NCBI GenBank assembly: GCA_016790165.1
Contig: JAEUPL010000025.1
Location: 1-64,000 of the forward strand
DNA: 64,000 bases
Reading direction: 5' to 3'
Origin: Burkholderiales bacterium
Lineage (GTDB): Bacteria > Pseudomonadota > Gammaproteobacteria > Burkholderiales > Casimicrobiaceae
Shown here: in pieces, positions 1 to 64,000 of the stretch
How the letters are laid out: each line of letters begins with the position of its first letter
How positions within the stretch are numbered: position 1 is the first letter of the stretch
Translations under genes and position numbers: made by a program
Notes under the pieces: generated by a model
Told to the model about the DNA's origin: nothing
Databases searched by the model: none
The model's input: only the letters and a program-made list of their open reading frames with translations

Positions 1-996
1 CGTTTGCCCTTCGTAGCTCAGGAAGCTGAAGCCCTTGAGCCAGCTGCATTCCGTGTCGCTCGCGCTGTAGAAGTGGGTGTTTGGCCCACCGTTGTTGCCG
101 CCGTAGAAGCGGCAGACGCTGACGTAGCCGCCGTGCTTGAAGCCTCGTCCGGTGCGTTTCCAGTTGGCGATGCCGTCGAGCAGGGTTCGATCTGCATCGG
201 TGGCGGCGTAGAAGTATTGGCCGTCCGGCTGCTTGGGAAAGTCTGCCGTGTTGACGTATTCGGTGACCTCGCCTTCCACCCATGGCGGCGGGAGGGTGGT
301 GAGCTTTATGTCCAGCTGCGCTGACGGGAAGACCGGCCAGTCCGCAGGCATGCTTCCCTTGTTTTTGTCGTGCCAACTGCTCTCCGTTTCAACCAATCCG
401 AGCTTGTAACCCCAGTAGTAAGTCAGCCAGGGGTTACCGTTTCGCTCGGTCACCATTCGCGTGGCATCGAACTCCCCTCCGTCTAGAGCGCGGCGTCGCG
501 TCGTTCCTCCGAAGATCGTGCGCTCGGGCAAAACCCACCGTATGGGACTAGGCTCGCCGACAAGGGGTGACAAATCCCCGCACAGCGACCGCCCGCTCTG
601 ATATCGCCACGACAAAGCCGGCTCCGTAATGGATACGCCTTCTACGATGTTTGATGGCAGCGCGACTGGTGTAGCCCGGCACGGTCGATCATCAATGAGC
701 CAACCGCCATACCAAACAAAGTGACTCGTTGCATTTGCGTCGACGCCCCCGATGGGTGGCACGTCTGGTGCCAATTCAAAGACGTAGAACGAGGATACCG
801 GATCATCAATCACACTTCCGAAATAGTGGCGGCCACGAACAATCGGCAGTGCCTCCGTTGTTACCGTGTGAGGCCCAGAGACTGCGCCGAATGTTGAGCC
901 TCTTGGGCCACGTGTAAGTTTCAGGTAGTAGTTCTCCTCTGCATGTGAGATTTGGGACACGAGCCCCAAACACATCGCGAACAACTGTGAAGCCAT
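1..996 (-). CDS. exported protein with DUF5648-like repeats (partial, C-terminus off window)
   Basis: The reverse strand is open from an ATG at 996 to the window edge (332 codons, no stop). The N-terminus reads as a signal peptide (MASQLFAMCLGLVSQISHA, then EE). Codons near the left edge encode a repeat with motifs 'QYFYAATDADRTLLDG', 'VSVCRFYGG' and 'THFYSASDTEC'. These resemble the N-terminal repeats of the two sialidase-like proteins at 24-28 kb, which I associate with DUF5648. A GAGGG ribosome site lies 8 bases before the ATG; a GTG at 1050 in the same frame is an alternative start. It is probably secreted or surface-located. Its function is unknown, and what follows the repeat cannot be seen. 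Confidence 0.7.
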   Translation of the reverse strand, partial: MASQLFAMCLGLVSQISHAEENYYLKLTRGPRGSTFGAVSGPHTVTTEALPIVRGRHYFGSVIDDPVSSFYVFELAPDVPPIGGVDANATSHFVWYGGWLIDDRPCRATPVALPSNIVEGVSITEPALSWRYQSGRSLCGDLSPLVGEPSPIRWVLPERTIFGGTTRRRALDGGEFDATRMVTERNGNPWLTYYWGYKLGLVETESSWHDKNKGSMPADWPVFPSAQLDIKLTTLPPPWVEGEVTEYVNTADFPKQPDGQYFYAATDADRTLLDGIANWKRTGRGFKHGGYVSVCRFYGGNNGGPNTHFYSASDTECSWLKGFSFLSYEGQT

Positions 997-1297
997 CGCG
1001 AACGCCCTCGAGTGCAGTGCGCGCCAGATCGAGCGCTTAGATGTGGCCACACTTTCGAAGGCGGCAGGTAGTCGCCGGACCATGCCGTCGTCGCAGTTTC
1101 CGGGCGTGGGGTCGACGCGAGGAAGCCAAGGCGGCGCGACGACCAACGCGAGCCGACAAACGTGCGACAAAGACCGCAGCGAAATTTCCAAGCAAGATGC
1201 AAGCAGAGTTCAATCCCGTGAAGATATCAAGCGTATGCCCTGCGGGTTTGATGCCGAACAGGCTAGACGACGGGAGGTGTCGTCCAGAAGCATCGAA
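997..1297. other. gene-free stretch between two minus-strand genes
   Basis: About 300 bases between the end of the VOC operon (1298) and the start of the exported protein (996). It must carry the promoter of the latter. No convincing protein, hairpin terminator or repeat was seen; the short open frames here look like chance. Confidence 0.4.
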
Positions 1298-1789
1298 TCA
1301 GACGGGGCCTGCCGCACGCTCCAACGCCGCCACGTCAATCTTCTGCATCTTCAGCATGGCCTGCATCGCGCGGCTTGCCCGGCCACCGTCGGGATCGCTG
1401 AGCAGACGGCCCAGCGCTTTTGGCACCACCTGCCATGACACGCCAAACTTGTCGGTGAGCCAGGCGCACTGGTCCGCGCGCCCGCCGTCGGCGGTGAGCG
1501 CCGTCCAGTAATGGTCTACCTCAGCCTGATCGTCGCAACTGATGAACAACGAGAATGCCGGCGTGAGCTTGTAGTGCGGGCCGGCATTCAGTGCGATGTA
1601 AGGGTGGCCGTCGAGTTCGAACGTCACACTCATCACCGAACCCACCGGAAACGGTGCGCCCTCGCGCCAGTAAGCTACATCTACGATGCGCGAATTGGGA
1701 ATCAGTGCAACGTAGAACTTGGCAGCCGCTTCCGCCTTCGTGTCAAACCACAAAAACGGCGTAACTTTGCTCGTTGGCTGGATGTTCAT
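1298..1789 (-). CDS. PhnB-like VOC family protein (3-dmu-9_3-mt fold)
   Basis: 163 aa. It begins 'KVTPFLWFDTKAEAAAKFYV' and contains the 'SVMSVTFELDGHPYIALNAGP' and 'DKFGVSWQVVP' segments typical of the PhnB/YjdN branch of the vicinal-oxygen-chelate superfamily. Members are small soluble proteins of mostly unknown substrate; the family name comes from distant similarity to a ubiquinone methyltransferase, and no methyltransferase activity is implied. Its ATG overlaps the stop of the preceding VOC gene (ATGA), so it is the last gene of the TetR-led operon. Family assignment is firm; substrate unknown. Confidence 0.85.
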   Translation of the reverse strand: MNIQPTSKVTPFLWFDTKAEAAAKFYVALIPNSRIVDVAYWREGAPFPVGSVMSVTFELDGHPYIALNAGPHYKLTPAFSLFISCDDQAEVDHYWTALTADGGRADQCAWLTDKFGVSWQVVPKALGRLLSDPDGGRASRAMQAMLKMQKIDVAALERAAGPV

Positions 1790-2193
1790 GCGGTGCAGGC
1801 AACGGTTTGCGGTTGCAGCATGCTCAGGCGGTTGCCTTCGGTGTCGCTGAAAGCCACGTAGTGGCCGACGCCGGGAATCATCATCGGCTCGCCATACACC
1901 TCGCCCCCTGCGTCGCGCACCCTCGCGATGGCGTCACCGATGTTGTCGACGGCGACCACCACGGACGGATGCTGGCCCGGCCAGTCCGGTTTGCGCGGAA
2001 ACAAACCGCCATTGATGGCGCCGGGCGTGCTGGGGCGGCCGTCGTCCGGGTTGGACGGTGTGGTGGTGGCGACGACGTAGTGATTCATTTCGGCGCCAAA
2101 CGCCTGCATCTGCCAGCCAAAGGCTGTCGCGTAAAACGTGGCGGCGCGCTGGTTGTCGTCGTAGGGCATTTCGAAGTGAACAACCGGATTCAT
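1786..2193 (-). CDS. VOC family (glyoxalase/bleomycin-resistance fold) protein
   Basis: 135 aa from an ATG preceded by AGGAAGG. It opens 'MNPVVHFEMPYDDNQRAATFY' and carries 'FGWQMQ', 'GAINGGLFPR' and 'HYVAFSDTEGNRLSMLQ', the usual single-module VOC pattern seen in proteins annotated as lactoylglutathione-lyase-like. The reading frame extends further upstream, but the residues before 2193 are low complexity and basic and unlike the family, so the internal ATG was chosen. It sits between the SRPBCC gene (35-base gap) and the PhnB-like gene (4-base overlap). Such proteins usually bind a divalent metal and small hydrophobic or electrophilic compounds; the substrate is not predictable here. Confidence 0.85.
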   Translation of the reverse strand: MNPVVHFEMPYDDNQRAATFYATAFGWQMQAFGAEMNHYVVATTTPSNPDDGRPSTPGAINGGLFPRKPDWPGQHPSVVVAVDNIGDAIARVRDAGGEVYGEPMMIPGVGHYVAFSDTEGNRLSMLQPQTVACTA

Positions 2194-2227
2194 TTGCCTT
2201 CCTCGCTGGGTTGTGCGGTTTCGTGGT

Positions 2228-2776
2228 TCATCGGCCCGGCAGCGCGTCCCGCTCAGCCATCGCCTTGAGTTCGGCAAGGCCAGCGTCGAATTCACGCGCC
2301 ATCATCTTGTCCATGTTGAGCACGGTGCTCATGAGCTTGGCCATGAATGGCGCTTCGCCTTCCATTGCCCACGTCACGCGCGTGCCATTGCCTTCAGGGA
2401 CCAGTGTGAACTCAACGCGGTTGTCGACCTTGAATGGCGCGATCATCTGCAAGCGCATGCGCACGAACGCGTCCGCTTGACTGTGGGTGATTTCGACGTT
2501 TCCGCTGCCAACGTCCTTGTTGCCCACGAAAGCGTATTTCGCACCGGGTCCGGCACCGGGTCCGCTGAGGGTGCCTTTGAGATTGGGGTCTTTCTTGACG
2601 AACGGGTTCCAGGTGAGCGACGCCGCCATGTCGTTGATCAGTGGAAAGACCTTCGCTGCGGGCGCGTTGATCAGGGTGGAGCGCGCAAACGTTCCACGAT
2701 CCGGCTTGCTGTTGACATACAACAGAAACGCAACCAGCAATACGATGAGCGCAACAATCCAGGGGGTCCACAGCAT
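2228..2776 (-). CDS. membrane-anchored SRPBCC family protein
   Basis: 182 aa from an ATG with an AGGAG site. One N-terminal transmembrane segment (MLWTPWIVALIVLLVAFLLY) is followed by a START/polyketide-cyclase-type domain: 'RSTLINAPAAKVFPLINDM', 'WNPFVKKDPNLKG' and 'GTRVTWAMEGEAPFMAKLMS'. The family forms a deep hydrophobic ligand pocket. The anchor suggests action at the inner membrane. Gap to the upstream AHSA1 gene is 10 bases, so co-transcription is likely. Function unknown. Confidence 0.85.
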   Translation of the reverse strand: MLWTPWIVALIVLLVAFLLYVNSKPDRGTFARSTLINAPAAKVFPLINDMAASLTWNPFVKKDPNLKGTLSGPGAGPGAKYAFVGNKDVGSGNVEITHSQADAFVRMRLQMIAPFKVDNRVEFTLVPEGNGTRVTWAMEGEAPFMAKLMSTVLNMDKMMAREFDAGLAELKAMAERDALPGR

Positions 2777-2786
2777 GGCGTTGCTC

Positions 2787-3281
2787 CTACAGCGTGGCCG
2801 CGAGCGCGGCGAGTTGATCGGTGGCGACGCCCCAGCCCTGATGGAAGCCCATTGCCTCGTGCGCTGCGCAATCGTCGGCGCTCCAGTGACGCGCCCGTGC
2901 GGTGTAGCGCGTCTTGCCGTCTTCTTCCTCAAAGGTCAGGATGCAGGTGAAGAACGGTTTGCCGGACGGCACCCAGGCGCTCGTGTAAGCGTCGGTAAAC
3001 ACCAGTTTGCGGTTGGGAATGACCTCAAGATACACACCGCGGTTGGGCATCTGGGTGCCGTCCGGGCCCTGCATCACGATCGTGCTCGCTCCGCCCGCTC
3101 GAACGTCGGTTTCCGCGTGCACGGTCTTCCACGGGGGTGGTGTGAACCACTGCACCATCAATGCGGGTTCGGTCCAGCAGCGGTAGAGTTTTTCGCGGGG
3201 CGCGTCGATCAGGCGCGTGAGTACGAGTTCACGTGGCTCGGTATCGCCCGTCGCGGAGGCAGGTGGGGCGTCGATGGTCAT
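2787..3281 (-). CDS. AHSA1/SRPBCC domain protein
   Basis: 164 aa, start ATG with AAAGGAG. It shows 'ELVLTRLIDAPREKLYRCWTEP', 'QWFTPPPWKT', 'GRHW'-type ending ('ARARHWSADDCAAHEAMGFHQGWG') and other signatures of activator-of-Hsp90-homologue-like SRPBCC proteins. In bacteria these are often encoded directly behind a small regulator, as here behind a TetR gene 25 bases upstream. No chaperone partner role is established for bacterial members; a small-molecule-binding or stress-response role is inferred from the operon. Confidence 0.87.
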   Translation of the reverse strand: MTIDAPPASATGDTEPRELVLTRLIDAPREKLYRCWTEPALMVQWFTPPPWKTVHAETDVRAGGASTIVMQGPDGTQMPNRGVYLEVIPNRKLVFTDAYTSAWVPSGKPFFTCILTFEEEDGKTRYTARARHWSADDCAAHEAMGFHQGWGVATDQLAALAATL

Positions 3282-3306
3282 GCCAACTCCTTTACGATGC
3301 AATGCG

Positions 3307-3927
3307 TCACGATGGCAGCAGCGTTTCAATATGGGTGCGTAGCAAGTCAACGCAGGCGTGCGCGACCTGCGGACCACCCTGTGCCTTGGCGAGAATGAAC
3401 GCCCCCTGCAACACGGCCTGCGTGTAGAGCGCAACGGTCATGGCTTCCCATGGTGCATCCGGGGCGTAACGCGCTTTGGCCAGCGCCAGATCGGTGGCCA
3501 CCGTGGCCGCGTGGCCGCGAATGCCTCGCTCGCAGGCATCGCGCAGCACGGGATGCGTGGCAAACGTCTCCTGCACCATGGTGCCGAGCAGGCAGGTGAA
3601 GTCCTCCGGCGCGCCCTGCAACAACCGGGCACGAAAGTCGAGGTACGCGAGCACCCGTTCGCGCGGATCCTCTGGCGCGTGATACGGCGCCTGCGCAAAC
3701 AGCGCACCGGTCATTTCGTTCCAGTAGTCAATCGCCGCCAGGGCCAGCGCTTCCTTGCTCTTGAAGTGGTGAAAGAAGCTGCCTTTGGTCACACCGGCTT
3801 CGGCGCACAGATCGTCCACCGTCGTGGCCGGGTAGCCCCTGCCGCGAATGACGCGCAGCGCCGCATCCAGCAGACGTGTTCGAGCGTCACGTTCGGCAGC
3901 GGGTGGGTTTGGCGTACCGACAGGCAT
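3307..3927 (-). CDS. TetR/AcrR family transcriptional regulator
   Basis: 206 aa. The N-terminal helix-turn-helix is clear ('RTRLLDAALRVIRGRGYPATTVDDLC' split by the turn, then 'AGVTKGSFFHHFKSKEALALAAIDYW'). The C-terminal ligand-binding part is less conserved. The frame is open to a TTG at 3972, but a predicted -10 and a palindromic operator overlap that codon, so the ATG at 3927 is preferred. It is the first gene of a five-gene operon with AHSA1, SRPBCC and two VOC proteins, and probably represses its own operon through the palindrome at 3967-3982. The effector is unknown. Confidence 0.88.
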   Translation of the reverse strand: MPVGTPNPPAAERDARTRLLDAALRVIRGRGYPATTVDDLCAEAGVTKGSFFHHFKSKEALALAAIDYWNEMTGALFAQAPYHAPEDPRERVLAYLDFRARLLQGAPEDFTCLLGTMVQETFATHPVLRDACERGIRGHAATVATDLALAKARYAPDAPWEAMTVALYTQAVLQGAFILAKAQGGPQVAHACVDLLRTHIETLLPS

Positions 3928-3962
3928 CGGTGTGGTGGTGGTATCAAGCTCCGTTTTCGCCA

Positions 3963-3992
3963 ACTGTACCAACCAGTTGGTATGTTCGTCAA
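3963..3992 (-). promoter_or_regulatory. predicted promoter with overlapping palindromic operator for the TetR operon
   Basis: On the minus strand a -35 TTGACG (plus 3987-3992) and a -10 TACAGT (plus 3963-3968) are 18 bases apart. The spacer and -10 contain the inverted repeat TACCAACCAGTTGGTA (3967-3982; 7-base arms around CA), a typical TetR-type operator shape. Binding there would block polymerase, consistent with autorepression. The promoter match is by eye; the operator assignment is inference. Confidence 0.6.
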
Positions 3993-4442
3993 CGGCGGAC
4001 TATTGCCGGTTCACGGTACAGCTTTGTGCCGTTATCGACGGCCGCACGGCCTATTCGCCTCAAAAATTCAGTAGGTTGACTTTGTGTCAAATGTGGCTGC
4101 AATGACCGCGCTGCTGTCGATGGCAATGAAAAGTTATTGACCAACGCTCGTCCGGACGTTTCATGACGTCGCTGCAAAAGCGGTTGCGCGCAGTTGTGGA
4201 TGCGCGTTCGCCCATTCCCGCGTCGAATCCGCTGGACTCTCTGCAGCGTGCGCAGCGGCGAGGTGTGGGCGCATGTGACGGCGCCTCCCGTCCCCCTAAC
4301 TCGATGCGGCTCCGACCGAGTGGATCTCCGCTTTCGCATGCCTCGGTCGCAGCTGATTTCCCACCCGCTCATGGCGTGGTCGGCAGCGCACCCCGTGCAC
4401 GGAGCGACCTGCGGGCGAGGCGTTCCACCGGAGAGACCCGCA
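3993..4442. other. gene-free stretch between divergent operons
   Basis: About 450 bases separate the TetR promoter from the promoter of the molybdenum hydroxylase/sox operon. Open frames here lack family resemblance. No strong hairpin or repeat was recognised. It could hold upstream activator sites for the rightward operon. Confidence 0.4.
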
Positions 4443-4473
4443 TTGACAGGCGGGCGGCCCGCGCGCGGATAAT
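4443..4473 (+). promoter_or_regulatory. predicted sigma70 promoter of the iorAB-like/sox operon
   Basis: A perfect -35 TTGACA (4443-4448) and a -10 GATAAT (4468-4473, five of six consensus bases) are separated by 19 bases, slightly long. Transcription would start near 4480, giving a short leader with GGAG just before the ATG at 4500. Identified by eye only. Confidence 0.5.
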
Positions 4474-4499
4474 GCGGCTTTCCCCCCTCGGAGCTCGCC

Positions 4500-5042
4500 A
4501 TGCCAACACTCAATGTCAACGGCAAGTCGCTGGACTACGCGGCAGACGACGGCACCCCGCTGTTGTGGGTACTACGCGAACAATTGGGCCTGACCGGCAC
4601 CAAATACGGCTGCGGCGTGGCTCAGTGCGGCGCCTGTACCGTGCACATTGACGGCGTGCCAACGCGCTCGTGTGCCGTTCCGGCGGCGAGCGTGAAGGCC
4701 GCGCAGAAGATCACCACCATCGAGGGGCTGTCAAAGGATGGCACGCACCCGGTGCAGCGCGCCTGGCAAGCGCTCGACGTGCCGCAGTGTGGTTTCTGCC
4801 AGTCCGGCATGATCATGGCGGCGACGGCACTCTTGAAAGACAAACCGACCCCGACCGACGCCGACATCGACGCCGCGATGACCAACATTTGCCGATGCGG
4901 GACGTACAACCGCGTCCGCGCCGCGATTCACGTCGCCGCCAAGGAGATGGCCGCGGCGAAGAGCGGCGGCAAGATGCACAGCAAGGCAGAGCTCGGCAAG
5001 TCTGCGCTCAACATTGAGCATGTGGAAGGAGCCAAGGCATGA
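4500..5042 (+). CDS. (2Fe-2S)-binding subunit of a xanthine-dehydrogenase-family molybdenum hydroxylase (IorA-like)
   Basis: 180 aa. The N-terminal plant-ferredoxin-type cluster has Cys38, 43, 46 and 58 ('[15 protein letters not shown]'); the C-terminal four-helix cluster has Cys97, 100, 131 and 133 ('QCGFCQSGM', '[10 protein letters not shown]'). This is the usual two-cluster small subunit of isoquinoline 1-oxidoreductase or aldehyde dehydrogenase type enzymes, carrying electrons from the molybdenum site. A C-terminal tail of about 30 residues after the second cluster is longer than in many relatives. It overlaps the large subunit by ATGA and has no signal peptide, so it is presumably carried through the Tat system by its partner. 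Confidence 0.92.
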
Positions 5043-7261
5043 GTTCCCCTAAAGCCGACACCGCACGTACCGATGCACCCGCACGCGTGAGCCGACGCAA
5101 CTTCCTCAAACAAAGCGCCGGTGCCACCGGCGGCCTGGTGCTGGGCTTTCACTTGCCGCTCATGGGCCAGCAGGCGCTGGCGCAAGGCGCCGCCGCAGCG
5201 AACACGCCGCCTGAGATCAACGCCTGGGTCGTCATCCAGCCGGATGACCGCGTGGTCATCCGCATCGCCCGCTCCGAGATGGGCCAGGGCACGTTGACCG
5301 GCCTCGCCCAACTCGTCGCCGAGGAACTCGAATGCGACTGGGCAAAAGTTGCCACTGAGTACCCGACGCCGGGGCAGAACCTCAAACGCGAGCGCGTCTG
5401 GGGCGACTTCTCCACCGGCGGCAGCCGCGGCATTCGGCAATCGCAGGACTATGTGCGCAAGGGCGGCGCAGCCGCGCGTATCGCGCTCATTCAGGCGGCG
5501 GCAGACGGCTGGAAAGTTCCCGCCGGCGAGTGCACGGTCAGCAAAGGCGTGATCACGCACGCGGCCAGCAAGCGCAGCACTACGTACGGAAAAGTTGCCG
5601 TCGCCGCGTCCAAACTCGCGCCCGCGAAGGACATCACGCTGAAACCGGCGAAGGACTGGAAACTCGCCGGCAAGCGGCTAGCGCGCCTGGACACGGTGGA
5701 CAAAACCACCGGAAAGCAGGTCTACGGCATGGACCTTAAGCTGCCGGGCATGCTGAATGCGGCCATGGTGGACTGCCCGATTTTTGGCGGCAAGGTGAAA
5801 AGCTTCGACGAAGCCGCCGCGATGAAGCGGCCGGGCGTCAAGAAAGTAGTTCGCCTCGGTGACAGTGGTGTGGCGGTGATCGCCGACACGTGGTGGCGCG
5901 CCAAAACGGCGCTCGACGCCATGAACGTGCAATGGGACGGCGGCAGCAACGCCAGCGCCAACAGCGCCGCGTTCGCACAGGTGCTCGCTGAAGCGCTGGA
6001 AAGCACCGACGCCGCAGTCGGTAACGACGTTGGCAACGCTGTCAGTGCGATCGACAACGCCGCGCGGCGGATTGAAGCGGTGTACAGCTACCCGCATCAA
6101 AACCACGCCTGCATGGAAACGATGAACGCTACGGTGAAGTGGACGTCCGAGCGCTGCGAAGTCTGGCTACCAACGCAAAACGGCGAGGCCGCGCTGGCCG
6201 CAGCGGCAGAGGCTGCCGGCCTCAAGCCGGCGCAGTGCGAGGTGTACAAAATACATCTCGGCGGTGGCTTTGGTCGTCGCGGCGCGACCGACTATGTGCG
6301 CAAGGCGGTGGCCATCGCCAAGGAAATGCCGGGCGTGCCGATCAAGATGATCTGGTCGCGTGAAGAAGACATGGCACAGGGCCGCTTCCACCCGGTCACC
6401 CAATGCAAGCTGGTCGCAGGCCTCGACGACAAGGGCGAAATCACCGGTTTGCACATGCGCATTGCGGGACAATCCATCCTCGCCACGGTGAACCCGCAGA
6501 TGATCAAGGACGGCAAGGACCCGGTAGTGTTCCAGGGCCTGAACCCGCCGGGGCCGGAAGCCTCCATCGGCTACACCTTCCCGGCGATGCGCATTGACTA
6601 CGCGATGCGCAATCCGCACGTCCCGGCCGGCTTCTGGCGCGGCGTGAACCTCAATCAGAACGCGATTTATCTCGAGTGTTTCATCGACGAGATCGCGCAC
6701 GCCACCGGGCAAGACCCGCTCGCGCTACGTCGCAAGCTGATGAAGGCGCACCCCAAACACCTCGCCGTGCTCAACGCAGCGGCGGAGAGAGCGGGTTACG
6801 ATAAGCCGGCACCCGCAGGTGTGTTCCGTGGTCTCGCACAAACGATGGGCTTTGGCTCCTACGTGGCCGCCTGCGCGGAGGTTTCGGTCAGCAAAGCGGG
6901 TGAACTGAAGATTCACCGCATCGTCGCCGCGACTAACTGCGGACATGCCGTGAACCCGCAGCAGATCGAGGCGCAGGTGGAGGGCTCGTTTGTCTATGGC
7001 CTCTCGGCGGCGCTGTTTCAGGAATGCACAGTCAAAGACGGTCGCATCGAGCAGAGCAATTTCCACGACTACCCGAGTCTCAAACTGGCGCAAATGCCCA
7101 AGGTGGAAACCGTGCTGGTGCCGACCGGAGACTTCTGGGGGGGCGTCGGTGAACCGACCATCGCCGTGGCGGCACCCGCCGTACTGAATGCGATCTTTGC
7201 CGCCACGGGCAAACGCATTCGCGAGTTGCCGCTCAGCAAGCACAAACTCGCGAACGATTGA
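5039..7261 (+). CDS. Tat-exported molybdopterin-binding subunit of a molybdenum hydroxylase (IorB-like)
   Basis: 740 aa. The N-terminus has a twin-arginine signal ('[12 protein letters not shown]') ending near ALAQG. The molybdenum-binding domains are recognisable: '[21 protein letters not shown]', '[13 protein letters not shown]', '[19 protein letters not shown]' and '[19 protein letters not shown]' with the conserved catalytic Glu region (GEP). Relatives are periplasmic, membrane-associated dehydrogenases of N-heterocycles or aldehydes that pass electrons to cytochrome c subunits. No such separate subunit lies here; instead soxXYZA follows at once. The enzyme class is secure. The substrate is unknown, and the link to Sox is inferred from operon structure. 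Confidence 0.9.
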
Positions 7262-7278
7262 CAGGCGTTGACCGCGCA

Positions 7279-7746
7279 ATGGCGCATCCACCGCCGCGTC
7301 TACGCCGGCCGTCGCGCTTTGGCGCGGCCGCGGTGGCGGGTCGGCTCGCGCTGTGCGCGGCTGCAGGCGCAAGCACAGTGGCGGCTACACCGGGCGATGG
7401 CATCGCCGAGCCGTTGACGACGACGGCGGCCAGCGCCGAACGCGGGCGAGCTCTCGTCGCCAACCGGCAGCAGAGCCTGTGCGTGCTCTGCCATCAGGTG
7501 CCGCTGCCCGAGGTGCGTTTTCAGGGCGACATCTCGACCAATCTGGCGGGCGCCGGCGCGCGTTGGTCGGCAGCGCAAATGCGGCTGCGACTGGTCAACC
7601 CGCGAGCGCTGAATCCCGACTCAATCATGCCTGCCTACTTCACGACCGCGCCGCGCTCGCGCGTCGGCGTGGCCTGGCGCGACAAACCGATTCTTGATGC
7701 GCAACAGATTGAGGACGTGATTGCATGGCTGCAAACACTGCGATAG
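7279..7746 (+). CDS. soxX: SoxX-like monoheme cytochrome c
   Basis: 155 aa from ATG 7279 (a TTG at 7258 overlapping the previous stop is possible). A basic then hydrophobic leader suggests Sec export. One heme motif 'CVLCH' and a Met-ligand segment 'DSIMPAYF' fit SoxX, as do 'QGDISTNLAGAGARW', 'RLRLVNP' and the ending 'KPILDAQQIEDVIAWLQTLR'. In classical Sox systems SoxXA joins thiosulfate to the SoxY cysteine. Here it lies 17 bases after a molybdenum hydroxylase and overlaps soxY by 22 bases. It may instead, or also, take electrons from that enzyme. Confidence 0.88.
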   Translation: MAHPPPRLRRPSRFGAAAVAGRLALCAAAGASTVAATPGDGIAEPLTTTAASAERGRALVANRQQSLCVLCHQVPLPEVRFQGDISTNLAGAGARWSAAQMRLRLVNPRALNPDSIMPAYFTTAPRSRVGVAWRDKPILDAQQIEDVIAWLQTLR

Positions 7747-8195
7747 CGCGTCGAACCGCGTTGCGCGCCGCCGCGGGCGCCGCCCTGATGTTTGCACTAC
7801 GCCCCGTCAACGCGGCGATCGCCACGGCACCAATTCTCGGCGAACTCGCCTTTGCCTACGCTGGCCCCAAAGCGACACTGCGCGAAGCCCGCGTCAAGCT
7901 CGATATCACGCCACTGGTGGAAAACGGCAACAGCGTGCCGGTGACGATCAGCGTGGACAGCCCCATGACGGCGAACGAACACGTCGTCGGCATCGCGCTG
8001 TTCAGTGAGAAGAACCCGCAGAACGATGTGGCGCTCTTTGCGCTCACACCGCTGTCGGGGCGAGCGCAGGTGTCCACGCGGATTCGCCTCGCGACTTCGC
8101 AGCAGTTGATGGCGGTGGCGAAAATGAACGACGGCAGTTGCTGGTCGCACACGGTGGAGGTGGTCGTGACCACCGCATCGTGCGTGGAGGAGTAA
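7725..8195 (+). CDS. soxY: SoxY-like sulfur carrier subunit with altered C-terminal arm
   Basis: 156 aa. The leader has consecutive arginines ('ARRTALRAAAGAALMFAL'), suggesting Tat export. The core matches SoxY: 'ENGNSVPVTISVDSPM', 'EKNPQNDVALFALTP', 'GRAQVSTRIRLATSQQLMAVAKMNDGS'. Classical SoxY ends in GGCGG, whose Cys carries sulfur on a flexible glycine arm. This protein ends 'TTASCVEE': a cysteine (Cys153) remains four residues from the end, but the glycines are gone and two acidic residues follow. Cys also occurs after 'DGS'. It overlaps soxX and is 5 bases before soxZ. Family certain; carrier function with thiosulfate doubtful. Confidence 0.85.
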   Translation: MAANTAIARRTALRAAAGAALMFALRPVNAAIATAPILGELAFAYAGPKATLREARVKLDITPLVENGNSVPVTISVDSPMTANEHVVGIALFSEKNPQNDVALFALTPLSGRAQVSTRIRLATSQQLMAVAKMNDGSCWSHTVEVVVTTASCVEE

Positions 8196-8200
8196 CGACG

Positions 8201-8563
8201 GTGGCGCGTGCGTTGATCACGATGCCAAAGTCTGCGCGTCTGGGCGAGATCATCGAGGTTCGCGCGCTGGTGCAGCATGCGATGGAAACCGGCTATCGGC
8301 GCGACAGCGACGGCTCGATGCTCCAGCGCGATTTGATTCGCCGTTTCAGTTGCAGTTTCGCCGAGGCCGTGCGGTCGGACGGCACGCGTGCCGCGCCGGG
8401 CACGCGCGTGGTGTTCGCCGCCACGCTCCATGCAGCCATCGCAGCGAATCCGTATTTCTCGTTTTACTTCCGCGCAGAGAAGAGCGGCACATTGATATTT
8501 CTATGGGAAGGGGACAACGGCTTCGCACATCGAGAGCAGGCAACCCTGATGGTAAATGCGTAG
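8201..8563 (+). CDS. soxZ: SoxZ-like protein, partner of SoxY
   Basis: 120 aa from GTG 8201, preceded by GGAGGAG. It begins 'ARALITMPKSARLGEIIEVRALVQHAMETGYRRD' (split: 'GEIIEVRALVQHAMETGYRR' is the SoxZ hallmark) and ends 'SGTLIFLWEGDNGFAHREQATLMVNA'. Compared with the usual length of about 105 residues it has roughly a dozen extra residues around 'AVRSDGTRAAPGTR'. SoxZ normally forms a heterodimer with SoxY in the periplasm and presents it to the other Sox proteins. Overlaps soxA by 8 bases. Confidence 0.88.
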   Translation: MARALITMPKSARLGEIIEVRALVQHAMETGYRRDSDGSMLQRDLIRRFSCSFAEAVRSDGTRAAPGTRVVFAATLHAAIAANPYFSFYFRAEKSGTLIFLWEGDNGFAHREQATLMVNA

Positions 8564-9341
8564 GCTCTGCACCGTGCTATTGCTGCTGGCGAGCGGCAGC
8601 ATGTACGCCCAAAACTCACCCGAGATGCGGCGCTCGGGCATCACCTACACCAGCCCCGGCACGCAAGCGCTGCAAGCCGACGACAGCCAGAATCCCGGCA
8701 TGCTCTGGGTGCGTGATGGTGCGCAGCGCTGGACCATACCCAGCGGAGATGCGCGCAAGTCCTGCGCCGATTGTCATGGCGCGATTGCAACGATGCGCGG
8801 AGTCGCCGCGCGTTACCCTGCGGCATCGCCATCATCCGGATCGGCTGCGTCGGCAGCAGGCCGCGTGATCACGTTAAGCCAGCAAATCAATCGCTGCCGC
8901 GTTGAGCAGCAAAGGGCTCCCGCGTGGCCGCCGGAGCATGCCGATCTGCTCGCGCTGGAAAGTGCGATCGCGTTCGAAAGTCGTGGCCTGCCGATGGCGC
9001 CGCCCGCCCAGCCCGCACTCAGCGCCGCCCAGACGCGCGGCGAGGCGCTCTACCGCCAGCGCATCGGACAAGTTGACCTCAGTTGCCACGACTGCCATGA
9101 TCGACTCGCTGGCAAGAAGCTGGGCGGTAACACCATCCCGCAGGGGCACGTGACGGGCTATCCGATCTATCGCCTCGAGTGGCAAGCCGTGGGCAGCCTG
9201 CAACGGCGCATGCGCGGCTGCATGACAGCCGTGCGCGCGGAGCCGTATGCGTGGAATGCCCCCGAGCTCGTTGACCTGGAAGCCTGGCTCGCGAAACGCG
9301 CCGCCGGCATGCGGATCGAAAGCCCCGGCGTTCGGCCTTAG
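8556..9341 (+). CDS. soxA: SoxA-like diheme cytochrome c
   Basis: 261 aa with a signal peptide (MRRLCTVLLLLASGSMYAQ). Two heme motifs are present: 'CADCH' (Cys70-His74) and 'CHDCH' (Cys177-His181). The conserved active-site cysteine lies in 'RRMRGCMTAVRAEPY' (Cys222), followed by the usual 'ELVDLEAWLAKRAAG' tail. So the catalytic elements that conjugate a sulfur substrate to SoxY, together with SoxX, appear intact. It is the last gene of the six-gene operon; no soxB, soxC or soxD follows. Confidence 0.9.
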   Translation: MRRLCTVLLLLASGSMYAQNSPEMRRSGITYTSPGTQALQADDSQNPGMLWVRDGAQRWTIPSGDARKSCADCHGAIATMRGVAARYPAASPSSGSAASAAGRVITLSQQINRCRVEQQRAPAWPPEHADLLALESAIAFESRGLPMAPPAQPALSAAQTRGEALYRQRIGQVDLSCHDCHDRLAGKKLGGNTIPQGHVTGYPIYRLEWQAVGSLQRRMRGCMTAVRAEPYAWNAPELVDLEAWLAKRAAGMRIESPGVRP

Positions 9342-9488
9342 GCTCGGTCGTCAACCGGTGGCATACGCGCTGGCGCAGCATCGACGACATTTCAGATTTT
9401 CCCGATGTCCCGATCACGTCATCGAACCCGTCTAGAAATTCAGGACTGCGCGGCCAGGCTTCTTCCGCACCGATCTTGGATACCCGTG

Positions 9489-10073
9489 ATGCCCCGTCGC
9501 CCCCGTTGCCGCTCGCCTCGCTTTGCTCTCCTCAGCGCGCTGCGCGTCGCGTTGATTGCCGCGGCCTTACCGCTGATCGCGCCGCTTGCGGCCGCGCTGG
9601 CACCGTCGAACCCACCCAAGACAACCAGCGCAGCCACCATCACGATTTCAGGCAACGAGCAGCTCGCCCACCCCGTCGTCAGCGGTCGACTTGGGCCGTG
9701 GCGGCGAGCCGAACTATGGCTGACCCAGTCGAACGACGTCGACGACGCGCCGTTTCGCGGCCGTGTCGTCATTGCGGGCACGCCGGCCACGATTCACACG
9801 CTACCGCCGCCGGATGAAACCGGGAGCAACTTCATGATGAAGGTGCGCGCCGTGATGTTTCGTCAGATCGGAACCTCCGCCGAGCGTGCGTTGATCGTGC
9901 TGTATTCGGCCACGCAAATTGGGCCGCAGCAGACACCGTATTACGGCGCCTGCGTTTACCGCTGGAATGGCAACGCGTTCGTGCGCGCTGACGCCGTGGA
10001 GAAGCAGCTCGCTGGCGCGCGCACTGCAGCCGAGGTCACGCGGCGACTCGCCTCTGGAGGATCCGCCAAGTGA
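9489..10073 (+). CDS. exported protein of unknown function upstream of a muramidase
   Basis: 194 aa. The start at 9489 gives a basic N-terminus and a hydrophobic signal segment ('RFALLSALRVALIAAALPLIAPLAAALA'-like region, about residues 11-38). The mature part contains 'GPWRRAELWLTQSN' and 'MMKVRAVMFRQIG' and ends 'RRLASGGSAK'. No family was recognised. It overlaps the next gene by GTGA, so the two are almost certainly co-translated. An exported small protein coupled to a lysozyme-like enzyme could be an immunity or inhibitor protein, but nothing in its sequence proves that. Confidence 0.6.
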   Translation: MPRRPRCRSPRFALLSALRVALIAAALPLIAPLAAALAPSNPPKTTSAATITISGNEQLAHPVVSGRLGPWRRAELWLTQSNDVDDAPFRGRVVIAGTPATIHTLPPPDETGSNFMMKVRAVMFRQIGTSAERALIVLYSATQIGPQQTPYYGACVYRWNGNAFVRADAVEKQLAGARTAAEVTRRLASGGSAK

Positions 10074-11062
10074 GCTTCTCCGTCGTTGCGCTCTTCTCGG
10101 CAGTCGAAAACAGCAACTTTCCCGGTCTGTGGTCGCAATTCCAGCAGATGACCCAGGAGGAGATCGTCGCTGCAGGTACGGCCATTGGTCCTGACCGCTT
10201 GCGTGAGTTGCTCTATCGATTCGTCCGTCAATCGAGGATGCCCGCGCCGCCGTTTTCGCCGTTCAGCCCCGGCGCACCCCTGCCGATGAGCTCGCCAGCC
10301 GCCGCCGACCCGGCGCTGGTGATTCCGGCCGTGCTTTCGGTTGCATTCAAGGATCACTTGTTTCTTGGCCCGCAGAACAGCACACAGCAGCTAGCGGGCA
10401 TTCGTCTGCTACTCAACGCTGTGCACGGCCGGCGTGCCGGGGCGCCTCAGGTTGTCCTGTTCCGGGACGTGACCCGTACCCTGCCATCGCCCAGCGCCTG
10501 CCCCGCGCCGCTCAGCGACGCCAACTACGCCGATGTCGCCACGCGGCAGAACATCACCGTCGCGGCGATCAAGGCGGTGGCCCAAGTTGAATCCGGTGGT
10601 CGCAGTGGATTTGATGAGCAATTCCGGCCCAAGATCCTGTTTGAAGCGCATCACTTCCGCAAGCACACCGGGCGGCTGTTCGATCTGTCGCATCCACACT
10701 TGTCGTGCAACCGAACGGCCGCCAAGAAGTATTACGGTTGGGACCAATACTCGCGGCTCTATGAGGCGATGGTGCTCAACCCCGTGGCAGCCATCAAGTC
10801 GGCCTCGTGGGGCAAGTTTCAGGTGCTCGGGTCAAATCACAACGGCTGGCCGGACCCGGTGTCGTTCGCGCGCGCCATGCAGGAATCCGAGAACAATCAC
10901 CTCAAGTCGTTCGAAGCCTACTGCGTCACCAACGGCCTCATCGTGCATCTGCGCAGCAAGAACTGGGCACGTTTTGCCGAAGGCTATAACGGCGCCAATT
11001 ACAAGGACTTCGACTACGACACCAAGATCGCCAACGCCTACAAAAAGTACGGCGGTACGTGA
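10070..11062 (+). CDS. N-acetylmuramidase-domain (DUF3380-type) protein
   Basis: 330 aa, GTG start overlapping the upstream stop. The C-terminal half (about residues 155-330) resembles the DUF3380/N-acetylmuramidase domain of phage endolysins: 'IKAVAQVESGGRSGFDE' with the likely catalytic Glu, 'PKILFEAHHFRKHTG', 'SASWGKFQVLGSNH' and 'FAEGYNGANYKDFDYDTKIANAY'. The first about 150 residues are not recognised and are not a signal peptide. No holin, spanin or other phage gene is near, so this is not an obvious prophage. With the coupled exported protein it may be an antibacterial effector pair or a cell-wall enzyme; that is inference. Confidence 0.75.
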   Translation: MSFSVVALFSAVENSNFPGLWSQFQQMTQEEIVAAGTAIGPDRLRELLYRFVRQSRMPAPPFSPFSPGAPLPMSSPAAADPALVIPAVLSVAFKDHLFLGPQNSTQQLAGIRLLLNAVHGRRAGAPQVVLFRDVTRTLPSPSACPAPLSDANYADVATRQNITVAAIKAVAQVESGGRSGFDEQFRPKILFEAHHFRKHTGRLFDLSHPHLSCNRTAAKKYYGWDQYSRLYEAMVLNPVAAIKSASWGKFQVLGSNHNGWPDPVSFARAMQESENNHLKSFEAYCVTNGLIVHLRSKNWARFAEGYNGANYKDFDYDTKIANAYKKYGGT

Positions 11063-11137
11063 CCCGGCATCGCCACGCGGCAACGCGCGAGTGGCTATTT
11101 GACGGGCGTACAAACGTCCGCCCGCCACCGGGTGAAT

Positions 11138-11153
11138 GCCGCGCTAACGCGGC
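11138..11153 (+). terminator. possible terminator after the muramidase gene
   Basis: GCCGCG-CTAA-CGCGGC forms a perfect 6-bp stem with a 4-base loop, followed by TTTCT, 75 bases after the muramidase stop. It overlaps the 3' end of the convergent gene, whose TAG lies in the loop region. The T-tract is weak. Confidence 0.35.
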
Positions 11154-11578
11154 TTTCTGCGCAGCAGCGCCGCACCACCAAGCGCGGTGAGCAATCCCAA
11201 GCCAGCGAGCAGCGCACCGCCACCGACCGGAACCTGAGTGGGCGGCACCGGTAGCGCCGGCGTAGCAGTGACCGTGACCGTGAACTGGCAGGACGCTTCC
11301 GGCGGAATGCCTGCCGCGAACACGTTGGTGGTCACACCCACCGCGAACTGCCCGCCGGTGGGGATGCCGGCCGTTTGCGTGGCGCTGGTGGCGACACAAC
11401 CATTCGGCACTGGGACGGTGTAATTCAGGGCCGCCGATACCTGTTGCCCGGGCAAACTCGGCACGGTGATGTTGGCCGGGCAGACCAGCGTACACATGCT
11501 CTGCGCCGACACGACTGCCGACAATGCGGTAGCGAGAGCCGCCGCAACGACAGTGCGGCGAGACACGAAACCCAACAT
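11144..11578 (-). CDS. exported protein with C-terminal membrane-sorting-like tail
   Basis: 144 aa from ATG with GGAGG. Signal peptide at the N-terminus (ending near VSAQS), then a Cys-containing beta-rich domain ('CPANITVPSLPGQQVSAALNY', 'SCQFTVTVTATP'). The C-terminus has the tripartite look of sortase/exosortase-type sorting signals: a 'VPVGGG' motif, a hydrophobic stretch (ALLAGLGLLTALGGAALL) and a basic end 'RRKPR'. It is not the standard PEP-CTERM or IPTL motif. Likely anchored at the cell surface or outer membrane; function unknown. Confidence 0.65.
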   Translation of the reverse strand: MLGFVSRRTVVAAALATALSAVVSAQSMCTLVCPANITVPSLPGQQVSAALNYTVPVPNGCVATSATQTAGIPTGGQFAVGVTTNVFAAGIPPEASCQFTVTVTATPALPVPPTQVPVGGGALLAGLGLLTALGGAALLRRKPR

Positions 11579-11732
11579 ACAACCTCCAATGATTTTGATG
11601 TGGCACCCGCGATGGCGGCACGGCGCCTCGCGGCATCGCGCAGACATACACAAGCGTTTGTCACATCGTGCCCTGAGGCCGCTCGCGCAATACTGACAGT
11701 CGTCAACGTCGGCGCCAATTTGACGGTGGGCT

Positions 11733-12563
11733 CTACTGCGTGCGCACCAGTTCCGGCCCGAGCTTCGCGCCCAGCGCCTGCAACCCGGCGTGCAGTAGCG
11801 CATAGGCCGCATCCACGGCGTCGGGCGCGCCCTTCACGCCGAGGTCAATGTGCCGCCCGTACTGCGGGTGATCCACGCTCGGCAGACTGAACACCTTCAC
11901 GCCCGGATGATCGCGCTCCACGGCCTCCATCAGCGGCGTCAACGTCGCCTCCATCGCGCCGAAGACGATCACCGACTTCTCCACATAGGCATCGCGGCGA
12001 TGCAGGTGCGCGTACTTCGTATCGAGCAGCCCCTCGATCATCGGCCACGCCATCACCGGAAATCCGGGTACGAAATGCACGTCACCCACCGAGAAGCCCG
12101 GAATCTTGTTGTACGGGTTCGCGATGATCGTGGCGCCCTCGGGGAACACACCCATGTTGAGGCGATGCACGTTGTCGGCGCGGTCGGGCTCGTAGGGCAT
12201 GCCCTGCTCGCGCGCCACATCCTGCATGCGCTCGCGAATCAACGCCTCCGCCTCGGGGTGCAGCGCCAGCGGGACGCCAAGCGCCGCAGCCGCGCATTGC
12301 CGCGTGTGGTCATCCGGCGTCGCACCAATGCCGCCGGTGGAGAAAACAATTTCGCCCGCCTCACGCGAGCGCGCAAACGCACGCCGCAGCGCCGCCTCAA
12401 TCCGCGGCCGGTCATCGCCCACATACTCCGCTGAAGCCAGCGCCAGCCCGCGCGCTGCGAGCAGCTCGATCACTTTCGCCAAATGCTTGTCCTGGCGTTT
12501 ACCGGAAAGGATTTCGTCGCCGACGATGATGAGGGAGAAGTTGGGCTCAGCGCTACTGTTCAT
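11733..12563 (-). CDS. CinA-like / MoaB-fold molybdopterin-binding protein
   Basis: 276 aa. The N-terminal domain has the MoaB/MogA fold signatures 'LIIVGDEILSGKRQDKHL' and 'EIVFSTGGIGATPDDHTRQ', as in the COG1058 domain of CinA. It lacks the C-terminal nicotinamide-nucleotide amidase domain of full CinA, and its C-terminal part ('GVKVFSLPSVDHPQYGRHIDLGVKG') matches the stand-alone form. Start ATG at 12563 was preferred over an upstream in-frame codon. Stand-alone members lack a well-defined role. Single gene, not in an obvious operon. Confidence 0.85.
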   Translation of the reverse strand: MNSSAEPNFSLIIVGDEILSGKRQDKHLAKVIELLAARGLALASAEYVGDDRPRIEAALRRAFARSREAGEIVFSTGGIGATPDDHTRQCAAAALGVPLALHPEAEALIRERMQDVAREQGMPYEPDRADNVHRLNMGVFPEGATIIANPYNKIPGFSVGDVHFVPGFPVMAWPMIEGLLDTKYAHLHRRDAYVEKSVIVFGAMEATLTPLMEAVERDHPGVKVFSLPSVDHPQYGRHIDLGVKGAPDAVDAAYALLHAGLQALGAKLGPELVRTQ

Positions 12564-13233
12564 GGCGGCAAGGATAGCGCCTGCCAGGCGAACACCGGCG
12601 TGACCTGCTTTCGTGGGCACACGATGACATCACCACTTCCAACGCTGGACCAATTCCGTATGGAGATGCTCGCCGCTGGCTACGACGAAGTGCTCGAACG
12701 CCCGTGGGCGCCGGATACCGTGGTGGGCACCCACGCACCGGTTCGAAGCCAACGCCATCTTTGTGTACGGGGAAATGTGACAGGCTGTGGACGATGGCAT
12801 TGCACAACGATTGCTACCCGGCGACCGCTTTCACCTGCAGGCCAATGAGCCACACAGCGAGCGCTACGGACCGGAGGGTGCGACGTACTGAGTGACGCGG
12901 AAAGCCCTAACGCAACACGGCAGTAGCGCGGCTGCTTGCCGCCGGGAAGTGTGGCCGGGAAACCGCCGACGCGACCCCGGTTGCGAGCATCCGGGCTACC
13001 AGTTGTACGAACCAGGCGTGCTCCCTGGCACATCGCTCGCCGTGCGGGCAATTTTCACGATACCTGGCATGGCTTCGTTGCTGAGGCCGTAGACGATTTT
13101 TGGCATGGGTGGCGCTTGGTCTGGTGGGCCCTGGCTGCGCATTTCGCCTGTGCGGCGCGGGGGTTCGACGGATGGCGTTGACCCACGTGCGCTAGGACAG
13201 GTTCGAGAGATTCAGCCCGGGTTGCGACTTCTT
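12564..13233. other. gene-poor stretch with a decayed gene
   Basis: Between the CinA-like gene and the Fic gene. The left part holds the cupin pseudogene listed separately (12624-12906). From about 12910 to 13230 no intact gene was recognised; an open plus frame around 13045-13180 is rich in Trp, Ala and His and resembles no family I know. Confidence 0.5.
12624..12906 (+). pseudogene. decayed cupin-domain gene
   Basis: Translation from ATG 12624 gives 'LDQFRMEMLAAGYDEVLERP' and 'PDTVVGTHA', then needs a frame change near 12740 to continue 'FEANAIFVYGEM'. In that frame a TGA (12778-12780) sits where relatives have Trp. The frame then reads 'QRLLPGDRFHLQANEPHSER' and 'YGPEGATY' and meets a second TGA (12889-12891), again at an expected Trp, before 'VTRK'. 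One frameshift plus two probable TGG-to-TGA changes indicate a dead single-domain cupin. The cupin metal-site His/Glu pattern is still visible. Confidence 0.7.
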
Positions 13234-14412
13234 TCACGACCTGGAGATTGCCGCAGTCGTCGATTCGTAATGTTCAAAGCGATTTTCGTCGTGCGAGACG
13301 AGGCGCATTAACTTCGGATGAACAAACAGCTTGTCGCGACCGTATCGCCGCTCCTGCAACACGCCAATTTCCACGAGGGCTTTCAGGTAGCGGGACGCTG
13401 CCTGCCGTTGCACGATGCCGCTGTCGGACAAATTCTGGATGCGCGAGTATGGCGACACAAAGATCAAATCGACCAATTCGCGCGAGTAGATTTTGGGCGC
13501 GCGTTCCTTGACGTACGCCGCGGTGTGTTCCTGCAACTGCCGAATCGCGCTGATCTTGGCGGTGGTCCACAGCGCCGTCTCTTCCACACCTTTCAGAATG
13601 TAGAGCAGCCACGGCTCCCACGCCTGCTCACGCGTCACCGCCAGCAGCAGGCGATAGTAGTCCGGCTTGTTGCGGAGGATGTAGCGGCTCAGATAGAAGA
13701 TCGGCAGCGTCAGCAGTCCCTCTTGAATCAGGAACAGGCTATTGAGCACACGCCCCGTGCGACCGTTGCCATCGGTGAACGGGTGAATGGCCTCAAATTG
13801 GTAATGTCCGGCCGCCATGCGCACCAGCGGATCAAACTGTACCGCCTCGTGCATGAAGCGCTCCCAGTTGGCCAGCTTGCTGCGAATCACATCCTCGCCA
13901 GCGGGTGGCGTGTAGATCACCTCGCCCGTGCGGTCGTTTGCCAGCGTGGTGCCAGGCACGCGGCGCACGCTCATCTCCACGCCCTTGATGCGCGTGCAGA
14001 TTTGCTCCGCCGTGCGGGTGGTCAGCGGGCGGTCCGCCAGCGCGCGGTAGCCCTCCATCAGTGCCTGGCGATAACGCAACGCCTCGCGCGTTGCCGGGTC
14101 GGCCTGCGCTTCCGCCTCCTGATGGCGAAACAGGCTATCCGTCGTGGTGACGATGTTCTCGATCTCGGAGCTTGCCTGCGCCTCCAGCATCGGGAGCGTG
14201 TTGATCAGCATGGCCTGGTTGGGGATCAGTTCGGCCGCCTGCTTCAGCTCCGACAACCGCGAACGTGACTCAACGCATTGTTTTAGAACGGCTTTGGTCT
14301 CCAGCTCCTGTACTGGCGGCAGCGGCGGCAGCTCGTTATAGGGTGCGTTCGCGCGCCACGGCGGCGACGGCACGTTAAGGGTCATGTCTGAATTTTCAAT
14401 TTCTTGCGACAT
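13234..14412 (-). CDS. Fic family protein (AMP-transferase) with C-terminal winged helix
   Basis: 392 aa from ATG 14412; ATG 14385 is an alternative. The catalytic Fic motif '[12 protein letters not shown]' is intact. An inhibitory helix motif 'SSEIENI' before the core fits class II Fic proteins, where the Glu blocks ATP. The N-terminal '[10 protein letters not shown]...ETKAVLKQC' is the usual Fic_N region. The C-terminal part ('[20 protein letters not shown]') looks like a winged helix-turn-helix, suggesting DNA binding. The gene stands alone; its promoter carries four copies of a GCGACATA box, so autoregulation is plausible. Target protein unknown. Confidence 0.88.
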
Positions 14413-14483
14413 ATCTATGAGTGTATGTCGCAGCCAGCGACGCGTCAACGAAATATGTCGCCGTTTTGTATTTTTTGCGACAT
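14406..14483. repeat. four GCGACATA/TATGTCGC boxes at the Fic promoter
   Basis: Boxes at 14406-14413 (GCGACATA), 14424-14431 (TATGTCGC), 14454-14461 (TATGTCGC) and 14477-14483 (GCGACAT). Boxes 1 and 2 form one inverted pair and boxes 3 and 4 a second, oppositely oriented inverted pair. They cover the predicted -10, start point and upstream flank of the Fic gene, as expected of an operator array. Confidence 0.65.
14420..14448 (-). promoter_or_regulatory. predicted promoter of the Fic gene
   Basis: On the minus strand: -35 TTGACG (plus 14443-14448), 17-base spacer, -10 TACACT (plus 14420-14425). Start would fall at about 14412-14414, that is at the first ATG, so the mRNA would be leaderless, or start translation at ATG 14385. 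No good ribosome site precedes either ATG. Confidence 0.5.
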
Positions 14484-14924
14484 GACGAAGCGCTCGTGTC
14501 GTTCACGGCGACGTGTCGCCGCGGCGGGCATCCGTGTGCGTGTCCTCCGATGTGAAAAAGCCAGCGGCAGCCGGGCATCATGCGCGCCGGTCGGCTTGCG
14601 AGTGGGTCGGTGCCCCGCACAGCGCCTGCCTGCGGCGCGCCAACGCTCGCCCGCGTGCGCACGGAGCGGCCCCACCGTCAGCGCCGCTGGGTTTTCACGT
14701 CACGGCGGGGGATGTGGGGTACGACGCGGCTCGGATCAGCGAATGGCTATTCGCTGCCAATGACCGCCGGACGGAGCTCACTGGGCGATTTTTCCGCTAG
14801 TCGACTTGCTGAGTTTTCAGCGCGAAAGCACCGCCGGCTGGTCGCTAACGCCAAAAAGTTGTTTGGCGCAAACCGATCTGCGGTTTTGACGCAACCCACA
14901 GCGCGCCGCCCCCGCTCTCTCCGG
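14484..14924. other. gene-free stretch
   Basis: About 440 bases between the Fic operator region and an SDR gene remnant. Open frames are short and show no family resemblance. No repeat or RNA structure was recognised. Confidence 0.4.
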
Positions 14925-15090
14925 TCACGGCCACCCCCCGGTGAAATCAATCACGTGCCCGGTGGTGAAGGCGCTCTTTCCGGACACGAGAAACGCGATG
15001 AGTTCGCCAACTGCGCGACCACGTTGGCCTGAATGCCCTGCGCCGCCGCGCCGCGGGCGAGCGCCAGCGCGAAAGGGGTGGCGCCGGGCG
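14925..15090 (-). pseudogene. 3' fragment of a short-chain dehydrogenase gene
   Basis: The minus strand encodes the typical SDR C-terminus 'ELIAFLVSGKSAFTTGHVIDF' split by nothing, then 'TGGWP' and a stop at 14925-14927. Upstream the homology continues in another frame ('FALALARGAAAQGIQANVVAQ'), so there is a frameshift near 15020. The N-terminal two thirds, including the NAD-binding and YxxxK motifs, are absent. It is therefore a remnant. It lies back to back with an intact, plus-strand SDR gene. Confidence 0.7.
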
Positions 15091-15171
15091 CGCGGGCATC
15101 GTCGGCGCAACGCGTCAACCGAGACGGCCATCGACGCGGCGCCCGAGCACGGCTTTCGCTACATTCACGAC

Positions 15172-15909
15172 ATGAATACTCGCTTCAACTTCTCGGGCAA
15201 GGTGGCGCTGGTCACCGGTGGCGTATCGGGCATTGGTGCGGCGGTGTCGCGCGCGTTCGCAGGCGCCGGCGCCCACGTGATCGCCTGCGGTGTGACAGAC
15301 GCAGAACTGGCCGCCGCGCAGGCCAACACGGACTTTGCCGCGATGCGCATCGAGCGGCTGGATGTGCGCGACGATGCCGCCGTGCGCGCGCTAGTCGGCG
15401 GCCTCGCGCAGCTTGACTATGTGGTGAACTGCGCGGGCATCATCCGCCGTGCGCAGGAGCACGAACCCGCTGCATTCGCCGAGGTGATTGATGTGAACCT
15501 CACCGGCGGCATGCGGGTCGCCACCGCCGCGCGCCCGCTCCTCGCGCAATCGAAGGGGGCGGTGGTGTTCATCGGCTCGGTGATGAGCTACTTCGGCGGC
15601 CCCGTGCAACCGGCGTATTCGGCGTCGAAGGGTGGCGTGAAAAACCTCGTCATGTCGCTCGCGGCAGCCTACGCGGCGGATGGCATTCGCGTCAACGGCG
15701 TGGCACCGGGCTGGGTGATCACCGAGCTCTCGCGCGGCGCCCGCGAAAACCCCGAGCGCAACGCGCAGATCATGAGCCGCATCCCGATGGGGCGGTGGGC
15801 CGACCCGGCAGAGATCGCCGATCCGATCCTCTTTCTCTGCTCCGATGCCGCGCGCTACGTCACGGGCAGCCTGCTGCCGGTGGATGGCGGGTATATCAGC
15901 GTGGGGTAG
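15172..15909 (+). CDS. short-chain dehydrogenase/reductase (SDR)
   Basis: 245 aa. Classical SDR signatures: 'ALVTGGVSGIGAAVSRAFAG' (cofactor binding), 'DYVVNCAGIIRR', a catalytic Ser in 'VVFIGSVMSYFGG', 'YSASKGG' (Tyr/Lys) and 'RYVTGSLLPVDGGYISVG' at the end. Length is normal for the family. An acidic residue at the end of beta-strand 2 is not evident, so NAD versus NADP preference cannot be read. Substrate unknown. Its stop codon lies at the edge of the 88-bp palindromic repeat. Confidence 0.9.
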   Translation: MNTRFNFSGKVALVTGGVSGIGAAVSRAFAGAGAHVIACGVTDAELAAAQANTDFAAMRIERLDVRDDAAVRALVGGLAQLDYVVNCAGIIRRAQEHEPAAFAEVIDVNLTGGMRVATAARPLLAQSKGAVVFIGSVMSYFGGPVQPAYSASKGGVKNLVMSLAAAYAADGIRVNGVAPGWVITELSRGARENPERNAQIMSRIPMGRWADPAEIADPILFLCSDAARYVTGSLLPVDGGYISVG

Positions 15910-15993
15910 CGGCGATGCGGTGAAACGGAATCGAGGCATTCGTGGGTCGCTCCGGCTCGCCCTCGATTCCACGTCGTTGCACCGAGGCTACGG
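15906..15993 (+). repeat. 88-bp palindromic element, copy 1
   Basis: It begins GTAGCGGCGATG and ends CGAGGCTACGG; inner arms GGAATCGAGG and CCTCGATTCC frame a loop of about 27 bases. It aligns without gaps to the reverse complement of 22589-22676 with about 70 of 88 identical bases (counted by eye). Mismatches cluster in the loop and outer left arm. The first bases include the SDR stop codon. Confidence 0.75.
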
Positions 15994-16050
15994 CGGGAGA
16001 TTGCTTGAAGCGTCGGCGGGGGGAGCGCTCAGGAGAATGCGCCCTCCAGC

Positions 16051-16830
16051 TTAGACCCGCAGGGGATTGAACGGCGCTGTCACCGTTGCCAGCGCTGACG
16101 CGAGCTGCGGCTCCTGCTCGCGAAACCGTGCGAGTGGCTTCGCGTAGATGCGGCGGAACAGATCGTTCACGCTCTCCTGCCCCGCGTGGGTTCGGTCGTC
16201 AAACGACCGGGCATCGTGCATGCGATGCGACTCGCGAATGCGGTGACGCCCAGTGGACGAGCGATAGATGTTCTCCACGAGAATCGCCGAGAATTCCTCG
16301 ATGTTGTGGAAGTGCGTGCCGATGCCACGGCCATCTTCGTGACCACTGAGCGCGCGAAGCGAGTGAACCATCTCGTGCACCAGTGCGCTGTCCTCCGCGT
16401 AAACCGAGGCCTGAGCGCTGGTCAGGCGCGCACCGGGCGAAAACGCGATGATTGAGGCACGGGCGCCGCGTCCCGTGCCGACCAACCCCGTATTCGTTTC
16501 GCCATGCTCGCCTTCGCGGCCTGTCACGCCCGCCGCAAATCGATTTGCCCCACGATCAAAGCTGACGGCGGCGGGCGTTTGCGCTATCCGCTGGTGCAAA
16601 TTCACGCGGGGAACGATGCGCAGCGGCCGTCCGATGGCGGTCAGGCGGTTGACAACGAGGGCTCCCACGCGGCTCGATGCGATTTGATTCAACACGCGAA
16701 CCACGTGTCGCTCATACGCTTCAGACGGGGTGGCGCGAACCAGACGGTCTGCACCGCTCACGCCGTGCGTGCCAGCGGCGAGCAGCCCATGCGAACTGTC
16801 GATGCGGACGTGCTGACGCCAGACAATCAT
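16051..16830 (-). CDS. M91-like zinc metallopeptidase domain protein
   Basis: 259 aa. The zinc motif 'HEMVH' (His152-His156) with a downstream acidic 'HFHNIEEFSAILVENIYR' resembles the M91 family, found in type III effectors such as NleD and in toxin-like proteins. No signal peptide. It starts only 5 bases after the S74 gene ends, so it is very probably co-expressed with the two surface proteins upstream. No secretion signal or immunity gene is evident. A role as a delivered toxin is possible but unproven. Confidence 0.72.
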   Translation of the reverse strand: MIVWRQHVRIDSSHGLLAAGTHGVSGADRLVRATPSEAYERHVVRVLNQIASSRVGALVVNRLTAIGRPLRIVPRVNLHQRIAQTPAAVSFDRGANRFAAGVTGREGEHGETNTGLVGTGRGARASIIAFSPGARLTSAQASVYAEDSALVHEMVHSLRALSGHEDGRGIGTHFHNIEEFSAILVENIYRSSTGRHRIRESHRMHDARSFDDRTHAGQESVNDLFRRIYAKPLARFREQEPQLASALATVTAPFNPLRV

Positions 16831-16835
16831 GCACC

Positions 16836-18617
16836 TTACATCCCCAACTTGCGCTTGATCGCGCGAAGCTCCGCTTCCATCGCGTCCACGCGCGCCGCTT
16901 TCTGGCGCAGCTGATCGAGATCAGCCGTCTTGCGGCGCAACGCCTCAATCTCTGCGTCCTTTTCCTTAACCATCGCATGCAGCCCCTGAATCGCAGCGAG
17001 CGCCACGCCCTGCGCGTCGATCGTAGCGATGGTCTTGTCGTCTTGCCCGATGTTGAACAGGCGCTTGAAGTCCTGCGCCATCGGCCCGAGGTGGCGAGTC
17101 TTCACGGCGTCACGACGATAGTTCCACGCCGAGACCGGCAGCGCAACGAGCTTTGCGAGCACCGTCTTTGGGTCAATGCGGGTGATGTTTTCTTTCAGCG
17201 CACGGTCGCTGCTTTGCAGCACGACGCCATTGACGAGCAACGAATTGGCCGTCAGGCGCATGTTCTCGGTGCCACCCGCGCCCGGGCAATTCTGCGTATC
17301 GCAGTGCGTACCACCAATAAACCACGAGAACGTCGAATAGCTGCGCTGATACAGCGTGTTGGTCTGCACACCGATGCCGAATTCTGTGCCCCAAAGATTG
17401 AGCATCTGCCGTGTTTGGGTGCCGAAGAATTGGCTTGTCCCGTTGCTAAGACGAACACCACCGACCGCGCGGATGGCGAACTGATTGGGTGCCGTCGAAG
17501 CATAGGGGATAAACGGCTCTGACGAATCGGTCCACACGAAAGTCCCATAGTGGGCTGCGTCGGAATAGCTACCGGCCGCAAGGCTATGATCGCCAGTGGC
17601 CTTATTCCCCAGACCCCCGACCGTGGTCGAAGTGCTGCCCAGCGCCTGATTGTCGATACCGCCAAGCGCTGCCGCTCCGTTCGCAGTCGGCGCACCCGCG
17701 GTGTTCCTCATACCACCCACCACACTGGAGGCGCCGCTCAGCGCACGATTCCGCAGGCCGCCGGAAACAACCGATGAGCTGCCCGAGGCAACATTGCTCT
17801 GTCCGCCAGCCACAACGGCATCCGTGATCGACAACGCTTGACCTGCTGTTCCCGCTACATTGCCGCGGCCACCGCCGATGACAGAAAAACTGCCGTGCGC
17901 CGTATTGCTGCACGAGGAAGATGTTCCGCCGAGCACCGGATCGGCACAGACCCCGAGCCCCATGCCCCCGCCTGCAATCGTGGCTCCGCCCACGCTGGCA
18001 GTCGCGCTGTTCATGACCGAGCCACCCACTGTGTTGACTTCAGCCAGGCCGCTGTAAGAAACCCGCAGGCCACCTTGAAGTGTCACCATGAGCGAGGCCA
18101 AATTGTCGCTCGACACACTCACCGGCTGTCCGTCGGTCGTCCCCAGCACCGCCGGCGCGCCAAACGCGTTGCCGCCCTGCACAAATGCGTTGATCGCGCC
18201 GCCCACCGCACAGCCGTTGGTCAGAAAGCTGGCCACCAGCGTTGTGGTGTTGCGCGTGCCCGCGCCGAGCGCGAGACCATTGGTCAACGACGCGCCCTGA
18301 AACCCGGCGAGATGGCGCGCGATGATCGTAGTGTCAACGGTGTCGACTTGCCCATCACCGTTGATATCCAACGCGCACCCCACACACTCGATGTTGGCCT
18401 TCACCTGCAACGGGTCAAGGCTCGCGTAGCGGGTGCTCGCCACCAGCGGCGTACCCGTGATGCCCAGTGCGTAGCGCGTGAGCACGACGCCGTCGTTCAC
18501 GGCATCCGAACCGCCGGTGTCGAACGGGCAGGTGGAAGCCTGCGCAGAGGTGAGGCAAACCAAGGTAGCGACCAGCGAGGCCCCGACGCGTCGTGTTGGA
18601 GTGTCAAAGTTTTTCAT
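16836..18617 (-). CDS. exported YadA-head-like protein with S74 tail-fibre chaperone domain
   Basis: 593 aa. Signal peptide at the N-terminus ('GASLVATLVCLTSAQAS'), then a dockerin-like 'DINGDGQVDTVD' segment. Residues about 220-360 show repeats of the type 'VIGGGRGN..', 'VVSGGLRNRA', 'VVGGMRNTA' and 'TVGGLGNKA', as in the left-handed beta-roll heads of trimeric adhesins. The C-terminus has the S74 intramolecular chaperone signature 'SSDRALKENI' and a coiled coil ('EIEALRRKTADLDQLRQKA'). S74 domains cleave themselves after helping a trimer to fold. Start overlaps the stop of the delta-60 gene (TGATG). Confidence 0.82.
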   Translation of the reverse strand: MKNFDTPTRRVGASLVATLVCLTSAQASTCPFDTGGSDAVNDGVVLTRYALGITGTPLVASTRYASLDPLQVKANIECVGCALDINGDGQVDTVDTTIIARHLAGFQGASLTNGLALGAGTRNTTTLVASFLTNGCAVGGAINAFVQGGNAFGAPAVLGTTDGQPVSVSSDNLASLMVTLQGGLRVSYSGLAEVNTVGGSVMNSATASVGGATIAGGGMGLGVCADPVLGGTSSSCSNTAHGSFSVIGGGRGNVAGTAGQALSITDAVVAGGQSNVASGSSSVVSGGLRNRALSGASSVVGGMRNTAGAPTANGAAALGGIDNQALGSTSTTVGGLGNKATGDHSLAAGSYSDAAHYGTFVWTDSSEPFIPYASTAPNQFAIRAVGGVRLSNGTSQFFGTQTRQMLNLWGTEFGIGVQTNTLYQRSYSTFSWFIGGTHCDTQNCPGAGGTENMRLTANSLLVNGVVLQSSDRALKENITRIDPKTVLAKLVALPVSAWNYRRDAVKTRHLGPMAQDFKRLFNIGQDDKTIATIDAQGVALAAIQGLHAMVKEKDAEIEALRRKTADLDQLRQKAARVDAMEAELRAIKRKLGM

Positions 18618-20179
18618 CACGGCGCCACCGGCATGTTGCATTCGTTGAAGAGATAGTCACGCACTTGTGTCCACGTGGTTCGCGTGGCACCTGGGGCAAT
18701 CGCCCCGGCAAGCGCAGCGCTGCCTTTGAGCCCGAGTGAGATGCGCGCCAGCAGCAACCCGTCGGTGGTGGGGTTCACCACGCCGTCGCCGTCGATGTCC
18801 ATGGTGCAGACTTTGGCGGTGTTGGGGCCGCCGAGGTAGCGGCGCACGCAGGGGCGAGTTGTGCCATCCCAGCACGACCCGCCCACCAGCACATGGCCAT
18901 CGGCCGTCTCTTCGATCACGGAGAGTTCTGCGGGAAAGATGAAGGCCGGTGCAAACGGCGTTGCTTGTGCGGTCTCGTAGCGCCCGCTGACGCCGTAGGT
19001 CGCGTCGAGCAGTCCGTTCGCGGTAAAGCGCGCCGTGCACAAGGCGGCGCCGTTGTTGCAATCGCCGTGAAAGAAGATACTGCCATCGCGCAGAATTTTT
19101 GCAGCGGTGGCGTGGCCCGGGTGGGAGAAGTCGATGCTGACATTGCCGGCCATCCCAGTCGCCGGATAGATGCCGCCAAACGTCGGGTCGCTAGCGGCGC
19201 TCGCCCAGGTGTAGCGCGACGCGTGCATCAAACCGGAGTCCGAATCCACGCCAGCGATCGTTACTTTGCCGGCGCGCTCCCGAACGTCGTGCACACGTTC
19301 CGACAGGTTGCTCCCCCAGTTGCTGGCTACGGACGATACATACGCCCCGTTTGCCGTATAGCGCAGGTTACAAATCACACTCGGCGACAGGCCGCAGCCG
19401 CCGGTGAGGTAGAAGCCGCCATCACTCAGCAACGTCAGTTTGTGCGCATCGTCACCCGGCCCCGGGATCGTCGTCAGCCAATTGCCAACCCCGAAAGTCG
19501 AATCAAACGCGCCATTCGCGGTGAGCCGTGTGGCGCAAAACGACGCGTTGGAGGCCGGGCCGGCGCTGATGGCGCAGGTACCTGCAATCAACAGCTTCCC
19601 GTCCGGTTGCAGCGCAATGTCGCGGATCCGCATGACGCCGTACCCGGACGGTCGGGGGACAACGGACACACCGCCACTGCCGTAGCTGGTATCGAACCCG
19701 ATGCCGTTGGCGTTCACCATGGCCGTACACCAATCACCACCGGTCTCCTGCGCGCAGAGCGCCACCACCCAGATGCGTCCGTCCTTTCGGCGCACGATCT
19801 TTGCGCCGGTTGCGTTCGCCATCACATAGCTCACGCCATTGATGCCGAACGTTGGATCAGGCAAATTGTTGTAGTCCGACGCTCGCCAACGATAGAGGCA
19901 AGCCCAGTAAACGGTGTAATCCGGCGGGAATTTGCAAGAGCCACCCGCCAGCACGCCGCCGTCGGGCAACGCCACGAGGCTTGCAATGGAGCCGCGCACG
20001 TCGGCGGTGTCCGCACCGCTGAATGTCGCAAAGCCATAGGCGAAGCCAAAACCACTGTCGTCGGAAGCCCCGATCGGTTGCGCCTGCACCGAACGCCAGG
20101 GCAGCGAGGCCGCAGTGAGCCCAACGAAAACCACGAGCAACACCCGCAACGCGCGGGCGAGAACGGCATTTGTGCGCAT
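18617..20179 (-). CDS. exported delta-60 repeat protein with C-terminal dockerin-like segment
   Basis: 520 aa with signal peptide (RALRVLLVVFVGLTAASLPW). The body consists of repeats of about 55-60 residues of the form 'ALPDGGVLAGGSC', 'LQPDGKLLIAGTC', 'TANGAFDSTFGVG', the delta-60 (beta-propeller-like) repeat. The C-terminus carries 'DIDGDGVVNPTTDGLLLARISLG', matching a similar segment at the N-terminus of the next protein, so both may share a calcium-binding or docking module. Many paired Cys suggest an oxidised extracellular protein. First gene of a three-gene unit with the S74 and M91 genes. Confidence 0.82.
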   Translation of the reverse strand: MRTNAVLARALRVLLVVFVGLTAASLPWRSVQAQPIGASDDSGFGFAYGFATFSGADTADVRGSIASLVALPDGGVLAGGSCKFPPDYTVYWACLYRWRASDYNNLPDPTFGINGVSYVMANATGAKIVRRKDGRIWVVALCAQETGGDWCTAMVNANGIGFDTSYGSGGVSVVPRPSGYGVMRIRDIALQPDGKLLIAGTCAISAGPASNASFCATRLTANGAFDSTFGVGNWLTTIPGPGDDAHKLTLLSDGGFYLTGGCGLSPSVICNLRYTANGAYVSSVASNWGSNLSERVHDVRERAGKVTIAGVDSDSGLMHASRYTWASAASDPTFGGIYPATGMAGNVSIDFSHPGHATAAKILRDGSIFFHGDCNNGAALCTARFTANGLLDATYGVSGRYETAQATPFAPAFIFPAELSVIEETADGHVLVGGSCWDGTTRPCVRRYLGGPNTAKVCTMDIDGDGVVNPTTDGLLLARISLGLKGSAALAGAIAPGATRTTWTQVRDYLFNECNMPVAP

Positions 20180-20356
20180 CGGAATGACCTTGCAGATGAA
20201 AATTTGTCTCGTGTGCAGCGTCACTCGCCAGACACCGCCCCCCAGGGCAGCGAGCGGCAGCGCGGCAACGGATAAGGATTTAGCATTCGCCAATCTGGCA
20301 CAAGATAACGTCGGTTAGCGTCCGTCAAGCCGGCGCAACTCACCGGGGGATGGAGC

Positions 20357-21490
20357 GTGATCGCCGACACGGAAAAATCCGAGCGCACCGAGGGAGAAAA
20401 GCCACGCACAACCCGTGACGAGGCGGCGTGGCTGACGCAGATCGAACTCCTCGCTAACCTGCCCTATGCGGCGACCGCATTGATTCCGGCGGTAGTGGCG
20501 GCGATTCGCGACGGCATTGATGCCGATTTCGGCGCGTTTGGCTGGGTGGAGGGCGAGCATTTGCGGCCCGTGGCATTCTGGTCTGAGCGAATGACTGAAC
20601 CCGTGTTTCGGTCGTTTACGTCGCACCTTGATGTGTTCTTCGACGAATTTCCACTGCGTATTCAGCTCGACAGCGATGGTGAAGCCATTCGCGGGTTTCA
20701 GGACATCCCCGACTATGAGTCGCACTGGCACCTGACTGAAATCATCGCGCCCTTGGGCGCGCGTTGGGCCACCGGCGTACCCGTGCGCAACCAGCGCGGC
20801 GAGTGCAGCGGATTTCTATATCTCTATCGGCGCGCCGACGCCGGGCGTTTCACTGACGACGAGCAAGCCACCTTGCGGCGGGCGCGCGACCGCTTGACGG
20901 GTTTGCATACCGCAGCCGATCAGGCGCGTACCGTGCCGCTGTGCCTCGCCGCGACGGCAACGCTGCAATTCGACGCCCTCGGCACGATGGTGGCACGCGG
21001 TGCACGGGCCATCGAACTGCTCTACCTGTGTCAGGACGTGCGGCTCGGCGTCCTCGACTGGGCGCAGCAGAACGTCCGCGCGCTTCCCGGGGCGCCGCGT
21101 GCGCTGATTGAGCAGCAGTTGGTCAATGACGGTACAAGCCGCTTGGCGCATTGCTCCCTGGAGGTGGCGGCAGGCCGCTTCGATTTTCGTATCGAACGGC
21201 TGGAGCGACTCGACACCACTGCGCCACAGATCACCGTGACCATTCAGCATTGGCAGCCCGCCGATATCGCTGTCGCGAAGCAACTGGCCGGCTGGCCACT
21301 TTCGGCGCAGGAGAAACGGCTCATCGTCGCCACGGCGCGCGAGATGGACCACAAGGAGATCGCCGATGCCCTCGGCGTTACGGTCGGGACGCTCAAAGCA
21401 TATGTGAATCGACTCAACGCCAAGCTCGGCGTTGAGTCCCGAAAGGCCTTCGTGCAGCAGTTGCTCACGCGCGCTGCGGCCGCGCATTGA
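20357..21490 (+). CDS. LuxR-type HTH regulator
   Basis: 377 aa from GTG 20357. The last about 60 residues are a LuxR-type helix-turn-helix: 'LSAQEKRLIVATAREMDHKE' followed by 'IADALGVTVGTLKAYVNRLN' and 'KLGVESRKAFVQQLL'. The N-terminal about 300 residues ('FGAFGWVEGEHLRPVAFW', 'GVPVRNQRGECSGFLYLYRR') may hold a GAF-like sensor, but this is weak. No receiver domain or autoinducer domain is seen. It is divergent from the delta-60 gene with about 180 bases between them and could regulate that operon. Confidence 0.75.
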   Translation: MIADTEKSERTEGEKPRTTRDEAAWLTQIELLANLPYAATALIPAVVAAIRDGIDADFGAFGWVEGEHLRPVAFWSERMTEPVFRSFTSHLDVFFDEFPLRIQLDSDGEAIRGFQDIPDYESHWHLTEIIAPLGARWATGVPVRNQRGECSGFLYLYRRADAGRFTDDEQATLRRARDRLTGLHTAADQARTVPLCLAATATLQFDALGTMVARGARAIELLYLCQDVRLGVLDWAQQNVRALPGAPRALIEQQLVNDGTSRLAHCSLEVAAGRFDFRIERLERLDTTAPQITVTIQHWQPADIAVAKQLAGWPLSAQEKRLIVATAREMDHKEIADALGVTVGTLKAYVNRLNAKLGVESRKAFVQQLLTRAAAAH

Positions 21491-21545
21491 AGGTATCCAT
21501 CGACTGCGGCTTACCCCATTGAGGCTTCTGCAGCCACGTCAACGG

Positions 21546-22361
21546 CTAACGCCGCCGCCCAAGACTCCGCGCCCCTGGCCGTGACGTTTGCGGCGCCTTG
21601 TAGGCGTAATTGCCGCTGCCGTAGCGCGGTCCGTTGGCCGTGGGTGCCTGCGGCCCGTAGGCACTGCCCGGTTGCGACGCCGGCGGCGGCGTCACGCTGC
21701 TCTTCGCGGCACCGGGCGCGTTGAACTGCGCCGTCTTGCCGTCGACGCCGGCCGCTTTGGTGGCGCCGGTGTTGTAGTTGCCCGCCGCTTGGGCGTAGGC
21801 GCTAGTGCGCCTGGCGTCGCCTGTCATCGCGCCCGCCGCGCCACCCATCGCCGGGTTTTGCGGCGCGCTGATGCTGGGTCGGTTCTTCAGCCAGTCCGTT
21901 GGCGGCACATAGGCGCCTTTCGGTGTGAGATTTTTCGAGAGCAGATAACCACCGAGCGCGCCGAGCGCCGCACCAGCCACTAGTGGCAGGAACACGCTAC
22001 CGGTGCCGCTCGCCGTCGGCACTGGGTTCTTACCGCACTGGCCGACACCGTACTTCGCCTCACATTCGGCGAAGGTGGCCGCGCCCTGCGGTGGACGGCC
22101 GGCCATCATGTCGTGATACACCTGCGCGCAGGTGGCTTCCGACAAGCCATTCGCCATGCAGGCCTTGATTGCCTCGGTACCGGTTTGCATCGTCGGTGCC
22201 AGTGGGCTGGCGGCTGCGCCGCTGGACGATGCCGGCGCGTACGCTGCGTGCGGCATGCCCGGCATTGCGCGTGACGGCGTCGTCAGGTCGCAGCCAGCCA
22301 GCGCGAGCATCGCTGCGCCCACGGCGGGCGCACCCGCTTTGGTGTTGAACAGAAAATTCAT
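21546..22361 (-). CDS. DUF1190 (YgiB-like) lipoprotein
   Basis: 271 aa, ATG with GGAGG. A lipobox 'LALAGC' near residue 24 indicates a lipoprotein. The pattern 'IKACMANGLSEATCAQVYHDM', 'FAECEAKYGVGQCG', then a hydrophobic 'LVAGAALGALGGYLLSK' and a long low-complexity Gly/Ala/Pro tail is that of the DUF1190/YgiB family. Function of the family is unknown. Convergent with the LuxR-type gene, 55 bases apart. Confidence 0.78.
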   Translation of the reverse strand: MNFLFNTKAGAPAVGAAMLALAGCDLTTPSRAMPGMPHAAYAPASSSGAAASPLAPTMQTGTEAIKACMANGLSEATCAQVYHDMMAGRPPQGAATFAECEAKYGVGQCGKNPVPTASGTGSVFLPLVAGAALGALGGYLLSKNLTPKGAYVPPTDWLKNRPSISAPQNPAMGGAAGAMTGDARRTSAYAQAAGNYNTGATKAAGVDGKTAQFNAPGAAKSSVTPPPASQPGSAYGPQAPTANGPRYGSGNYAYKAPQTSRPGARSLGRRR

Positions 22362-22719
22362 CAATGGCCTCCGCCCATCACACGCACGACACTGTGCGCC
22401 GACGAATGTGCAGGCCAGCAGGCGGCAACTCAATGCCGCTGGCGACCAGTTGCGGGCAGATGCGCAGACTTGCGGGTGAACGCAACGGGCGAGCGACCAG
22501 ACTGCGAGATGACCGCGAATGAGCCTGCCACGAGTCGGCATGCGTCAGTGCAACTCGAGTACAGCTCGACCTCGAGGCACTGGGTGAACCGTAGCCTCGA
22601 TGCGACGAAGTGGAATCGAGGGCCACCGTGCTCGATGAACAAATGCCTCGATTCCGCTGCGCTGCATCGCAGCTACGCCGTCACGACGTGCTCGTGGCAG
22701 CGCCGGTTGCGCGTCTGCG
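22362..22719. other. gene-free stretch with repeat copy 2
   Basis: Between two minus-strand genes. It contains the second 88-bp palindrome (22589-22676) and, next to the DUF1190 gene, presumably its promoter. Nothing else was recognised. Confidence 0.45.
22589..22676 (-). repeat. 88-bp palindromic element, copy 2
   Basis: Reverse complement of this stretch aligns base for base with 15906-15993, about 80 percent identical. Its two halves are near-complementary over about 30 bases (GTAGCTGCGATGCAGCG at one end, CGTCGCATCGAGGCTAC at the other, with GGAATCGAGG/CCTCGATTCC inside), so it can fold into one long hairpin. It encodes no protein. Confidence 0.75.
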
Positions 22720-23829
<1,110 letters not shown>

Positions 23830-24153
23830 CGGAAACAGTTCTGGAAGCAAAGGATTTTCTAAACTTGGGGCAAATCCCGCTTATTCCAGATCAAAAGTGG
23901 AGGGAACATTGCAGTCGTTTGCGCGAGGGCGCGCAGGAGGATCGTTCCAATGGTTCGTTGTCCTTCAGGATAATGTTCATCGTGGCTGTCGTCTCCATCT
24001 GCGTTCGCACGGGTCAGCGTCGCGCCTGCGGCAAACTCAAGGGCGTTTGTTGACTCCACGTGGAACATGCTGCAGCACGAGGCATCGCTCCATGCCACGC
24101 TGAAAGACCCGCAGCAGTACGAAGCCTGAGTCTGTGGCCTGCGTTTCCCGTCG
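23830..24153. other. gene-free stretch between two minus-strand genes
   Basis: About 320 bases, AT-richer than its surroundings near the nemA-like start (around 23860-23900), where a promoter probably lies. No family-like protein, terminator or repeat was recognised. Confidence 0.4.
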
Positions 24154-26340
24154 TCAGGGCGACGACGGCAACGCCTCATCGCGTCGCAAACGGGCGCGCG
24201 CCGCGCGATCCGCCGCCTGCAGCGCGGCTTCACGCAACCACGCGGACTCGATCGCCACGCCTGCTGCGGTCGTCGCACTGTAACGCGGTGGCACTGATTT
24301 CAACGTGCCTTCTGCCAGGTTGGCAAACACGATATCCGTGCGGTTGTTCGGGTCGCCCGTCACCTTGGCATACAGCGCACCAAAGCTGGTGCCGTGCCCG
24401 ATCAGCCCGTGATAGTCACCGACGAACCAGCCGTTGGCAAACGGCGCCTGCGTGATGTCGAACGCCGACTCGATGCCGCTTTCGCGCCAGTATTTGCCGT
24501 CGCTGGACGTCGCCAGCTGATAGGTGGTGGTCAGTGCGCCGACAGCGCTCGCAGCGCGCAGGTCAAAGTAACTTACACCGATGGTGCCATCGGGCCGAAT
24601 CGCGATCGTCGGCCCGAACGCAGCGACGTCGCCGCGTGCGTTGACGCGCACGGGTTCGCTCCAGGTGGCGCCACCATCTTTCGACGACGACAGCGCGATA
24701 CCGTCATGAGCGCCCTGCGAAAAGCGCGCGTCCTGCCACACCACAAACACTTCACCCGTCGGACTAACTGCCGCCGAGGGCAACCCTCGACTGTCGCGAA
24801 CGCGCCCGGCGACTGGGTCACTCACGCCCACCCCGAGGTCGAGCGCGATGGTGAGCGGCGTGCTCCAGCTCTGCCCGCGGTCGTTCGAGCGGATCACTCG
24901 CAGGTACGAGCCGCGTGCGCTGGCGGGTGTCGCCGTCCGGATGATGTCGGTGAAAAAATTGAGCAGGCTGCCGTCACTCAACACGATGATCTGGTTGCCG
25001 AACGTCTGGTTGGTACTGCCGGGGTCGTAGATGCTGCGCGCTGCCTCCCAGCTGGCACCGGCATTGGTGGTGCGGGCAAAGTACGCCGGGCCACCGCCGT
25101 TGGTGAGCAGTCGTCCCCACACGGCATAGACGTAGCGCGCATCCTGCGGATCGGCCACCATCATGTTCTTGTCGTTGAAGAAGGTGGCACCGGCATCACG
25201 GATCAGCGTCGTCGGCGCCCCCCAGGTGACGCCGCCATCGGCGCTACGCGCCACCAGCATGGCGCTGATTGAGCTGGGCGTCGATTCCTGCCCGCTGAAG
25301 CCCAACGCCATCTGGTAGGCCACACCGCCGGGGGCGATAGTCACCCAGGGGTCGGTCGCGCGCTCGTACTCGCCACCACCACACTGCGAGAACGCCGCGC
25401 GGCTGGACGCCCAGCTACTCCCCCCGTCGAACGACACTGCCGACGCCGTCCCGCGGGCGCCACCGTTGGCCCAGCGGTCCTGCTGCCACGCTGCGAGCAG
25501 GTGCTGGGAGTTGGACGGGTTCAGGGCGAGGTAGGGTTCGACCTCAGCGCCGATGTAGTTGGTACCACTCTGCGCGATGCTGCACGTCGACGAGAAGGGT
25601 GACACATTCGGCGCGGCCCCGGTCAGCACACGCTGAAAGCCCTGCTCCGGCGCTTGCGCAACGTCACTGGCCGTGGTTACACAAAAGGCGACGCCTTCCC
25701 CCGACCAGCCAGTGGCGAGCATCGCCTCATAGGTGGCACTGCTTGTGACATACCGATGATTGCTGGTGCGTCCGTTGGCATTCGATCGAAACAAGCGGTA
25801 GACGCGAACAGGAGCGCGGTCCGGACACGCGGAGGGGAAGGCTGTCGGGCTTGTTGTGAGCAGGTTGGCGACGGTGAAATCAAAACCCTCGTAGGTGAAG
25901 CTCGAAGGCAGTTGCGCCAACAACGCCTCGCAGTCGATACCCTCGCGCCCGTAGAAGTGCGAACTGGTGAACGCGCTCGCCGGACCAGGCACGCTGACGT
26001 AGAAGCGGCAGATGCGAACGTCGCCCGCGGTCGCGAACGCACCCGACGCGGCCACACCCGAAAACTGCATCCCGGTGCGACGAAAGTCTCGCGGCACCGC
26101 ATCCAGAGCTGCCTGCTCAGGCAACCGGCCAGTCATGACGTAGGCGTCAAGCGTCGCGTTGTAGTACTCGACCACCGTGACCGGGGCCGCACCCTGCGCC
26201 GCTGTAGTGGACACGACGATGATCGAGGCGGCTGCGACAAGCGCGCTCGCTTCGCGAGCGACGCGTCGACCGCACCGATCGATGGTCGATGTCAGGCGGC
26301 TACGGCAACGAGCCGTCGGCGAGATTGGCAACGCGCACAC
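24154..26340 (-). CDS. exported sialidase-fold protein with N-terminal DUF5648-like repeats (paralog 2)
   Basis: 728 aa from a GTG at 26340 inside the preceding gene; no ATG lies before the signal segment ('ALVAAASIIVVSTTAAQGA'). Two N-terminal repeats follow ('VVEYYNATLDAYVMTG', 'SSHFYGREGIDCEALL'; 'VYRLFRSNANGRTSNHRYVT'). The rest is a six-bladed sialidase/BNR-type domain with Asp-box-like motifs ('SFDGGSSWASS', 'SADGGVTWGAP', 'NDRGQSWSTP', 'SKDGGATWSEP'). The catalytic Arg triad and Tyr/Glu of true sialidases were not located, so activity is unknown. Same layout as its upstream neighbour. Confidence 0.8.
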   Translation of the reverse strand: MCALPISPTARCRSRLTSTIDRCGRRVAREASALVAAASIIVVSTTAAQGAAPVTVVEYYNATLDAYVMTGRLPEQAALDAVPRDFRRTGMQFSGVAASGAFATAGDVRICRFYVSVPGPASAFTSSHFYGREGIDCEALLAQLPSSFTYEGFDFTVANLLTTSPTAFPSACPDRAPVRVYRLFRSNANGRTSNHRYVTSSATYEAMLATGWSGEGVAFCVTTASDVAQAPEQGFQRVLTGAAPNVSPFSSTCSIAQSGTNYIGAEVEPYLALNPSNSQHLLAAWQQDRWANGGARGTASAVSFDGGSSWASSRAAFSQCGGGEYERATDPWVTIAPGGVAYQMALGFSGQESTPSSISAMLVARSADGGVTWGAPTTLIRDAGATFFNDKNMMVADPQDARYVYAVWGRLLTNGGGPAYFARTTNAGASWEAARSIYDPGSTNQTFGNQIIVLSDGSLLNFFTDIIRTATPASARGSYLRVIRSNDRGQSWSTPLTIALDLGVGVSDPVAGRVRDSRGLPSAAVSPTGEVFVVWQDARFSQGAHDGIALSSSKDGGATWSEPVRVNARGDVAAFGPTIAIRPDGTIGVSYFDLRAASAVGALTTTYQLATSSDGKYWRESGIESAFDITQAPFANGWFVGDYHGLIGHGTSFGALYAKVTGDPNNRTDIVFANLAEGTLKSVPPRYSATTAAGVAIESAWLREAALQAADRAARARLRRDEALPSSP

Positions 26341-28294
26341 TCGTCACCTCGCTGGAACCCGACGGATTGGTCCGCACATACAACGCCATGAAAGCGCTGC
26401 CGTTGGCGACCAAACCTTGATATTCGCCCAGGTAGAAAGACGCCGGCTTGGGAGGAACCGTACTGAGCGGCGCCAGCGCGACGTCGAACGCAGACTCGAC
26501 CGTCGCGTCCCACCATGTAGAGCCATCCCCGGAGCGTGCAAGTCGCAATACAGCGGGTAACGGATCCGCCGTGGTGCCAGGCGACACCGCCTGAAATTCG
26601 TAATAGGTGACGCCGATGACGCCGTCTGTCCGTACTGCGACCGTCGGCGAGAACGCCGGGACGGTTTCGCGCGCATTGACGCGCACCGCCTGCGACCAGG
26701 TCTGTCCGCCGTCGCCACTGCGACTCAACACGATGCCATCAAACAATCCACCGCCCACGCGCGAATCCTGCCAAGCGACGTACAGGCGGTTGCCCGGCCC
26801 CGCAGTCGCCGAGAACGTGCCGGCGCTGTCACGCAAACGGCGGCTGCCATCCGGCGCGCGGGTCCCTGTCGATTTGGCTTGCGAGACGGTGACCGGTGCG
26901 CTCCACGTCGAGCCACCGTCGGTGGAACGAATCACGCGCAGCCACGGCCCGAGTAGCGCTGGATTCGGCGATACATCAACCACTTCCTGGAACACGTAGG
27001 CAAGGACACCGCTCGGCAACGACACCAGGCGCCCCGCAGTGAGGTGTGCGCCCAATGGCACGGAATAGATCGTGGCTGCGTTCTGCCAGTTGTTTCCAGC
27101 GTCCACCGTCCTGGCGAATTGCACATTCGTCCGGTAGGTCAGTTGGTCTGTTCTCCACCACGCGGCGTACGCTGCGCGCGGCGCAATGGCGTCGGCGACG
27201 ATCGCCGGATGGTCCACACTGAATGCCGTGGTCGGTTCCACGCTCAGGATCCCAGTCTCGTCCCAAGTGCGCCCGCCGTCACTGCTTCGCCCCAGCAGCA
27301 GAGAACTGCGAGCGTAGGTGGTTGCGAAATCACCACTCGACACGCTGGCCAGTTGAAACAGAGTGCCGCTGCCTGTCACGGCGGTGACGATCTCGTGCAT
27401 ACGTGCATAGTCACCCCCGTTTGCCGCCGTACCACCACTGCAACGCGTAAACGCGCCCCCGATCCTTTGCCAGGATAGACCGCCGTCAAAGCTGGCCATG
27501 CCCCCACCCCCGCGTGAGGCACCGTTCAGACCGGAGTCTTGCAGCCACACCGCGGACAAATGCTTCCGATTGGTCGGGTTAACTGCCAGTTGTGGCGAGG
27601 CTTGCGACCCCACGCGGGCGCTTCCGGTGGGCCAGTCGGCGGCACAGTTACCCGTGAGCACATAGCCGTTCGACAGGGGCGTTCGGTTCGACGATGTGGG
27701 GGCAATGGCACCGGCGTTGCCAGAGAACGCACAAAACGCAACACCTTCACCTGACCAGCCGGCGGCCGTCATGCCGGCGTAGTCAGTTGCCGACACGGTG
27801 TAGCGGTGATTCGGGGTGCGGCCATCTTTCCCCGCGCGGAAACTGCGGTAGACCGGCACAGCATAGGGCGCCGAACAGCTGCCGTTGACTGGCTTGCCGG
27901 CTGCGAACTCGCGGCCCTCGTCCACAAAACCGGAGGGAACATTGTTGCGTAGCGCAGCGCAATCGGTGTCCTCGCGACCGTAAAAGTGCGTGCGGACAAA
28001 CGGCGTGGCCTGGGACACAAAGAACCGACACAGCGAAATTTCGTCGGTGCCGGCGGCGGCTGAGGAATTGGCAATGAAGCTCGCGCCCGTGCGCACAAAA
28101 TCTCCACCGAGGCTGTCGAGCGAAATCTGCTCTATTTGCCGTCCAGTGATGAAGTACGCATCCAGCGCGACGTTGTAGTACTCAATTACGTTGAGCGACT
28201 GCGCACGGGCCGGGATGGACACCAAAGCGACCACGCTGATGCAACCAGCCGCAACCACTTGTGCAATCCGCCCGCAAGACTTTTTGATACGCAT
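26300..28294 (-). CDS. exported sialidase-fold protein with N-terminal DUF5648-like repeats (paralog 1)
   Basis: 664 aa. Signal peptide ('AQVVAAGCISVVALVSIPARA'). N-terminal repeats 'VIEYYNVALDAYFITG', 'THFYGREDTDCAALR' and 'VYRSFRAGKDGRTPNHRYTV' match paralog 2 closely. Then BNR-type motifs: 'SFDGGLSWQR', 'SSDGGRTWDET', 'STDGGSTWSAP', 'SGDGGQTWSQA'. It overlaps the next gene by 41 bases, implying tandem duplication within one transcription unit. Probably secreted. No enzymatic residue set was confirmed. Confidence 0.82.
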   Translation of the reverse strand: MRIKKSCGRIAQVVAAGCISVVALVSIPARAQSLNVIEYYNVALDAYFITGRQIEQISLDSLGGDFVRTGASFIANSSAAAGTDEISLCRFFVSQATPFVRTHFYGREDTDCAALRNNVPSGFVDEGREFAAGKPVNGSCSAPYAVPVYRSFRAGKDGRTPNHRYTVSATDYAGMTAAGWSGEGVAFCAFSGNAGAIAPTSSNRTPLSNGYVLTGNCAADWPTGSARVGSQASPQLAVNPTNRKHLSAVWLQDSGLNGASRGGGGMASFDGGLSWQRIGGAFTRCSGGTAANGGDYARMHEIVTAVTGSGTLFQLASVSSGDFATTYARSSLLLGRSSDGGRTWDETGILSVEPTTAFSVDHPAIVADAIAPRAAYAAWWRTDQLTYRTNVQFARTVDAGNNWQNAATIYSVPLGAHLTAGRLVSLPSGVLAYVFQEVVDVSPNPALLGPWLRVIRSTDGGSTWSAPVTVSQAKSTGTRAPDGSRRLRDSAGTFSATAGPGNRLYVAWQDSRVGGGLFDGIVLSRSGDGGQTWSQAVRVNARETVPAFSPTVAVRTDGVIGVTYYEFQAVSPGTTADPLPAVLRLARSGDGSTWWDATVESAFDVALAPLSTVPPKPASFYLGEYQGLVANGSAFMALYVRTNPSGSSEVTSVRVANLADGSLP

Positions 28295-28480
28295 AGGATT
28301 CGGTAGAGTTGACGCGCGCCACGCGTGTGCCGCGCCGCGAAGACACAAACGGGCGCAAAGCACAGCGCCGTCACCAGCCTCAGACAGATGCGGTCCGGGC
28401 AGACGGTGGGGACTCACTAGACTTTATGAATTTACACTGTTCAGTCTATTTTCGCCAGCCTGAGCGCTGCCTGAACACTC

Positions 28481-28972
28481 GTGGACACCCCTACCCTGCT
28501 CTGGATTGCTGCCATTGTGCTCATCATCGTTGGTGTTGCGGGCACTGTACTCCCCGCGTTGCCGGGGACGATTCTGGTGCTGGCCGGCATTGTCCTTGGC
28601 GCATGGATTGACGGTTTCTCGCGCGTACCTGGCTGGATCGTCGCGCTCATTGCCGTGCTTGCGGTGTTGGCCTGGGCCACCGACTACGTGGCGACGGTGC
28701 TGGGCGCGAAACGAGTCGGCGCCAGTACGCTCGCCATCGTTGGCGCCGCGCTGGGCACGCTCGCCGGGATTTTCATGGGGCTGGTCGGCGTCGTGTTCAT
28801 GCCATTCGTCGGTGCCATGGCCGGTGAATACCTCGCACAACGAAACGCGCCGCGTGCGGCAAAGGTAGGGCTCGCCACCTGGCTCGGGTTGCTGATCGGC
28901 ACGGTCGTCAAACTCGTGCTCGTCTTCATGATGATCGGAATATTTGTCGCGTCACTGCTGTTGACCCGTTAG
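28481..28972 (+). CDS. DUF456 membrane protein
   Basis: 163 aa, GTG start. Three or four hydrophobic segments: 'LLWIAAIVLIIVGVAGTVLP', 'PGTILVLAGIVLGAWIDGF', 'GTLAGIFMGLVGVVFMPF' and 'LLIGTVVKLVLVFMMIGIF'. The pattern 'VLPALPGTILVLAG' and the Gly-zipper region identify DUF456. Function unknown. Convergent with hisF, 39 bases apart, at the place where hisI and hisE would be expected in many relatives. Confidence 0.85.
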   Translation: MDTPTLLWIAAIVLIIVGVAGTVLPALPGTILVLAGIVLGAWIDGFSRVPGWIVALIAVLAVLAWATDYVATVLGAKRVGASTLAIVGAALGTLAGIFMGLVGVVFMPFVGAMAGEYLAQRNAPRAAKVGLATWLGLLIGTVVKLVLVFMMIGIFVASLLLTR

Positions 28973-29011
28973 GCCGAATCTGGCCCCACTTGTCGCTGCA
29001 GGCGCAGGTCG

Positions 29012-29770
29012 CTAGCGGACGCGAATCCCAGCTGCCCGCATCATTGCTTTAGCTTCGCCCACCGTGTGCTCGCCGTAGTGAAAGATGCTCGCTGCGAGCA
29101 CGGCATCGGCCCCTCCGCCCAGCACGCCGTCCACCAAATGCTGTAGATTGCCCACCCCGCCCGAGGCGATCACGGGGATGCTCACGGCGTCGGCGATCGC
29201 TCGGGTGAGTTCGAGGTCGAACCCAATTTTTGCGCCGTCGCGGTCCATGCTGGTGAGCAGGATTTCCCCGGCACCGCGATCCGCCACCTCGCGCGCCCAT
29301 GCGACGGCGTCCTTGCCCGTCGCCGTGCGCCCGCCGTGCACGAAAACTTCCCAGCCGTTGCCGTCGGTGCGCTTCTTGGCATCGATCGCGGCGACCACGC
29401 ATTGGGCGCCGTAGAAATGGCTGGCCTCGTTGAATATCTGCGGGTTGTTGACGCCCGCCGTGTTGATGCTCACCTTGTCGGCACCCGCATTCAGCAGGGG
29501 GCGCAGGTCTTCAGCAGTCTTTACGCCACCGCCGACGGTGAGCGGGATGAATACTTGTGAGGCGACGCGTTCGATCAGGTCGTAAAGCAGGCCGCGCGCT
29601 TCAACGCTGGCGGTGATATCCAGAAAACAGAGCTCGTCAGCGCCCTGATCGTTGTAGCGCTTCGCCACCTCGACCGGATCACCGGCATCGCGTAGGCCGA
29701 CGAAGTTGACGCCCTTGACGACGCGGCCGTCCTTGATGTCGAGACAGGGGATGATTCGCTTGCAGAGCAT
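29012..29770 (-). CDS. hisF: imidazole glycerol phosphate synthase subunit HisF
   Basis: 252 aa cyclase subunit. '[20 protein letters not shown]', 'SVNTAGV'-type ('[12 protein letters not shown]'), '[19 protein letters not shown]' and '[17 protein letters not shown]' are conserved, including catalytic Asp residues in 'CLDIKDG' and 'TSMDRDG'. With HisH it converts PRFAR and glutamine to imidazole glycerol phosphate and AICAR. Last his gene of the cluster here; hisI/hisE do not follow. Confidence 0.97.
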
Positions 29771-29779
29771 GGGCGGCAG

Positions 29780-30172
29780 CTACGCGGCAGGAGCACCGAC
29801 AGTCGCATTGTGCTTCTCAATCAACGAGAGCCGGAGCCGTATCAACATGCGCAAAATTTGCAGCAACTCAGCAATCGGCGCTGCGGACTCATCAACGAGA
29901 CCCGAACGAATCGCCACCTCCAGATTCGCCTCCACCTCAGTGGTCGAGGCGATCGCCTGATTTACGAAGCCGATGAAGTCGGTCGGCGTTGCCACCGCCG
30001 CACCGGCCGCGACGTTCGCCGCAATGGCGGTTGATGCACGACGCAACTCGGCGGCAATCCCCCACTGCTCTTGCGCCGGGAATTGCGCTACCAGTCGGTG
30101 CAGGTGATGCGCGAACTCCACACTTCGTTGCCACACCACCAAATCGCGGTGTGAACGAAATTCGCTGGTCAT
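29780..30172 (-). CDS. four-helix bundle protein (23S rRNA intervening-sequence family)
   Basis: 130 aa from ATG with AGGAG. 'SHRDLVVWQRSVEFAHHLH', 'AELRRASTAIAANVAAGAA', 'FIGFVNQAIASTTEVEANLE' and 'LLQILRMLIRLRLSL' are the signatures of the S23/IVS four-helix bundle family. Such proteins occur inside rRNA intervening sequences or as stray genes. Here it is inserted, in frame with the operon's direction, between hisA (32-base gap) and hisF (9-base gap). The role is unknown. Confidence 0.88.
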   Translation of the reverse strand: MTSEFRSHRDLVVWQRSVEFAHHLHRLVAQFPAQEQWGIAAELRRASTAIAANVAAGAAVATPTDFIGFVNQAIASTTEVEANLEVAIRSGLVDESAAPIAELLQILRMLIRLRLSLIEKHNATVGAPAA

Positions 30173-30204
30173 GACGATCAGACTCCTGTGCAAAAAATGG
30201 GCGG

Positions 30205-30933
30205 CTAGCGCAGCGCGGCAACGGCGGCCGCGAAATCGAGCGTGCCCTCATAGAGCGCCCGCCCGCAAACCACGCCGGCAATGCCGTCAGCTTCATGCGG
30301 CTTCAGCAGCTTGATGTGCTCGACATTGTGGATGCCGCCCGAGGCGTACACCGGCACTCGCAGCGGCTGGGCAAGGCGAACCGTGGCCTCGATGTTGATG
30401 CCGGTGCCCATGCCGTCGCGACCGATGTCGGTGTAAATGATGCCTTCGATACCGTAGTCCTCGAAACGCTTGCCGAGGTCCAGCGCGTCGTGACCAGTGA
30501 GCTTGCTCCAGCCGTCGGTGGCGACCTTGCCGTCCTTGGCGTCGAGGCCGACAATGACGGTGCTCGGGAAGGCGTTGCAGGCGTCGTGCAGGAAGCCGGG
30601 ATTCTTCACCGCGGCGGTACCGATGATGACGTAGTTGATGCCGTCGTCGAGATAGCGCTCGATGGTGTCGAGATCGCGAATGCCGCCGCCGAGCTGCACG
30701 TCAATGTCTTCACCCACTTCGGCGAGGATTGCCTTGATCGCGCCCTCGTTCACCGGCTTGCCGGCGAAGGCACCGTTCAAGTCGACGAGGTGCAGCCGGG
30801 TCGCGCCTTGATCGACCCAGTGTCGCGCCATCGCAGCGGGGTCTTCCGAGAACACGGTGACGTTGTCCATATCGCCCTGACGCAGGCGGACACAACGACC
30901 ATCTTTGAGATCAATCGCGGGGATGACAAGCAT
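30205..30933 (-). CDS. hisA: phosphoribosylformimino-5-aminoimidazole carboxamide ribotide isomerase HisA
   Basis: 242 aa, a half-barrel duplicated fold like HisF. '[20 protein letters not shown]', '[13 protein letters not shown]', '[17 protein letters not shown]' and '[18 protein letters not shown]' carry the catalytic Asp pair and phosphate loops. It converts ProFAR to PRFAR. Located between hisH and the four-helix-bundle gene. Confidence 0.97.
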
Positions 30934-30992
30934 GGGATTGAGTGAGAAAGACGCAGCGCAGAAAGCGCAGTTTCGGAAAGTGGGGGATGACC

Positions 30993-31643
30993 TTAGGCCG
31001 TTCCGTTCCAGGTGGAGAAGTTCTTGAGCACCCGCAAACCGGCGTCGGCGCTCTTTTCAGGGTGGAACTGTACCGCAAATAGGTTGGCCCGTGCTGCGGC
31101 AACGCAAACCGGATCGGGGTAGTTTGCGGTGGCCGCCACCAGCGCGTTCTGCGTGGGGACAGCGTAGAAACTGTGCGCGAAGTAGAACGCGCTGCCTTCG
31201 GAGACGCCCGCCCAGCAGGGATGCTCGCGCGCGTGCGCCGGAAAGCTGACCGGATTCCAGCCCATGTGGGGCACCTTGAGCGCGCCACCGTCGTGGTCGC
31301 GATGCTGCCGCGGAAACCGCACGCAGCGGCCGGGCAGATAACCGAGCGCCAGAATATCGCCCTCCTCGGTGCTCTCGAACAGCATTTGCAGGCCGAGGCA
31401 GACGCCGAAAAACGGACGGTCTTTCGACGCGGCCCACAGCACATCGCGCAGGCCGGACGCATTGAGTGCGGCCATGCTCTCCGGCATCGCCGCCTGACCG
31501 GGCAATACCACGCGATCGGCGGCGGCGATCTCTTCCGCGTTACTGGTGATCATCACCCGCTGGTCCGGTGCGACGTGCGCGAACGCCTTGGCCACCGAGC
31601 GCAGATTGCCCATGCCGTAGTCGACGATGGCGATGGTTTGCAT
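30993..31643 (-). CDS. hisH: imidazole glycerol phosphate synthase glutaminase subunit HisH
   Basis: 216 aa class I glutamine amidotransferase. '[18 protein letters not shown]', '[13 protein letters not shown]', the nucleophile loop '[13 protein letters not shown]' (Cys) and the His/Glu pair in '[13 protein letters not shown]' are intact. It supplies ammonia to HisF. Nine bases downstream of hisB. Confidence 0.97.
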
Positions 31644-31652
31644 ACGCCCGGC

Positions 31653-32255
31653 CTACAGCACGCCCTTGGTAGACACCACCACACCGGCTGCGCGCGCATC
31701 GCGCTCACAGGCGACGCGCAGCGCGCGTGCGAATGCCTTGAACACTGTCTCACACTGATGGTGAGCGTTATCGCCACGCAGGTTGTCGATGTGCAGCGTC
31801 ACGAGGGCATGGTTCACGAAGCCCTGAAAAAACTCGTGGGTGAGATCAACATCGAAGGTGCCGATCATCGCCCGGGTGAAGGGCACATGAAACTCAAGCC
31901 CCGGACGACCGGACAGATCAACCACCACGCGCGACAGCGCTTCATCCAGCGGCACATACGAGTGCCCGTAGCGGTTAATACCGGCCTTGTCGCCCACCGC
32001 CTGCCTGAACGCTTGACCCAGGGTGATGCCGATGTCTTCCACCGTGTGGTGAGCATCGATATGCAAGTCACCCTTGGCGTGCACCGTCACGTCCATCATG
32101 CCGTGCCGCGCCAGCTGGTCCAGCATGTGGTCGAGAAATGGCACCCCGGTTTGCAGATCCGCTTTGCCAGTGCCATCCAGATTGATGGCGACGGCGATCT
32201 GCGTTTCCTTGGTATTGCGCTCGACGGTCGCGGCGCGGGCGGCAGAGGTATTCAT
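31653..32255 (-). CDS. hisB: imidazoleglycerol-phosphate dehydratase HisB
   Basis: 200 aa, the monofunctional dehydratase without the N-terminal histidinol phosphatase domain. Metal-site motifs '[19 protein letters not shown]', '[15 protein letters not shown]' and '[15 protein letters not shown]' are present. It dehydrates imidazole glycerol phosphate. A 19-bp palindrome separates it from hisC. Confidence 0.97.
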
Positions 32256-32264
32256 GGGTTCTAT

Positions 32265-32283
32265 TGTAGGAGCGGCTCCTACA
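32265..32283. repeat. 19-bp palindrome at the hisC 3' end
   Basis: TGTAGGAGC-G-GCTCCTACA, perfect 9-base arms. It contains the hisC stop codon (32279-32281) and fills the short gap before hisB. The left arm resembles the GTAGGAGCGGC core of REP elements known from pseudomonads. It could form a short hairpin in the his mRNA. Confidence 0.6.
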
Positions 32284-33373
32284 GGATTTCCTTCAGGGCG
32301 TTGATGAGCGCATCCATCTCGGCAGGAATGCCGACCGAGATCCGCAGCGTGTTGGCCATCAGCGGGTGCATGGCGGAAAGGTTGCGCACCAGAATGCCGC
32401 GCGCCTTGAGCGCCTCGAACACGGCCGCGGAATCGGCGAACCGCGCCAGCACAAAGTTGGCCTTCGACGGGAACGGGGTGACGCCGGGCAACTTCTGCAA
32501 TTCAACGAACAGGCGCTCGCGCTCCGCCACCATCAGCGCGGCGTGGCGCTTGAGCTCGTCGTAATGATCGAGGATCACCGTCGCGGCGACCTGCTGCAAT
32601 ACGCTCACATTGAACGGCGCGCGTACCTTGTCGATCTGATTGATCCACTCCGGCGCGCCGAACAGGTAGCCCAGGCGAACACCGGCAAGGCCGATCTTTG
32701 AGAGCGTGCGCATAACAAGCACATTCGGGAATTCGTTCAGTCGCGACGCCCACGAGCGACCCGCAAACGGCTCATACGCTTCGTCGATGATGACCAGCCC
32801 TGGCGCTGCGCGCACGATCGCTTCGATCTGCTCGTCGCCGTAGCTGTTGCCCGTCGGGTTATTCGGGTAGACCAGCCAGATGAGCTTTGGCTGCTCCCGC
32901 GCAATCGCCGCGAGCGTTGCGTCGAGGTTGAGCGAAAAATCGGCGTTGAGCGAAACACCGACGTAACGGCCCGCGCAGGCCACTGCGGCATTGCGGAACA
33001 CCGCGAACGAAGGCTCCAGCGACAGCACGGTGCCGCCGCCCGCGACCGCCGCCTGCGACACCATCGCGATCACTTCGTCCGACCCCGAACCGAGCAGCAG
33101 GCCATGCTCCGGCGCGATATCCAGCTTCTCGCGCAGTTTGGCTTTCAACGCCGGGGCGGCAGGATCGGGATAGCGATTGAACGCGGCATCGGCGACCGCG
33201 TGCGCCACGGCCTCGCGCATCGCCGCCGAGGTGGCGGTGTTGTTGGCGACGTCGAGGTGGTTGTCCTCCATCAGCTCGATCTTGATCCCGGTCCACGGCG
33301 GCGTCACGGGGTAGGCCTTAACGGCCTGCACTTCGGGGCGAATGGTCTTGGTAATGAATTCGGCAGTATTCAT
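32279..33373 (-). CDS. hisC: histidinol-phosphate aminotransferase HisC
   Basis: 364 aa, PLP-dependent fold type I. '[16 protein letters not shown]', '[16 protein letters not shown]', '[16 protein letters not shown]' and the lysine segment '[19 protein letters not shown]' are all present. ATG preceded by GGAG. Its last codons run into a perfect palindrome. Confidence 0.96.
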
Positions 33374-33423
33374 GGGGACTCCGGTCGTTCCGCACGTCCG
33401 TCGGGCGGACGCAAGTGGGCAGA

Positions 33424-34722
33424 CTACTCGTTGCGCAACTCAGCCGCCCGCGCATGCGCCGGCAAGCCTTCGGCGTAGGCCAGCGTTGCAGCGGCTTTGC
33501 CGAGCGTGGCAGCCCCCTGCGCGGACGCGAAAATCAGGCTGGTGCGCTTCTGGAAGTCATACACGCCAAGCGGTGACGAGAAGCGCGCCGAGCGCGACGT
33601 GGGCAGCACGTGATTGGTGCCGGCCACGTAATCGCCCAGCGACTCGCTGCTGCCATAGCCCATGAAGATCGCGCCGGCGTGACGCAGGTGCGGCAGCAGC
33701 GCCTCCGGATCGGCGACGGACAGTTCGAGGTGCTCCGGCGCGATGCGATTGCTGATGTCACACGCCTCTTCGAGCGAACGCGTTTTGACCATCGCCCCAC
33801 GGCCCGCGAGCGAGGCCGCGATGATGTCCTTTCGCGGCATGGTCGGTAGCAGTCTTTCGATGCTCGCCTGTACGGCGGCAAGGAGCGCTTCGCTCGGGGT
33901 GAGCAGGATCGACTGCGCCACTTCGTCGTGCTCCGCCTGCGAAAACAGATCCATCGCCACCCAGTCCGGATTCGCGCCGTCGTCGGCGATGACGAGAATT
34001 TCCGACGGCCCGGCAATCATGTCGATGCCCACGATGCCGAACACGCGGCGCTTGGCGGCCGCGACGTAAGCGTTGCCGGGACCGACGATCTTGTCCACGG
34101 CGGGCACCGTGGCGGTGCCGAAGGCCAGCGCCCCCACCGCTTGCGCGCCGCCGATGGTGAAGGCGCGGTCCACGCCGGCCAGATGCGCGGCGGCGAGCAC
34201 GGTCGGGTTCTTCACACCGTCCGGCGTCGGCACCACCATGACCACTTCCCGCACGCCGGCCACTTTGGCGGGCACCGCGTTCATCAGCAGCGATGACGGA
34301 TACGCCGCCTTGCCACCGGGCACGTACAGGCCCACGCGGTCCAGCGGCGTCACTTTCACGCCGAGCTGCGTGCCATCGGCCTCGTTGTAGCGCCAGCTCT
34401 CCGCGATCTGGCGGCGGTGATAGGCCTCGATGCGGTCGCGCGCCAGCGTCAGCGCGGCTTTCAGTTCGTCGTCCAGCGCGTCAAACGCCGCCTTCATTTC
34501 GGACTTCGAAAGCTCCAGCGCCGCCACCGACGGCGCCTGTGCATCGCTCAGGCGGTCGAACTTGCGCGTGTACGCCAGCACCGCCGCGTCGCCCCGCGTG
34601 CGCACGTCCGCGAGGATGTCCGCCACCGCACGATCTACGCCCTCGTCCAGCGCACCCGCGTGATGCGTCAGCGCATCCAGCGAGGCGAGGAAATCGGGGG
34701 CAGAGGAATCGAGTAGCTTCAT
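33424..34722 (-). CDS. hisD: histidinol dehydrogenase HisD
   Basis: 432 aa from ATG 34722; the longer upstream frame is not family-like. '[20 protein letters not shown]', '[16 protein letters not shown]', '[19 protein letters not shown]', '[15 protein letters not shown]', '[10 protein letters not shown]' and '[20 protein letters not shown]' give the zinc and catalytic residues. It oxidises histidinol to histidine. In relatives it follows hisG directly; here about 6.3 kb of foreign genes intervene, so it needs its own promoter. Confidence 0.97.
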
Positions 34723-34737
34723 TGGGAGTCGGTTAAC

Positions 34738-34843
34738 GGCTTTTTGTTGAAAGCCACATTCGGTAGCCGTTTCGCGCCACTTGCAACGCAATGTCGACAT
34801 ACCGCAAAAACAAGCTGCAGCGCTCACGCAGACGCCGAATGTG
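34738..34843. repeat. inverted repeats upstream of hisD, at the island edge
   Basis: A 6-bp hairpin GGCTTT-TTGTTG-AAAGCC (34738-34755) lies just before hisD. Overlapping it, CCACATTCGG (34754-34763) is repeated exactly in inverse as CCGAATGTGG (34834-34843), 70 bases away. They mark the left boundary of the inserted island. Function unknown; they could be remnants of insertion ends or hisD control sites. Confidence 0.45.
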
Positions 34844-34940
34844 GTCAAAAGCTGATGACGGCAGCCGGGTCTAACTTCGGGAAACGCGTCGTGAAGGCAC
34901 CAAGCGCTGGCCCCAGGGAATTTTACGGTGCGGCGCAACA

Positions 34941-35228
34941 TGCCGCGAAGAAATCCGCATACGAGTCACCGCGAACGAAGCCAAGAACCGGTTTGGGAGC
35001 CTCTGCGCCCAGGCGAAGCGAGAACGGGTGTTTGTCGAAAAGTCCGGGCAGCTCGACACGGTGACTCTGTCGGCCGAGCACTACCTCGCGTTGCAGGCTG
35101 TGGGTGACAAGGCCAGCCGCGCCGCGCGCAAGCGCGCCTTCGAGGCCGAGTTCGGCGAGTGGATTGCAGCGCAGAACACCCGCGATGAGGCCGACGGCAT
35201 CCCCGGCGCCGACCTTCGCCCTTGCTAA
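34941..35228 (+). pseudogene. antitoxin-like gene lacking a usable start
   Basis: The plus frame reads '[20 protein letters not shown]', 'VFVEKSGQLDTVTLSAEHYL' and 'AEFGEWIAAQNTRDEADGI', like Phd/YefM-type DNA-binding antitoxins with a CcdA-like C-terminus. No ATG, GTG or TTG lies in frame upstream of the conserved start; an ATG at 34940 is out of frame by one, suggesting a 1-base frameshift. GTG 35028 would drop the DNA-binding part. Probably inactivated. Confidence 0.6.
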
Positions 35229-35250
35229 TTGCGCGAGGGCACAGTACGAC

Positions 35251-35391
35251 ATGTTTGCCAACCCGCGCCAAAGCGCGGCGGAGGGCATCCCCTACGGGGT
35301 CGTCATTCAGAACGACTTGCTCGACGCCCTGGCCACCGGCATGACCCTCCCGCTGGTGTCGGCAAGGGATGCGGTGCTGGCGGGGTTTTGA
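35251..35391 (+). pseudogene. truncated CcdB-like toxin gene
   Basis: 46 codons reading 'QYDMFANPRQSAAEGIPYGV' (including upstream codons) and 'VIQNDLLDALATGMTLPLVS', as in the first half of CcdB-type gyrase poisons, which are about 100 aa. The C-terminal half with the conserved end is missing; the frame closes just before the mod gene. With the antitoxin remnant upstream it is a decayed toxin-antitoxin pair. Confidence 0.6.
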
Positions 35392-35431
35392 CCGAGTGCC
35401 CGCAAGCGGCGGCTTGGGGATAATGCAGGGC

Positions 35432-37354
35432 ATGTCCACCCCCGCCCCTTCGCTGCTGGCGCAGCTCGAACATCTCGACGCCACTCAACTCCGCCGACTT
35501 CTCGTCGACCAGTTGACGCGGCAAAAGATTGGCCTCTACTGGGAACATGACGCGATTGAGCGTGACCGTGCGCTTAACGAGCATGTGGTGCTGCCGCGGG
35601 TGGTGCCCGCGCTCTGCCATCGGGATGCCAGCGGGGCGGCGTCCGGCGCGGGCGCGCCGTTTACCAACCTGATCATCGAGGGTGACAACTTCGATTCGCT
35701 TCGCCTGCTGCGTGCCACGCATAGCGGCAAGATTCGCGTCATCTACATTGACCCACCCTATAACACCGGCAACAAGGATTGGGTCTACAACGATCACTAC
35801 GTGGGCGCCAACGACCGCTGGCGCCACTCCATGTGGCTGGAGTTTCTGTATCAACGCCTGACCCTCGCCCGTGACCTGCTGGCGCCGGATGGGGTGATCC
35901 TCGTTTCGATCAATGACGAGAACCGGTCGCGCCTGGAATTGTTGATGGATGAGGTGTTTCCGGGGCGACGGGTGGGGAGCTTCGTTTGGCGTTGCCGGAC
36001 GGGTGGCAACGACACGAGAGGCGCGTTCTTCTCCGACAATCATGAGCACGTTTTGGTCTACGCCAATCCAGCGTTTCGCTTTTCGGGTGATGAAAAGTCG
36101 TACTCGATGTACAAGTTCCAAGAGGGTGATCGGATCTTCCGGTTAAGCGACTTGACAAAAGCACACGATCTTCACGAGCGACCGAATACTTATTACCCCA
36201 TTCACGACCCGGCGACGGATACCTACTACCCATGTAATCCGCAGCGTGTCTGGGCATACGCATCAGAAAGTCGGGTAAAGGACGGCCAGAAAATCCGCGG
36301 CGAAACGATTGAGGCACTGATTTCAAAAAAACTCGTTTGGTTCCCTCCAGTTCAGCGGATCGAAATTTTTGAATCGCGCGCGCAGCTTCTGGAGGCAATC
36401 GCGCGCAGAGACGTTCCCATGAGCGGAGCGACGCCGCTGCTTTTTGACAACATGCCCGACCTAGAGTTTTGGGTAGGGAAGCGCATTGGCTATGGCAGGC
36501 CATCATTTAAGCGCTTCAAGGAGGGCTTGAAAAACGAAAATCAACCAATTTCTTCTTGGCTCACTCCAAGGCAAGAACAGGACACGCTGCTTGATGGGGT
36601 AAATCAGCCAGTCGTGGGCACAACGGAAGAAGGATCGAAAGAGCTCAAGGCCGTCATGATCGAGAAGGCATTTCCGTACCCGAAGCCCCCCTCGTTGATC
36701 AAGGCGCTACTAGCACAGTCCTGTGGCGACGACGACATCGTCCTCGACTTTTTCGCTGGCTCCGGCACGACGGGTCAAGCTGTACTGGAACTCAACGCCG
36801 AAGACGGGGGCAACCGACGTTTCATTCTCTGTTCAAGCACAGAAGCCACCGAAAAGGAGTCCCAACGCAACGTCTGCCGCGACGTGTGCGCCGAGCGCAT
36901 GCGGCGGGTGATGCAGGGGTACGGCGACGTGGCGGGACTGGGGGGCAGTTTCGCGTACCTGCAAGTAGACAAACTGGAACCACCGGATGTTGCGTTTGAT
37001 GCCAGCAGTGAGCATGCTCGCGCACTACTGGCAATGCGCCTGACCCATTCCGCGCTGCCGCCGAGCGATGCGGGCATGCAACTGATCGCGCGCGATGCAG
37101 CGAACGGCATCGACACGGTACTCGTGAACGAAGTGAACGACGTGACGCTCGACGCCTTGCTGCACTGGCCGAGCCCGCGTCTGGCGGTGTATTCGAACCG
37201 CCCGGATAGCGTGCGCGAATTGCTGCAAGCGCGCGGCCGAACCGTGAATTCGTACAGTCTGGTGGACGCGCTGCTGCGTGGGCAAGCCCGACAGCGGGCC
37301 GCCTTCGCACACGACGGGACACGGGGGGATGCAGTGCCGGGAGGTGCGCAATGA
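35432..37354 (+). CDS. mod: type III restriction-modification DNA methyltransferase (Mod)
   Basis: 640 aa; ATG 35423 is an alternative. Motif IV 'IDPPYNTG' (about residues 106-113) comes before motif I 'DFFAGSGTTGQAVLE' (about residue 435), the beta-class order of type III N6-adenine methyltransferases. Between them about 300 residues form the target recognition region. DNA there (about 36050-36700) is visibly less GC-rich than its flanks, typical of exchanged specificity domains. It overlaps res by ATGA. It methylates one strand of an asymmetric site, which cannot be predicted. Confidence 0.93.
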   Translation: MSTPAPSLLAQLEHLDATQLRRLLVDQLTRQKIGLYWEHDAIERDRALNEHVVLPRVVPALCHRDASGAASGAGAPFTNLIIEGDNFDSLRLLRATHSGKIRVIYIDPPYNTGNKDWVYNDHYVGANDRWRHSMWLEFLYQRLTLARDLLAPDGVILVSINDENRSRLELLMDEVFPGRRVGSFVWRCRTGGNDTRGAFFSDNHEHVLVYANPAFRFSGDEKSYSMYKFQEGDRIFRLSDLTKAHDLHERPNTYYPIHDPATDTYYPCNPQRVWAYASESRVKDGQKIRGETIEALISKKLVWFPPVQRIEIFESRAQLLEAIARRDVPMSGATPLLFDNMPDLEFWVGKRIGYGRPSFKRFKEGLKNENQPISSWLTPRQEQDTLLDGVNQPVVGTTEEGSKELKAVMIEKAFPYPKPPSLIKALLAQSCGDDDIVLDFFAGSGTTGQAVLELNAEDGGNRRFILCSSTEATEKESQRNVCRDVCAERMRRVMQGYGDVAGLGGSFAYLQVDKLEPPDVAFDASSEHARALLAMRLTHSALPPSDAGMQLIARDAANGIDTVLVNEVNDVTLDALLHWPSPRLAVYSNRPDSVRELLQARGRTVNSYSLVDALLRGQARQRAAFAHDGTRGDAVPGGAQ

Positions 37355-40083
37355 CTGCCGTCATGCAGCCCGACATCATTGCGGCACAGAGCACGGCCAT
37401 TGAGCCTGAAGATTTTCAGGCCACGCTGATTCGCAACCTGACAGCGGCGCTGCTGCGCAACCCGTCGCCGCCGTGCCTGCTGCGCGCGCCCACAGGGTCG
37501 GGCAAAACCTTCGTCATCAGCCGGGTGCTCGCGGGCGTCTGCGCCGAGCGCGACGTGCTCTGGTTCTGGTTTGTGCCGTTCGTCAATCTGGTGCAGCAGA
37601 CCGAAGATCAGCTGACCAGCAATTGCCCCGGTGAGCTGGCCCCGGTGATGCTTGCCAGTGGCCGCAATCAGGAGCCCGCCGCCAGCGCCGTGCTGCTTTC
37701 CACCGCGCAGGCGGTGGCGAAAGCGACGAACCGCACCAAGGGCTACGATGCCGACCAGGACGACGACACGCGCAGCCTCGCCGCGCTGGTCGCGCGCGCC
37801 AGAAACCGCGGCTTGCAGATCGGCCTGGTGGTAGACGAGGCCCATATCGGGCTCGCATCCGGCACCGAATTCGGCCGCTTCGCCGCGTGGCTCAAGCCCG
37901 ACTATTTCATCGCGGCCACCGCGACACCAAAAGACCAGGCGCTTAACGATTTTGTGGGGCAAGCTGGATTGAGCGCGGTCGAAACATTCGCTGTCAGTCG
38001 GCTTGACGTGGTTGAGGCGCGACTGAACAAGCGCTACATCCAGGCGGTGGTGTATCAGTCGCCAACGGGCATTCAGTCAGTCACCGATTCCAAACGCACC
38101 GTCTTGCGCCAGGCGTGGCGGCGCAATCTGGCTCTGCGCAAATCCCTTCTGGATGCGGGTGTGAACGTGGAGCCGTTGCTTCTGGTGCAGGTGGGCAACG
38201 GTGATGACGCGGTGAACGAAGCGCGCGACAGCCTAATGACGCTTTGCAAGGTGCCCGCCGACACCATCGGCATGCATTCGGCGGCGGAGCCCGACCCGGC
38301 ATTGATGTCGCGCATTGCGAACGATCCGACGATTCGGGTGCTGATCTTCAAACAGTCGGCGGGAACGGGTTTTGATGCGCCGCGAGCATTCGTGCTGGCA
38401 TCAACCAAACCGGTGAACGATCCGGACTTTGCGACGCAGTTCATTGGACGCGTGATGCGTGTGTTGTCGCCGATTCGTGCGCGTTTCCCAAAAGGTACGC
38501 CGATCCCGGCCGATCTTGACACTGCCTACATTTACCTCGCCAATGCCGAGGCACAAACGGGCTTTCAGCAATCGGTCGCGGCCAACGCAAAGGTCATCAG
38601 CGAATTGCAGGGGCAAACGGAAAGGCTGGTCACGCGCGAGACGATGAGTGGCGCGCTGATGATCACCAATCGACCAACGCCACAAGGTCAGGCGTTCTAC
38701 GACGCGCCATTGCCCGCGACTGAATTGCAGGCTGTAGACCCAAGTCCCAATAGCCAAGAGCCGCCCGTACCGCCGCAAGCGGCGATGCCGTTGGCGCCTA
38801 TCGGCACGCAAACGGGCCTTGACCTGTCGCCACCTGACCAAGCCAGCGACGACGAGCACGTCGAACTCGACGAAATGAAACCCGATGCCGTGGCGGAGAG
38901 CCAATCACGGACGGCACTGAGTACGGTAGACGAAGTCACGACCTCGATTCGGAACTGTGGTTTTCAGGTTTATCGACTGCGGCAAAGCCTGCCCGCGTTA
39001 CCGCGCGCACTGCTGCGTGAGCTACGTCCGACCCTGCTCAACATGAGCGCCATCTCGAAGGCCATCGCAACGCGCGTGGACCTGCCGGAATCCGTGCGCA
39101 ATATGGCGGTCGCCGTCGCGCTCAGTCGCGCCAAGGGGATTGAGCGGTCGACCGAATTGACCACCGGCGAACTTACGCAGAGGGAAATCGCCATTGTCAC
39201 TGACCGCGTTCACCTTGCTGCGGATGCGCGCGAGGTGCTCCGCGCACTGCCGCAGACCGAGGAAGCCGACCACCGCATCATCGTGGATGTATTGGCGCAG
39301 CGGCTTGAGCCCGCATTGCAGGAAAAATTTGACGAAGCAAGCGACGCAGAGCAACCGGACGCGAAGGTCTTACGTCAGTTCGCGCGCGACGCGGCCTTCT
39401 GGGTCGTCATCCGGCAAAAGGATTTGCTTGCAGAGCAGTTGCAGGAAGAAATTGCCCGCCAGTCGCAGACCGTTCAGTCCGGGCCGCTACCCGACGCGAT
39501 GCTTTTTTCCGATGGCTGTGCACTCGATTCATCGACCAAGAATATTTACGGTGTTTTGCCACCTACGAAGAGTCAAATCGACGAAGCCAGATTTGATCTG
39601 TTCATCGACAGCGGTGTCTGGCTCAAGGAGCGGTCAATTCCACTAGCCGATGGCACTGCATTTCTCACCAGTCCGTATGATGAGTCAAGCAAACTCAATG
39701 GTTTCGAACGCCGCTTTGCCGAAGCGCTGGATCGAGCACCGTTTGTCCGCTGGTGGCACCGCAATGCAGATCGCAAGAGCTTCGGCGTCGCGATCGTACG
39801 CGCGGATCACAGGCACTATTTCTACCCGGACTTTGTTGTCTGCATGCAGCATGCAACCGGCGATGATGCACTGCTACGTCTGATCGAGACCAAGGACAAC
39901 ACAAAGGACGCTGCACGTAAGGCGCGGCACGTTCCGCAAGCCTATGGCAGCGTGATGTTCATCACCCAGGACGGCGAGCGCATCAAGATCATCAACAAAG
40001 ATGGAAGTCTTGGCGACATGGTTGACACTGACGACCTTGTGACTGTGCAAGACTGGTTGCGAAAGTCGAGGCCAACGATCTGA
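37351..40083 (+). CDS. res: type III restriction enzyme Res subunit (helicase/endonuclease)
   Basis: 910 aa. Superfamily 2 helicase motifs: 'RAPTGSGKTFVI' (Walker A, residues 46-55), 'VVDEAHIG' (DEAH at 162-165), 'AATATPKD', and motif VI 'FATQFIGRVMRV'. Near the C-terminus 'YFYPDFVVCM' and 'LRLIETKDN' make a PD-(D/E)XK-type nuclease site. It cleaves DNA only with Mod, using ATP for translocation. Its 3' end runs directly into the hisG fragment. Confidence 0.92.
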   Translation: MTAVMQPDIIAAQSTAIEPEDFQATLIRNLTAALLRNPSPPCLLRAPTGSGKTFVISRVLAGVCAERDVLWFWFVPFVNLVQQTEDQLTSNCPGELAPVMLASGRNQEPAASAVLLSTAQAVAKATNRTKGYDADQDDDTRSLAALVARARNRGLQIGLVVDEAHIGLASGTEFGRFAAWLKPDYFIAATATPKDQALNDFVGQAGLSAVETFAVSRLDVVEARLNKRYIQAVVYQSPTGIQSVTDSKRTVLRQAWRRNLALRKSLLDAGVNVEPLLLVQVGNGDDAVNEARDSLMTLCKVPADTIGMHSAAEPDPALMSRIANDPTIRVLIFKQSAGTGFDAPRAFVLASTKPVNDPDFATQFIGRVMRVLSPIRARFPKGTPIPADLDTAYIYLANAEAQTGFQQSVAANAKVISELQGQTERLVTRETMSGALMITNRPTPQGQAFYDAPLPATELQAVDPSPNSQEPPVPPQAAMPLAPIGTQTGLDLSPPDQASDDEHVELDEMKPDAVAESQSRTALSTVDEVTTSIRNCGFQVYRLRQSLPALPRALLRELRPTLLNMSAISKAIATRVDLPESVRNMAVAVALSRAKGIERSTELTTGELTQREIAIVTDRVHLAADAREVLRALPQTEEADHRIIVDVLAQRLEPALQEKFDEASDAEQPDAKVLRQFARDAAFWVVIRQKDLLAEQLQEEIARQSQTVQSGPLPDAMLFSDGCALDSSTKNIYGVLPPTKSQIDEARFDLFIDSGVWLKERSIPLADGTAFLTSPYDESSKLNGFERRFAEALDRAPFVRWWHRNADRKSFGVAIVRADHRHYFYPDFVVCMQHATGDDALLRLIETKDNTKDAARKARHVPQAYGSVMFITQDGERIKIINKDGSLGDMVDTDDLVTVQDWLRKSRPTI

Positions 40084-40222
40084 CGGCCGGAGATGTCTGC
40101 AAGCCTTTCGACGGCCTTCAAGCGGTTGAACTTGAGTGTGGAACCGCGGCTAACGACGTCGACGATGGTCCGGCCATGCCGACCAGCGGGGCGAGCTCCC
40201 CCGGGCCGTAGAGCTTGGTCGG
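40078..40222 (-). pseudogene. diverged fragment of hisG 3' region
   Basis: The minus strand encodes '[16 protein letters not shown]', then after a 1-base frameshift 'IVDVVSRGSTLKFNRLKAVE' and 'RLADISGRQI'. This matches intact HisG ('[20 protein letters not shown]' and following). The DNA aligns with about 41120-41260 but is clearly diverged (roughly 70 percent by eye), so it is not a fresh duplication. It abuts the res stop codon. It is probably a relic of how the island entered between hisG and hisD. Confidence 0.78.
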
Positions 40223-40287
40223 TTGTAGGGTAGACATCCTCAGTCCACCCAAGGCGATTCGACATCGAATTGGCTCGTAGATCACTC

Positions 40288-40322
40288 TTGGCAATTTTCG
40301 TCCAGTTTGGTATCAAAATTGC
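40288..40322 (+). promoter_or_regulatory. predicted promoter and operator of the PIN toxin-antitoxin pair
   Basis: -35 TTGGCA (40288-40293), 17-base spacer, -10 TATCAA (40311-40316). The inverted repeat GCAATTTT (40291-40298) / AAAATTGC (40315-40322) overlaps both boxes, as expected for autoregulation by a toxin-antitoxin complex. The surrounding bases are AT-rich relative to the window. Confidence 0.5.
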
Positions 40323-40354
40323 AACCACGCTGGTGATCGAGATAAAATGACTAC

Positions 40355-40780
40355 ATGTATCGAATTGTGGTCGACACCAATGTGTTTGTTGGCGCCTGCA
40401 TGGGAACCGGTGCGTCAAATGCTGTTGTGGCCCACTGTCTGACGGGGCACTTCAGGCCGTTGATGGCCAACGCGCTTTTTGTCGAGTATGAAGACGTTTT
40501 GGCCCGGTCGGCACTTTTTGCCAAGTGCAAGCTCCGCAGCGACGAGCGCAACGAGTTGTTCGACATCTTCACTGCGAGTTGCGAGTGGATTCGGGTTTAC
40601 TACCAGTGGCGCCCCAACCTGCGCGATGAGTCAGACAATCATCTGATGGAGCTTGCGGTCGCGGGAAACGCTCAATGCATCGTCACGCGCAATCTGCGTG
40701 ATTTGTCCGGCGGTGAGCTTGCATTTCCGCATGTTCGAGTGTTGACACCGGAACAAATTTTGAAGGAGTATCCAGCATGA
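40355..40780 (+). CDS. PIN-domain toxin
   Basis: 141 aa. 'YRIVVDTNVFVGACMG' holds the first catalytic Asp, 'LFVEYEDVLAR' the Glu, 'DESDNHLMELAVAGNAQCIV' further Asp residues, and 'TRNLRDLSG' the last. This is the putative-toxin PIN family (COG1569 type), an Mg-dependent ribonuclease. It overlaps the antitoxin gene by ATGA with toxin first, an order seen in this subgroup. Confidence 0.85.
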   Translation: MYRIVVDTNVFVGACMGTGASNAVVAHCLTGHFRPLMANALFVEYEDVLARSALFAKCKLRSDERNELFDIFTASCEWIRVYYQWRPNLRDESDNHLMELAVAGNAQCIVTRNLRDLSGGELAFPHVRVLTPEQILKEYPA

Positions 40781-40992
40781 GCGCTTTGACCGTACGCCTG
40801 CCTGACGACAAGCACGAGCGCCTGCGCGCGCTGGCACAAAGCCGTGGCACCACGCTAAATCGCCTGATCGACGAAATGACCACCATGATGCTCGTGGAAC
40901 ACGATGCTGAAGTGCGATTTCGCCTGCGGGCGGCCAAGGCTGCCGGAAAGTCTGCGCGTGGTCTGGCGTTGTTGAAGAAGGCGATGGCTTAG
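40777..40992 (+). CDS. ribbon-helix-helix-like antitoxin
   Basis: 71 aa. 'MSALTVRLPDDKHERLRALA' and 'QSRGTTLNRLIDEMTTMML' resemble ribbon-helix-helix antitoxins; the C-terminal basic/Ala segment ('FRLRAAKAAGKSARGLALLK') would wrap the PIN toxin. Translationally coupled to the toxin and probably represses the promoter at 40288. It ends 28 bases from the convergent hisG. Confidence 0.8.
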   Translation: MSALTVRLPDDKHERLRALAQSRGTTLNRLIDEMTTMMLVEHDAEVRFRLRAAKAAGKSARGLALLKKAMA

Positions 40993-41020
40993 GCAATCCA
41001 ACAGCCGTCAGTCGCCGCTT

Positions 41021-41665
41021 CTAGCCGCGCCCTTCGACCGACTTGGCGAAGCTCTCCACAATCGGCATCAGTGCGTCGCGCTTGGTTTTGAGGGCGGCCT
41101 GATTGACGATCAGGCGCGCCGAGATATCGGCGATTTTCTCGACGGCCTTGAGGTGGTTCGCTTTCAGCGTGGCGCCGCTGCTGACGACATCGACAATCGC
41201 GTCGGCCATGCCGACCAGCGGGGCAAGCTCCATGGAGCCGTAGAGCTTGATCAAGTCCACGTGCACGCCCTTTTTCGCGAAGTGGGCACGTGCCGTGTGG
41301 ATGTACTTGGTGGCGACGCGCAGGCGGCGACCGCGCTGCACGAGGGCGTCGTAGTCGGTTTCGTCACGCACGGCGACCATCAGACGGCATTTGGCGATGT
41401 TGAGGTCGAGTGGCTCGTAAAGGCCTGCCGTGTCCTGCTCCATCAGCACATCCTTGCCGGAGATGCCGATATCGGCGCCGCCCTGCTGCACATACGTGGG
41501 CACGTCGCTCGCGCGCACCAGCACCACGCGCACGTCGTCGCGCTGCGTGGGCAGGATCAGCTTGCGCGAGGATTCCGGGTCTTCCAGGACGTCGATCCCG
41601 GCCGTGCGCAACAGCGGGCGGGTGTCGTCGAGGATGCGGCCCTTGGAGAGCGCGAACGTAATCAT
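41021..41665 (-). CDS. hisG: ATP phosphoribosyltransferase HisG, short form
   Basis: 214 aa, first step of histidine synthesis. '[20 protein letters not shown]', '[20 protein letters not shown]' and '[18 protein letters not shown]' are typical. It lacks the C-terminal ACT-like regulatory domain of the long form, so activity and feedback should need HisZ, which is not in this window. It overlaps murA by 4 bases, as in many betaproteobacteria. Confidence 0.97.
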
Positions 41666-42924
41666 GACGACACGCGTTCAATCGTGGCGCCGAGGCCGAT
41701 CAGCTTGTCCTCAATGTGCTCATAGCCACGGTCGAGGTGGTAGATGCGGTCGATCATCGTGGTGCCGCTTGCACACAGGCCGGCAATGACCAGGCTGGCT
41801 GAGGCGCGCAGGTCGGTCGCCATGACGTTCGCGCCCTTGAGCTGGCCCACACCATGAACGACTGCGGTGTTGCCGGTGATGTCGATCTTCGCACCGAGGC
41901 GGCACAACTCCGACACGTGCATCATGCGGTTTTCGAAGATGTTCTCGGTCATCACGGCGGTGCCTTCGGCAACCACATTCATGGCCATCAACTGCGCCTG
42001 CATGTCCGTCGGAAAGGCCGGATATGGTGCTGTTTTCACGCTCACCGCCTTGAGCGCGCCTTTGCGCGATACGGTGACATTGCTGCCATTGACGGCGATG
42101 CTGCAACCGGCGTCGCGTAGCTTGTCGAAGATGGCATCCATCGCGTTCACCGGTGCGTCGAGCAGCGTGACTTCGCCGCCAACTGCTGCCACCGCACAGG
42201 CAAAGGTGCCCGCTTCGATGCGGTCGGGCATCACACGATACGTGGTGCCGTGCAAGTCGTCGACGCCAGTGATGGTGATGGTGTCGGTACCGGCGCCCGT
42301 GATGTTGGCGCCCATCGCGATCAGGCAATTGGCGAGATCGACAACCTCCGGTTCACGCGCCGCGTTCTCGATCACGCTCACGCCATCGGCGAGCGTCGCG
42401 GCCATCATCACGTTCTCGGTGCCAGTCACGGTCACCATGTCCATCACGATGCGGGCGCCTTTGAGGCGTCCGCCCGGCGCGGTCGCGTTGATGTAGCCGC
42501 CGTCGAGCGTCACCTCGGCGCCCATCGCCTCCAGCCCCTTCAGGTGCTGATCGACCGGGCGCTGGCCGATGGCGCAACCACCCGGCAGCGAGACACGGGC
42601 CTCGCCCCAGCGCGCGACCAGCGGGCCGAGCACCAGCACCGAGGCGCGCATCGTCTTCACCAGGTCGTACTCGGCCACCGGCTTGGTCAGCGTGCTGGCA
42701 TCAATCTCCACGCGATGCGTCTCGGTGCGCGCCGCGGTGACGCCCATCTGATTGAGCAGGCGCACGGTGGTGCGTGTGTCGTTCAGCTGCGGCACATTGA
42801 TGAATGTGACCGGCGCCTTCACCAGCAGCGAGGAGCAGAGGATTGGCAGTGCGGCGTTCTTGGCGCCGGAGATGCGCACGGCGCCACGCAGCGGGCCGTT
42901 ACCAGTAACGCGCAGCTTATCCAT
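41662..42924 (-). CDS. murA: UDP-N-acetylglucosamine 1-carboxyvinyltransferase MurA
   Basis: 420 aa. '[20 protein letters not shown]', the fosfomycin-target Cys loop '[16 protein letters not shown]', '[17 protein letters not shown]' and '[19 protein letters not shown]' are intact. First committed step of peptidoglycan synthesis. Overlaps bolA by 8 bases and hisG by 4. Confidence 0.97.
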
Positions 42925-43180
42925 TGTTGACGAGGTCCCCGCCGCTGAGCTCTGCCCATTTCTCGGGCGTGTAGGTCTTCATCGAAAGCGCGTGCACCTC
43001 GGCCTTCATGCGGTCGCCCATCGCAGCGTAAACACATTGATGCTGCTTGATCATCGTGAGGCCGCGAAATTCGTCACTGACGATGGTGGCGAAGAAGTGC
43101 TGTCCATCGCCTTCTACTTCGAGGTGCGTGCAGGATAGACCGGCTGCGATGTAGTTCTTGACGTCGTCTGGAGTAACCAT
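42917..43180 (-). CDS. ibaG: BolA/IbaG family protein
   Basis: 87 aa. '[20 protein letters not shown]', '[11 protein letters not shown]' and '[20 protein letters not shown]' define the BolA/YrbA (IbaG) family, which works with monothiol glutaredoxins in iron-sulfur cluster handling. Its place beside murA and the Mla genes is conserved, as in E. coli (yrbA-murA). Its ATG overlaps the upstream stop (TAATG). Confidence 0.9.
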
Positions 43181-44025
43181 TACTGCCTCAATTTGTAGCC
43201 CGTCGCAAGCATCCGGAGCGCGATGGCCGAGAGCGCGACGACAAAAAAACCGACCACGGCGAGACTGCGCCACGGGCTCACGTCAGCAATGCCGAAGAAA
43301 CCATAGCGGAAGCCGTCGATCATGTAGAAGAACGGGTTGAAATGCGAGAGCCCCTGCCAGAAGGCCGGCAGTGAGTGAATGGAGTAGAAGACACCGCTCA
43401 GAAACGTGAGCGGCATGATGATGAAATTCTGGAACACCGCGAGGTGATCAAACTTCTCTGACCAAATGCCCGCGATGAGCCCCAGCGTGCCGAGGATGGC
43501 GCTACCGCCGGCAGCGAAGCCGATCACCCACAACGGATGCTGCGGCACGGCGGCAGCGGCACCGACAAACGGGAAGGTGATGAGCCAGACGCCCAAGCCC
43601 ACCGCGAGGCCACGCACCATCGCGCCAAACACATAGGCGCAGAAAAGCTCGAATGACGTGATCGGCGGCAGCAGCACAAAGATGATGCTGCGCATCATCT
43701 TCGACTGGATCAACGATGACGAACTGTTGGCGAAAGCGTTTTGCAGCACCGCCATCATGACCAGGCCGGGAATCAGGAACGCGGTGTAGGCGACGCGGCC
43801 GTCATACACCTTGACGTTCGATTCGAGCACGTGCGAGAAGATGAGCAGGTAGAGCAGCGTGGTCACCACCGGTGCGACGATGGTCTGGAATGCGACTTTC
43901 CAGAAGCGCAGGCATTCCTTGTAGAAGAGCGCCTTGAAGCCGGGACCAAGTGCGAAGGACGAACCGCCGACACTGACGCGGCCACCCGCACGTTGCGCGA
44001 CATTGGATTCAATGGCATCGCTCAT
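43180..44025 (-). CDS. ABC-2 type transporter permease (YadH-like)
   Basis: 281 aa with six hydrophobic segments ('VAPVVTTLLYLLIFSHVLE', 'AFLIPGLVMMAVLQNAF', 'FNPFFYMIDGFRYGFFG'). ABC-2 membrane domain of the YadH/NodJ type. Coupled to its ATPase by a 4-base overlap. Substrate unknown; position between Mla and murA suggests an envelope component. Confidence 0.9.
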   Translation of the reverse strand: MSDAIESNVAQRAGGRVSVGGSSFALGPGFKALFYKECLRFWKVAFQTIVAPVVTTLLYLLIFSHVLESNVKVYDGRVAYTAFLIPGLVMMAVLQNAFANSSSSLIQSKMMRSIIFVLLPPITSFELFCAYVFGAMVRGLAVGLGVWLITFPFVGAAAAVPQHPLWVIGFAAGGSAILGTLGLIAGIWSEKFDHLAVFQNFIIMPLTFLSGVFYSIHSLPAFWQGLSHFNPFFYMIDGFRYGFFGIADVSPWRSLAVVGFFVVALSAIALRMLATGYKLRQ

Positions 44026-44978
44026 GCGGCCTCCGCTGCGCTGGATTCACGCGAGGTCAGTTTCAGGAACGCCTGCTCGAGGTCGGCCTCACCCAGCTTC
44101 ATTTCACGCACAACAATATTGGCCTCCCGATAGGCGGACAGCAGCGTCTCCAACTCCGGATAACCAGACAACGTAAAGCCGAACGCGCCCGACGCCTGCA
44201 CACTACCGCGCGCCTGCCACCTTGGCGGCACGGCGTCCGCCGACACCTGCACCGTGATGCCCGACATGCCGCGCAGCAAATTCGCGGTGGTGTCGAGCGC
44301 CACAATCCTGCCGCCCTTGAGCATGGCGACGCGATTGCACAGCGCCTCAGCTTCTTCGAGGTAGTGCGTGGTCAGGATGATGGTGTGACCCTCGCCATTG
44401 AGCCGTTTGATGAAGGTCCACAAGTTTTGCCGCAACTCAACGTCAACGCCCGCTGTCGGTTCATCGAGCACGATCACCGGCGGCTTGTGCACCAGCGCCT
44501 GCCCGACCAGTACGCGGCGCTTCATGCCGCCCGAGAGGGCCCGCATGTTGGTGTTCGCCTTGCCAGTGAGATCAAGGTGATGCAGGATTTCATCAATCCA
44601 CGCGTCAGCGCCAACAACGCCGTAGTACTTGGCCTGCAGCGCGAGTGTCTCGCGAACGGTAAAGAAGGGGTCGAACACCAGCTCCTGCGGCACCACGCCG
44701 AGGTTGCTGCGCGCTTCGCGATACCGGCTGACCGTATCGAAACCCATGATCTTCGCGCTACCGCTGTCGGCACGTGTCAGGCCGGCGAGGATGCTGATCA
44801 GCGTGGTCTTGCCAGCGCCGTTGGGGCCGAGCAGCGCGAAGAATTCGCCCTGCTCTACACGGAGTGAAACGTGATCAAGCGCGCGAACTTTCGGGAATGA
44901 TTTACAGACGTCGACGACTTCGACGGCGGTGTCACGGGAGCGATTGGAGTTCACAACGAGGCTTTCGAGCAACCTCAC
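44022..44978 (-). CDS. ABC transporter ATP-binding protein (YadG-like)
   Basis: 318 aa, GTG start (another GTG at 44954). Walker A 'LLGPNGAGKTTLISILAGL', signature 'NMRALSGGMKRRVLVGQALV', Walker B 'PPVIVLDEPTAGVDVELR' and switch 'ILTTHYLEEAEAL' are intact. Pairs with the downstream permease as an exporter. Confidence 0.92.
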   Translation of the reverse strand: MRLLESLVVNSNRSRDTAVEVVDVCKSFPKVRALDHVSLRVEQGEFFALLGPNGAGKTTLISILAGLTRADSGSAKIMGFDTVSRYREARSNLGVVPQELVFDPFFTVRETLALQAKYYGVVGADAWIDEILHHLDLTGKANTNMRALSGGMKRRVLVGQALVHKPPVIVLDEPTAGVDVELRQNLWTFIKRLNGEGHTIILTTHYLEEAEALCNRVAMLKGGRIVALDTTANLLRGMSGITVQVSADAVPPRWQARGSVQASGAFGFTLSGYPELETLLSAYREANIVVREMKLGEADLEQAFLKLTSRESSAAEAA

Positions 44979-45035
44979 ATTTTATCCGCCCAGACTATGG
45001 CGTTCCCCGTCTGCGGGTATACGGCCAACGTTTCC

Positions 45036-45272
45036 CTAGAACAAGGACTCGATGTCGTAAGCCGCCGCCAGCGCCGCCAGTTTGGATGTCAGGCCGACCA
45101 CGCGACACTGCGGGCCGGCTCGGCGCTTCAACGCGGTGATCAACGCCAGGCCGGCAGAGTCCACGGTGGTGACTGCCGAAACGTCGATGGTTGTCTTGCC
45201 ACGCGCGCTGGGCGAGTGGCTCTCCCACAGTGTGTGGGCGTTTCCAAATGTGAGCTCACCTGACAGTTGCAT
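45036..45272 (-). CDS. mlaB: MlaB-like STAS domain protein
   Basis: 78 aa. 'TTIDVSAVTTVDSAGLALIT' with the conserved DSAG phospho-acceptor-like loop identifies a STAS domain. MlaB binds and stabilises the MlaF ATPase in the MlaFEDB inner-membrane complex. Placed at the end of the mla operon, 11 bases after mlaC. Shorter than E. coli MlaB (97 aa). Confidence 0.87.
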   Translation of the reverse strand: MQLSGELTFGNAHTLWESHSPSARGKTTIDVSAVTTVDSAGLALITALKRRAGPQCRVVGLTSKLAALAAAYDIESLF

Positions 45273-45283
45273 CGGTGCCGTGC

Positions 45284-45892
45284 CTACCTGTTCTTGGCCT
45301 GGAGCTGCTTGATCAGCGCGTCGACGCCCTGGTCGCGCACAACGCTGTTGAACTCCTCACGATAGTTGGTCACCAAACTGACGCCGGCCACCACTACGTC
45401 GTAGGCCTTCCAACTGCCGTCGGCCACCTTTTCCATGGAGTAGTCGATGGGGATGCCCTGGCCGTTCGCCTGATTGACGACGGTCTTGACCGTGACGTCT
45501 GTATCTGTCGTCTGCATGCGCAGCGGACGGTAGTCAATGGTGTTGTTGCGGAAGTTCGCCAGGGCGCCAGAGTAAGTGCGCACCAACAACGTCTGAAACT
45601 CACGCGTCAGTGCGGTTTGTTGGTCCGGCGACGCCTTGCCCCAATTGCGACCCATCGCCAGCTGTGTCATGTGCTGAAAGTTGAAATTGGGGATCAGACG
45701 CGTCTCGATGAGATCACGCAGTTTCGCCGCATTGCTGAGAATGGCCGGGTCGTTCTTGAGGACGGTCGTCACTTCGCTGGCGAGGGATTTGACCAGCGCA
45801 TCCGGAGCGGGCTGGGCCGCGGCAACGTTTGAGAGCACCGACGCGGCAACCACGCCGGCGAGCGCACCAGAAACCCACTTCAAAATCTTCAT
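45284..45892 (-). CDS. mlaC: phospholipid-binding periplasmic protein MlaC
   Basis: 202 aa with signal peptide (VSGALAGVVAASVLSNVAAA). 'TVLKNDPAILSNAAKLRDLI', 'NFQHMTQLAMGRNW' and 'LLVRTYSGALANF' mark MlaC/Ttg2D. It ferries phospholipids between the MlaA outer-membrane complex and MlaFEDB. Confidence 0.93.
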   Translation of the reverse strand: MKILKWVSGALAGVVAASVLSNVAAAQPAPDALVKSLASEVTTVLKNDPAILSNAAKLRDLIETRLIPNFNFQHMTQLAMGRNWGKASPDQQTALTREFQTLLVRTYSGALANFRNNTIDYRPLRMQTTDTDVTVKTVVNQANGQGIPIDYSMEKVADGSWKAYDVVVAGVSLVTNYREEFNSVVRDQGVDALIKQLQAKNR

Positions 45893-45931
45893 ACGACGCT
45901 TTGTTTCCTTACTCCGCGGTGATCCGCTGCG

Positions 45932-46630
45932 TTACTCGTCTTTGGGTCGCTTGCCGTCGAGCACCAGGCTCTGGCGGCGCTGAAGGTAAGCCGACCGCAG
46001 AAACGTGTACTGGTCGAGCGCCGCCTGAGCCATCAGCGCTTCCGCCGGGAACAGGCTGACGCGCGTATCCACCACACGCAGCGCCATCAACGAGTTGCGC
46101 ACCGGGACGGATGACAGGTTGCTGATGGGATCAATCTTGCCATCGGCGTAGCGCCCTACGACGTCACGCGCCGACGACGGGCCAAGGAAGGGCAGCACAA
46201 GGTACGGCCCGGAGCCGATACCCCAATAGCCGAGCGTCTGGCCAAAATCTTCATTGCCGCGTTCGATGCCCATCGGCGTGGCGACATCAAAGATGCCGCC
46301 GATACCGACCGTGCTGTTGATGATCACGCGACCGAAGTCATCGGCGAATTTCTGCCCCTTGAGTTGCAAGGCGTCGTTCACCACCGACTGCACATCGGAC
46401 GCGTTCTGGAACACATTGCTGACGCCACGCTTGACGGGATTGGGCACCGCAGCGTCGTAGCCCTTGGCGATCGGCTTGAACAAATAGTGATCGAAGGTGC
46501 TGTTGAAGGAGTGCACACCACGGTTGACAGGCTCCAGCGGGTCGCCGGGGGCAGCGTTTCGAAACGAAGCGCAACCGGTGAGCAGGCTGGCGGTGAGCGC
46601 CGTCGCGGCACAAAGGAGGCGGATCTTCAT
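45932..46630 (-). CDS. mlaA: outer-membrane lipoprotein MlaA (VacJ)
   Basis: 232 aa. Lipobox 'SLLTGC' at the N-terminus. 'DPLEPVNRGVHSFNSTFD', 'RGVSNVFQNASDVQSVVND', 'INSTVGIGGIFDVATPMGIE' and 'WGIGSGPYLVLPFLGPSSAR' are classical VacJ/MlaA signatures. It removes mislocalised phospholipid from the outer leaflet. Overlaps mlaD by 4 bases. Confidence 0.95.
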   Translation of the reverse strand: MKIRLLCAATALTASLLTGCASFRNAAPGDPLEPVNRGVHSFNSTFDHYLFKPIAKGYDAAVPNPVKRGVSNVFQNASDVQSVVNDALQLKGQKFADDFGRVIINSTVGIGGIFDVATPMGIERGNEDFGQTLGYWGIGSGPYLVLPFLGPSSARDVVGRYADGKIDPISNLSSVPVRNSLMALRVVDTRVSLFPAEALMAQAALDQYTFLRSAYLQRRQSLVLDGKRPKDE

Positions 46631-47178
46631 GGTTTGGCTCCGGGGGTAACGGCGGGCGGCGCTGCGGGCGAGGCGGCGCTCGGGGCGGGCGTGGGGACGG
46701 CGCCTGGCGCACTGGCCGGTGTCTCCTGCGCCTTGCTGAACATGAATTGCGAGATCAGTTTTTCCAGTTGCACCGCTGACTGAGTCTTGCGGATGCGGTC
46801 TTCGTCCTTCAGCATGACGCTGTCACCACCGGCCTCGAGGCCGACAAACTGCTCACCGAGCAAGCCCGAGGTGAAAATCGCAGCGATGGTGTCGCGTGGA
46901 AACTGGTGGTGCGAGTAGATGTGCAGCCGGGCGACACCTTCATACGTCTTGTCGTCGAGGCCGATGCTTTCCACACGCCCCACGACCACCCCGGCGCTCT
47001 TGACCGGGGCGCGGGGCTTGAGGTTGCCGATATTGTCGAAGCGCGCTTCGAGCTGATAACCCGTGCGCTGTTCGCTGGTGGTCAGCAGATTGCCCACCTT
47101 GAGCGCAAGAAACACGAGCGCCGCGAGCCCGATGGCAACAAAGATTCCAACCCAGAGATCAATGATTTTTCGGTTCAT
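46627..47178 (-). CDS. mlaD: MCE-domain protein MlaD
   Basis: 183 aa. One N-terminal transmembrane helix ('LWVGIFVAIGLAALVFLALKV'), then a single MCE domain ('YQLEARFDNIGNLKPRAPVK', 'SAGVVVGRVESIGLD', 'FVGLEAGGDSVML'). The C-terminus is a Pro/Ala-rich tail. Forms the hexameric lipid-binding ring of MlaFEDB. Confidence 0.94.
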   Translation of the reverse strand: MNRKIIDLWVGIFVAIGLAALVFLALKVGNLLTTSEQRTGYQLEARFDNIGNLKPRAPVKSAGVVVGRVESIGLDDKTYEGVARLHIYSHHQFPRDTIAAIFTSGLLGEQFVGLEAGGDSVMLKDEDRIRKTQSAVQLEKLISQFMFSKAQETPASAPGAVPTPAPSAASPAAPPAVTPGAKP

Positions 47179-47199
47179 AAGCCAATGCAGCCGCCGCGC

Positions 47200-48009
47200 T
47201 CAGTGCGGCCCGCCGCGGAACATGAAGACGGTGAGAACGAAATCGAGCGCCAGAATGGCCAGCGCCGAGGTGACAACCGTGCGGGTCGTGGCGGCCGACA
47301 CGCCTTCGGCGGTCGGCTTCGCATCATACCCTTCGAACACGGCGATCAGGCTGACGGCGAAGGCGAAGACGATGCTCTTGATCACGCCGTTGAGCACGTC
47401 GTAGCGCCAGTCGACTGCCGCCTGCATCTGGCCCCAGAAAGCACCCACATCAATTCCGATCAGCCGCACACCGACCAGATAGCCGCCGTAAATGCCCAGC
47501 GTCGAAAACAGAGCGGCCAGCAACGGCAGCGAGATGACGCCACCCCAAAAGCGTGGCGCGACGACCCGCGCGATCGGATCCACCGCCATCACTTCCATCG
47601 CGGCGAGCTGCTCGGTCGTTTTCATGAGCCCAATCTCCGCGGTCATCGCCGAGCCCGCGCGGCTGGCGAACAGCAGCCCCGCCACCACCGGACCCAACTC
47701 GCGCACCAGCGACAGCGCGACCAGTACGCCCATCGATTCGGTCGCTCCGAAGCGCACCAGCGTTTCGTAGCCCTGAAGCGCGAGCACCATGCCGACGAAC
47801 AGTCCACTCATCAACACGATGATCAGTGAGAGCACGCCCGCCTGATAGATCTCGCGGGCGATCAGTTGCGGGCGCGAAAACGCGGTACCGCTTTGCTTGA
47901 CCATGGCAATGAAGAACCGCGTGGCGAAGCCGAGCCGCGCGATGGCGTCAAGCGTGGCCGCGCCCAGACGCGAGAGCACGCGCGCGATGATCGGCTCAGG
48001 CGCGCTCAA
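47200..48009 (-). CDS. mlaE: MlaE permease
   Basis: 269 aa. '[20 protein letters not shown]', '[20 protein letters not shown]', '[20 protein letters not shown]' and several membrane helices identify MlaE. Overlaps mlaF by 4 bases, 21 bases before mlaD. Inner-membrane transport domain of the complex. Confidence 0.95.
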
Positions 48010-48866
48010 GAGAACGCCTCGGCGAGCGCTGGCGCGGGATAGTGAAAATGCACCGGCCCATCGGGTTCGCCATCGACAAACTGGCGAACGAACGGGTCGG
48101 TGCTGGCGCGGATTCCGGCAACATCCCCCTGAGCGACGACACGGCCTTCAGAGATGAAGTAGATGTAGTCGACGATCTTGAGCGATTCCGCGATGTCGTG
48201 GGTGACGAGGATGGAGGTCATGCCCAGCGCGTCATTCAGCCTGCGGATCAACTGTCCAACGACCGACAGTGAAATTGGGTCGAGGCCGGCAAACGGCTCG
48301 TCGTAAAGCACAATTTGCGGATCCAGTGCGATGGTGCGTGCCAGCGCCACGCGACGCGCCATGCCGCCGGAGAGTTCGCTCGGCTTCAGCTCCGCCGTGC
48401 CGCGCAAGCCGACCGCGTTGAGTTTCATGAGCACCAGATCGCGGATGATGTCTTCCGGCAGATCGGTATGCTCATGCATCGGAAATGCGATGTTGTCGAA
48501 CACCGTCATATCTGTGAACAGCGCGCCGAACTGGAACAACATGCCCAGACGCCGACGGTGCGCATACATCTGCTCGCGATTCATCGCGGCGACCGATTCG
48601 CCCGCCACCAGCACCTCGCCTGAACTGGCGCGAATCTGTCCACAGAGCAGGCGCAGGATCGTGGTTTTTCCGCAGCCGGACCCGCCCATGACCGCCACCA
48701 GCTTACCGCGTGGAACGGTCAGATTGACGCCCGAGAGGATCTGCCGTTCGCGCGTGTAGCCAAAGCTCACATCACGAAGCGTGACCAGCGCATCGCCAGA
48801 CGCGGCCGGGGCGATCGAGGCGGAGGAGGACGGGCCGTCAACGGCGGTACTTGGACTCATTACCAT
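48006..48866 (-). CDS. mlaF: MlaF ATP-binding protein
   Basis: 286 aa from ATG 48866; an upstream TTG and an ATG at 48860 are alternatives. Walker A '[19 protein letters not shown]', signature '[19 protein letters not shown]', Walker B '[13 protein letters not shown]' and '[17 protein letters not shown]' are intact. First gene of the mla operon; a large AT-rich palindrome lies about 45 bases upstream. Confidence 0.95.
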
Positions 48867-48909
48867 GGCATTGTATCGGCGCGATTCCGGTGGACGGTCT
48901 GGCAATGGC

Positions 48910-48953
48910 TTTTTGCCTGATTTGACTGATCAGCAGTCATTACAAGGCAAAAA
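48910..48953. promoter_or_regulatory. nested AT-rich palindrome upstream of mlaF
   Basis: Outer arms TTTTTGCCT (48910-48918) and AGGCAAAAA (48945-48953) enclose inner arms TGACTG (48923-48928) and CAGTCA (48934-48939), nearly symmetric about 48931. The A and T runs are placed opposite to an intrinsic terminator (T-run 5', A-run 3' on both strands), so a protein-binding site is more likely. Confidence 0.5.
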
Positions 48954-49045
48954 ACATGAAAGTCGACATTGAGAAAAATTTCCGAGAATCCTTTACGCAA
49001 TGGCCGATAGGCCCGGAAAGCTGTATACGCAGCGCCCGGGTCACC

Positions 49046-49915
49046 TCACCGGACAGCTGTTTTGAGCGATTCGGCCAGCGTGTAGAGCGTGTCGCGGTCT
49101 CCGCCGGTCACTTTCGCTGCCACCTTGGCGGCTTTCGCGGGTGGCAATTCGGCCAGCAATGCCTTGAGCAGCGCCCGCGCGTCGATCAGCGCGCCCTGAG
49201 CGGCCGGCGCGGCCGGTGCGCCAGCAACGACGATGACAAACTCGCCGCGCAGGCGATCGGCAGTCGCCGACAACCACGCGGGCAGCGCTCCCGCGCTGAG
49301 CGCGGTCACCGTCTCGAATTTCTTGGTCAATTCACGCGCCACGACCACGCGGCGGTCGGCGGGCAAGGCCGCGGCCGCGGCCATGAGGGTCTTTTCCACG
49401 CGATGTGGCGACTCGAAGAACACGGTCGTCTCGACCCGCGACGCCGCGGTCTCAAAAAAAGCGACCAGATCGGTTTTGCCCGTCGGCGCGAAACCAGCAA
49501 AGGTGAACGCCGTCGACTCCAGTCCAGCGACCGACAACGCCGCGGTCACGGCACTCACGCCGGGGACCGGAATAATCGGAAAACCGGCGGCGCGAACGGC
49601 CGCCACCAGCCTGGCCCCGGGGTCGCTGATCGCCGGGGTGCCCGCATCGCTCGCATACGCCACCGCCGCGCCGCTGGCAATGCGCCCGACAATCTGTTCT
49701 GCCGCCTGTCGCTCGTTGTGCTCACGGACTGAGGTCAACCGCGGTGTGGCGATATCGAGCAGGTGCAGCAACTCGCGCGTGACGCGCGTATCCTCACAGG
49801 CAATGGTGTCGACGCTGGCGAGAACTGACCGCGCGCGCGCAGTGATGTCGCCCAGATTCCCCAACGGCGTCGCCACTACATACAATCCTGCCTGCAATTC
49901 CGTCGCGTCTTTCAT
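49046..49915 (-). CDS. rsmI: 16S rRNA (cytidine1402-2'-O)-methyltransferase RsmI
   Basis: 289 aa. 'GLYVVATPLGNLGDITARA', 'IACEDTRVTRELLHLL', 'SVREHNERQAAEQIV', 'ASDAGTPAISDPGARLV' and 'VFFESPHRVEKTL' are the tetrapyrrole-methylase-fold signatures of RsmI. Its start codon shares CATG with the start of the divergent lpoA-like gene. Confidence 0.95.
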   Translation of the reverse strand: MKDATELQAGLYVVATPLGNLGDITARARSVLASVDTIACEDTRVTRELLHLLDIATPRLTSVREHNERQAAEQIVGRIASGAAVAYASDAGTPAISDPGARLVAAVRAAGFPIIPVPGVSAVTAALSVAGLESTAFTFAGFAPTGKTDLVAFFETAASRVETTVFFESPHRVEKTLMAAAAALPADRRVVVARELTKKFETVTALSAGALPAWLSATADRLRGEFVIVVAGAPAAPAAQGALIDARALLKALLAELPPAKAAKVAAKVTGGDRDTLYTLAESLKTAVR

Positions 49916-51053
49916 GCCTGTTTATCCTGTTTTTGCTACTGCGGCTGCGGTCGCGCTGTGCGCGCTGCTCGGCGCCAGCGGTGGGCCTGCGTGGGCGCAG
50001 CCGGTCGGCACCCCAACGCCCGCTGAACCGCCTCGCACTGTAGCGCAAGCGGCGGCGGAGCAAACGACGACGGGCGTGAGTGCCGACGCCGCACCGGCGC
50101 CTCTGCGCGTGGTGCTGCTGCTGCCGCTGGAACAGCCGCTGCTCAAGCGTGCCGCGAACGTCGTGCGCGACGGCGCGGCTGCGGTATTCGCCTCGCGCAA
50201 AGGCGAGGTCAGCGTCAGCGAATGCGCCTACGCCACGGATGCAGTGCTCGCGGCCTATGAGCGCTGTGTCGACAAAAACACGCACTGGGTGATTGGGCCG
50301 TTGAGCCGCGCCGACGTGGCAGCGCTCGCTGCCGCGAAACCGGCCATCGTTCGCCCGACATTGATGTTGTCGCCCCTCGGCACCACACCGCCGGTGCCGA
50401 TGGCCGTGCTCTCGCCCGATCTGGAATCGGAAGCAGAGGCCATTGCGCAGCAGGCGGGTGAAGATGCCTGTCGCAAACCGTTGGTGGTGGAGGCGAGCAG
50501 CGCGATCGCCGCGCGGGTCGCCAGTGCGTATGTCTCGGGCTGGCGGGAGCGCAATGCCATCGCACTCGCACGGGCGTCACTCGCGTCGCGCGAGCGTTGG
50601 CGCCGGGACACCGACGGCTGGCGCCAGAGTGGCATCGATTGCGTGCTGTTTGCGGGCGGTAGCGCCACGTTACAGGAACTGCGACCGTATTTGCGCAACA
50701 TGGCCGTTTACATCACGAGCGCCAGCTTCGAGTCGGCGCTGGAGCGCACGTTGGACTGGACGGGAGTGCGTATCGCGGATTCTCCGTGGGTGGTCGATCC
50801 CGACCGCGCAGAGTTCGCGCGGTACGCCGCCGGTACGACGACCGACGGCGCGGACGGCCTTTCACCGACGTTGGCACGGCTCTACGCCCTGGGCGTGGAT
50901 GCAGCACGCCTGGTGCTGGCTGCCGGACGCGACAGTCTGCCTGCGTATTTCGATGGTGCAATTGGCCACCTCAAGTTGCGCGATGCGCAATATCGCCGCA
51001 CGCCGGCGGTGGGTGAGTTCCGCGAGCGTTCGCTGGTCAGGATCTCGCCTTGA
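49914..51053 (+). CDS. lpoA: LpoA-like exported protein (penicillin-binding protein activator family)
   Basis: 379 aa. Signal-like N-terminus ('VFATAAAVALCALLGASGGP'). No lipobox is evident. The body ('LRVVLLLPLEQPLLKRAANV', 'VIGPLSRADVAALAA', 'GIDCVLFAGGSATLQELRPY') has the periplasmic-binding-like fold of the C-terminal domain of LpoA. The N-terminal TPR domain of E. coli LpoA is missing, which is usual in betaproteobacterial members. Divergent from rsmI and followed by yraN, diaA and a BON gene, as in E. coli. An in-frame start further upstream would overlap rsmI. Confidence 0.8.
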   Translation: MPVYPVFATAAAVALCALLGASGGPAWAQPVGTPTPAEPPRTVAQAAAEQTTTGVSADAAPAPLRVVLLLPLEQPLLKRAANVVRDGAAAVFASRKGEVSVSECAYATDAVLAAYERCVDKNTHWVIGPLSRADVAALAAAKPAIVRPTLMLSPLGTTPPVPMAVLSPDLESEAEAIAQQAGEDACRKPLVVEASSAIAARVASAYVSGWRERNAIALARASLASRERWRRDTDGWRQSGIDCVLFAGGSATLQELRPYLRNMAVYITSASFESALERTLDWTGVRIADSPWVVDPDRAEFARYAAGTTTDGADGLSPTLARLYALGVDAARLVLAAGRDSLPAYFDGAIGHLKLRDAQYRRTPAVGEFRERSLVRISP

Positions 51054-51430
51054 TTGGGTTGACACGCGGCGCGCGCTCAGTACGCCCGCCACGCGCAGAC
51101 GGCGACGAGTTCGAACGCGCAGCCGAGGCGTTGCTGACGCAAGCGGGCCTGACCGTCGTGGCGCGCAATTGGACTTGCCGGCGCGGCGAGATTGACCTGA
51201 TCATGAGTGAGGGCGCAACACTGGTGTTTGTCGAAGTGCGCAAGCGCTCCGGCAGCCGATTCGGTGGTGCCGCCGAGAGCATTGGCCGCCAAAAGCGCGA
51301 GCGCCTGCGAGCGGCGATTTCGCTCTACCTCTCGGGTCTGACGCAGGAGCCAATGTGCCGCGTCGATGCCGTGCTGTTTGAACCCGGCAAGCCCACGCAA
51401 TGGCTCAAGAACATCGTCGAGGCCACATGA
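51050..51430 (+). CDS. yraN: YraN family (UPF0102) putative endonuclease
   Basis: 126 aa from a TTG overlapping the previous stop. 'AAEALLTQAGLTVVARNWTC', 'RRGEIDLIMSEGATLVFVEV' and 'RKRSGSRFGGAAESIGRQKR' are the YraN signatures; the Glu/Asp/Glu-Val-Lys-like pattern resembles Holliday-junction resolvase folds. Function unproven. Confidence 0.92.
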   Translation: MIGLTRGARSVRPPRADGDEFERAAEALLTQAGLTVVARNWTCRRGEIDLIMSEGATLVFVEVRKRSGSRFGGAAESIGRQKRERLRAAISLYLSGLTQEPMCRVDAVLFEPGKPTQWLKNIVEAT

Positions 51431-52029
51431 GCGCCGCAACACTCTACGCTGCCGTAGAGCAGCATTTTGCCGAGGCCATGCAAACCCTCGCCGCGGTCGA
51501 CGCGCGACAGTACAGCGCCCTTGCTGACGCGGCCGAAACCATCGTGCAAGCCCTGCTTGGAAATCATCGCGTATTCACCTGCGGCAACGGCGGCTCGGCG
51601 TCCGATGCCGAGCATCTGGTCGCCGAGCTGGTCGGGCGCCTCGAAGCCGAGCGCCCGGGCCTGCCCGCGCTGGCCCTCACGGCCAACAGCAGCGTGTTGA
51701 CTGCGCTGGGCAACGATTACGGCTATGACGAGGTCTTTGCGCGGCAGGTCCAGACCTACGGCGGTGCAGGTGACGTGCTGGTCGCATTCTCGACCAGCGG
51801 CAACTCGCGCAATGTGCTTGCCGCCGTGCGCGCCGCTCAGGAACGAGACATGCCGGTCGTGGCCTTCACTGGAGCGCCGGGCGGGGCGCTGCGGGAACAA
51901 CTTGGCCCGGAAGATCGTCTGATCGCCATGCCTGCGACGCGCATAATGCGGGCGCAGGAACTGCATCGCATCGGCATTCACGCTTTGTGCGATGCCATTG
52001 ACCGAATTTTGCTGGGAGGCCACGCATGA
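51427..52029 (+). CDS. diaA: SIS-domain protein DiaA/GmhA type
   Basis: 200 aa from ATG overlapping yraN. 'RVFTCGNGGSASDAEHLVAE', 'LTANSSVLTALGNDYGYDEV', 'VLVAFSTSGNSRNVLAAV' and 'QELHRIGIHALCDAID' fit both phosphoheptose isomerase GmhA and the DnaA-binding DiaA. The neighbourhood (rsmI-lpoA-yraN-x-BON) is that of diaA, which regulates replication initiation. Sequence alone does not decide. Confidence 0.87.
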   Translation: MSAATLYAAVEQHFAEAMQTLAAVDARQYSALADAAETIVQALLGNHRVFTCGNGGSASDAEHLVAELVGRLEAERPGLPALALTANSSVLTALGNDYGYDEVFARQVQTYGGAGDVLVAFSTSGNSRNVLAAVRAAQERDMPVVAFTGAPGGALREQLGPEDRLIAMPATRIMRAQELHRIGIHALCDAIDRILLGGHA

Positions 52030-52607
52030 CATCACGCACTTCGCTCACACTGATTTTGTCGTTCGCGGCAGCCGGAGCGCTGCTCTCCGGCTGTGCGCCG
52101 CTGATTGTTGGCGGGGCCGCCGTCACTGCCGTTGCAGTCACGGAGGATCGACGCAGCACGGGCGTCTTCGTCGACGACGAAAACATCGAGAACCGGGCGC
52201 TGCTGAAGGTGAAGACGCGCTTCGGCGGGCAGGTGCACGTCAATATCACCAGCTACAACCGGCAGGTGCTGGTGACGGGCGAGGCCGCCAGCGAGGTGGT
52301 ACGCAAGGGCGTCGAGGAAGAAGTCAATGCAGTACCCGGCATCAAGCGTGTGTTCAACGAAATGACGGTTGGCCCGCAGGCAGGAGTGTTGGCGATCAGC
52401 AATGACACGCGTCTGACGACCGTGGTGAAGACGCGCTTTCTCGAAGCCAACCGCTTTCAATCCAACCACGTGAAAGTCGTCACCGAGGCCGGGGTCGTCT
52501 ACCTGCTGGGCATCGTGAAGCGTGCTGAAGCCGACGCCGCAGCACAGCTCGCCAGCACGACCTCGGGCGTGTCACGGGTGGTTCGACTGTTCGAATACCT
52601 CGACTAA
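52026..52607 (+). CDS. dolP: BON-domain lipoprotein (DolP/YraP-like)
   Basis: 193 aa, ATGA overlap with diaA. Lipobox 'LLSGCAP', then two BON domains ('VHVNITSYNRQVLVTGEAAS', 'NHVKVVTEAGVVYLLGIVKR'). This is the layout of DolP, an outer-membrane lipoprotein that binds anionic phospholipids. Last gene of the lpoA operon. Confidence 0.9.
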   Translation: MTSRTSLTLILSFAAAGALLSGCAPLIVGGAAVTAVAVTEDRRSTGVFVDDENIENRALLKVKTRFGGQVHVNITSYNRQVLVTGEAASEVVRKGVEEEVNAVPGIKRVFNEMTVGPQAGVLAISNDTRLTTVVKTRFLEANRFQSNHVKVVTEAGVVYLLGIVKRAEADAAAQLASTTSGVSRVVRLFEYLD

Positions 52608-52682
52608 AATCGTTGACGGATTGTGGCGCGGAGGGCGCCATAACTGCTCTACTATCGGCGCGATCGCGCCTCAGGACAAGTC

Positions 52683-52916
52683 ATGTCAGAAACCATTGAT
52701 CGCGAAGTTGACGCCCGGGGCTTGAATTGTCCGTTGCCGATCCTTCGTACAAAGAAAGCGCTGAACGACATGACCAGCGGCCAGGTGCTCAAGGTGACCG
52801 CCACTGACCCGGCGTCGCAACGTGACTTCCAGGCGTTCGCGCGGCAAACCGGCAACACGCTGATTGATCAAGTTAGTGCCAACGGCGAATTCGTGTACCT
52901 GCTCAGACGCAAGTAG
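52683..52916 (+). CDS. tusA: TusA-like sulfur carrier
   Basis: 77 aa. 'DARGLNCPLPILRTKKALND' has the sulfur-accepting Cys in the CPxP motif; 'VLKVTATDPASQRDFQAFAR' and the end 'EFVYLLRRK' are family-typical. Transfers persulfide sulfur for tRNA thiolation or other sulfur trafficking. 75 bases after dolP; may have its own promoter. Confidence 0.92.
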   Translation: MSETIDREVDARGLNCPLPILRTKKALNDMTSGQVLKVTATDPASQRDFQAFARQTGNTLIDQVSANGEFVYLLRRK

Positions 52917-52955
52917 TGCCGCATGTCCGGCCTGCGACGGGAAAGGATCTCGCCG

Positions 52956-54716
52956 CTAGGGTCGCAGAATCTTCAGGATCGCCTCATCGATCTGAGGATC
53001 GTTCGGCTCTAGTCTGAGCGCTTGCCGAAGCGCTGGCAGTGCAGCACGTCCTGCGCCGTTCTGATACTGCGACAGGCCCAGGCAACGCCAGGCTTCCGCG
53101 TTGCCGGGTTGTTCATCCGTCCAGCGCTGGCAGACTGACTGCAGCCCGCCGTAGGCACCGCTGCGTCGAGCTGCCTCGACCTGACGGGCGTACCCCTCGA
53201 TCCGCTGCCGCCGTTGCTGCGCGGCAGTAATCCGTTTTTCTGTTTCCGGATCCAGCTCCGTGGTGGCCGTCGCCTCCGCCTTCGCCGAAGCTGCAGGTGC
53301 GGCTGCAGGCGCAGGCTCAACCGGACGCGTTGACGTCGTCGCGACGGCGGTCACGGCGTCTGCCGCACCCGCCACTTTCGCGCGCGCGGCGTCCAGCCCA
53401 TCACGTACGCCAGCTTGCAGCGCAGACCACGGACCCATCAGACGACGGGCATCCTGCACCCAGACGTTGCCAAGCAGCATTGCGACCGTCGTAATCGCAA
53501 AGAGAGCAGCCGCCACCGTTTGCACCGTCAACGGTCGCGCCATCATCACCGAATCACCGGCGGCGTCCCATTCCGTTTCGCGCTCCTGGGCTGCGCGCCA
53601 ATGGCGGCGGACGCGCCATAGGGCGATCGGCCACAGGCCAAACATCATGCCTCCCGTCGCGCACGCCTTGGCCCTCGACAGCGCCAGATCGTGATCGTCG
53701 GGTAACGGGTGGTCGGCGGGGCGTGTGGTGCCCAACACCACTACCAGCCCAAACAGCCACTTTCCCGGCGTCGTGCGCCAGCGACCCAGCATGGCGGCCT
53801 CTACGGGGATGCTGGTCAACACCACAATGACGGGCAAGACCAGCGGCGAGCGGAGTACTGCGAACAGGGCGTTTAGCCCCGGCGCCATCGACTCGAACGC
53901 GGCCAGCACGGCCAGCGCAAACAGCGTTCCGAGCGCATAGTCGGTGAGGCGCGCGAAAAACCGTCGCGCGACACCGGTTGCTGTGATGAATCCTGCGGCA
54001 CTACGCGTGAGTTCCATCAGACGAAATTTGAAAATCCATGCAGTGTCCTGCTGTGGCGGCGGCAGCCCAATGAAGATCGAACTCTCGCGGCGCCACTTGA
54101 TGACCGCGAGGCGCGACAAGCTCACCGGGCCATCGGTCGTGTCGCGGGCGCGCGAGAACCACATCGCGAGACCGAGCAGTAAACAGCCCGCGGTAACGGC
54201 CAGCACCATCAGCGCGTTGCGGTCGCGCCCCACAGTGTCGGGTAACAACACCCAGAGGACCGCAGCAAAGGCGGTCATCGCGAGCACGAGCCAGAGCCAG
54301 GACCACCACGACGACCAGCCAGCGCCCTCCGGCAGGGGATTGGCCAGCGCGTCGACGCCCGGCAGCGGTTGGCTGGGTGTGGCGCTCACTGACAGATGCG
54401 ACAGTTCCGTGGAGTTGGGTGCCTCCTCACGCGCCGATGAGCCGTCGCCCGTCGTGTCGCGGCCGCCACCCACGGCGACGCGCCATGGCCCGGCGCCGAC
54501 ACCCGGCTGCAATGCGGCGTCGTAGTTCTGCCGCCGGGCGGGATCCATAAGCGTGGATGCGGCGAGAGCCGCGAATCGGACGGCCTCTTCGGAGTCACCC
54601 GACGCATCCCTCGGCACGGCCCAAAACCGGCGCACAATGGCCCGCAGCGCGCTCTGCACCATCTCGGGCGAACTCGTCTGCCCAATCTCCAGTGCGTCGT
54701 AAATGCTGCTGCGCAT
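52956..54716 (-). CDS. membrane protein: J-like domain, RDD-type membrane region, C-terminal TPR
   Basis: 586 aa. The first about 65 residues ('SIYDALEIGQTSSPEMVQSA', 'MDPARRQNYDAAL') resemble a J-domain but lack the HPD motif. Then two helices ('WLWLVLAMTAFAAVLWVLL', 'LMVLAVTAGCLLLGLAMWF') and an RDD-like block ('RRFFARLTDYALGTLFALAV', 'GRWRTTPGKWLFGLVV'). After another helix and an Ala/Pro-rich linker comes a TPR-like end ('NAEAWRCLGLSQYQNGAGRA'). I know no characterised protein of this build. Convergent with tusA. It follows the rplS terminator and so has its own promoter. Confidence 0.72.
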   Translation of the reverse strand: MRSSIYDALEIGQTSSPEMVQSALRAIVRRFWAVPRDASGDSEEAVRFAALAASTLMDPARRQNYDAALQPGVGAGPWRVAVGGGRDTTGDGSSAREEAPNSTELSHLSVSATPSQPLPGVDALANPLPEGAGWSSWWSWLWLVLAMTAFAAVLWVLLPDTVGRDRNALMVLAVTAGCLLLGLAMWFSRARDTTDGPVSLSRLAVIKWRRESSIFIGLPPPQQDTAWIFKFRLMELTRSAAGFITATGVARRFFARLTDYALGTLFALAVLAAFESMAPGLNALFAVLRSPLVLPVIVVLTSIPVEAAMLGRWRTTPGKWLFGLVVVLGTTRPADHPLPDDHDLALSRAKACATGGMMFGLWPIALWRVRRHWRAAQERETEWDAAGDSVMMARPLTVQTVAAALFAITTVAMLLGNVWVQDARRLMGPWSALQAGVRDGLDAARAKVAGAADAVTAVATTSTRPVEPAPAAAPAASAKAEATATTELDPETEKRITAAQQRRQRIEGYARQVEAARRSGAYGGLQSVCQRWTDEQPGNAEAWRCLGLSQYQNGAGRAALPALRQALRLEPNDPQIDEAILKILRP

Positions 54717-54796
54717 GCCTATGTCATTGATTTCCGAACCGCGATAATAGCCGCACCGCTGATGTCGGGCCAATTTGCAAGGCGTGCAAAACAAAA

Positions 54797-54814
54797 ACGG
54801 CCCCGAAGGGCCGT
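54797..54814 (-). terminator. intrinsic terminator of the rpsP-rimM-trmD-rplS operon
   Basis: ACGGCCC-CGAA-GGGCCGT, perfect 7-bp stem with a stable tetraloop. On the minus strand it is followed by TTTTTGTTTTG. It lies 34 bases after the rplS stop. Confidence 0.9.
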
Positions 54815-54847
54815 CTTGTCAACAACTGCGTTGCGTCAGCGCGGTCG

Positions 54848-55249
54848 CTACTGAGCGGCAGCCTTGTTCTCGAGCTTTTCGCGAATGCGGGCCGACTTGC
54901 CCGAACGGTCACGCAGGTAATACAGCTTGGCGCGGCGAACTGCACCGCGGCGCTTGAGCTCAATCGACGCGATCAGCGGCGAGTAGGTTTGGAACGTACG
55001 CTCCACACCTTCGCCGTTGGAAATCTTGCGGACGATGAATGAGCTGTTGACGCCCTTGTTGCGCTTGGCGATGACGACGCCTTCGTAGGCCTGGACGCGC
55101 TTGCGTTCGCCTTCAACGACGTTGACGTTGACGATTACCGTGTCGCCGGGTGCGAAGGCTGGAACGGTCTTGTTCAGGCGGGCGATCTCTTCCTGTTCGA
55201 GCGTTGCGATCAGGGACTTGGTGGCGCCGCCACGTGCGGTTTTCGACAT
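54848..55249 (-). CDS. rplS: 50S ribosomal protein L19
   Basis: 133 aa. '[20 protein letters not shown]', '[19 protein letters not shown]', '[20 protein letters not shown]' and '[19 protein letters not shown]' are canonical for L19. Last gene of the ribosomal operon. A 163-base gap separates it from trmD. Confidence 0.98.
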
Positions 55250-55412
55250 GATTTTTCCTGTTGGTGTTTTCAGAGTCTGAGCGGTGTGCGGCGGGGTATC
55301 CCTGCCTGCATGCTCTGGCAGCATGCTGAACACACATCAGCTTCCGTGCGCCGCGCTCGCGGTTGCCCGACAAACGATCCGACGCGCTGGAAATTAGCGC
55401 ACGATTCCCGCG

Positions 55413-56159
55413 CTAAGCTTTTGATTCTAGCGCAATTTCGTCGATCAATGCACGCTCCACGAGCGACAAATTTGCCCGTGCCAGCAGGTCAGGACGGCGG
55501 CGCCATGTTCGCGCCAATGCCTGTTTCAGCCGCCAGCGCTGGATGACCGCATGATCGCCACCAGTCAACCCTGGCGGCAGAGCCATGTCACAGCAAGTGA
55601 GCGCATACTGCGGCCAATCAAGACGGCCGCCCTGACTATCAGCAAATGACTCGAACGCGGTGGATTCTTTGTCGCCAAGCGCACCCGGCAGCAAACGCAC
55701 ACAGGCGTCCACCACGACGGCCGCAGCCAACTCACCGCCGGAAAGCACGTAGTCGCCGAGCGACACGACGGCATCGACATTCGCGTCAATCCAGCGCTGA
55801 TCGATGCCTTCGTAACGCCCGGCCACGAGGCATACGTGTGAGCATTGCGCCAAGTCGCGCACCCGGGCCTGGGTCAACGGCGCGCCGTCAGGGCTCAGAA
55901 AAACAACCGTCGGTACTTCACCGTGCCAGACTGTCGCCGCCGCCAGCGCACGGTCGAGCGGTCCCGGCATCAGCACCATGCCCGGACCGCCAGCGGCCGG
56001 CCGCGCGTCGATCGACTTGCGAGCGTCGCTGGCGAATTCGTGCAAACCCAACCCACGCCAGCGCCAGAGCCCCCGTTCGCGGGCGCGACCGGTGACCCCG
56101 TAGTCAAGCGCGTGTTCGACGAGCTCGGGAAAGGTTGCCAGCATCGAGACCGAGAGCAT
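55413..56159 (-). CDS. trmD: tRNA (guanine37-N1)-methyltransferase TrmD
   Basis: 248 aa. The knot motifs 'LVAGRYEGIDQRWIDANVDA' and 'VSLGDYVLSGGELAAAVVVD' are intact, as are 'DYGVTGRARERGLW'-type N-terminal residues and 'DARPAAGGPGMVLM'. It methylates G37 of tRNAs reading CNN and some other codons. Second-last in the operon. Confidence 0.97.
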   Translation of the reverse strand: MLSVSMLATFPELVEHALDYGVTGRARERGLWRWRGLGLHEFASDARKSIDARPAAGGPGMVLMPGPLDRALAAATVWHGEVPTVVFLSPDGAPLTQARVRDLAQCSHVCLVAGRYEGIDQRWIDANVDAVVSLGDYVLSGGELAAAVVVDACVRLLPGALGDKESTAFESFADSQGGRLDWPQYALTCCDMALPPGLTGGDHAVIQRWRLKQALARTWRRRPDLLARANLSLVERALIDEIALESKA

Positions 56160-56183
56160 GTGCGTGTTCGATCTCCGTAACCA

Positions 56184-56795
56184 CTAATCCAGTCCAGCCC
56201 AGTCCACATCGACCCGACGCGCGACCAGATCGACTGAACGGACAATCGCGTCGACAAAGGGGATGAGCTCGTCTTCACCCGCACGGGCCTCGGGCGCCGC
56301 CAGACGAACCCGAAGGATCGGGTGCGCACCTGCTTCGAAAATTTCGGTGACTTCGCCGAATACGCGGGCGCCGTTGGTACAGGTCAGGCCGATCAAGTCG
56401 ATCCAGTAGTACTCGCCATCGGGCAGCGGCGCGAAGGCCGCTCGGTCGGTGAACACTTCCCTGTTGGTGAGCTTGGCGGCAGCCTCGGGTGAATCGACGC
56501 CGACCAGCTGGGCAACAATGCTCTCGCCGTGCCGTCGTGACCGCGTGACCGCGTATTCGGCACTGCCAATGGTCAAGTTTCTGGCCTTGAGCAGCGTCTG
56601 TGCGTCAGCGGAATACGGGTACAAATGCACCGCTCCGGTCAGGCCGTAAGGTCGTCCGACTTTAGCAAGTGCAACAAGCTGGGATCGCTGTGGCGCGCGG
56701 GCGGCACCTTCACTGGACCCCGAGCCTCGGGCGGCCTCAGGACGGGTCGTTCGACTCGCTTTCGCCGAGGCGGCGGGATCGGTGGTGTCGCTCAT
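56184..56795 (-). CDS. rimM: ribosome maturation factor RimM
   Basis: 203 aa. After a low-complexity N-terminal extension of about 35 residues ('KASRTTRPEAARGSGSSEGA'), the family start 'VALAKVGRPYGLTGAVHLYP' follows, and the PRC-barrel part 'DGEYYWIDLIGLTCTNGAR' and 'LIPFVDAIVRSVDLVARRVD'. Needed for 30S head maturation. The extension is longer than usual. Confidence 0.95.
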   Translation of the reverse strand: MSDTTDPAASAKASRTTRPEAARGSGSSEGAARAPQRSQLVALAKVGRPYGLTGAVHLYPYSADAQTLLKARNLTIGSAEYAVTRSRRHGESIVAQLVGVDSPEAAAKLTNREVFTDRAAFAPLPDGEYYWIDLIGLTCTNGARVFGEVTEIFEAGAHPILRVRLAAPEARAGEDELIPFVDAIVRSVDLVARRVDVDWAGLD

Positions 56796-56836
56796 ACCCA
56801 CGCAGGCGGGGTGGCAGGCACCACCGGAGAATGCAG

Positions 56837-57103
56837 TTACGCTGCGGCGGGAACCGGCGCAGCCTTCGCTGCCACCTTGACCAGACGGGCTACGGTGTCG
56901 GACATCTGCGCGCCCTTGCCCACCCAGTGCGTCAGGCGGTCAGCGGCGACGCGGAAGTTCTCGGCGCCTTCCTTGCCGACCGGGTTGTAGAAACCCAGAC
57001 GCTCAATAAAGCGGCCATCACGACGATTGCGCGAATCACTGACGACGATGTTGTAGAACGGGGCGCCTTTGGAACCACCGCGGGAAAGACGGATAACAAC
57101 CAT
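56837..57103 (-). CDS. rpsP: 30S ribosomal protein S16
   Basis: 88 aa. '[20 protein letters not shown]', '[20 protein letters not shown]' and '[20 protein letters not shown]' are canonical for S16. First gene of the operon. Confidence 0.98.
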
Positions 57104-57120
57104 GAGTATTCTCGGTTAGC

Positions 57121-57147
57121 GTCCCAGGTAAACGGTTGAACTGGGAC
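57121..57147 (-). promoter_or_regulatory. hairpin in the rpsP leader
   Basis: GTCCCAG (57121-57127) and CTGGGAC (57141-57147) form a 7-bp stem with a 13-base loop in the 5' untranslated RNA, 18 bases before the rpsP ATG. Such a place suits translational or attenuation control by a ribosomal protein, but no known leader class was recognised. Confidence 0.45.
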
Positions 57148-57172
57148 GGGATAGAAATTTGGTTAGCCTTAG

Positions 57173-57201
57173 ATTGTAGCTCGGCGGGCGCGCTTTGCCT
57201 A
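57173..57201 (-). promoter_or_regulatory. predicted promoter of the rpsP operon
   Basis: On the minus strand: -35 TAGGCA (plus 57196-57201), 17-base spacer, -10 TACAAT (plus 57173-57178). The GC-rich sequence between -10 and start seen in stringently controlled promoters is not obvious. Matched by eye. Confidence 0.45.
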
Positions 57202-57240
57202 GTCCCGACGCTCCAGCAGCCGATTCCCCACACGGCGGAC

Positions 57241-57364
57241 TAACAGCTTTTTACGCCTAATGGCACGCTGCTCTAGGTTTCCAAGAAAAAAGATAGCTTG
57301 TCGACTTTGGTAATTTTTTGGCTGCAAGCCCAATGTAGCAGTCGTTTCAATAAAAAAGCTGTTA
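57241..57364. repeat. AT-rich block framed by TAACAGCTTTTTA inverted repeats
   Basis: TAACAGCTTTTTA (57241-57253) and TAAAAAAGCTGTTA (57351-57364) are inverse copies apart from one extra A. The 97 bases between are much richer in A and T than the flanks and contain runs of A and T. It is either a tiny mobile element relic or a control region. Confidence 0.5.
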
Positions 57365-57403
57365 TCGCATCCGGGCGGCACGTGCGGGGCCCTTCGCCTC
57401 CGG

Positions 57404-60217
57404 TCACGCCGCGACGACAGCGCTCGCGACCATCGTGCGCAACTCCGGCAAGCACGAACCGCAGTTGCTGCCGCATCGCTTCGCCGCCTGCAACGATGCG
57501 AGCCGGGTGGCCGCGTCACCCTGCGCTGTTGCGCTGAATTCCGCAATCTCGCTCTCGGTCACGTTGAAACAGTTGCACACCACCCGTCCGCGCGGCTTGA
57601 AACCGAGCGGCGCAGCGGCACTCCCGGCCAGGAGCCGCTGCCGCAGCTCGATCACCGATGCGCCTGAGAGAAAGAAGTCGCGCATCCACGCTTCTGCCGC
57701 CAGGTCGCCCGCCAGCCGCACGCCCACCAGCCTCCCATCGTCGACATGGACCCTGCGGCTCAGATGTCGGCGCGCATCGTCGTAGGCAAGCGTGGCGCTG
57801 CCCGCTAGCCCGAGGATGCGGTCGATCTGTTCCAGACGGCTGCGCTCCGGGGCACGCTGGGCTGACAGCCGCAGCACCACGCCGGGACGTTCGTTGCCGA
57901 TCAGCGTGGTGCTGGCAAAGAGCTGCTGGGAGTGCGCCAGGGTCGTACTCGCCCGATCGCCCGCATCGCCGTCGCCCAGCGAACGCATCACCTCGCGCAA
58001 CGCATCGCGGATGGCCACCGGATCACGCGGACCGACGTAGGCAAAGGCCACCAGCGACCAGCTGAGGTTGGCGCGCTCAATGCGAACCGCCGTGTGCTTG
58101 AGCTCAGGCTGCTTCGACACCGGATCGAACGCCGGGACAGTCAGCGCGTTGATACCATGCGACCCGCCTGCGGCCAGAGTCAGTGTGCCCCAATGCATCG
58201 GTACATAGCACTGCCCCGAACGGACATCGTCGCTGGCGGCAAGCCGAATCAGCAGCTCGCCACGGCGTGAATTGACCCGCACGACCTCGCCGGCCACGAG
58301 ACCACGACGTGCGATGTCGGCCCCGTTCATGCTGAGCATCGGCTCGGGTTCGTGACCAAAGAGCTGAGGCACTCGCCCGGTGCGACTCATTCCGTGCCAC
58401 TGGTCGCGCAATCGTCCGGTGGTCAGCGCAAACGGGTAGCGCGCATCCACGGGTTCGACAACGGCGCGATACGGCGTCAGTCGAAACCGCGCGCGGCCAG
58501 ACTCGGTGGGAAATGCGCCGTCGACGTAGAGCCGTGCAGCGCCGGTTGAATCCCCTTCGCGCAGCGGCCATTGCTGCGGCCCCGACGCGTCGAGAAGAGC
58601 ATAGTCGAGGCCGGTGATGTCAAGATCGCGGCCACGCGTCGTCTCGCGATGCTCCATGAAGATGGCCTCCGGCCCTTCGTACGGAAACAGCGTCACGCGG
58701 TCGGGACGCGCGCGGCCGAGCCGCCGCTCAAGGCGCCGCGCAAAATCGACAACGATGTCCCAGTCGTGCCGTGCCTCGCCGGGTGGTGGCAGCACGGCGT
58801 TGACGTGAGTGATGCGGCGCTCGGAATTGGTCACGGTGCCGTGTTTTTCACCCCAGGTCGTTGCGGGCAACAGCACGTCGGCAAGGCGGGCCGACTCCGT
58901 GGTGCGAAACGCTTCCTGCACGATCACGCAGTCGGCGTTGGCGAAGGCAGACGCAACGGCGCGCAAATCTGGCAACGACTGCGCGGGATTGGTGCAGGCA
59001 ATCCAGAGCAGCTTGATTTCGCGCCGCCGTACCGCGTCGAACAGTTCGATGGCAGACTTGCCGGGAACCGATGGCAGACTGTCGACGCCCCACAGACGAG
59101 CGACTTCCGCACGGTGTACTGCATTGACGACCTCGCGGTGACCAGGCAACAGGTTCGCCAGTCCACCGACTTCACGACCGCCCATCGCGTTGGGCTGCCC
59201 CGTCAGCGAGAAGGGGCCGGCGCCCGGCTTGCCGATCTGCGCGGTCGCCAGGTGCAGGTTGATCAGGGCTGCGTTCTTTTCGGTGCCGCTCGCGGATTGG
59301 TTGAGTCCCTGACAGTACAGCGAAAGCGTGGCTTTCGACTGCTTCCAGAGCCCCGCGAATGCGATGATCTGTGATTCGTCGACGCCGCAAACGCGAGCCG
59401 CCCACGCCGGGCTGCAGTCACGCACGAGCAACTTGAGTTCTGCAAAGCCCTCCGTGTGCCTTGCAATGTAGTGCCCGTCAACGGCATCTTCCCACAATAA
59501 CCAATGCAATACCGCGTTAAACAGCGCGACGTCAGTGCCGGGAAGGATCGGCAGGTGCATGTCTGCGGCTCGGGCTGTCTCAGTACGTCGCGGATCGATG
59601 CACACCACGCGCAGCAACGGATTCTTCGCCCTCGCGTCTTCGAGACGCCGATACAGCACCGGATGCGCCCACGCCATGTTGCTGCCGGCGATCAAGACGA
59701 GTTCGGCATGATCGAGATCGTCGTAGCAGGCGGGCGGTGCGTCGGCGCCCAGCGTCGCCTTGTAACCGGCCACGGCGGAGGACATGCAGAGCCGCGAGTT
59801 GGTATCGACGTTATTGGTGCCTATCAGGCCCTTGGCGAGCTTGTTGAACACGTAGTAGTCCTCGGTCAGCAACTGCCCCGACAGGTAGAAGCCGACGCTA
59901 TCGGGCCCATGTGCAGCAATCGTGGTTGCAAAGCGATCCACCAGCGCGTCAAGCACTTCATCCCACGAGCTGCGGCGGCGTGGCACGCTGCGGTCACGCC
60001 CGTCCCGCAGCTCCGGGGAGAGCGCACGACCATACGGCGTGGTGGTCAGGTGAAGCGTGCTCCCTTTGGTGCAGAGGCGCCCGCGGTTCGCGGGATGGTC
60101 GGGGTCACCGCGCACGGCGGTGATCCGCTCACCGTCGGTGGTGGCCAGCACACCGCAGCCGACGCCGCAGTACGGGCAGGTGGTCCGGACTTCATGCATC
60201 GCGGGCAACCCGGTCAT
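57404..60217 (-). CDS. nasA: assimilatory nitrate reductase catalytic subunit NasA
   Basis: 937 aa. N-terminal [4Fe-4S] cluster 'CPYCGVGCGVLATTDGE' with a fourth Cys in 'NRGRLCTKG'. Bis-MGD domains follow ('AGSNMAWAHPVLYRR', 'YCQGLNQSASGTEKNAALIN', 'NAMGGREVGGLANLLPGHRE', 'SMHWG'-like 'YVPMHWGTLTLAAG'). The C-terminus has a BFD-type [2Fe-2S] domain ('VVCNCFNVTESEIAEF', 'KRCGSNCGSCLPELR'), common in NADH- or ferredoxin-linked NasA. Overlaps nirD by 4 bases. Reduces nitrate to nitrite in the cytoplasm. Confidence 0.96.
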   Translation of the reverse strand: MTGLPAMHEVRTTCPYCGVGCGVLATTDGERITAVRGDPDHPANRGRLCTKGSTLHLTTTPYGRALSPELRDGRDRSVPRRRSSWDEVLDALVDRFATTIAAHGPDSVGFYLSGQLLTEDYYVFNKLAKGLIGTNNVDTNSRLCMSSAVAGYKATLGADAPPACYDDLDHAELVLIAGSNMAWAHPVLYRRLEDARAKNPLLRVVCIDPRRTETARAADMHLPILPGTDVALFNAVLHWLLWEDAVDGHYIARHTEGFAELKLLVRDCSPAWAARVCGVDESQIIAFAGLWKQSKATLSLYCQGLNQSASGTEKNAALINLHLATAQIGKPGAGPFSLTGQPNAMGGREVGGLANLLPGHREVVNAVHRAEVARLWGVDSLPSVPGKSAIELFDAVRRREIKLLWIACTNPAQSLPDLRAVASAFANADCVIVQEAFRTTESARLADVLLPATTWGEKHGTVTNSERRITHVNAVLPPPGEARHDWDIVVDFARRLERRLGRARPDRVTLFPYEGPEAIFMEHRETTRGRDLDITGLDYALLDASGPQQWPLREGDSTGAARLYVDGAFPTESGRARFRLTPYRAVVEPVDARYPFALTTGRLRDQWHGMSRTGRVPQLFGHEPEPMLSMNGADIARRGLVAGEVVRVNSRRGELLIRLAASDDVRSGQCYVPMHWGTLTLAAGGSHGINALTVPAFDPVSKQPELKHTAVRIERANLSWSLVAFAYVGPRDPVAIRDALREVMRSLGDGDAGDRASTTLAHSQQLFASTTLIGNERPGVVLRLSAQRAPERSRLEQIDRILGLAGSATLAYDDARRHLSRRVHVDDGRLVGVRLAGDLAAEAWMRDFFLSGASVIELRQRLLAGSAAAPLGFKPRGRVVCNCFNVTESEIAEFSATAQGDAATRLASLQAAKRCGSNCGSCLPELRTMVASAVVAA

Positions 60218-60567
60218 CCCAGATTGATGAACACCTCACCGGCGTCAACCTTCACCGGAAAGCGCTGCGCACACCCCTGATCAGGGGCGACGGCCTCGCC
60301 GGATTTCAACTCGATCGTCCAGTTGTGAAGTGGGCACGCGACGCGTTCGCCGAAGATGATGCCCTGCGACAGCGGGCCGCCCTTGTGCGGACATTTATCC
60401 AGCAGCGCGAACACGGCGTCCTGATCGTTACGGAACACGGCCACATTGCCGCCCGCCTCCCTGCTGCGCTCGATCACGCGGGCGCCGAGTACCGGCAGCT
60501 CATCCAGTTTGCACACATAGCGCCAGCGCATAGCGGTTTCGATTGCACTCATCGTCATGCCATTCAC
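60214..60567 (-). CDS. nirD: nitrite reductase small subunit NirD
   Basis: 117 aa from a GTG overlapping nirB; ATGs at 60558 and 60552 are alternatives. Rieske-like fold with cluster ligands: 'DKCPHKGGPLSQGIIFGERV' and 'ACPLHNWTIELKSG' (Cys-His and Cys-His pairs). Unlike E. coli NirD, which lost the ligands, this version keeps a Rieske [2Fe-2S] site. Partner of NirB. Confidence 0.93.
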   Translation of the reverse strand: MNGMTMSAIETAMRWRYVCKLDELPVLGARVIERSREAGGNVAVFRNDQDAVFALLDKCPHKGGPLSQGIIFGERVACPLHNWTIELKSGEAVAPDQGCAQRFPVKVDAGEVFINLG

Positions 60568-63032
60568 GCGGTGACAGCCGTCTCAGCGGCCGGTTTGATC
60601 GGGATGAACTGGCGCGTGTCAACCCGCGCCTTGTCGAATTCGACCCACGGGTCGGGCTCGCCGTCCAGAGCAAACTGCAGGCGCTCCCACAAGGCCTGAC
60701 GGTTCGCCGCATCGTCGAGCACCTTCTTCTTCACGTAGTCGAGACCGACACGGGAAACGTAGTGCACGGTGCGCTCGAGATACCAGCCTTCTTCTCGGTA
60801 AAGCTGCATGAAGGCACCGGTGTACTCCAGCACTTCGGCGGCGGTCTTCACTTTCACCAGAAATTGCGCGACTTCGGTCTTGATGCCGCCGTTGCCGGCA
60901 ACGTAAAGCTCCCAGCCGGAATCGACACCAATCACACCCACGTCCTTGATACCGGCCTCGGCGCAGTTGCGCGGACAGCCGCTCACCGCAAACTTGACCT
61001 TGTGCGGTGCGTACATGCGCCACATCGCGCGCTCGAGGTCCTTGCCCATCTGCGTGCTGTCCTGCGTGCCAAAGCGACACCATTCAGAACCCACACAGGT
61101 CTTCACCGTGCGCAGCGCCTTGGCGTAAGCGTGTCCGGATGGCATGCCGATGTCTTTCCAGACGGCGGGCAAGTCTTCCTTCCTCACGCCGAGCAGATCG
61201 ATTCGTTGCCCGCCGGTCACCTTGACGGTCGGAATCTTGTATTTGTCCACCGCGTTGGCGATGCGGCGCAGCTCATCGGCCGTGGTCTCGCCCCCCCACA
61301 TGCGGGGGATCACACTGAAGGTGCCGTCCTTCTGAATGTTGGCGTGCGCCCGCTCGTTGATAAAGCGCGACTGCGGATCGTCGATGGCCTCTTTCGGCCA
61401 CGTCGAAATCACGTAGTAGTTGATCGCTGGCCGGCACGACGCGCAGCCGTTGGGTGTGCGCCACTGCAGCGACTGCATCACCGACGGCACCGAGAGCAGC
61501 CTGGCGTCGCGAATTGCGTCCCGCACTTCCTGATGGGTGTGGTCAGTGCAACCGCACATCGGCTTCATTTTCGGCGTCGCGCTGTAGTCGCCACCCGCCG
61601 TGAACATCAGGATCTGCTCGACCAGCCCGGTGCAGGAGCCACAGCTCGAGGACGCTTTGGTGTGCTTGCGCACTTCGTCCAGCGTAAAGAGCCCCTTGTC
61701 CTTGATTACCTTGGTGATAGTGCCCTTGCACACGCCGTTGCAACCGCAGACCTCGTCGCTATCCTTCATCTGCGCGGAGCGGGTATTACCTTCGTGACCC
61801 ACGTCGCCGATGTTGGACTCGCCAAACATCAGGTGATCGCGAATCTCGGTGATGGTCTTGCCCTCCCGCAGCAGCTTGAAGTACCACGAGCCATCCACCG
61901 TGTCGCCGTAGAGGCAGGCGCCCACCAGTCTTTCATCCTTGATCACGAGCCGCTTGTAGACGCCACCCATGGGGTCGGACAGAACAATGTCCTCCGTTCC
62001 CTCGCCGCCCTGAAAGTTGCCCGCGCTGAACAGATCAATACCAGTCACCTTGAGTTTGGTCGACGTGACGGAACCGACGTAGCGCCCGATCCCGTATTCC
62101 GCGAGGTGGTTCGCACACACCTTCGCCATTTCGAACAACGGGGCGACCAGGCCGTACGTCTTACCACGATGATTGACACATTCACCCACGGAATAGATGC
62201 GCGGATCGGTCAGCGTTTGCAGGGTGTCCGTGACCAGAATGCCGCCGGGACACTGGCTCACGGCGAGGCCAGCTTTTGCTGCAAGCTCGGTGTTGGGCCG
62301 GATACCGACAGCCATCACCACCAGATCGGCCGCGATCTGTTCACCGCCTTTGAAACGCAACGCTGCGACACGTCCTGATTCACCAGCGACCAACGCCTCA
62401 GTCTGCGCCTGCATGCGGAATTCGATGCCCTTTGCCTCCAGTGATGCCTGCAACAGCTTGCCGGCGCGCTCATCCAACTGGCGCTCCATGAGCCAGGGCA
62501 TCACGTGGACGACCGTCACGTCCATGCCGCGCAGCTTGAGGCCGTTCGCCGCTTCGAGTCCGAGCAGGCCACCACCGATGACCACGGTTTTCCGGTAGCG
62601 CTTCGCAGCGTCAATCATCGCCTCGGTATCGGCGATATCGCGGTACGAAATCACGCCACGAAGCTGATTGCCGTCGATGGGCAGGATGAAAGGGTTCGAG
62701 CCCGTGGCGATCAGCAAGCGGTCGTAGGGGTGCTTGCTGCCGTCGTCCGCCGTCAGCTCCCGACGCGTGCGATGGATATCAACGATCTTTTTGCCGGTGA
62801 TGAGATGGATGCCGTTGTCACGGTACCAGTCCCAGTCGTTGAGCACGATGTCCTTGATCGTCTGCTCGCCCGCCAACACCGGCGATAGCAGGATGCGGTT
62901 GTAATTCGGATGCGGTTCCGCTCCGAACACCGTGATTTCGTACTTGTCCGGGGCGATCTTGAGCAACTCTTCGATCGTGCGAATGCCAGCCATGCCGTTG
63001 CCGATCACCGCCAGTTTCTGCTTTGCGCTCAT
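60564..63032 (-). CDS. nirB: NADH-dependent nitrite reductase large subunit NirB
   Basis: 822 aa. N-terminal FAD/NADH domains ('LAVIGNGMAGIRTIEELLKI', 'VVIGGGLLGLEAANGLKLRG'), central BFD-type [2Fe-2S] domain ('EVCGCNGVCKGTITKVIKDK', 'SSSCGSCTGLVEQIL'), and C-terminal siroheme/[4Fe-4S] part ('CVGSEWCRFGTQDST', 'VSGCPRNCAEAGIKDVGVIG'). It makes ammonium from nitrite with six electrons from NADH. Between nrtD and nirD. Confidence 0.97.
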   Translation of the reverse strand: MSAKQKLAVIGNGMAGIRTIEELLKIAPDKYEITVFGAEPHPNYNRILLSPVLAGEQTIKDIVLNDWDWYRDNGIHLITGKKIVDIHRTRRELTADDGSKHPYDRLLIATGSNPFILPIDGNQLRGVISYRDIADTEAMIDAAKRYRKTVVIGGGLLGLEAANGLKLRGMDVTVVHVMPWLMERQLDERAGKLLQASLEAKGIEFRMQAQTEALVAGESGRVAALRFKGGEQIAADLVVMAVGIRPNTELAAKAGLAVSQCPGGILVTDTLQTLTDPRIYSVGECVNHRGKTYGLVAPLFEMAKVCANHLAEYGIGRYVGSVTSTKLKVTGIDLFSAGNFQGGEGTEDIVLSDPMGGVYKRLVIKDERLVGACLYGDTVDGSWYFKLLREGKTITEIRDHLMFGESNIGDVGHEGNTRSAQMKDSDEVCGCNGVCKGTITKVIKDKGLFTLDEVRKHTKASSSCGSCTGLVEQILMFTAGGDYSATPKMKPMCGCTDHTHQEVRDAIRDARLLSVPSVMQSLQWRTPNGCASCRPAINYYVISTWPKEAIDDPQSRFINERAHANIQKDGTFSVIPRMWGGETTADELRRIANAVDKYKIPTVKVTGGQRIDLLGVRKEDLPAVWKDIGMPSGHAYAKALRTVKTCVGSEWCRFGTQDSTQMGKDLERAMWRMYAPHKVKFAVSGCPRNCAEAGIKDVGVIGVDSGWELYVAGNGGIKTEVAQFLVKVKTAAEVLEYTGAFMQLYREEGWYLERTVHYVSRVGLDYVKKKVLDDAANRQALWERLQFALDGEPDPWVEFDKARVDTRQFIPIKPAAETAVTA

Positions 63033-63040
63033 GGCGACTC

Positions 63041-63835
<795 letters not shown>

Positions 63836-63847
63836 GGCAGCCTCCGC

Positions 63848-64000
63848 TTATTCGAACTGGAATCGACGGGCGATCCAGATCAGTGCCTGTTCAAGAATCA
63901 GGCCGACGATGCCGATGGTGAAGATGGCGATGATGATGTGCTCCATCACCAGGTTGTTCCACTCATCCCACAGCCAGAAGCCAATGCCGACGCCGCCAGT
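63848..64000 (-). CDS. nrtB: nitrate ABC transporter permease NrtB (C-terminal end only)
   Basis: 50 codons and a TAA; the gene continues beyond the window. It reads 'GVGIGFWLWDEWNNLVMEHI', 'IIAIFTIGIVGLILEQALIW' and 'ARRFQFE', the usual NrtB C-terminus with its last membrane helix. Twelve bases before nrtD. Confidence 0.85.
   Translation of the reverse strand, partial: TGGVGIGFWLWDEWNNLVMEHIIIAIFTIGIVGLILEQALIWIARRFQFE

Follow-up and report, generated by a model that had tools for sequence, protein, structure and literature searches.

A conserved cassette of an IorAB-type molybdenum hydroxylase and SoxXYZA, with a possible role in the oxidation of carrier-bound organic sulfur

Introduction

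Sox genes are commonly taken to mean thiosulfate oxidation, and the IorB family is known for oxidising carbon, not sulfur. In a Burkholderiales bacterium of the Casimicrobiaceae, both stand in one operon, within a stretch of 64,000 nucleotides that was analysed as a whole and is called the window here. We analysed this pairing of a molybdenum hydroxylase with a SoxXYZA set. An initial annotation of this DNA had offered two readings: either SoxXA accepts the electrons of the enzyme, or the enzyme works on a compound bound to SoxY.

Results

Six closely packed genes

All six genes of the initial annotation were found on the + strand of the window, with the spacings that it gave. iorA (4500..5042; PF01799, PF00111) encodes the small, [2Fe-2S]-bearing subunit of a molybdenum hydroxylase of the xanthine oxidase family and overlaps by 4 bases with iorB (5039..7261; PF02738, PF20256, TIGR01409), which encodes the molybdopterin-binding large subunit with a twin-arginine signal. 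After a 17-base gap comes soxX (7279..7746; TIGR04485), the gene of a monohaem cytochrome c expected to partner SoxA, which shares 22 bases with soxY (7725..8195; TIGR04487), encoding a SoxY-related AACIE-arm carrier. soxZ (8201..8563; PF08770, 70 bits), whose product is the expected partner of SoxY, starts with GTG after a 5-base gap and overlaps by 8 bases with soxA (8556..9341; TIGR04484), whose SoxA product has two haem motifs as well as Cys114 and Cys222. Pfam returned, in gene order, Fer2/Fer2_2, MoCoBD_1/MoCoBD_2, cytochrome c, SoxY, SoxZ and SoxA/TsdA. The genes were also said to lie behind a good promoter, for which the evidence is weak. The promoter-like TTGACA-N19-GATAAT 5' of iorA (4443..4473, + strand), read off the sequence, has a long spacer, whose 19 bases fall outside the 16-18 range of our scan, so that it is absent from the scan list. 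Two promoter-like matches were counted between 3000 and 11000, near the expectation from shuffled sequence (mean 1.2). A divergent TetR-type regulator gene (3307..3972, - strand; PF00440, 65.9 bits) lies upstream of the operon. A frame of cluster 97, which we take as this gene, lies upstream at the congener locus L090 too, and at no other tabulated IorAB locus.

Recurrence in other genomes

The initial annotation had allowed for an order peculiar to this assembly. We found it again in Betaproteobacteria and Alphaproteobacteria, and the six-gene order is therefore more than chance. Among the fetched neighbourhoods, IorAB with SoxXYZA (type A) was present at 57 loci (56 distinct, the window counted), and IorAB with SoxYZ and no SoxXA beside it (type B) at 26. 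Five further loci, mixed or cut (L120, L140, L144, L151, L167), were counted in neither type, giving 88 carrier loci in all. In G607, one of the 67 carrier genomes, IorAB and SoxXYZA are split between two contigs, each at a contig end (L232, L128). For the phylum survey 12 stretches were fetched; among loci outside the window's class, Alphaproteobacteria were established only for three annotated plasmids. The genes recur as a unit, and the comparison indicates that the cassette is a real, conserved pairing in many Proteobacteria.

The molybdenum enzyme

IorAB has the features of the xanthine oxidase family (IorAB class): the cysteines that a pair of [2Fe-2S] clusters needs, the MoCo domains and the active-site Glu position. 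Eight cysteine columns of iorA are conserved in 79-81 of 81 homologues. In IorB, the residues that we probed are conserved as well: RR19-20 of the export signal, Q380, R413, R534 and E705 were found in 76/76 cassette homologues and R414 in 75/76, Glu705 occupying what we take, by its motif, to be the place of the active-site Glu. For these counts 7 of 83 loci were left out: L088 (same contig as L004), L010, L126 and L217 (split frames), and L079, L114 and L143 (cut or split). The nearest solved chain to IorB is 8gy3_C (residues 11-733, E 9e-81), the large subunit of an aldehyde dehydrogenase that presumably has a cytochrome subunit. No substrate can be assigned to IorAB, since IorB reaches no NCBIfam equivalog cut-off (best 179.1 bits against 780). 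In G442, a genome of 1.9 Mb in one contig, both MoCoBD_2 matches fall within the cassette IorB.

The SoxY arm follows IorAB

We then looked at the Sox proteins. The window SoxY passes NCBIfam TIGR04487, 'SoxY-related AACIE arm protein' (182.8 bits, cut-off 172), and stays under the cut-off for the true SoxY with a GGCGG arm, TIGR04488 (88.3 bits against 125). By these scores, it is a SoxY-related AACIE arm protein and not a true SoxY. Its C-terminus reads TTASCVEE, and the arm cysteine, Cys153, is invariant (82/82). soxZ is under the cut-off of TIGR04490 (63.3 bits against 76), while soxX (66.7 against 61, TIGR04485) and soxA (191.9 against 110, TIGR04484) are over theirs. The CxxCH haem motif and Met117 of SoxX are invariant (56/56), as are both CxxCH motifs, Cys114 and Cys222 of SoxA (56/56), only L088 being left out of the residue counts for the four Sox proteins. 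SoxA residues 25-260 align with 1h31, and Cys222 is presumably the haem-ligand cysteine.

Of 78 SoxY tails of the form C-x-[DE], 69 lie at a locus that also has cassette-type IorB, as do 19 of 29 tails of other forms and 0 of 28 of the GGCG type. Duplicate SoxY ends, short search loci, L088 and L236 were removed from this tally, and its Fisher p is not a true probability because the loci were chosen by SoxY profile and are mutually related. In seven genomes (G658, G462, G534, G496, G628, G714, G747) a SoxXYZA set with the C-x-[DE] tail stood without IorAB in the fetched stretch. Six of them have a cassette-type IorB elsewhere (56-67% identity), and in G747 the only IorB match is a 31-residue stretch adjoining soxX. 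In a comparison set of 14 genomes with other SoxY-like matches, IorB identity was at most 43% over full-length matches; G354, which belongs to this set, has a 112-residue IorB piece where a contig ends, and this reaches 50%. Finally, IorB and SoxY distances are correlated (r 0.67; permutation maximum 0.11), which common descent alone could give as well.

SoxB and SoxCD in carrier genomes

The absence of soxB and soxCD claimed for this locus is correct for the window but not for the genome. With the same genome's own proteins as tblastn queries, no SoxB, SoxC or SoxD-like match was detected in the window; contig C11 of that genome, however, carries soxC, a SoxD-like cytochrome gene, soxY, soxZ, soxA, soxX and soxB, a canonical sox cluster. 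A full soxB/soxCD set thus exists elsewhere in the window's genome, a finding that the initial annotation had held to count against its idea when joined to co-regulation of that set and separate transcription of the Mo enzyme, yet 19 of 67 carriers are without full-length SoxB. SoxB is over cut-off in the other 48, the window's genome among them. Of the 19 SoxB-less carriers, 12 have a completeness of 90% or more with contamination no higher than 5%. In G505 (completeness 99%, contamination 5%), SoxB gave no match, SoxY-like proteins and SoxA one match each, and SoxC a match over cut-off. Judged from gene content, SoxB is dispensable for cassette carriers. The cassette may nevertheless have a side role in thiosulfate oxidation, since the 48 carriers also have SoxB. 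As a control, 80 genomes of the order outside the carrier list were tested and SoxB was over cut-off in 55 of them; this control is biased, consisting mostly of genomes picked for a SoxY match, and we claim no enrichment. In B. diazoefficiens, which has two soxY homologues, thiosulfate oxidation is described as needing soxY1 only (PMC5748708), which would bear on the cassette if soxY2 is of the AACIE type.

IorAB and SoxCD are both periplasmic molybdenum enzymes, and the cassette has no SoxCD. IorAB could stand in SoxCD's place and oxidise the sulfane that remains on SoxY, SoxB coming from elsewhere in the genome, as the 11 of 48 SoxB-positive carriers without SoxC over cut-off would allow. 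This is very unlikely in our view: the remaining 37, the window's genome included, already hold SoxC, the 19 carriers mentioned above have no full-length SoxB to offer, and what is known of the IorB family speaks for carbon, not sulfur.

Which cytochrome takes the electrons

The initial annotation had placed SoxXA as the stand-in for a dedicated cytochrome. In the window operon soxX and soxA are the only cytochrome genes, and the invariance of their haem motifs, like the kinship of IorB with the aldehyde dehydrogenase of 8gy3_C, would suit SoxXA as the electron acceptor of IorAB, with SoxYZ as a bystander or in a second function. SoxXA could also act in trans, as each of the 32 genomes searched, the 26 of type B among them, has a SoxA somewhere; for the same reason, we rejected the argument from type B that SoxXA is wholly unneeded. 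Against SoxXA as acceptor, IorAB is kept with SoxYZ and no adjoining SoxXA in the 26 type-B loci, and in 23 of them no CxxCH ORF lies on the same strand as the operon up to 9 kb from soxZ, several stretches being shorter than this. Six loci (L226-L231) hold a solo cassette-type IorAB pair with no SoxYZ nearby. Four of these, L228-L231, have no CxxCH ORF in the stretch examined; L227 has one about 5 kb off, and L226 one of 90 residues 0.6 kb downstream. Moreover, in addition to SoxXA, 7 of the 12 loci outside the window's class have a small separate CxxCH ORF close to the operon. An acceptor role would also require neither Cys222 of SoxA nor the arm cysteine of SoxY, both of them invariant. The stand-in claim is weakened by the SoxXA-less loci, the solo pairs and the separate CxxCH ORFs, and we regard it as improbable.

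Accessory and flanking genes

A gene resembling the flavoprotein of flavocytochrome c sulfide dehydrogenase (FCSD) was detected in 13 of 88 carrier loci, namely 11 of the 12 outside the window's taxonomic class plus L077 and L078, which come from the window's own taxonomic order; Pfam confirmed FCSD in the 3 annotated plasmid loci, and there is no FCSD match in the window. FCSD was considered as a general mark of alphaproteobacterial clusters and rejected, given its absence at L205 and its presence at L077 and L078. An XdhC-MobA fusion lies 3' of soxA at L203 and L204, followed at L203 by MoaA, and XdhC adjoins two related solo IorAB pairs, L222 and L223. Apart from XdhC at the latter two, neighbour clustering and Pfam on representatives gave generic genes (TctC receptors, sensor kinases, ABC ATPases, SDRs), and flanking genes were given up as a substrate clue.

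The FCSD-like genes and the aldehyde dehydrogenase relatives of IorB would also agree with a parallel action involving no contact: another enzyme splits an organosulfur compound, IorAB oxidises the resulting aldehyde or heterocycle, and SoxXYZA, with the FCSD-like protein in some cases, takes the sulfide or thiol. No conserved splitting enzyme was seen among the recurrent flanks of the 10 representatives annotated, and such a scheme leaves unexplained both type B, with IorAB and SoxYZ only, and the tail motif that tracks IorAB; we find it rather unlikely.

The molybdenum centre has a terminal sulfido ligand, for which XdhC is the usual chaperone. SoxYZ, with SoxXA, might instead service IorB, supplying or restoring this ligand in the periplasm or shielding the enzyme from sulfur species. 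Type B, an enzyme and a carrier with nothing more, would fit such a service, and accessory or protective roles are proposed in PMC12997753, in the part drawn on here, for SoxYZ-like carriers beside PQQ dehydrogenases. Delivery of the ligand by SoxYZ is, however, weakened by the presence of XdhC: 68 of 69 carriers have it over cut-off and the remaining one has a weak match. Among the 68 is G442, where the cassette IorB holds both MoCoBD_2 matches. IorB-like proteins are also many and SoxY few, with 30 IorB-like match pieces against 3 SoxY-like matches in G714. Overall, a servicing role has little probability.

Discussion

Of the two readings offered at the outset, a molybdenum enzyme acting on a SoxY-bound compound fits better than SoxXA as acceptor, because the arm cysteine is invariant, the SoxXA-less loci keep SoxYZ and the arm motif tracks IorAB. 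Our best reading, a serious possibility although short of probable, is that the molecule which SoxXA puts on SoxY is a sulfur compound but not thiosulfate, and that IorAB oxidises it on the carrier. This would be a periplasmic oxidation system based on the Sox swinging arm. SoxXA would oxidatively couple this compound to the cysteine of the AACIE-type arm; an organic thiol or thione is the most likely candidate, ahead of thiosulfate. SoxYZ would then offer the bound compound to IorAB, which would hydroxylate it, a carbon of the bound molecule being oxidised with oxygen from water. Electrons would pass from the Fe-S clusters of IorAB to the cytochrome c pool. SoxB would be unneeded because there would be no sulfonate to be cut off, and the thiol or persulfide left on SoxY might be reset by the FCSD-like protein in some clusters and by proteins in trans elsewhere. 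Linkage is no proof that SoxY docks on IorB, and both could act in parallel on different products of one compound. The six solo IorAB pairs, with no SoxYZ near them, also speak against this reading. We know of no precedent for molybdenum hydroxylation of a carrier-bound thiol. The wider view, that the Sox arm has been recruited for organic sulfur in a SoxB-independent branch where SoxXA loads and a xanthine-oxidase-family enzyme oxidises the covalently held compound, is one that we advance more tentatively. If true, it would be a periplasmic counterpart of carrier-protein-bound catalysis.

Whatever its substrate, SoxXYZA here is part of a different, widespread unit, which is found also in near-complete SoxB-less genomes and is linked with a molybdenum enzyme from a family that oxidises carbon. 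Counts of soxXYZA in genomes or metagenomes can therefore mislead, and the SoxY arm offers a simple marker, since its motif is C-x-[DE] in the cassette and GGCGG in canonical Sox. If SoxY does carry the substrate of IorAB, this would be the first molybdenum hydroxylase known to us that acts on a carrier-bound molecule, and it would indicate a periplasmic route for organic sulfur. Genomes like G442, where the cassette IorB accounts for the sole matches of its molybdenum domain family, make the function testable.

Comparison with known systems

The initial annotation had called the pairing new, and in agreement with this we found no description of IorAB with SoxXYZA in the titles or abstract openings of the open-licence papers searched; a word search of PMC11237559 likewise gave nothing. 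With canonical Sox (SoxXA, SoxYZ, SoxB, SoxCD) the window shares SoxXA and SoxYZ with their key residues intact; it differs in having no SoxB or SoxC and in a SoxY arm that is not GGCGG, and its SoxA has two haem motifs where the canonical SoxA of the same genome has one. Like IorAB-type dehydrogenases and 8gy3_C, the window pair is a two-gene Mo/[2Fe-2S] enzyme with a twin-arginine signal, but its operon has no dedicated cytochrome gene and is tied to SoxYZ. The TIGR04487 family has, by its name, the same kind of C-terminal arm as the window SoxY; the entry as retrieved is a bare name for a SoxY-like protein, with neither a function nor any connection to IorAB. In SAR324, FCSD adjoins SoxYZ without a full Sox set, as far as the part of PMC4782131 used here describes, and 13 of the 88 cassette loci likewise have an FCSD-like gene, unlike the window. 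SAR324 also has an isoquinoline 1-oxidoreductase, whose placement beside sox genes is not stated in that part of the paper. Finally, the quinoprotein-associated SoxYZ-like carrier (TIGR04557; PP_2677, ped cluster) places a SoxYZ carrier beside periplasmic dehydrogenases, as here (PMC12997753, in the part consulted). The window proteins stay below the cut-off of TIGR04557, a fused SoxYZ (53.4 and 23.6 bits against 140). In that system SoxYZ is a fusion and accompanies PQQ enzymes as well as a SoxH-like hydrolase, whereas the window combines SoxY and SoxZ from separate genes with a molybdenum enzyme and SoxXA.

The six-gene operon and a canonical sox cluster in the same genome

The genes iorA, iorB, soxX, soxY, soxZ and soxA were read from the sequence on the forward strand at 4500-9341, and profile searches gave a match for each, so that the operon described in the initial annotation was recovered with its overlaps and short gaps. 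The profile search also placed a twin-arginine signal at the N-terminus of IorB. The promoter that had been called good is weaker than that: it does contain TTGACA and GATAAT, but these are separated by a 19-base spacer and the site is absent from the promoter scan list. The reported absence of soxB and soxCD holds for the window, where tblastn with SoxB, SoxC and the SoxD-like protein gave no matches, but not for the whole genome (3.76 Mb in 41 contigs). Contig C11 carries soxC, a cytochrome, soxY, soxZ, soxA, soxX and soxB; no family profile names the cytochrome, which we read as SoxD-like. The SoxY tail is GGCGG on C11 versus CVEE in the window, and SoxA has one haem motif on C11 versus two in the window.

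Elsewhere in the window we observed a SoFic-type Fic/DOC protein (13234-14448), a pair of large adjoining BNR-repeat/DUF5648 proteins (24154-28417), a DNA methylase and ResIII/DEAD pair resembling a type III restriction-modification system (35369-40083), and a molybdopterin oxidoreductase with a BFD domain together with a NIR/SIR flavoprotein, likely for nitrate assimilation (57404-63032).

Recurrence and architecture of the cassette

The gene order is not unique to this assembly, since the set recurs in other genomes. Nine SoxY relatives came up when named genomes were scanned, seven of them with the six genes in the same order, including Ramlibacter cellulosilyticus, where iorB is spread over two frames. 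In the remaining two the contigs are cut, one (L007) retaining the iorB end. The other relatives came from Burkholderiales, Betaproteobacteria, Comamonadaceae and Nitrosomonadaceae bins. TIGR04487, the profile of AACIE-type SoxY, matched above cut-off in 1 of 369 class, 25 of 399 order and 15 of 398 phylum genomes, these sets overlapping, and many matches of lower score had the same architecture.

Stretches were fetched around every order and class match scoring 79 bits or more, around some weaker matches as contrast, and around 12 phylum matches. Among the 88 loci, 57 (56 distinct, counting the window) were of type A, with IorAB and SoxXYZA; 26 were of type B, with IorAB and SoxYZ only; and five were mixed or cut. 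IorAB was divergent in three type A loci (L141, L142 and L145). A gene like the flavoprotein of flavocytochrome c sulfide dehydrogenase (FCSD) was found in 13 loci: every locus outside the class except L205 (11 of 12) and two in the order (L077 and L078). The FCSD Pfam domains were confirmed in three annotated alphaproteobacterial plasmids, of Neorhizobium galegae, in which the large subunit lies in two frames without annotation, Methylobacterium sp. NMS14P, a cultured carrier with intact genes and an uninterrupted annotation of the cluster, and Roseomonas marmotae. An XdhC-MobA fusion lies 3' of soxA in L203 and L204, followed in L203 by MoaA, so that molybdenum cofactor genes (L203, 10591-13129; L204, 10860-12368) adjoin the Sox-Mo cluster. 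In L096 an extra cassette-type IorB frame (12478-14877) was seen upstream of iorA-iorB-soxXYZA.

SoxY tail form and the company of IorB

Cassette-type IorB was present at the same locus for 69 of 78 SoxY with C-x-[DE] tails, for none of 28 with GGCG-type tails and for 19 of 29 with other forms; the loci were picked by SoxY profile and are mutually related, so no probability is given. The form of the SoxY arm tracks the genes that it accompanies. Two of the nine C-x-[DE] exceptions (L008 and L128) are cut at the contig start. For the other seven, a genome search found cassette-type IorB elsewhere, at 56-67% identity, in six (G658, G462, G534, G496, G628 and G714); in G747 IorB is reduced to a 31-residue stretch adjoining soxX. 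Searching 14 other non-carrier genomes gave no full-length IorB match above 43% identity, and one of them (G354) had a 112-residue piece at a contig end, at 50%. IorB and SoxY distances correlated over 76 loci (r 0.67, permutation maximum 0.11), a result that shared descent could likewise yield. In a FastTree tree with few outgroups, cassette IorBs were set apart from three local paralogues.

Several loci showed other arrangements. The stretch left in G747 (L236, contig C95) belongs to the C-terminal part of IorB and lies directly upstream of a SoxXYZA set that looks intact, which would fit a loss of IorAB. Four loci of family f227 (L103, L109, L112 and L121) have SoxXYZA with C-x-[DE] tails and no IorAB in the stretch; a metallo-beta-lactamase-fold gene flanks them, with a SAM methyltransferase in three, and all four genomes hold an IorAB-SoxYZ locus elsewhere. 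On Sinorhizobium meliloti pSymA (L221, 7896-10337), the genes annotated after SoxY-SoxZ are a c-type cytochrome and an NAD(P)/FAD-dependent oxidoreductase; the annotation of this 16 kb stretch lists neither SoxX nor SoxA nor SoxB.

Conserved residues

IorB RR19-20, Gln380, Arg413, Arg534 and Glu705 were kept in 76/76 sequences and Arg414 in 75/76; the roles of Gln380, Arg534 and Glu705 we assume by motif from xanthine oxidase. Among solved structures, IorB is most closely related to 8gy3_C, the large subunit of an aldehyde dehydrogenase. The eight IorA cysteines were kept in 79 to 81 of 81, SoxY Cys153 in 82/82, and the SoxX haem motif and Met117 in 56/56, as were both SoxA haem motifs, Cys114 and Cys222. 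SoxA Cys222 aligned to a cysteine of structure 1h31, presumably the active-site haem ligand. For the SoxA family, passages of PMC4423706 set out a cysteine mechanism. Judged by these residues, the cassette machinery looks competent.

SoxB, SoxC and XdhC across carriers

Carriers, which hold cassette-type IorAB with SoxYZ, numbered 67: 66 from 80 searched genomes and the window's own. SoxB exceeded the cut-off in 48 and not in 19, one of which (G758) has a SoxB fragment; among the 19, 12 have a completeness of 90% or more and a contamination of 5% or less. The cassette system does not include SoxB. In G505 (99% complete, 5% contaminated) the searches gave one SoxY-like match, one SoxA match, a SoxC match above cut-off and no SoxB match. 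That IorAB replaces SoxCD is highly doubtful: SoxC was above cut-off in 40 of the 67 carriers, and 37 of the 48 with SoxB already have it, so IorAB is no general stand-in. XdhC was above cut-off in 68 of 69 carriers. In G442 (1.9 Mb, one contig) both MoCoBD_2 matches lie within the cassette IorB.

Possible function and comparison with known systems

SoxXA couples sulfur nucleophiles to SoxY, and carbon is what IorB-family enzymes oxidise. SoxXA as the electron acceptor of IorAB appears quite unlikely. All 26 type B genomes do have SoxA elsewhere, as part of 32 out of 32 searched genomes with SoxA, which favours it; against it stand the type B architecture itself, the separate small CxxCH ORFs that 7 of the 12 loci outside the class have close to the operon, and six solo IorAB pairs (L226-L231). 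Four of these pairs (L228-L231) are without a CxxCH ORF, L227 has one about 5 kb away and L226 a 90-residue one 0.6 kb downstream. The dispensable SoxB, the invariant arm cysteine and the retention of SoxYZ with IorAB in type B together favour oxidation on SoxY. The likeliest reading, which we hold tentatively, would have SoxY loaded with some sulfur compound that is not thiosulfate, to be oxidised by IorAB while held there. It is rather unlikely that IorAB and SoxXYZA work in parallel with no contact between them, and we consider it improbable that SoxYZ services the Mo centre.

No description of the IorAB-SoxXYZA pairing was found in the literature searched. Bradyrhizobium diazoefficiens has two soxY homologues, and according to passages of PMC5748708 its thiosulfate oxidation requires soxY1 only. 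In SAR324 a flavocytochrome c adjoining SoxYZ was proposed as a possible new mechanism; isoquinoline 1-oxidoreductase occurs in the same bins, and the relevant passages of that paper do not place it with SoxYZ (PMC4782131). The nearest functional precedent for the cassette is provided by the SoxYZ-like carriers next to PQQ dehydrogenases, as portrayed in passages of PMC12997753.
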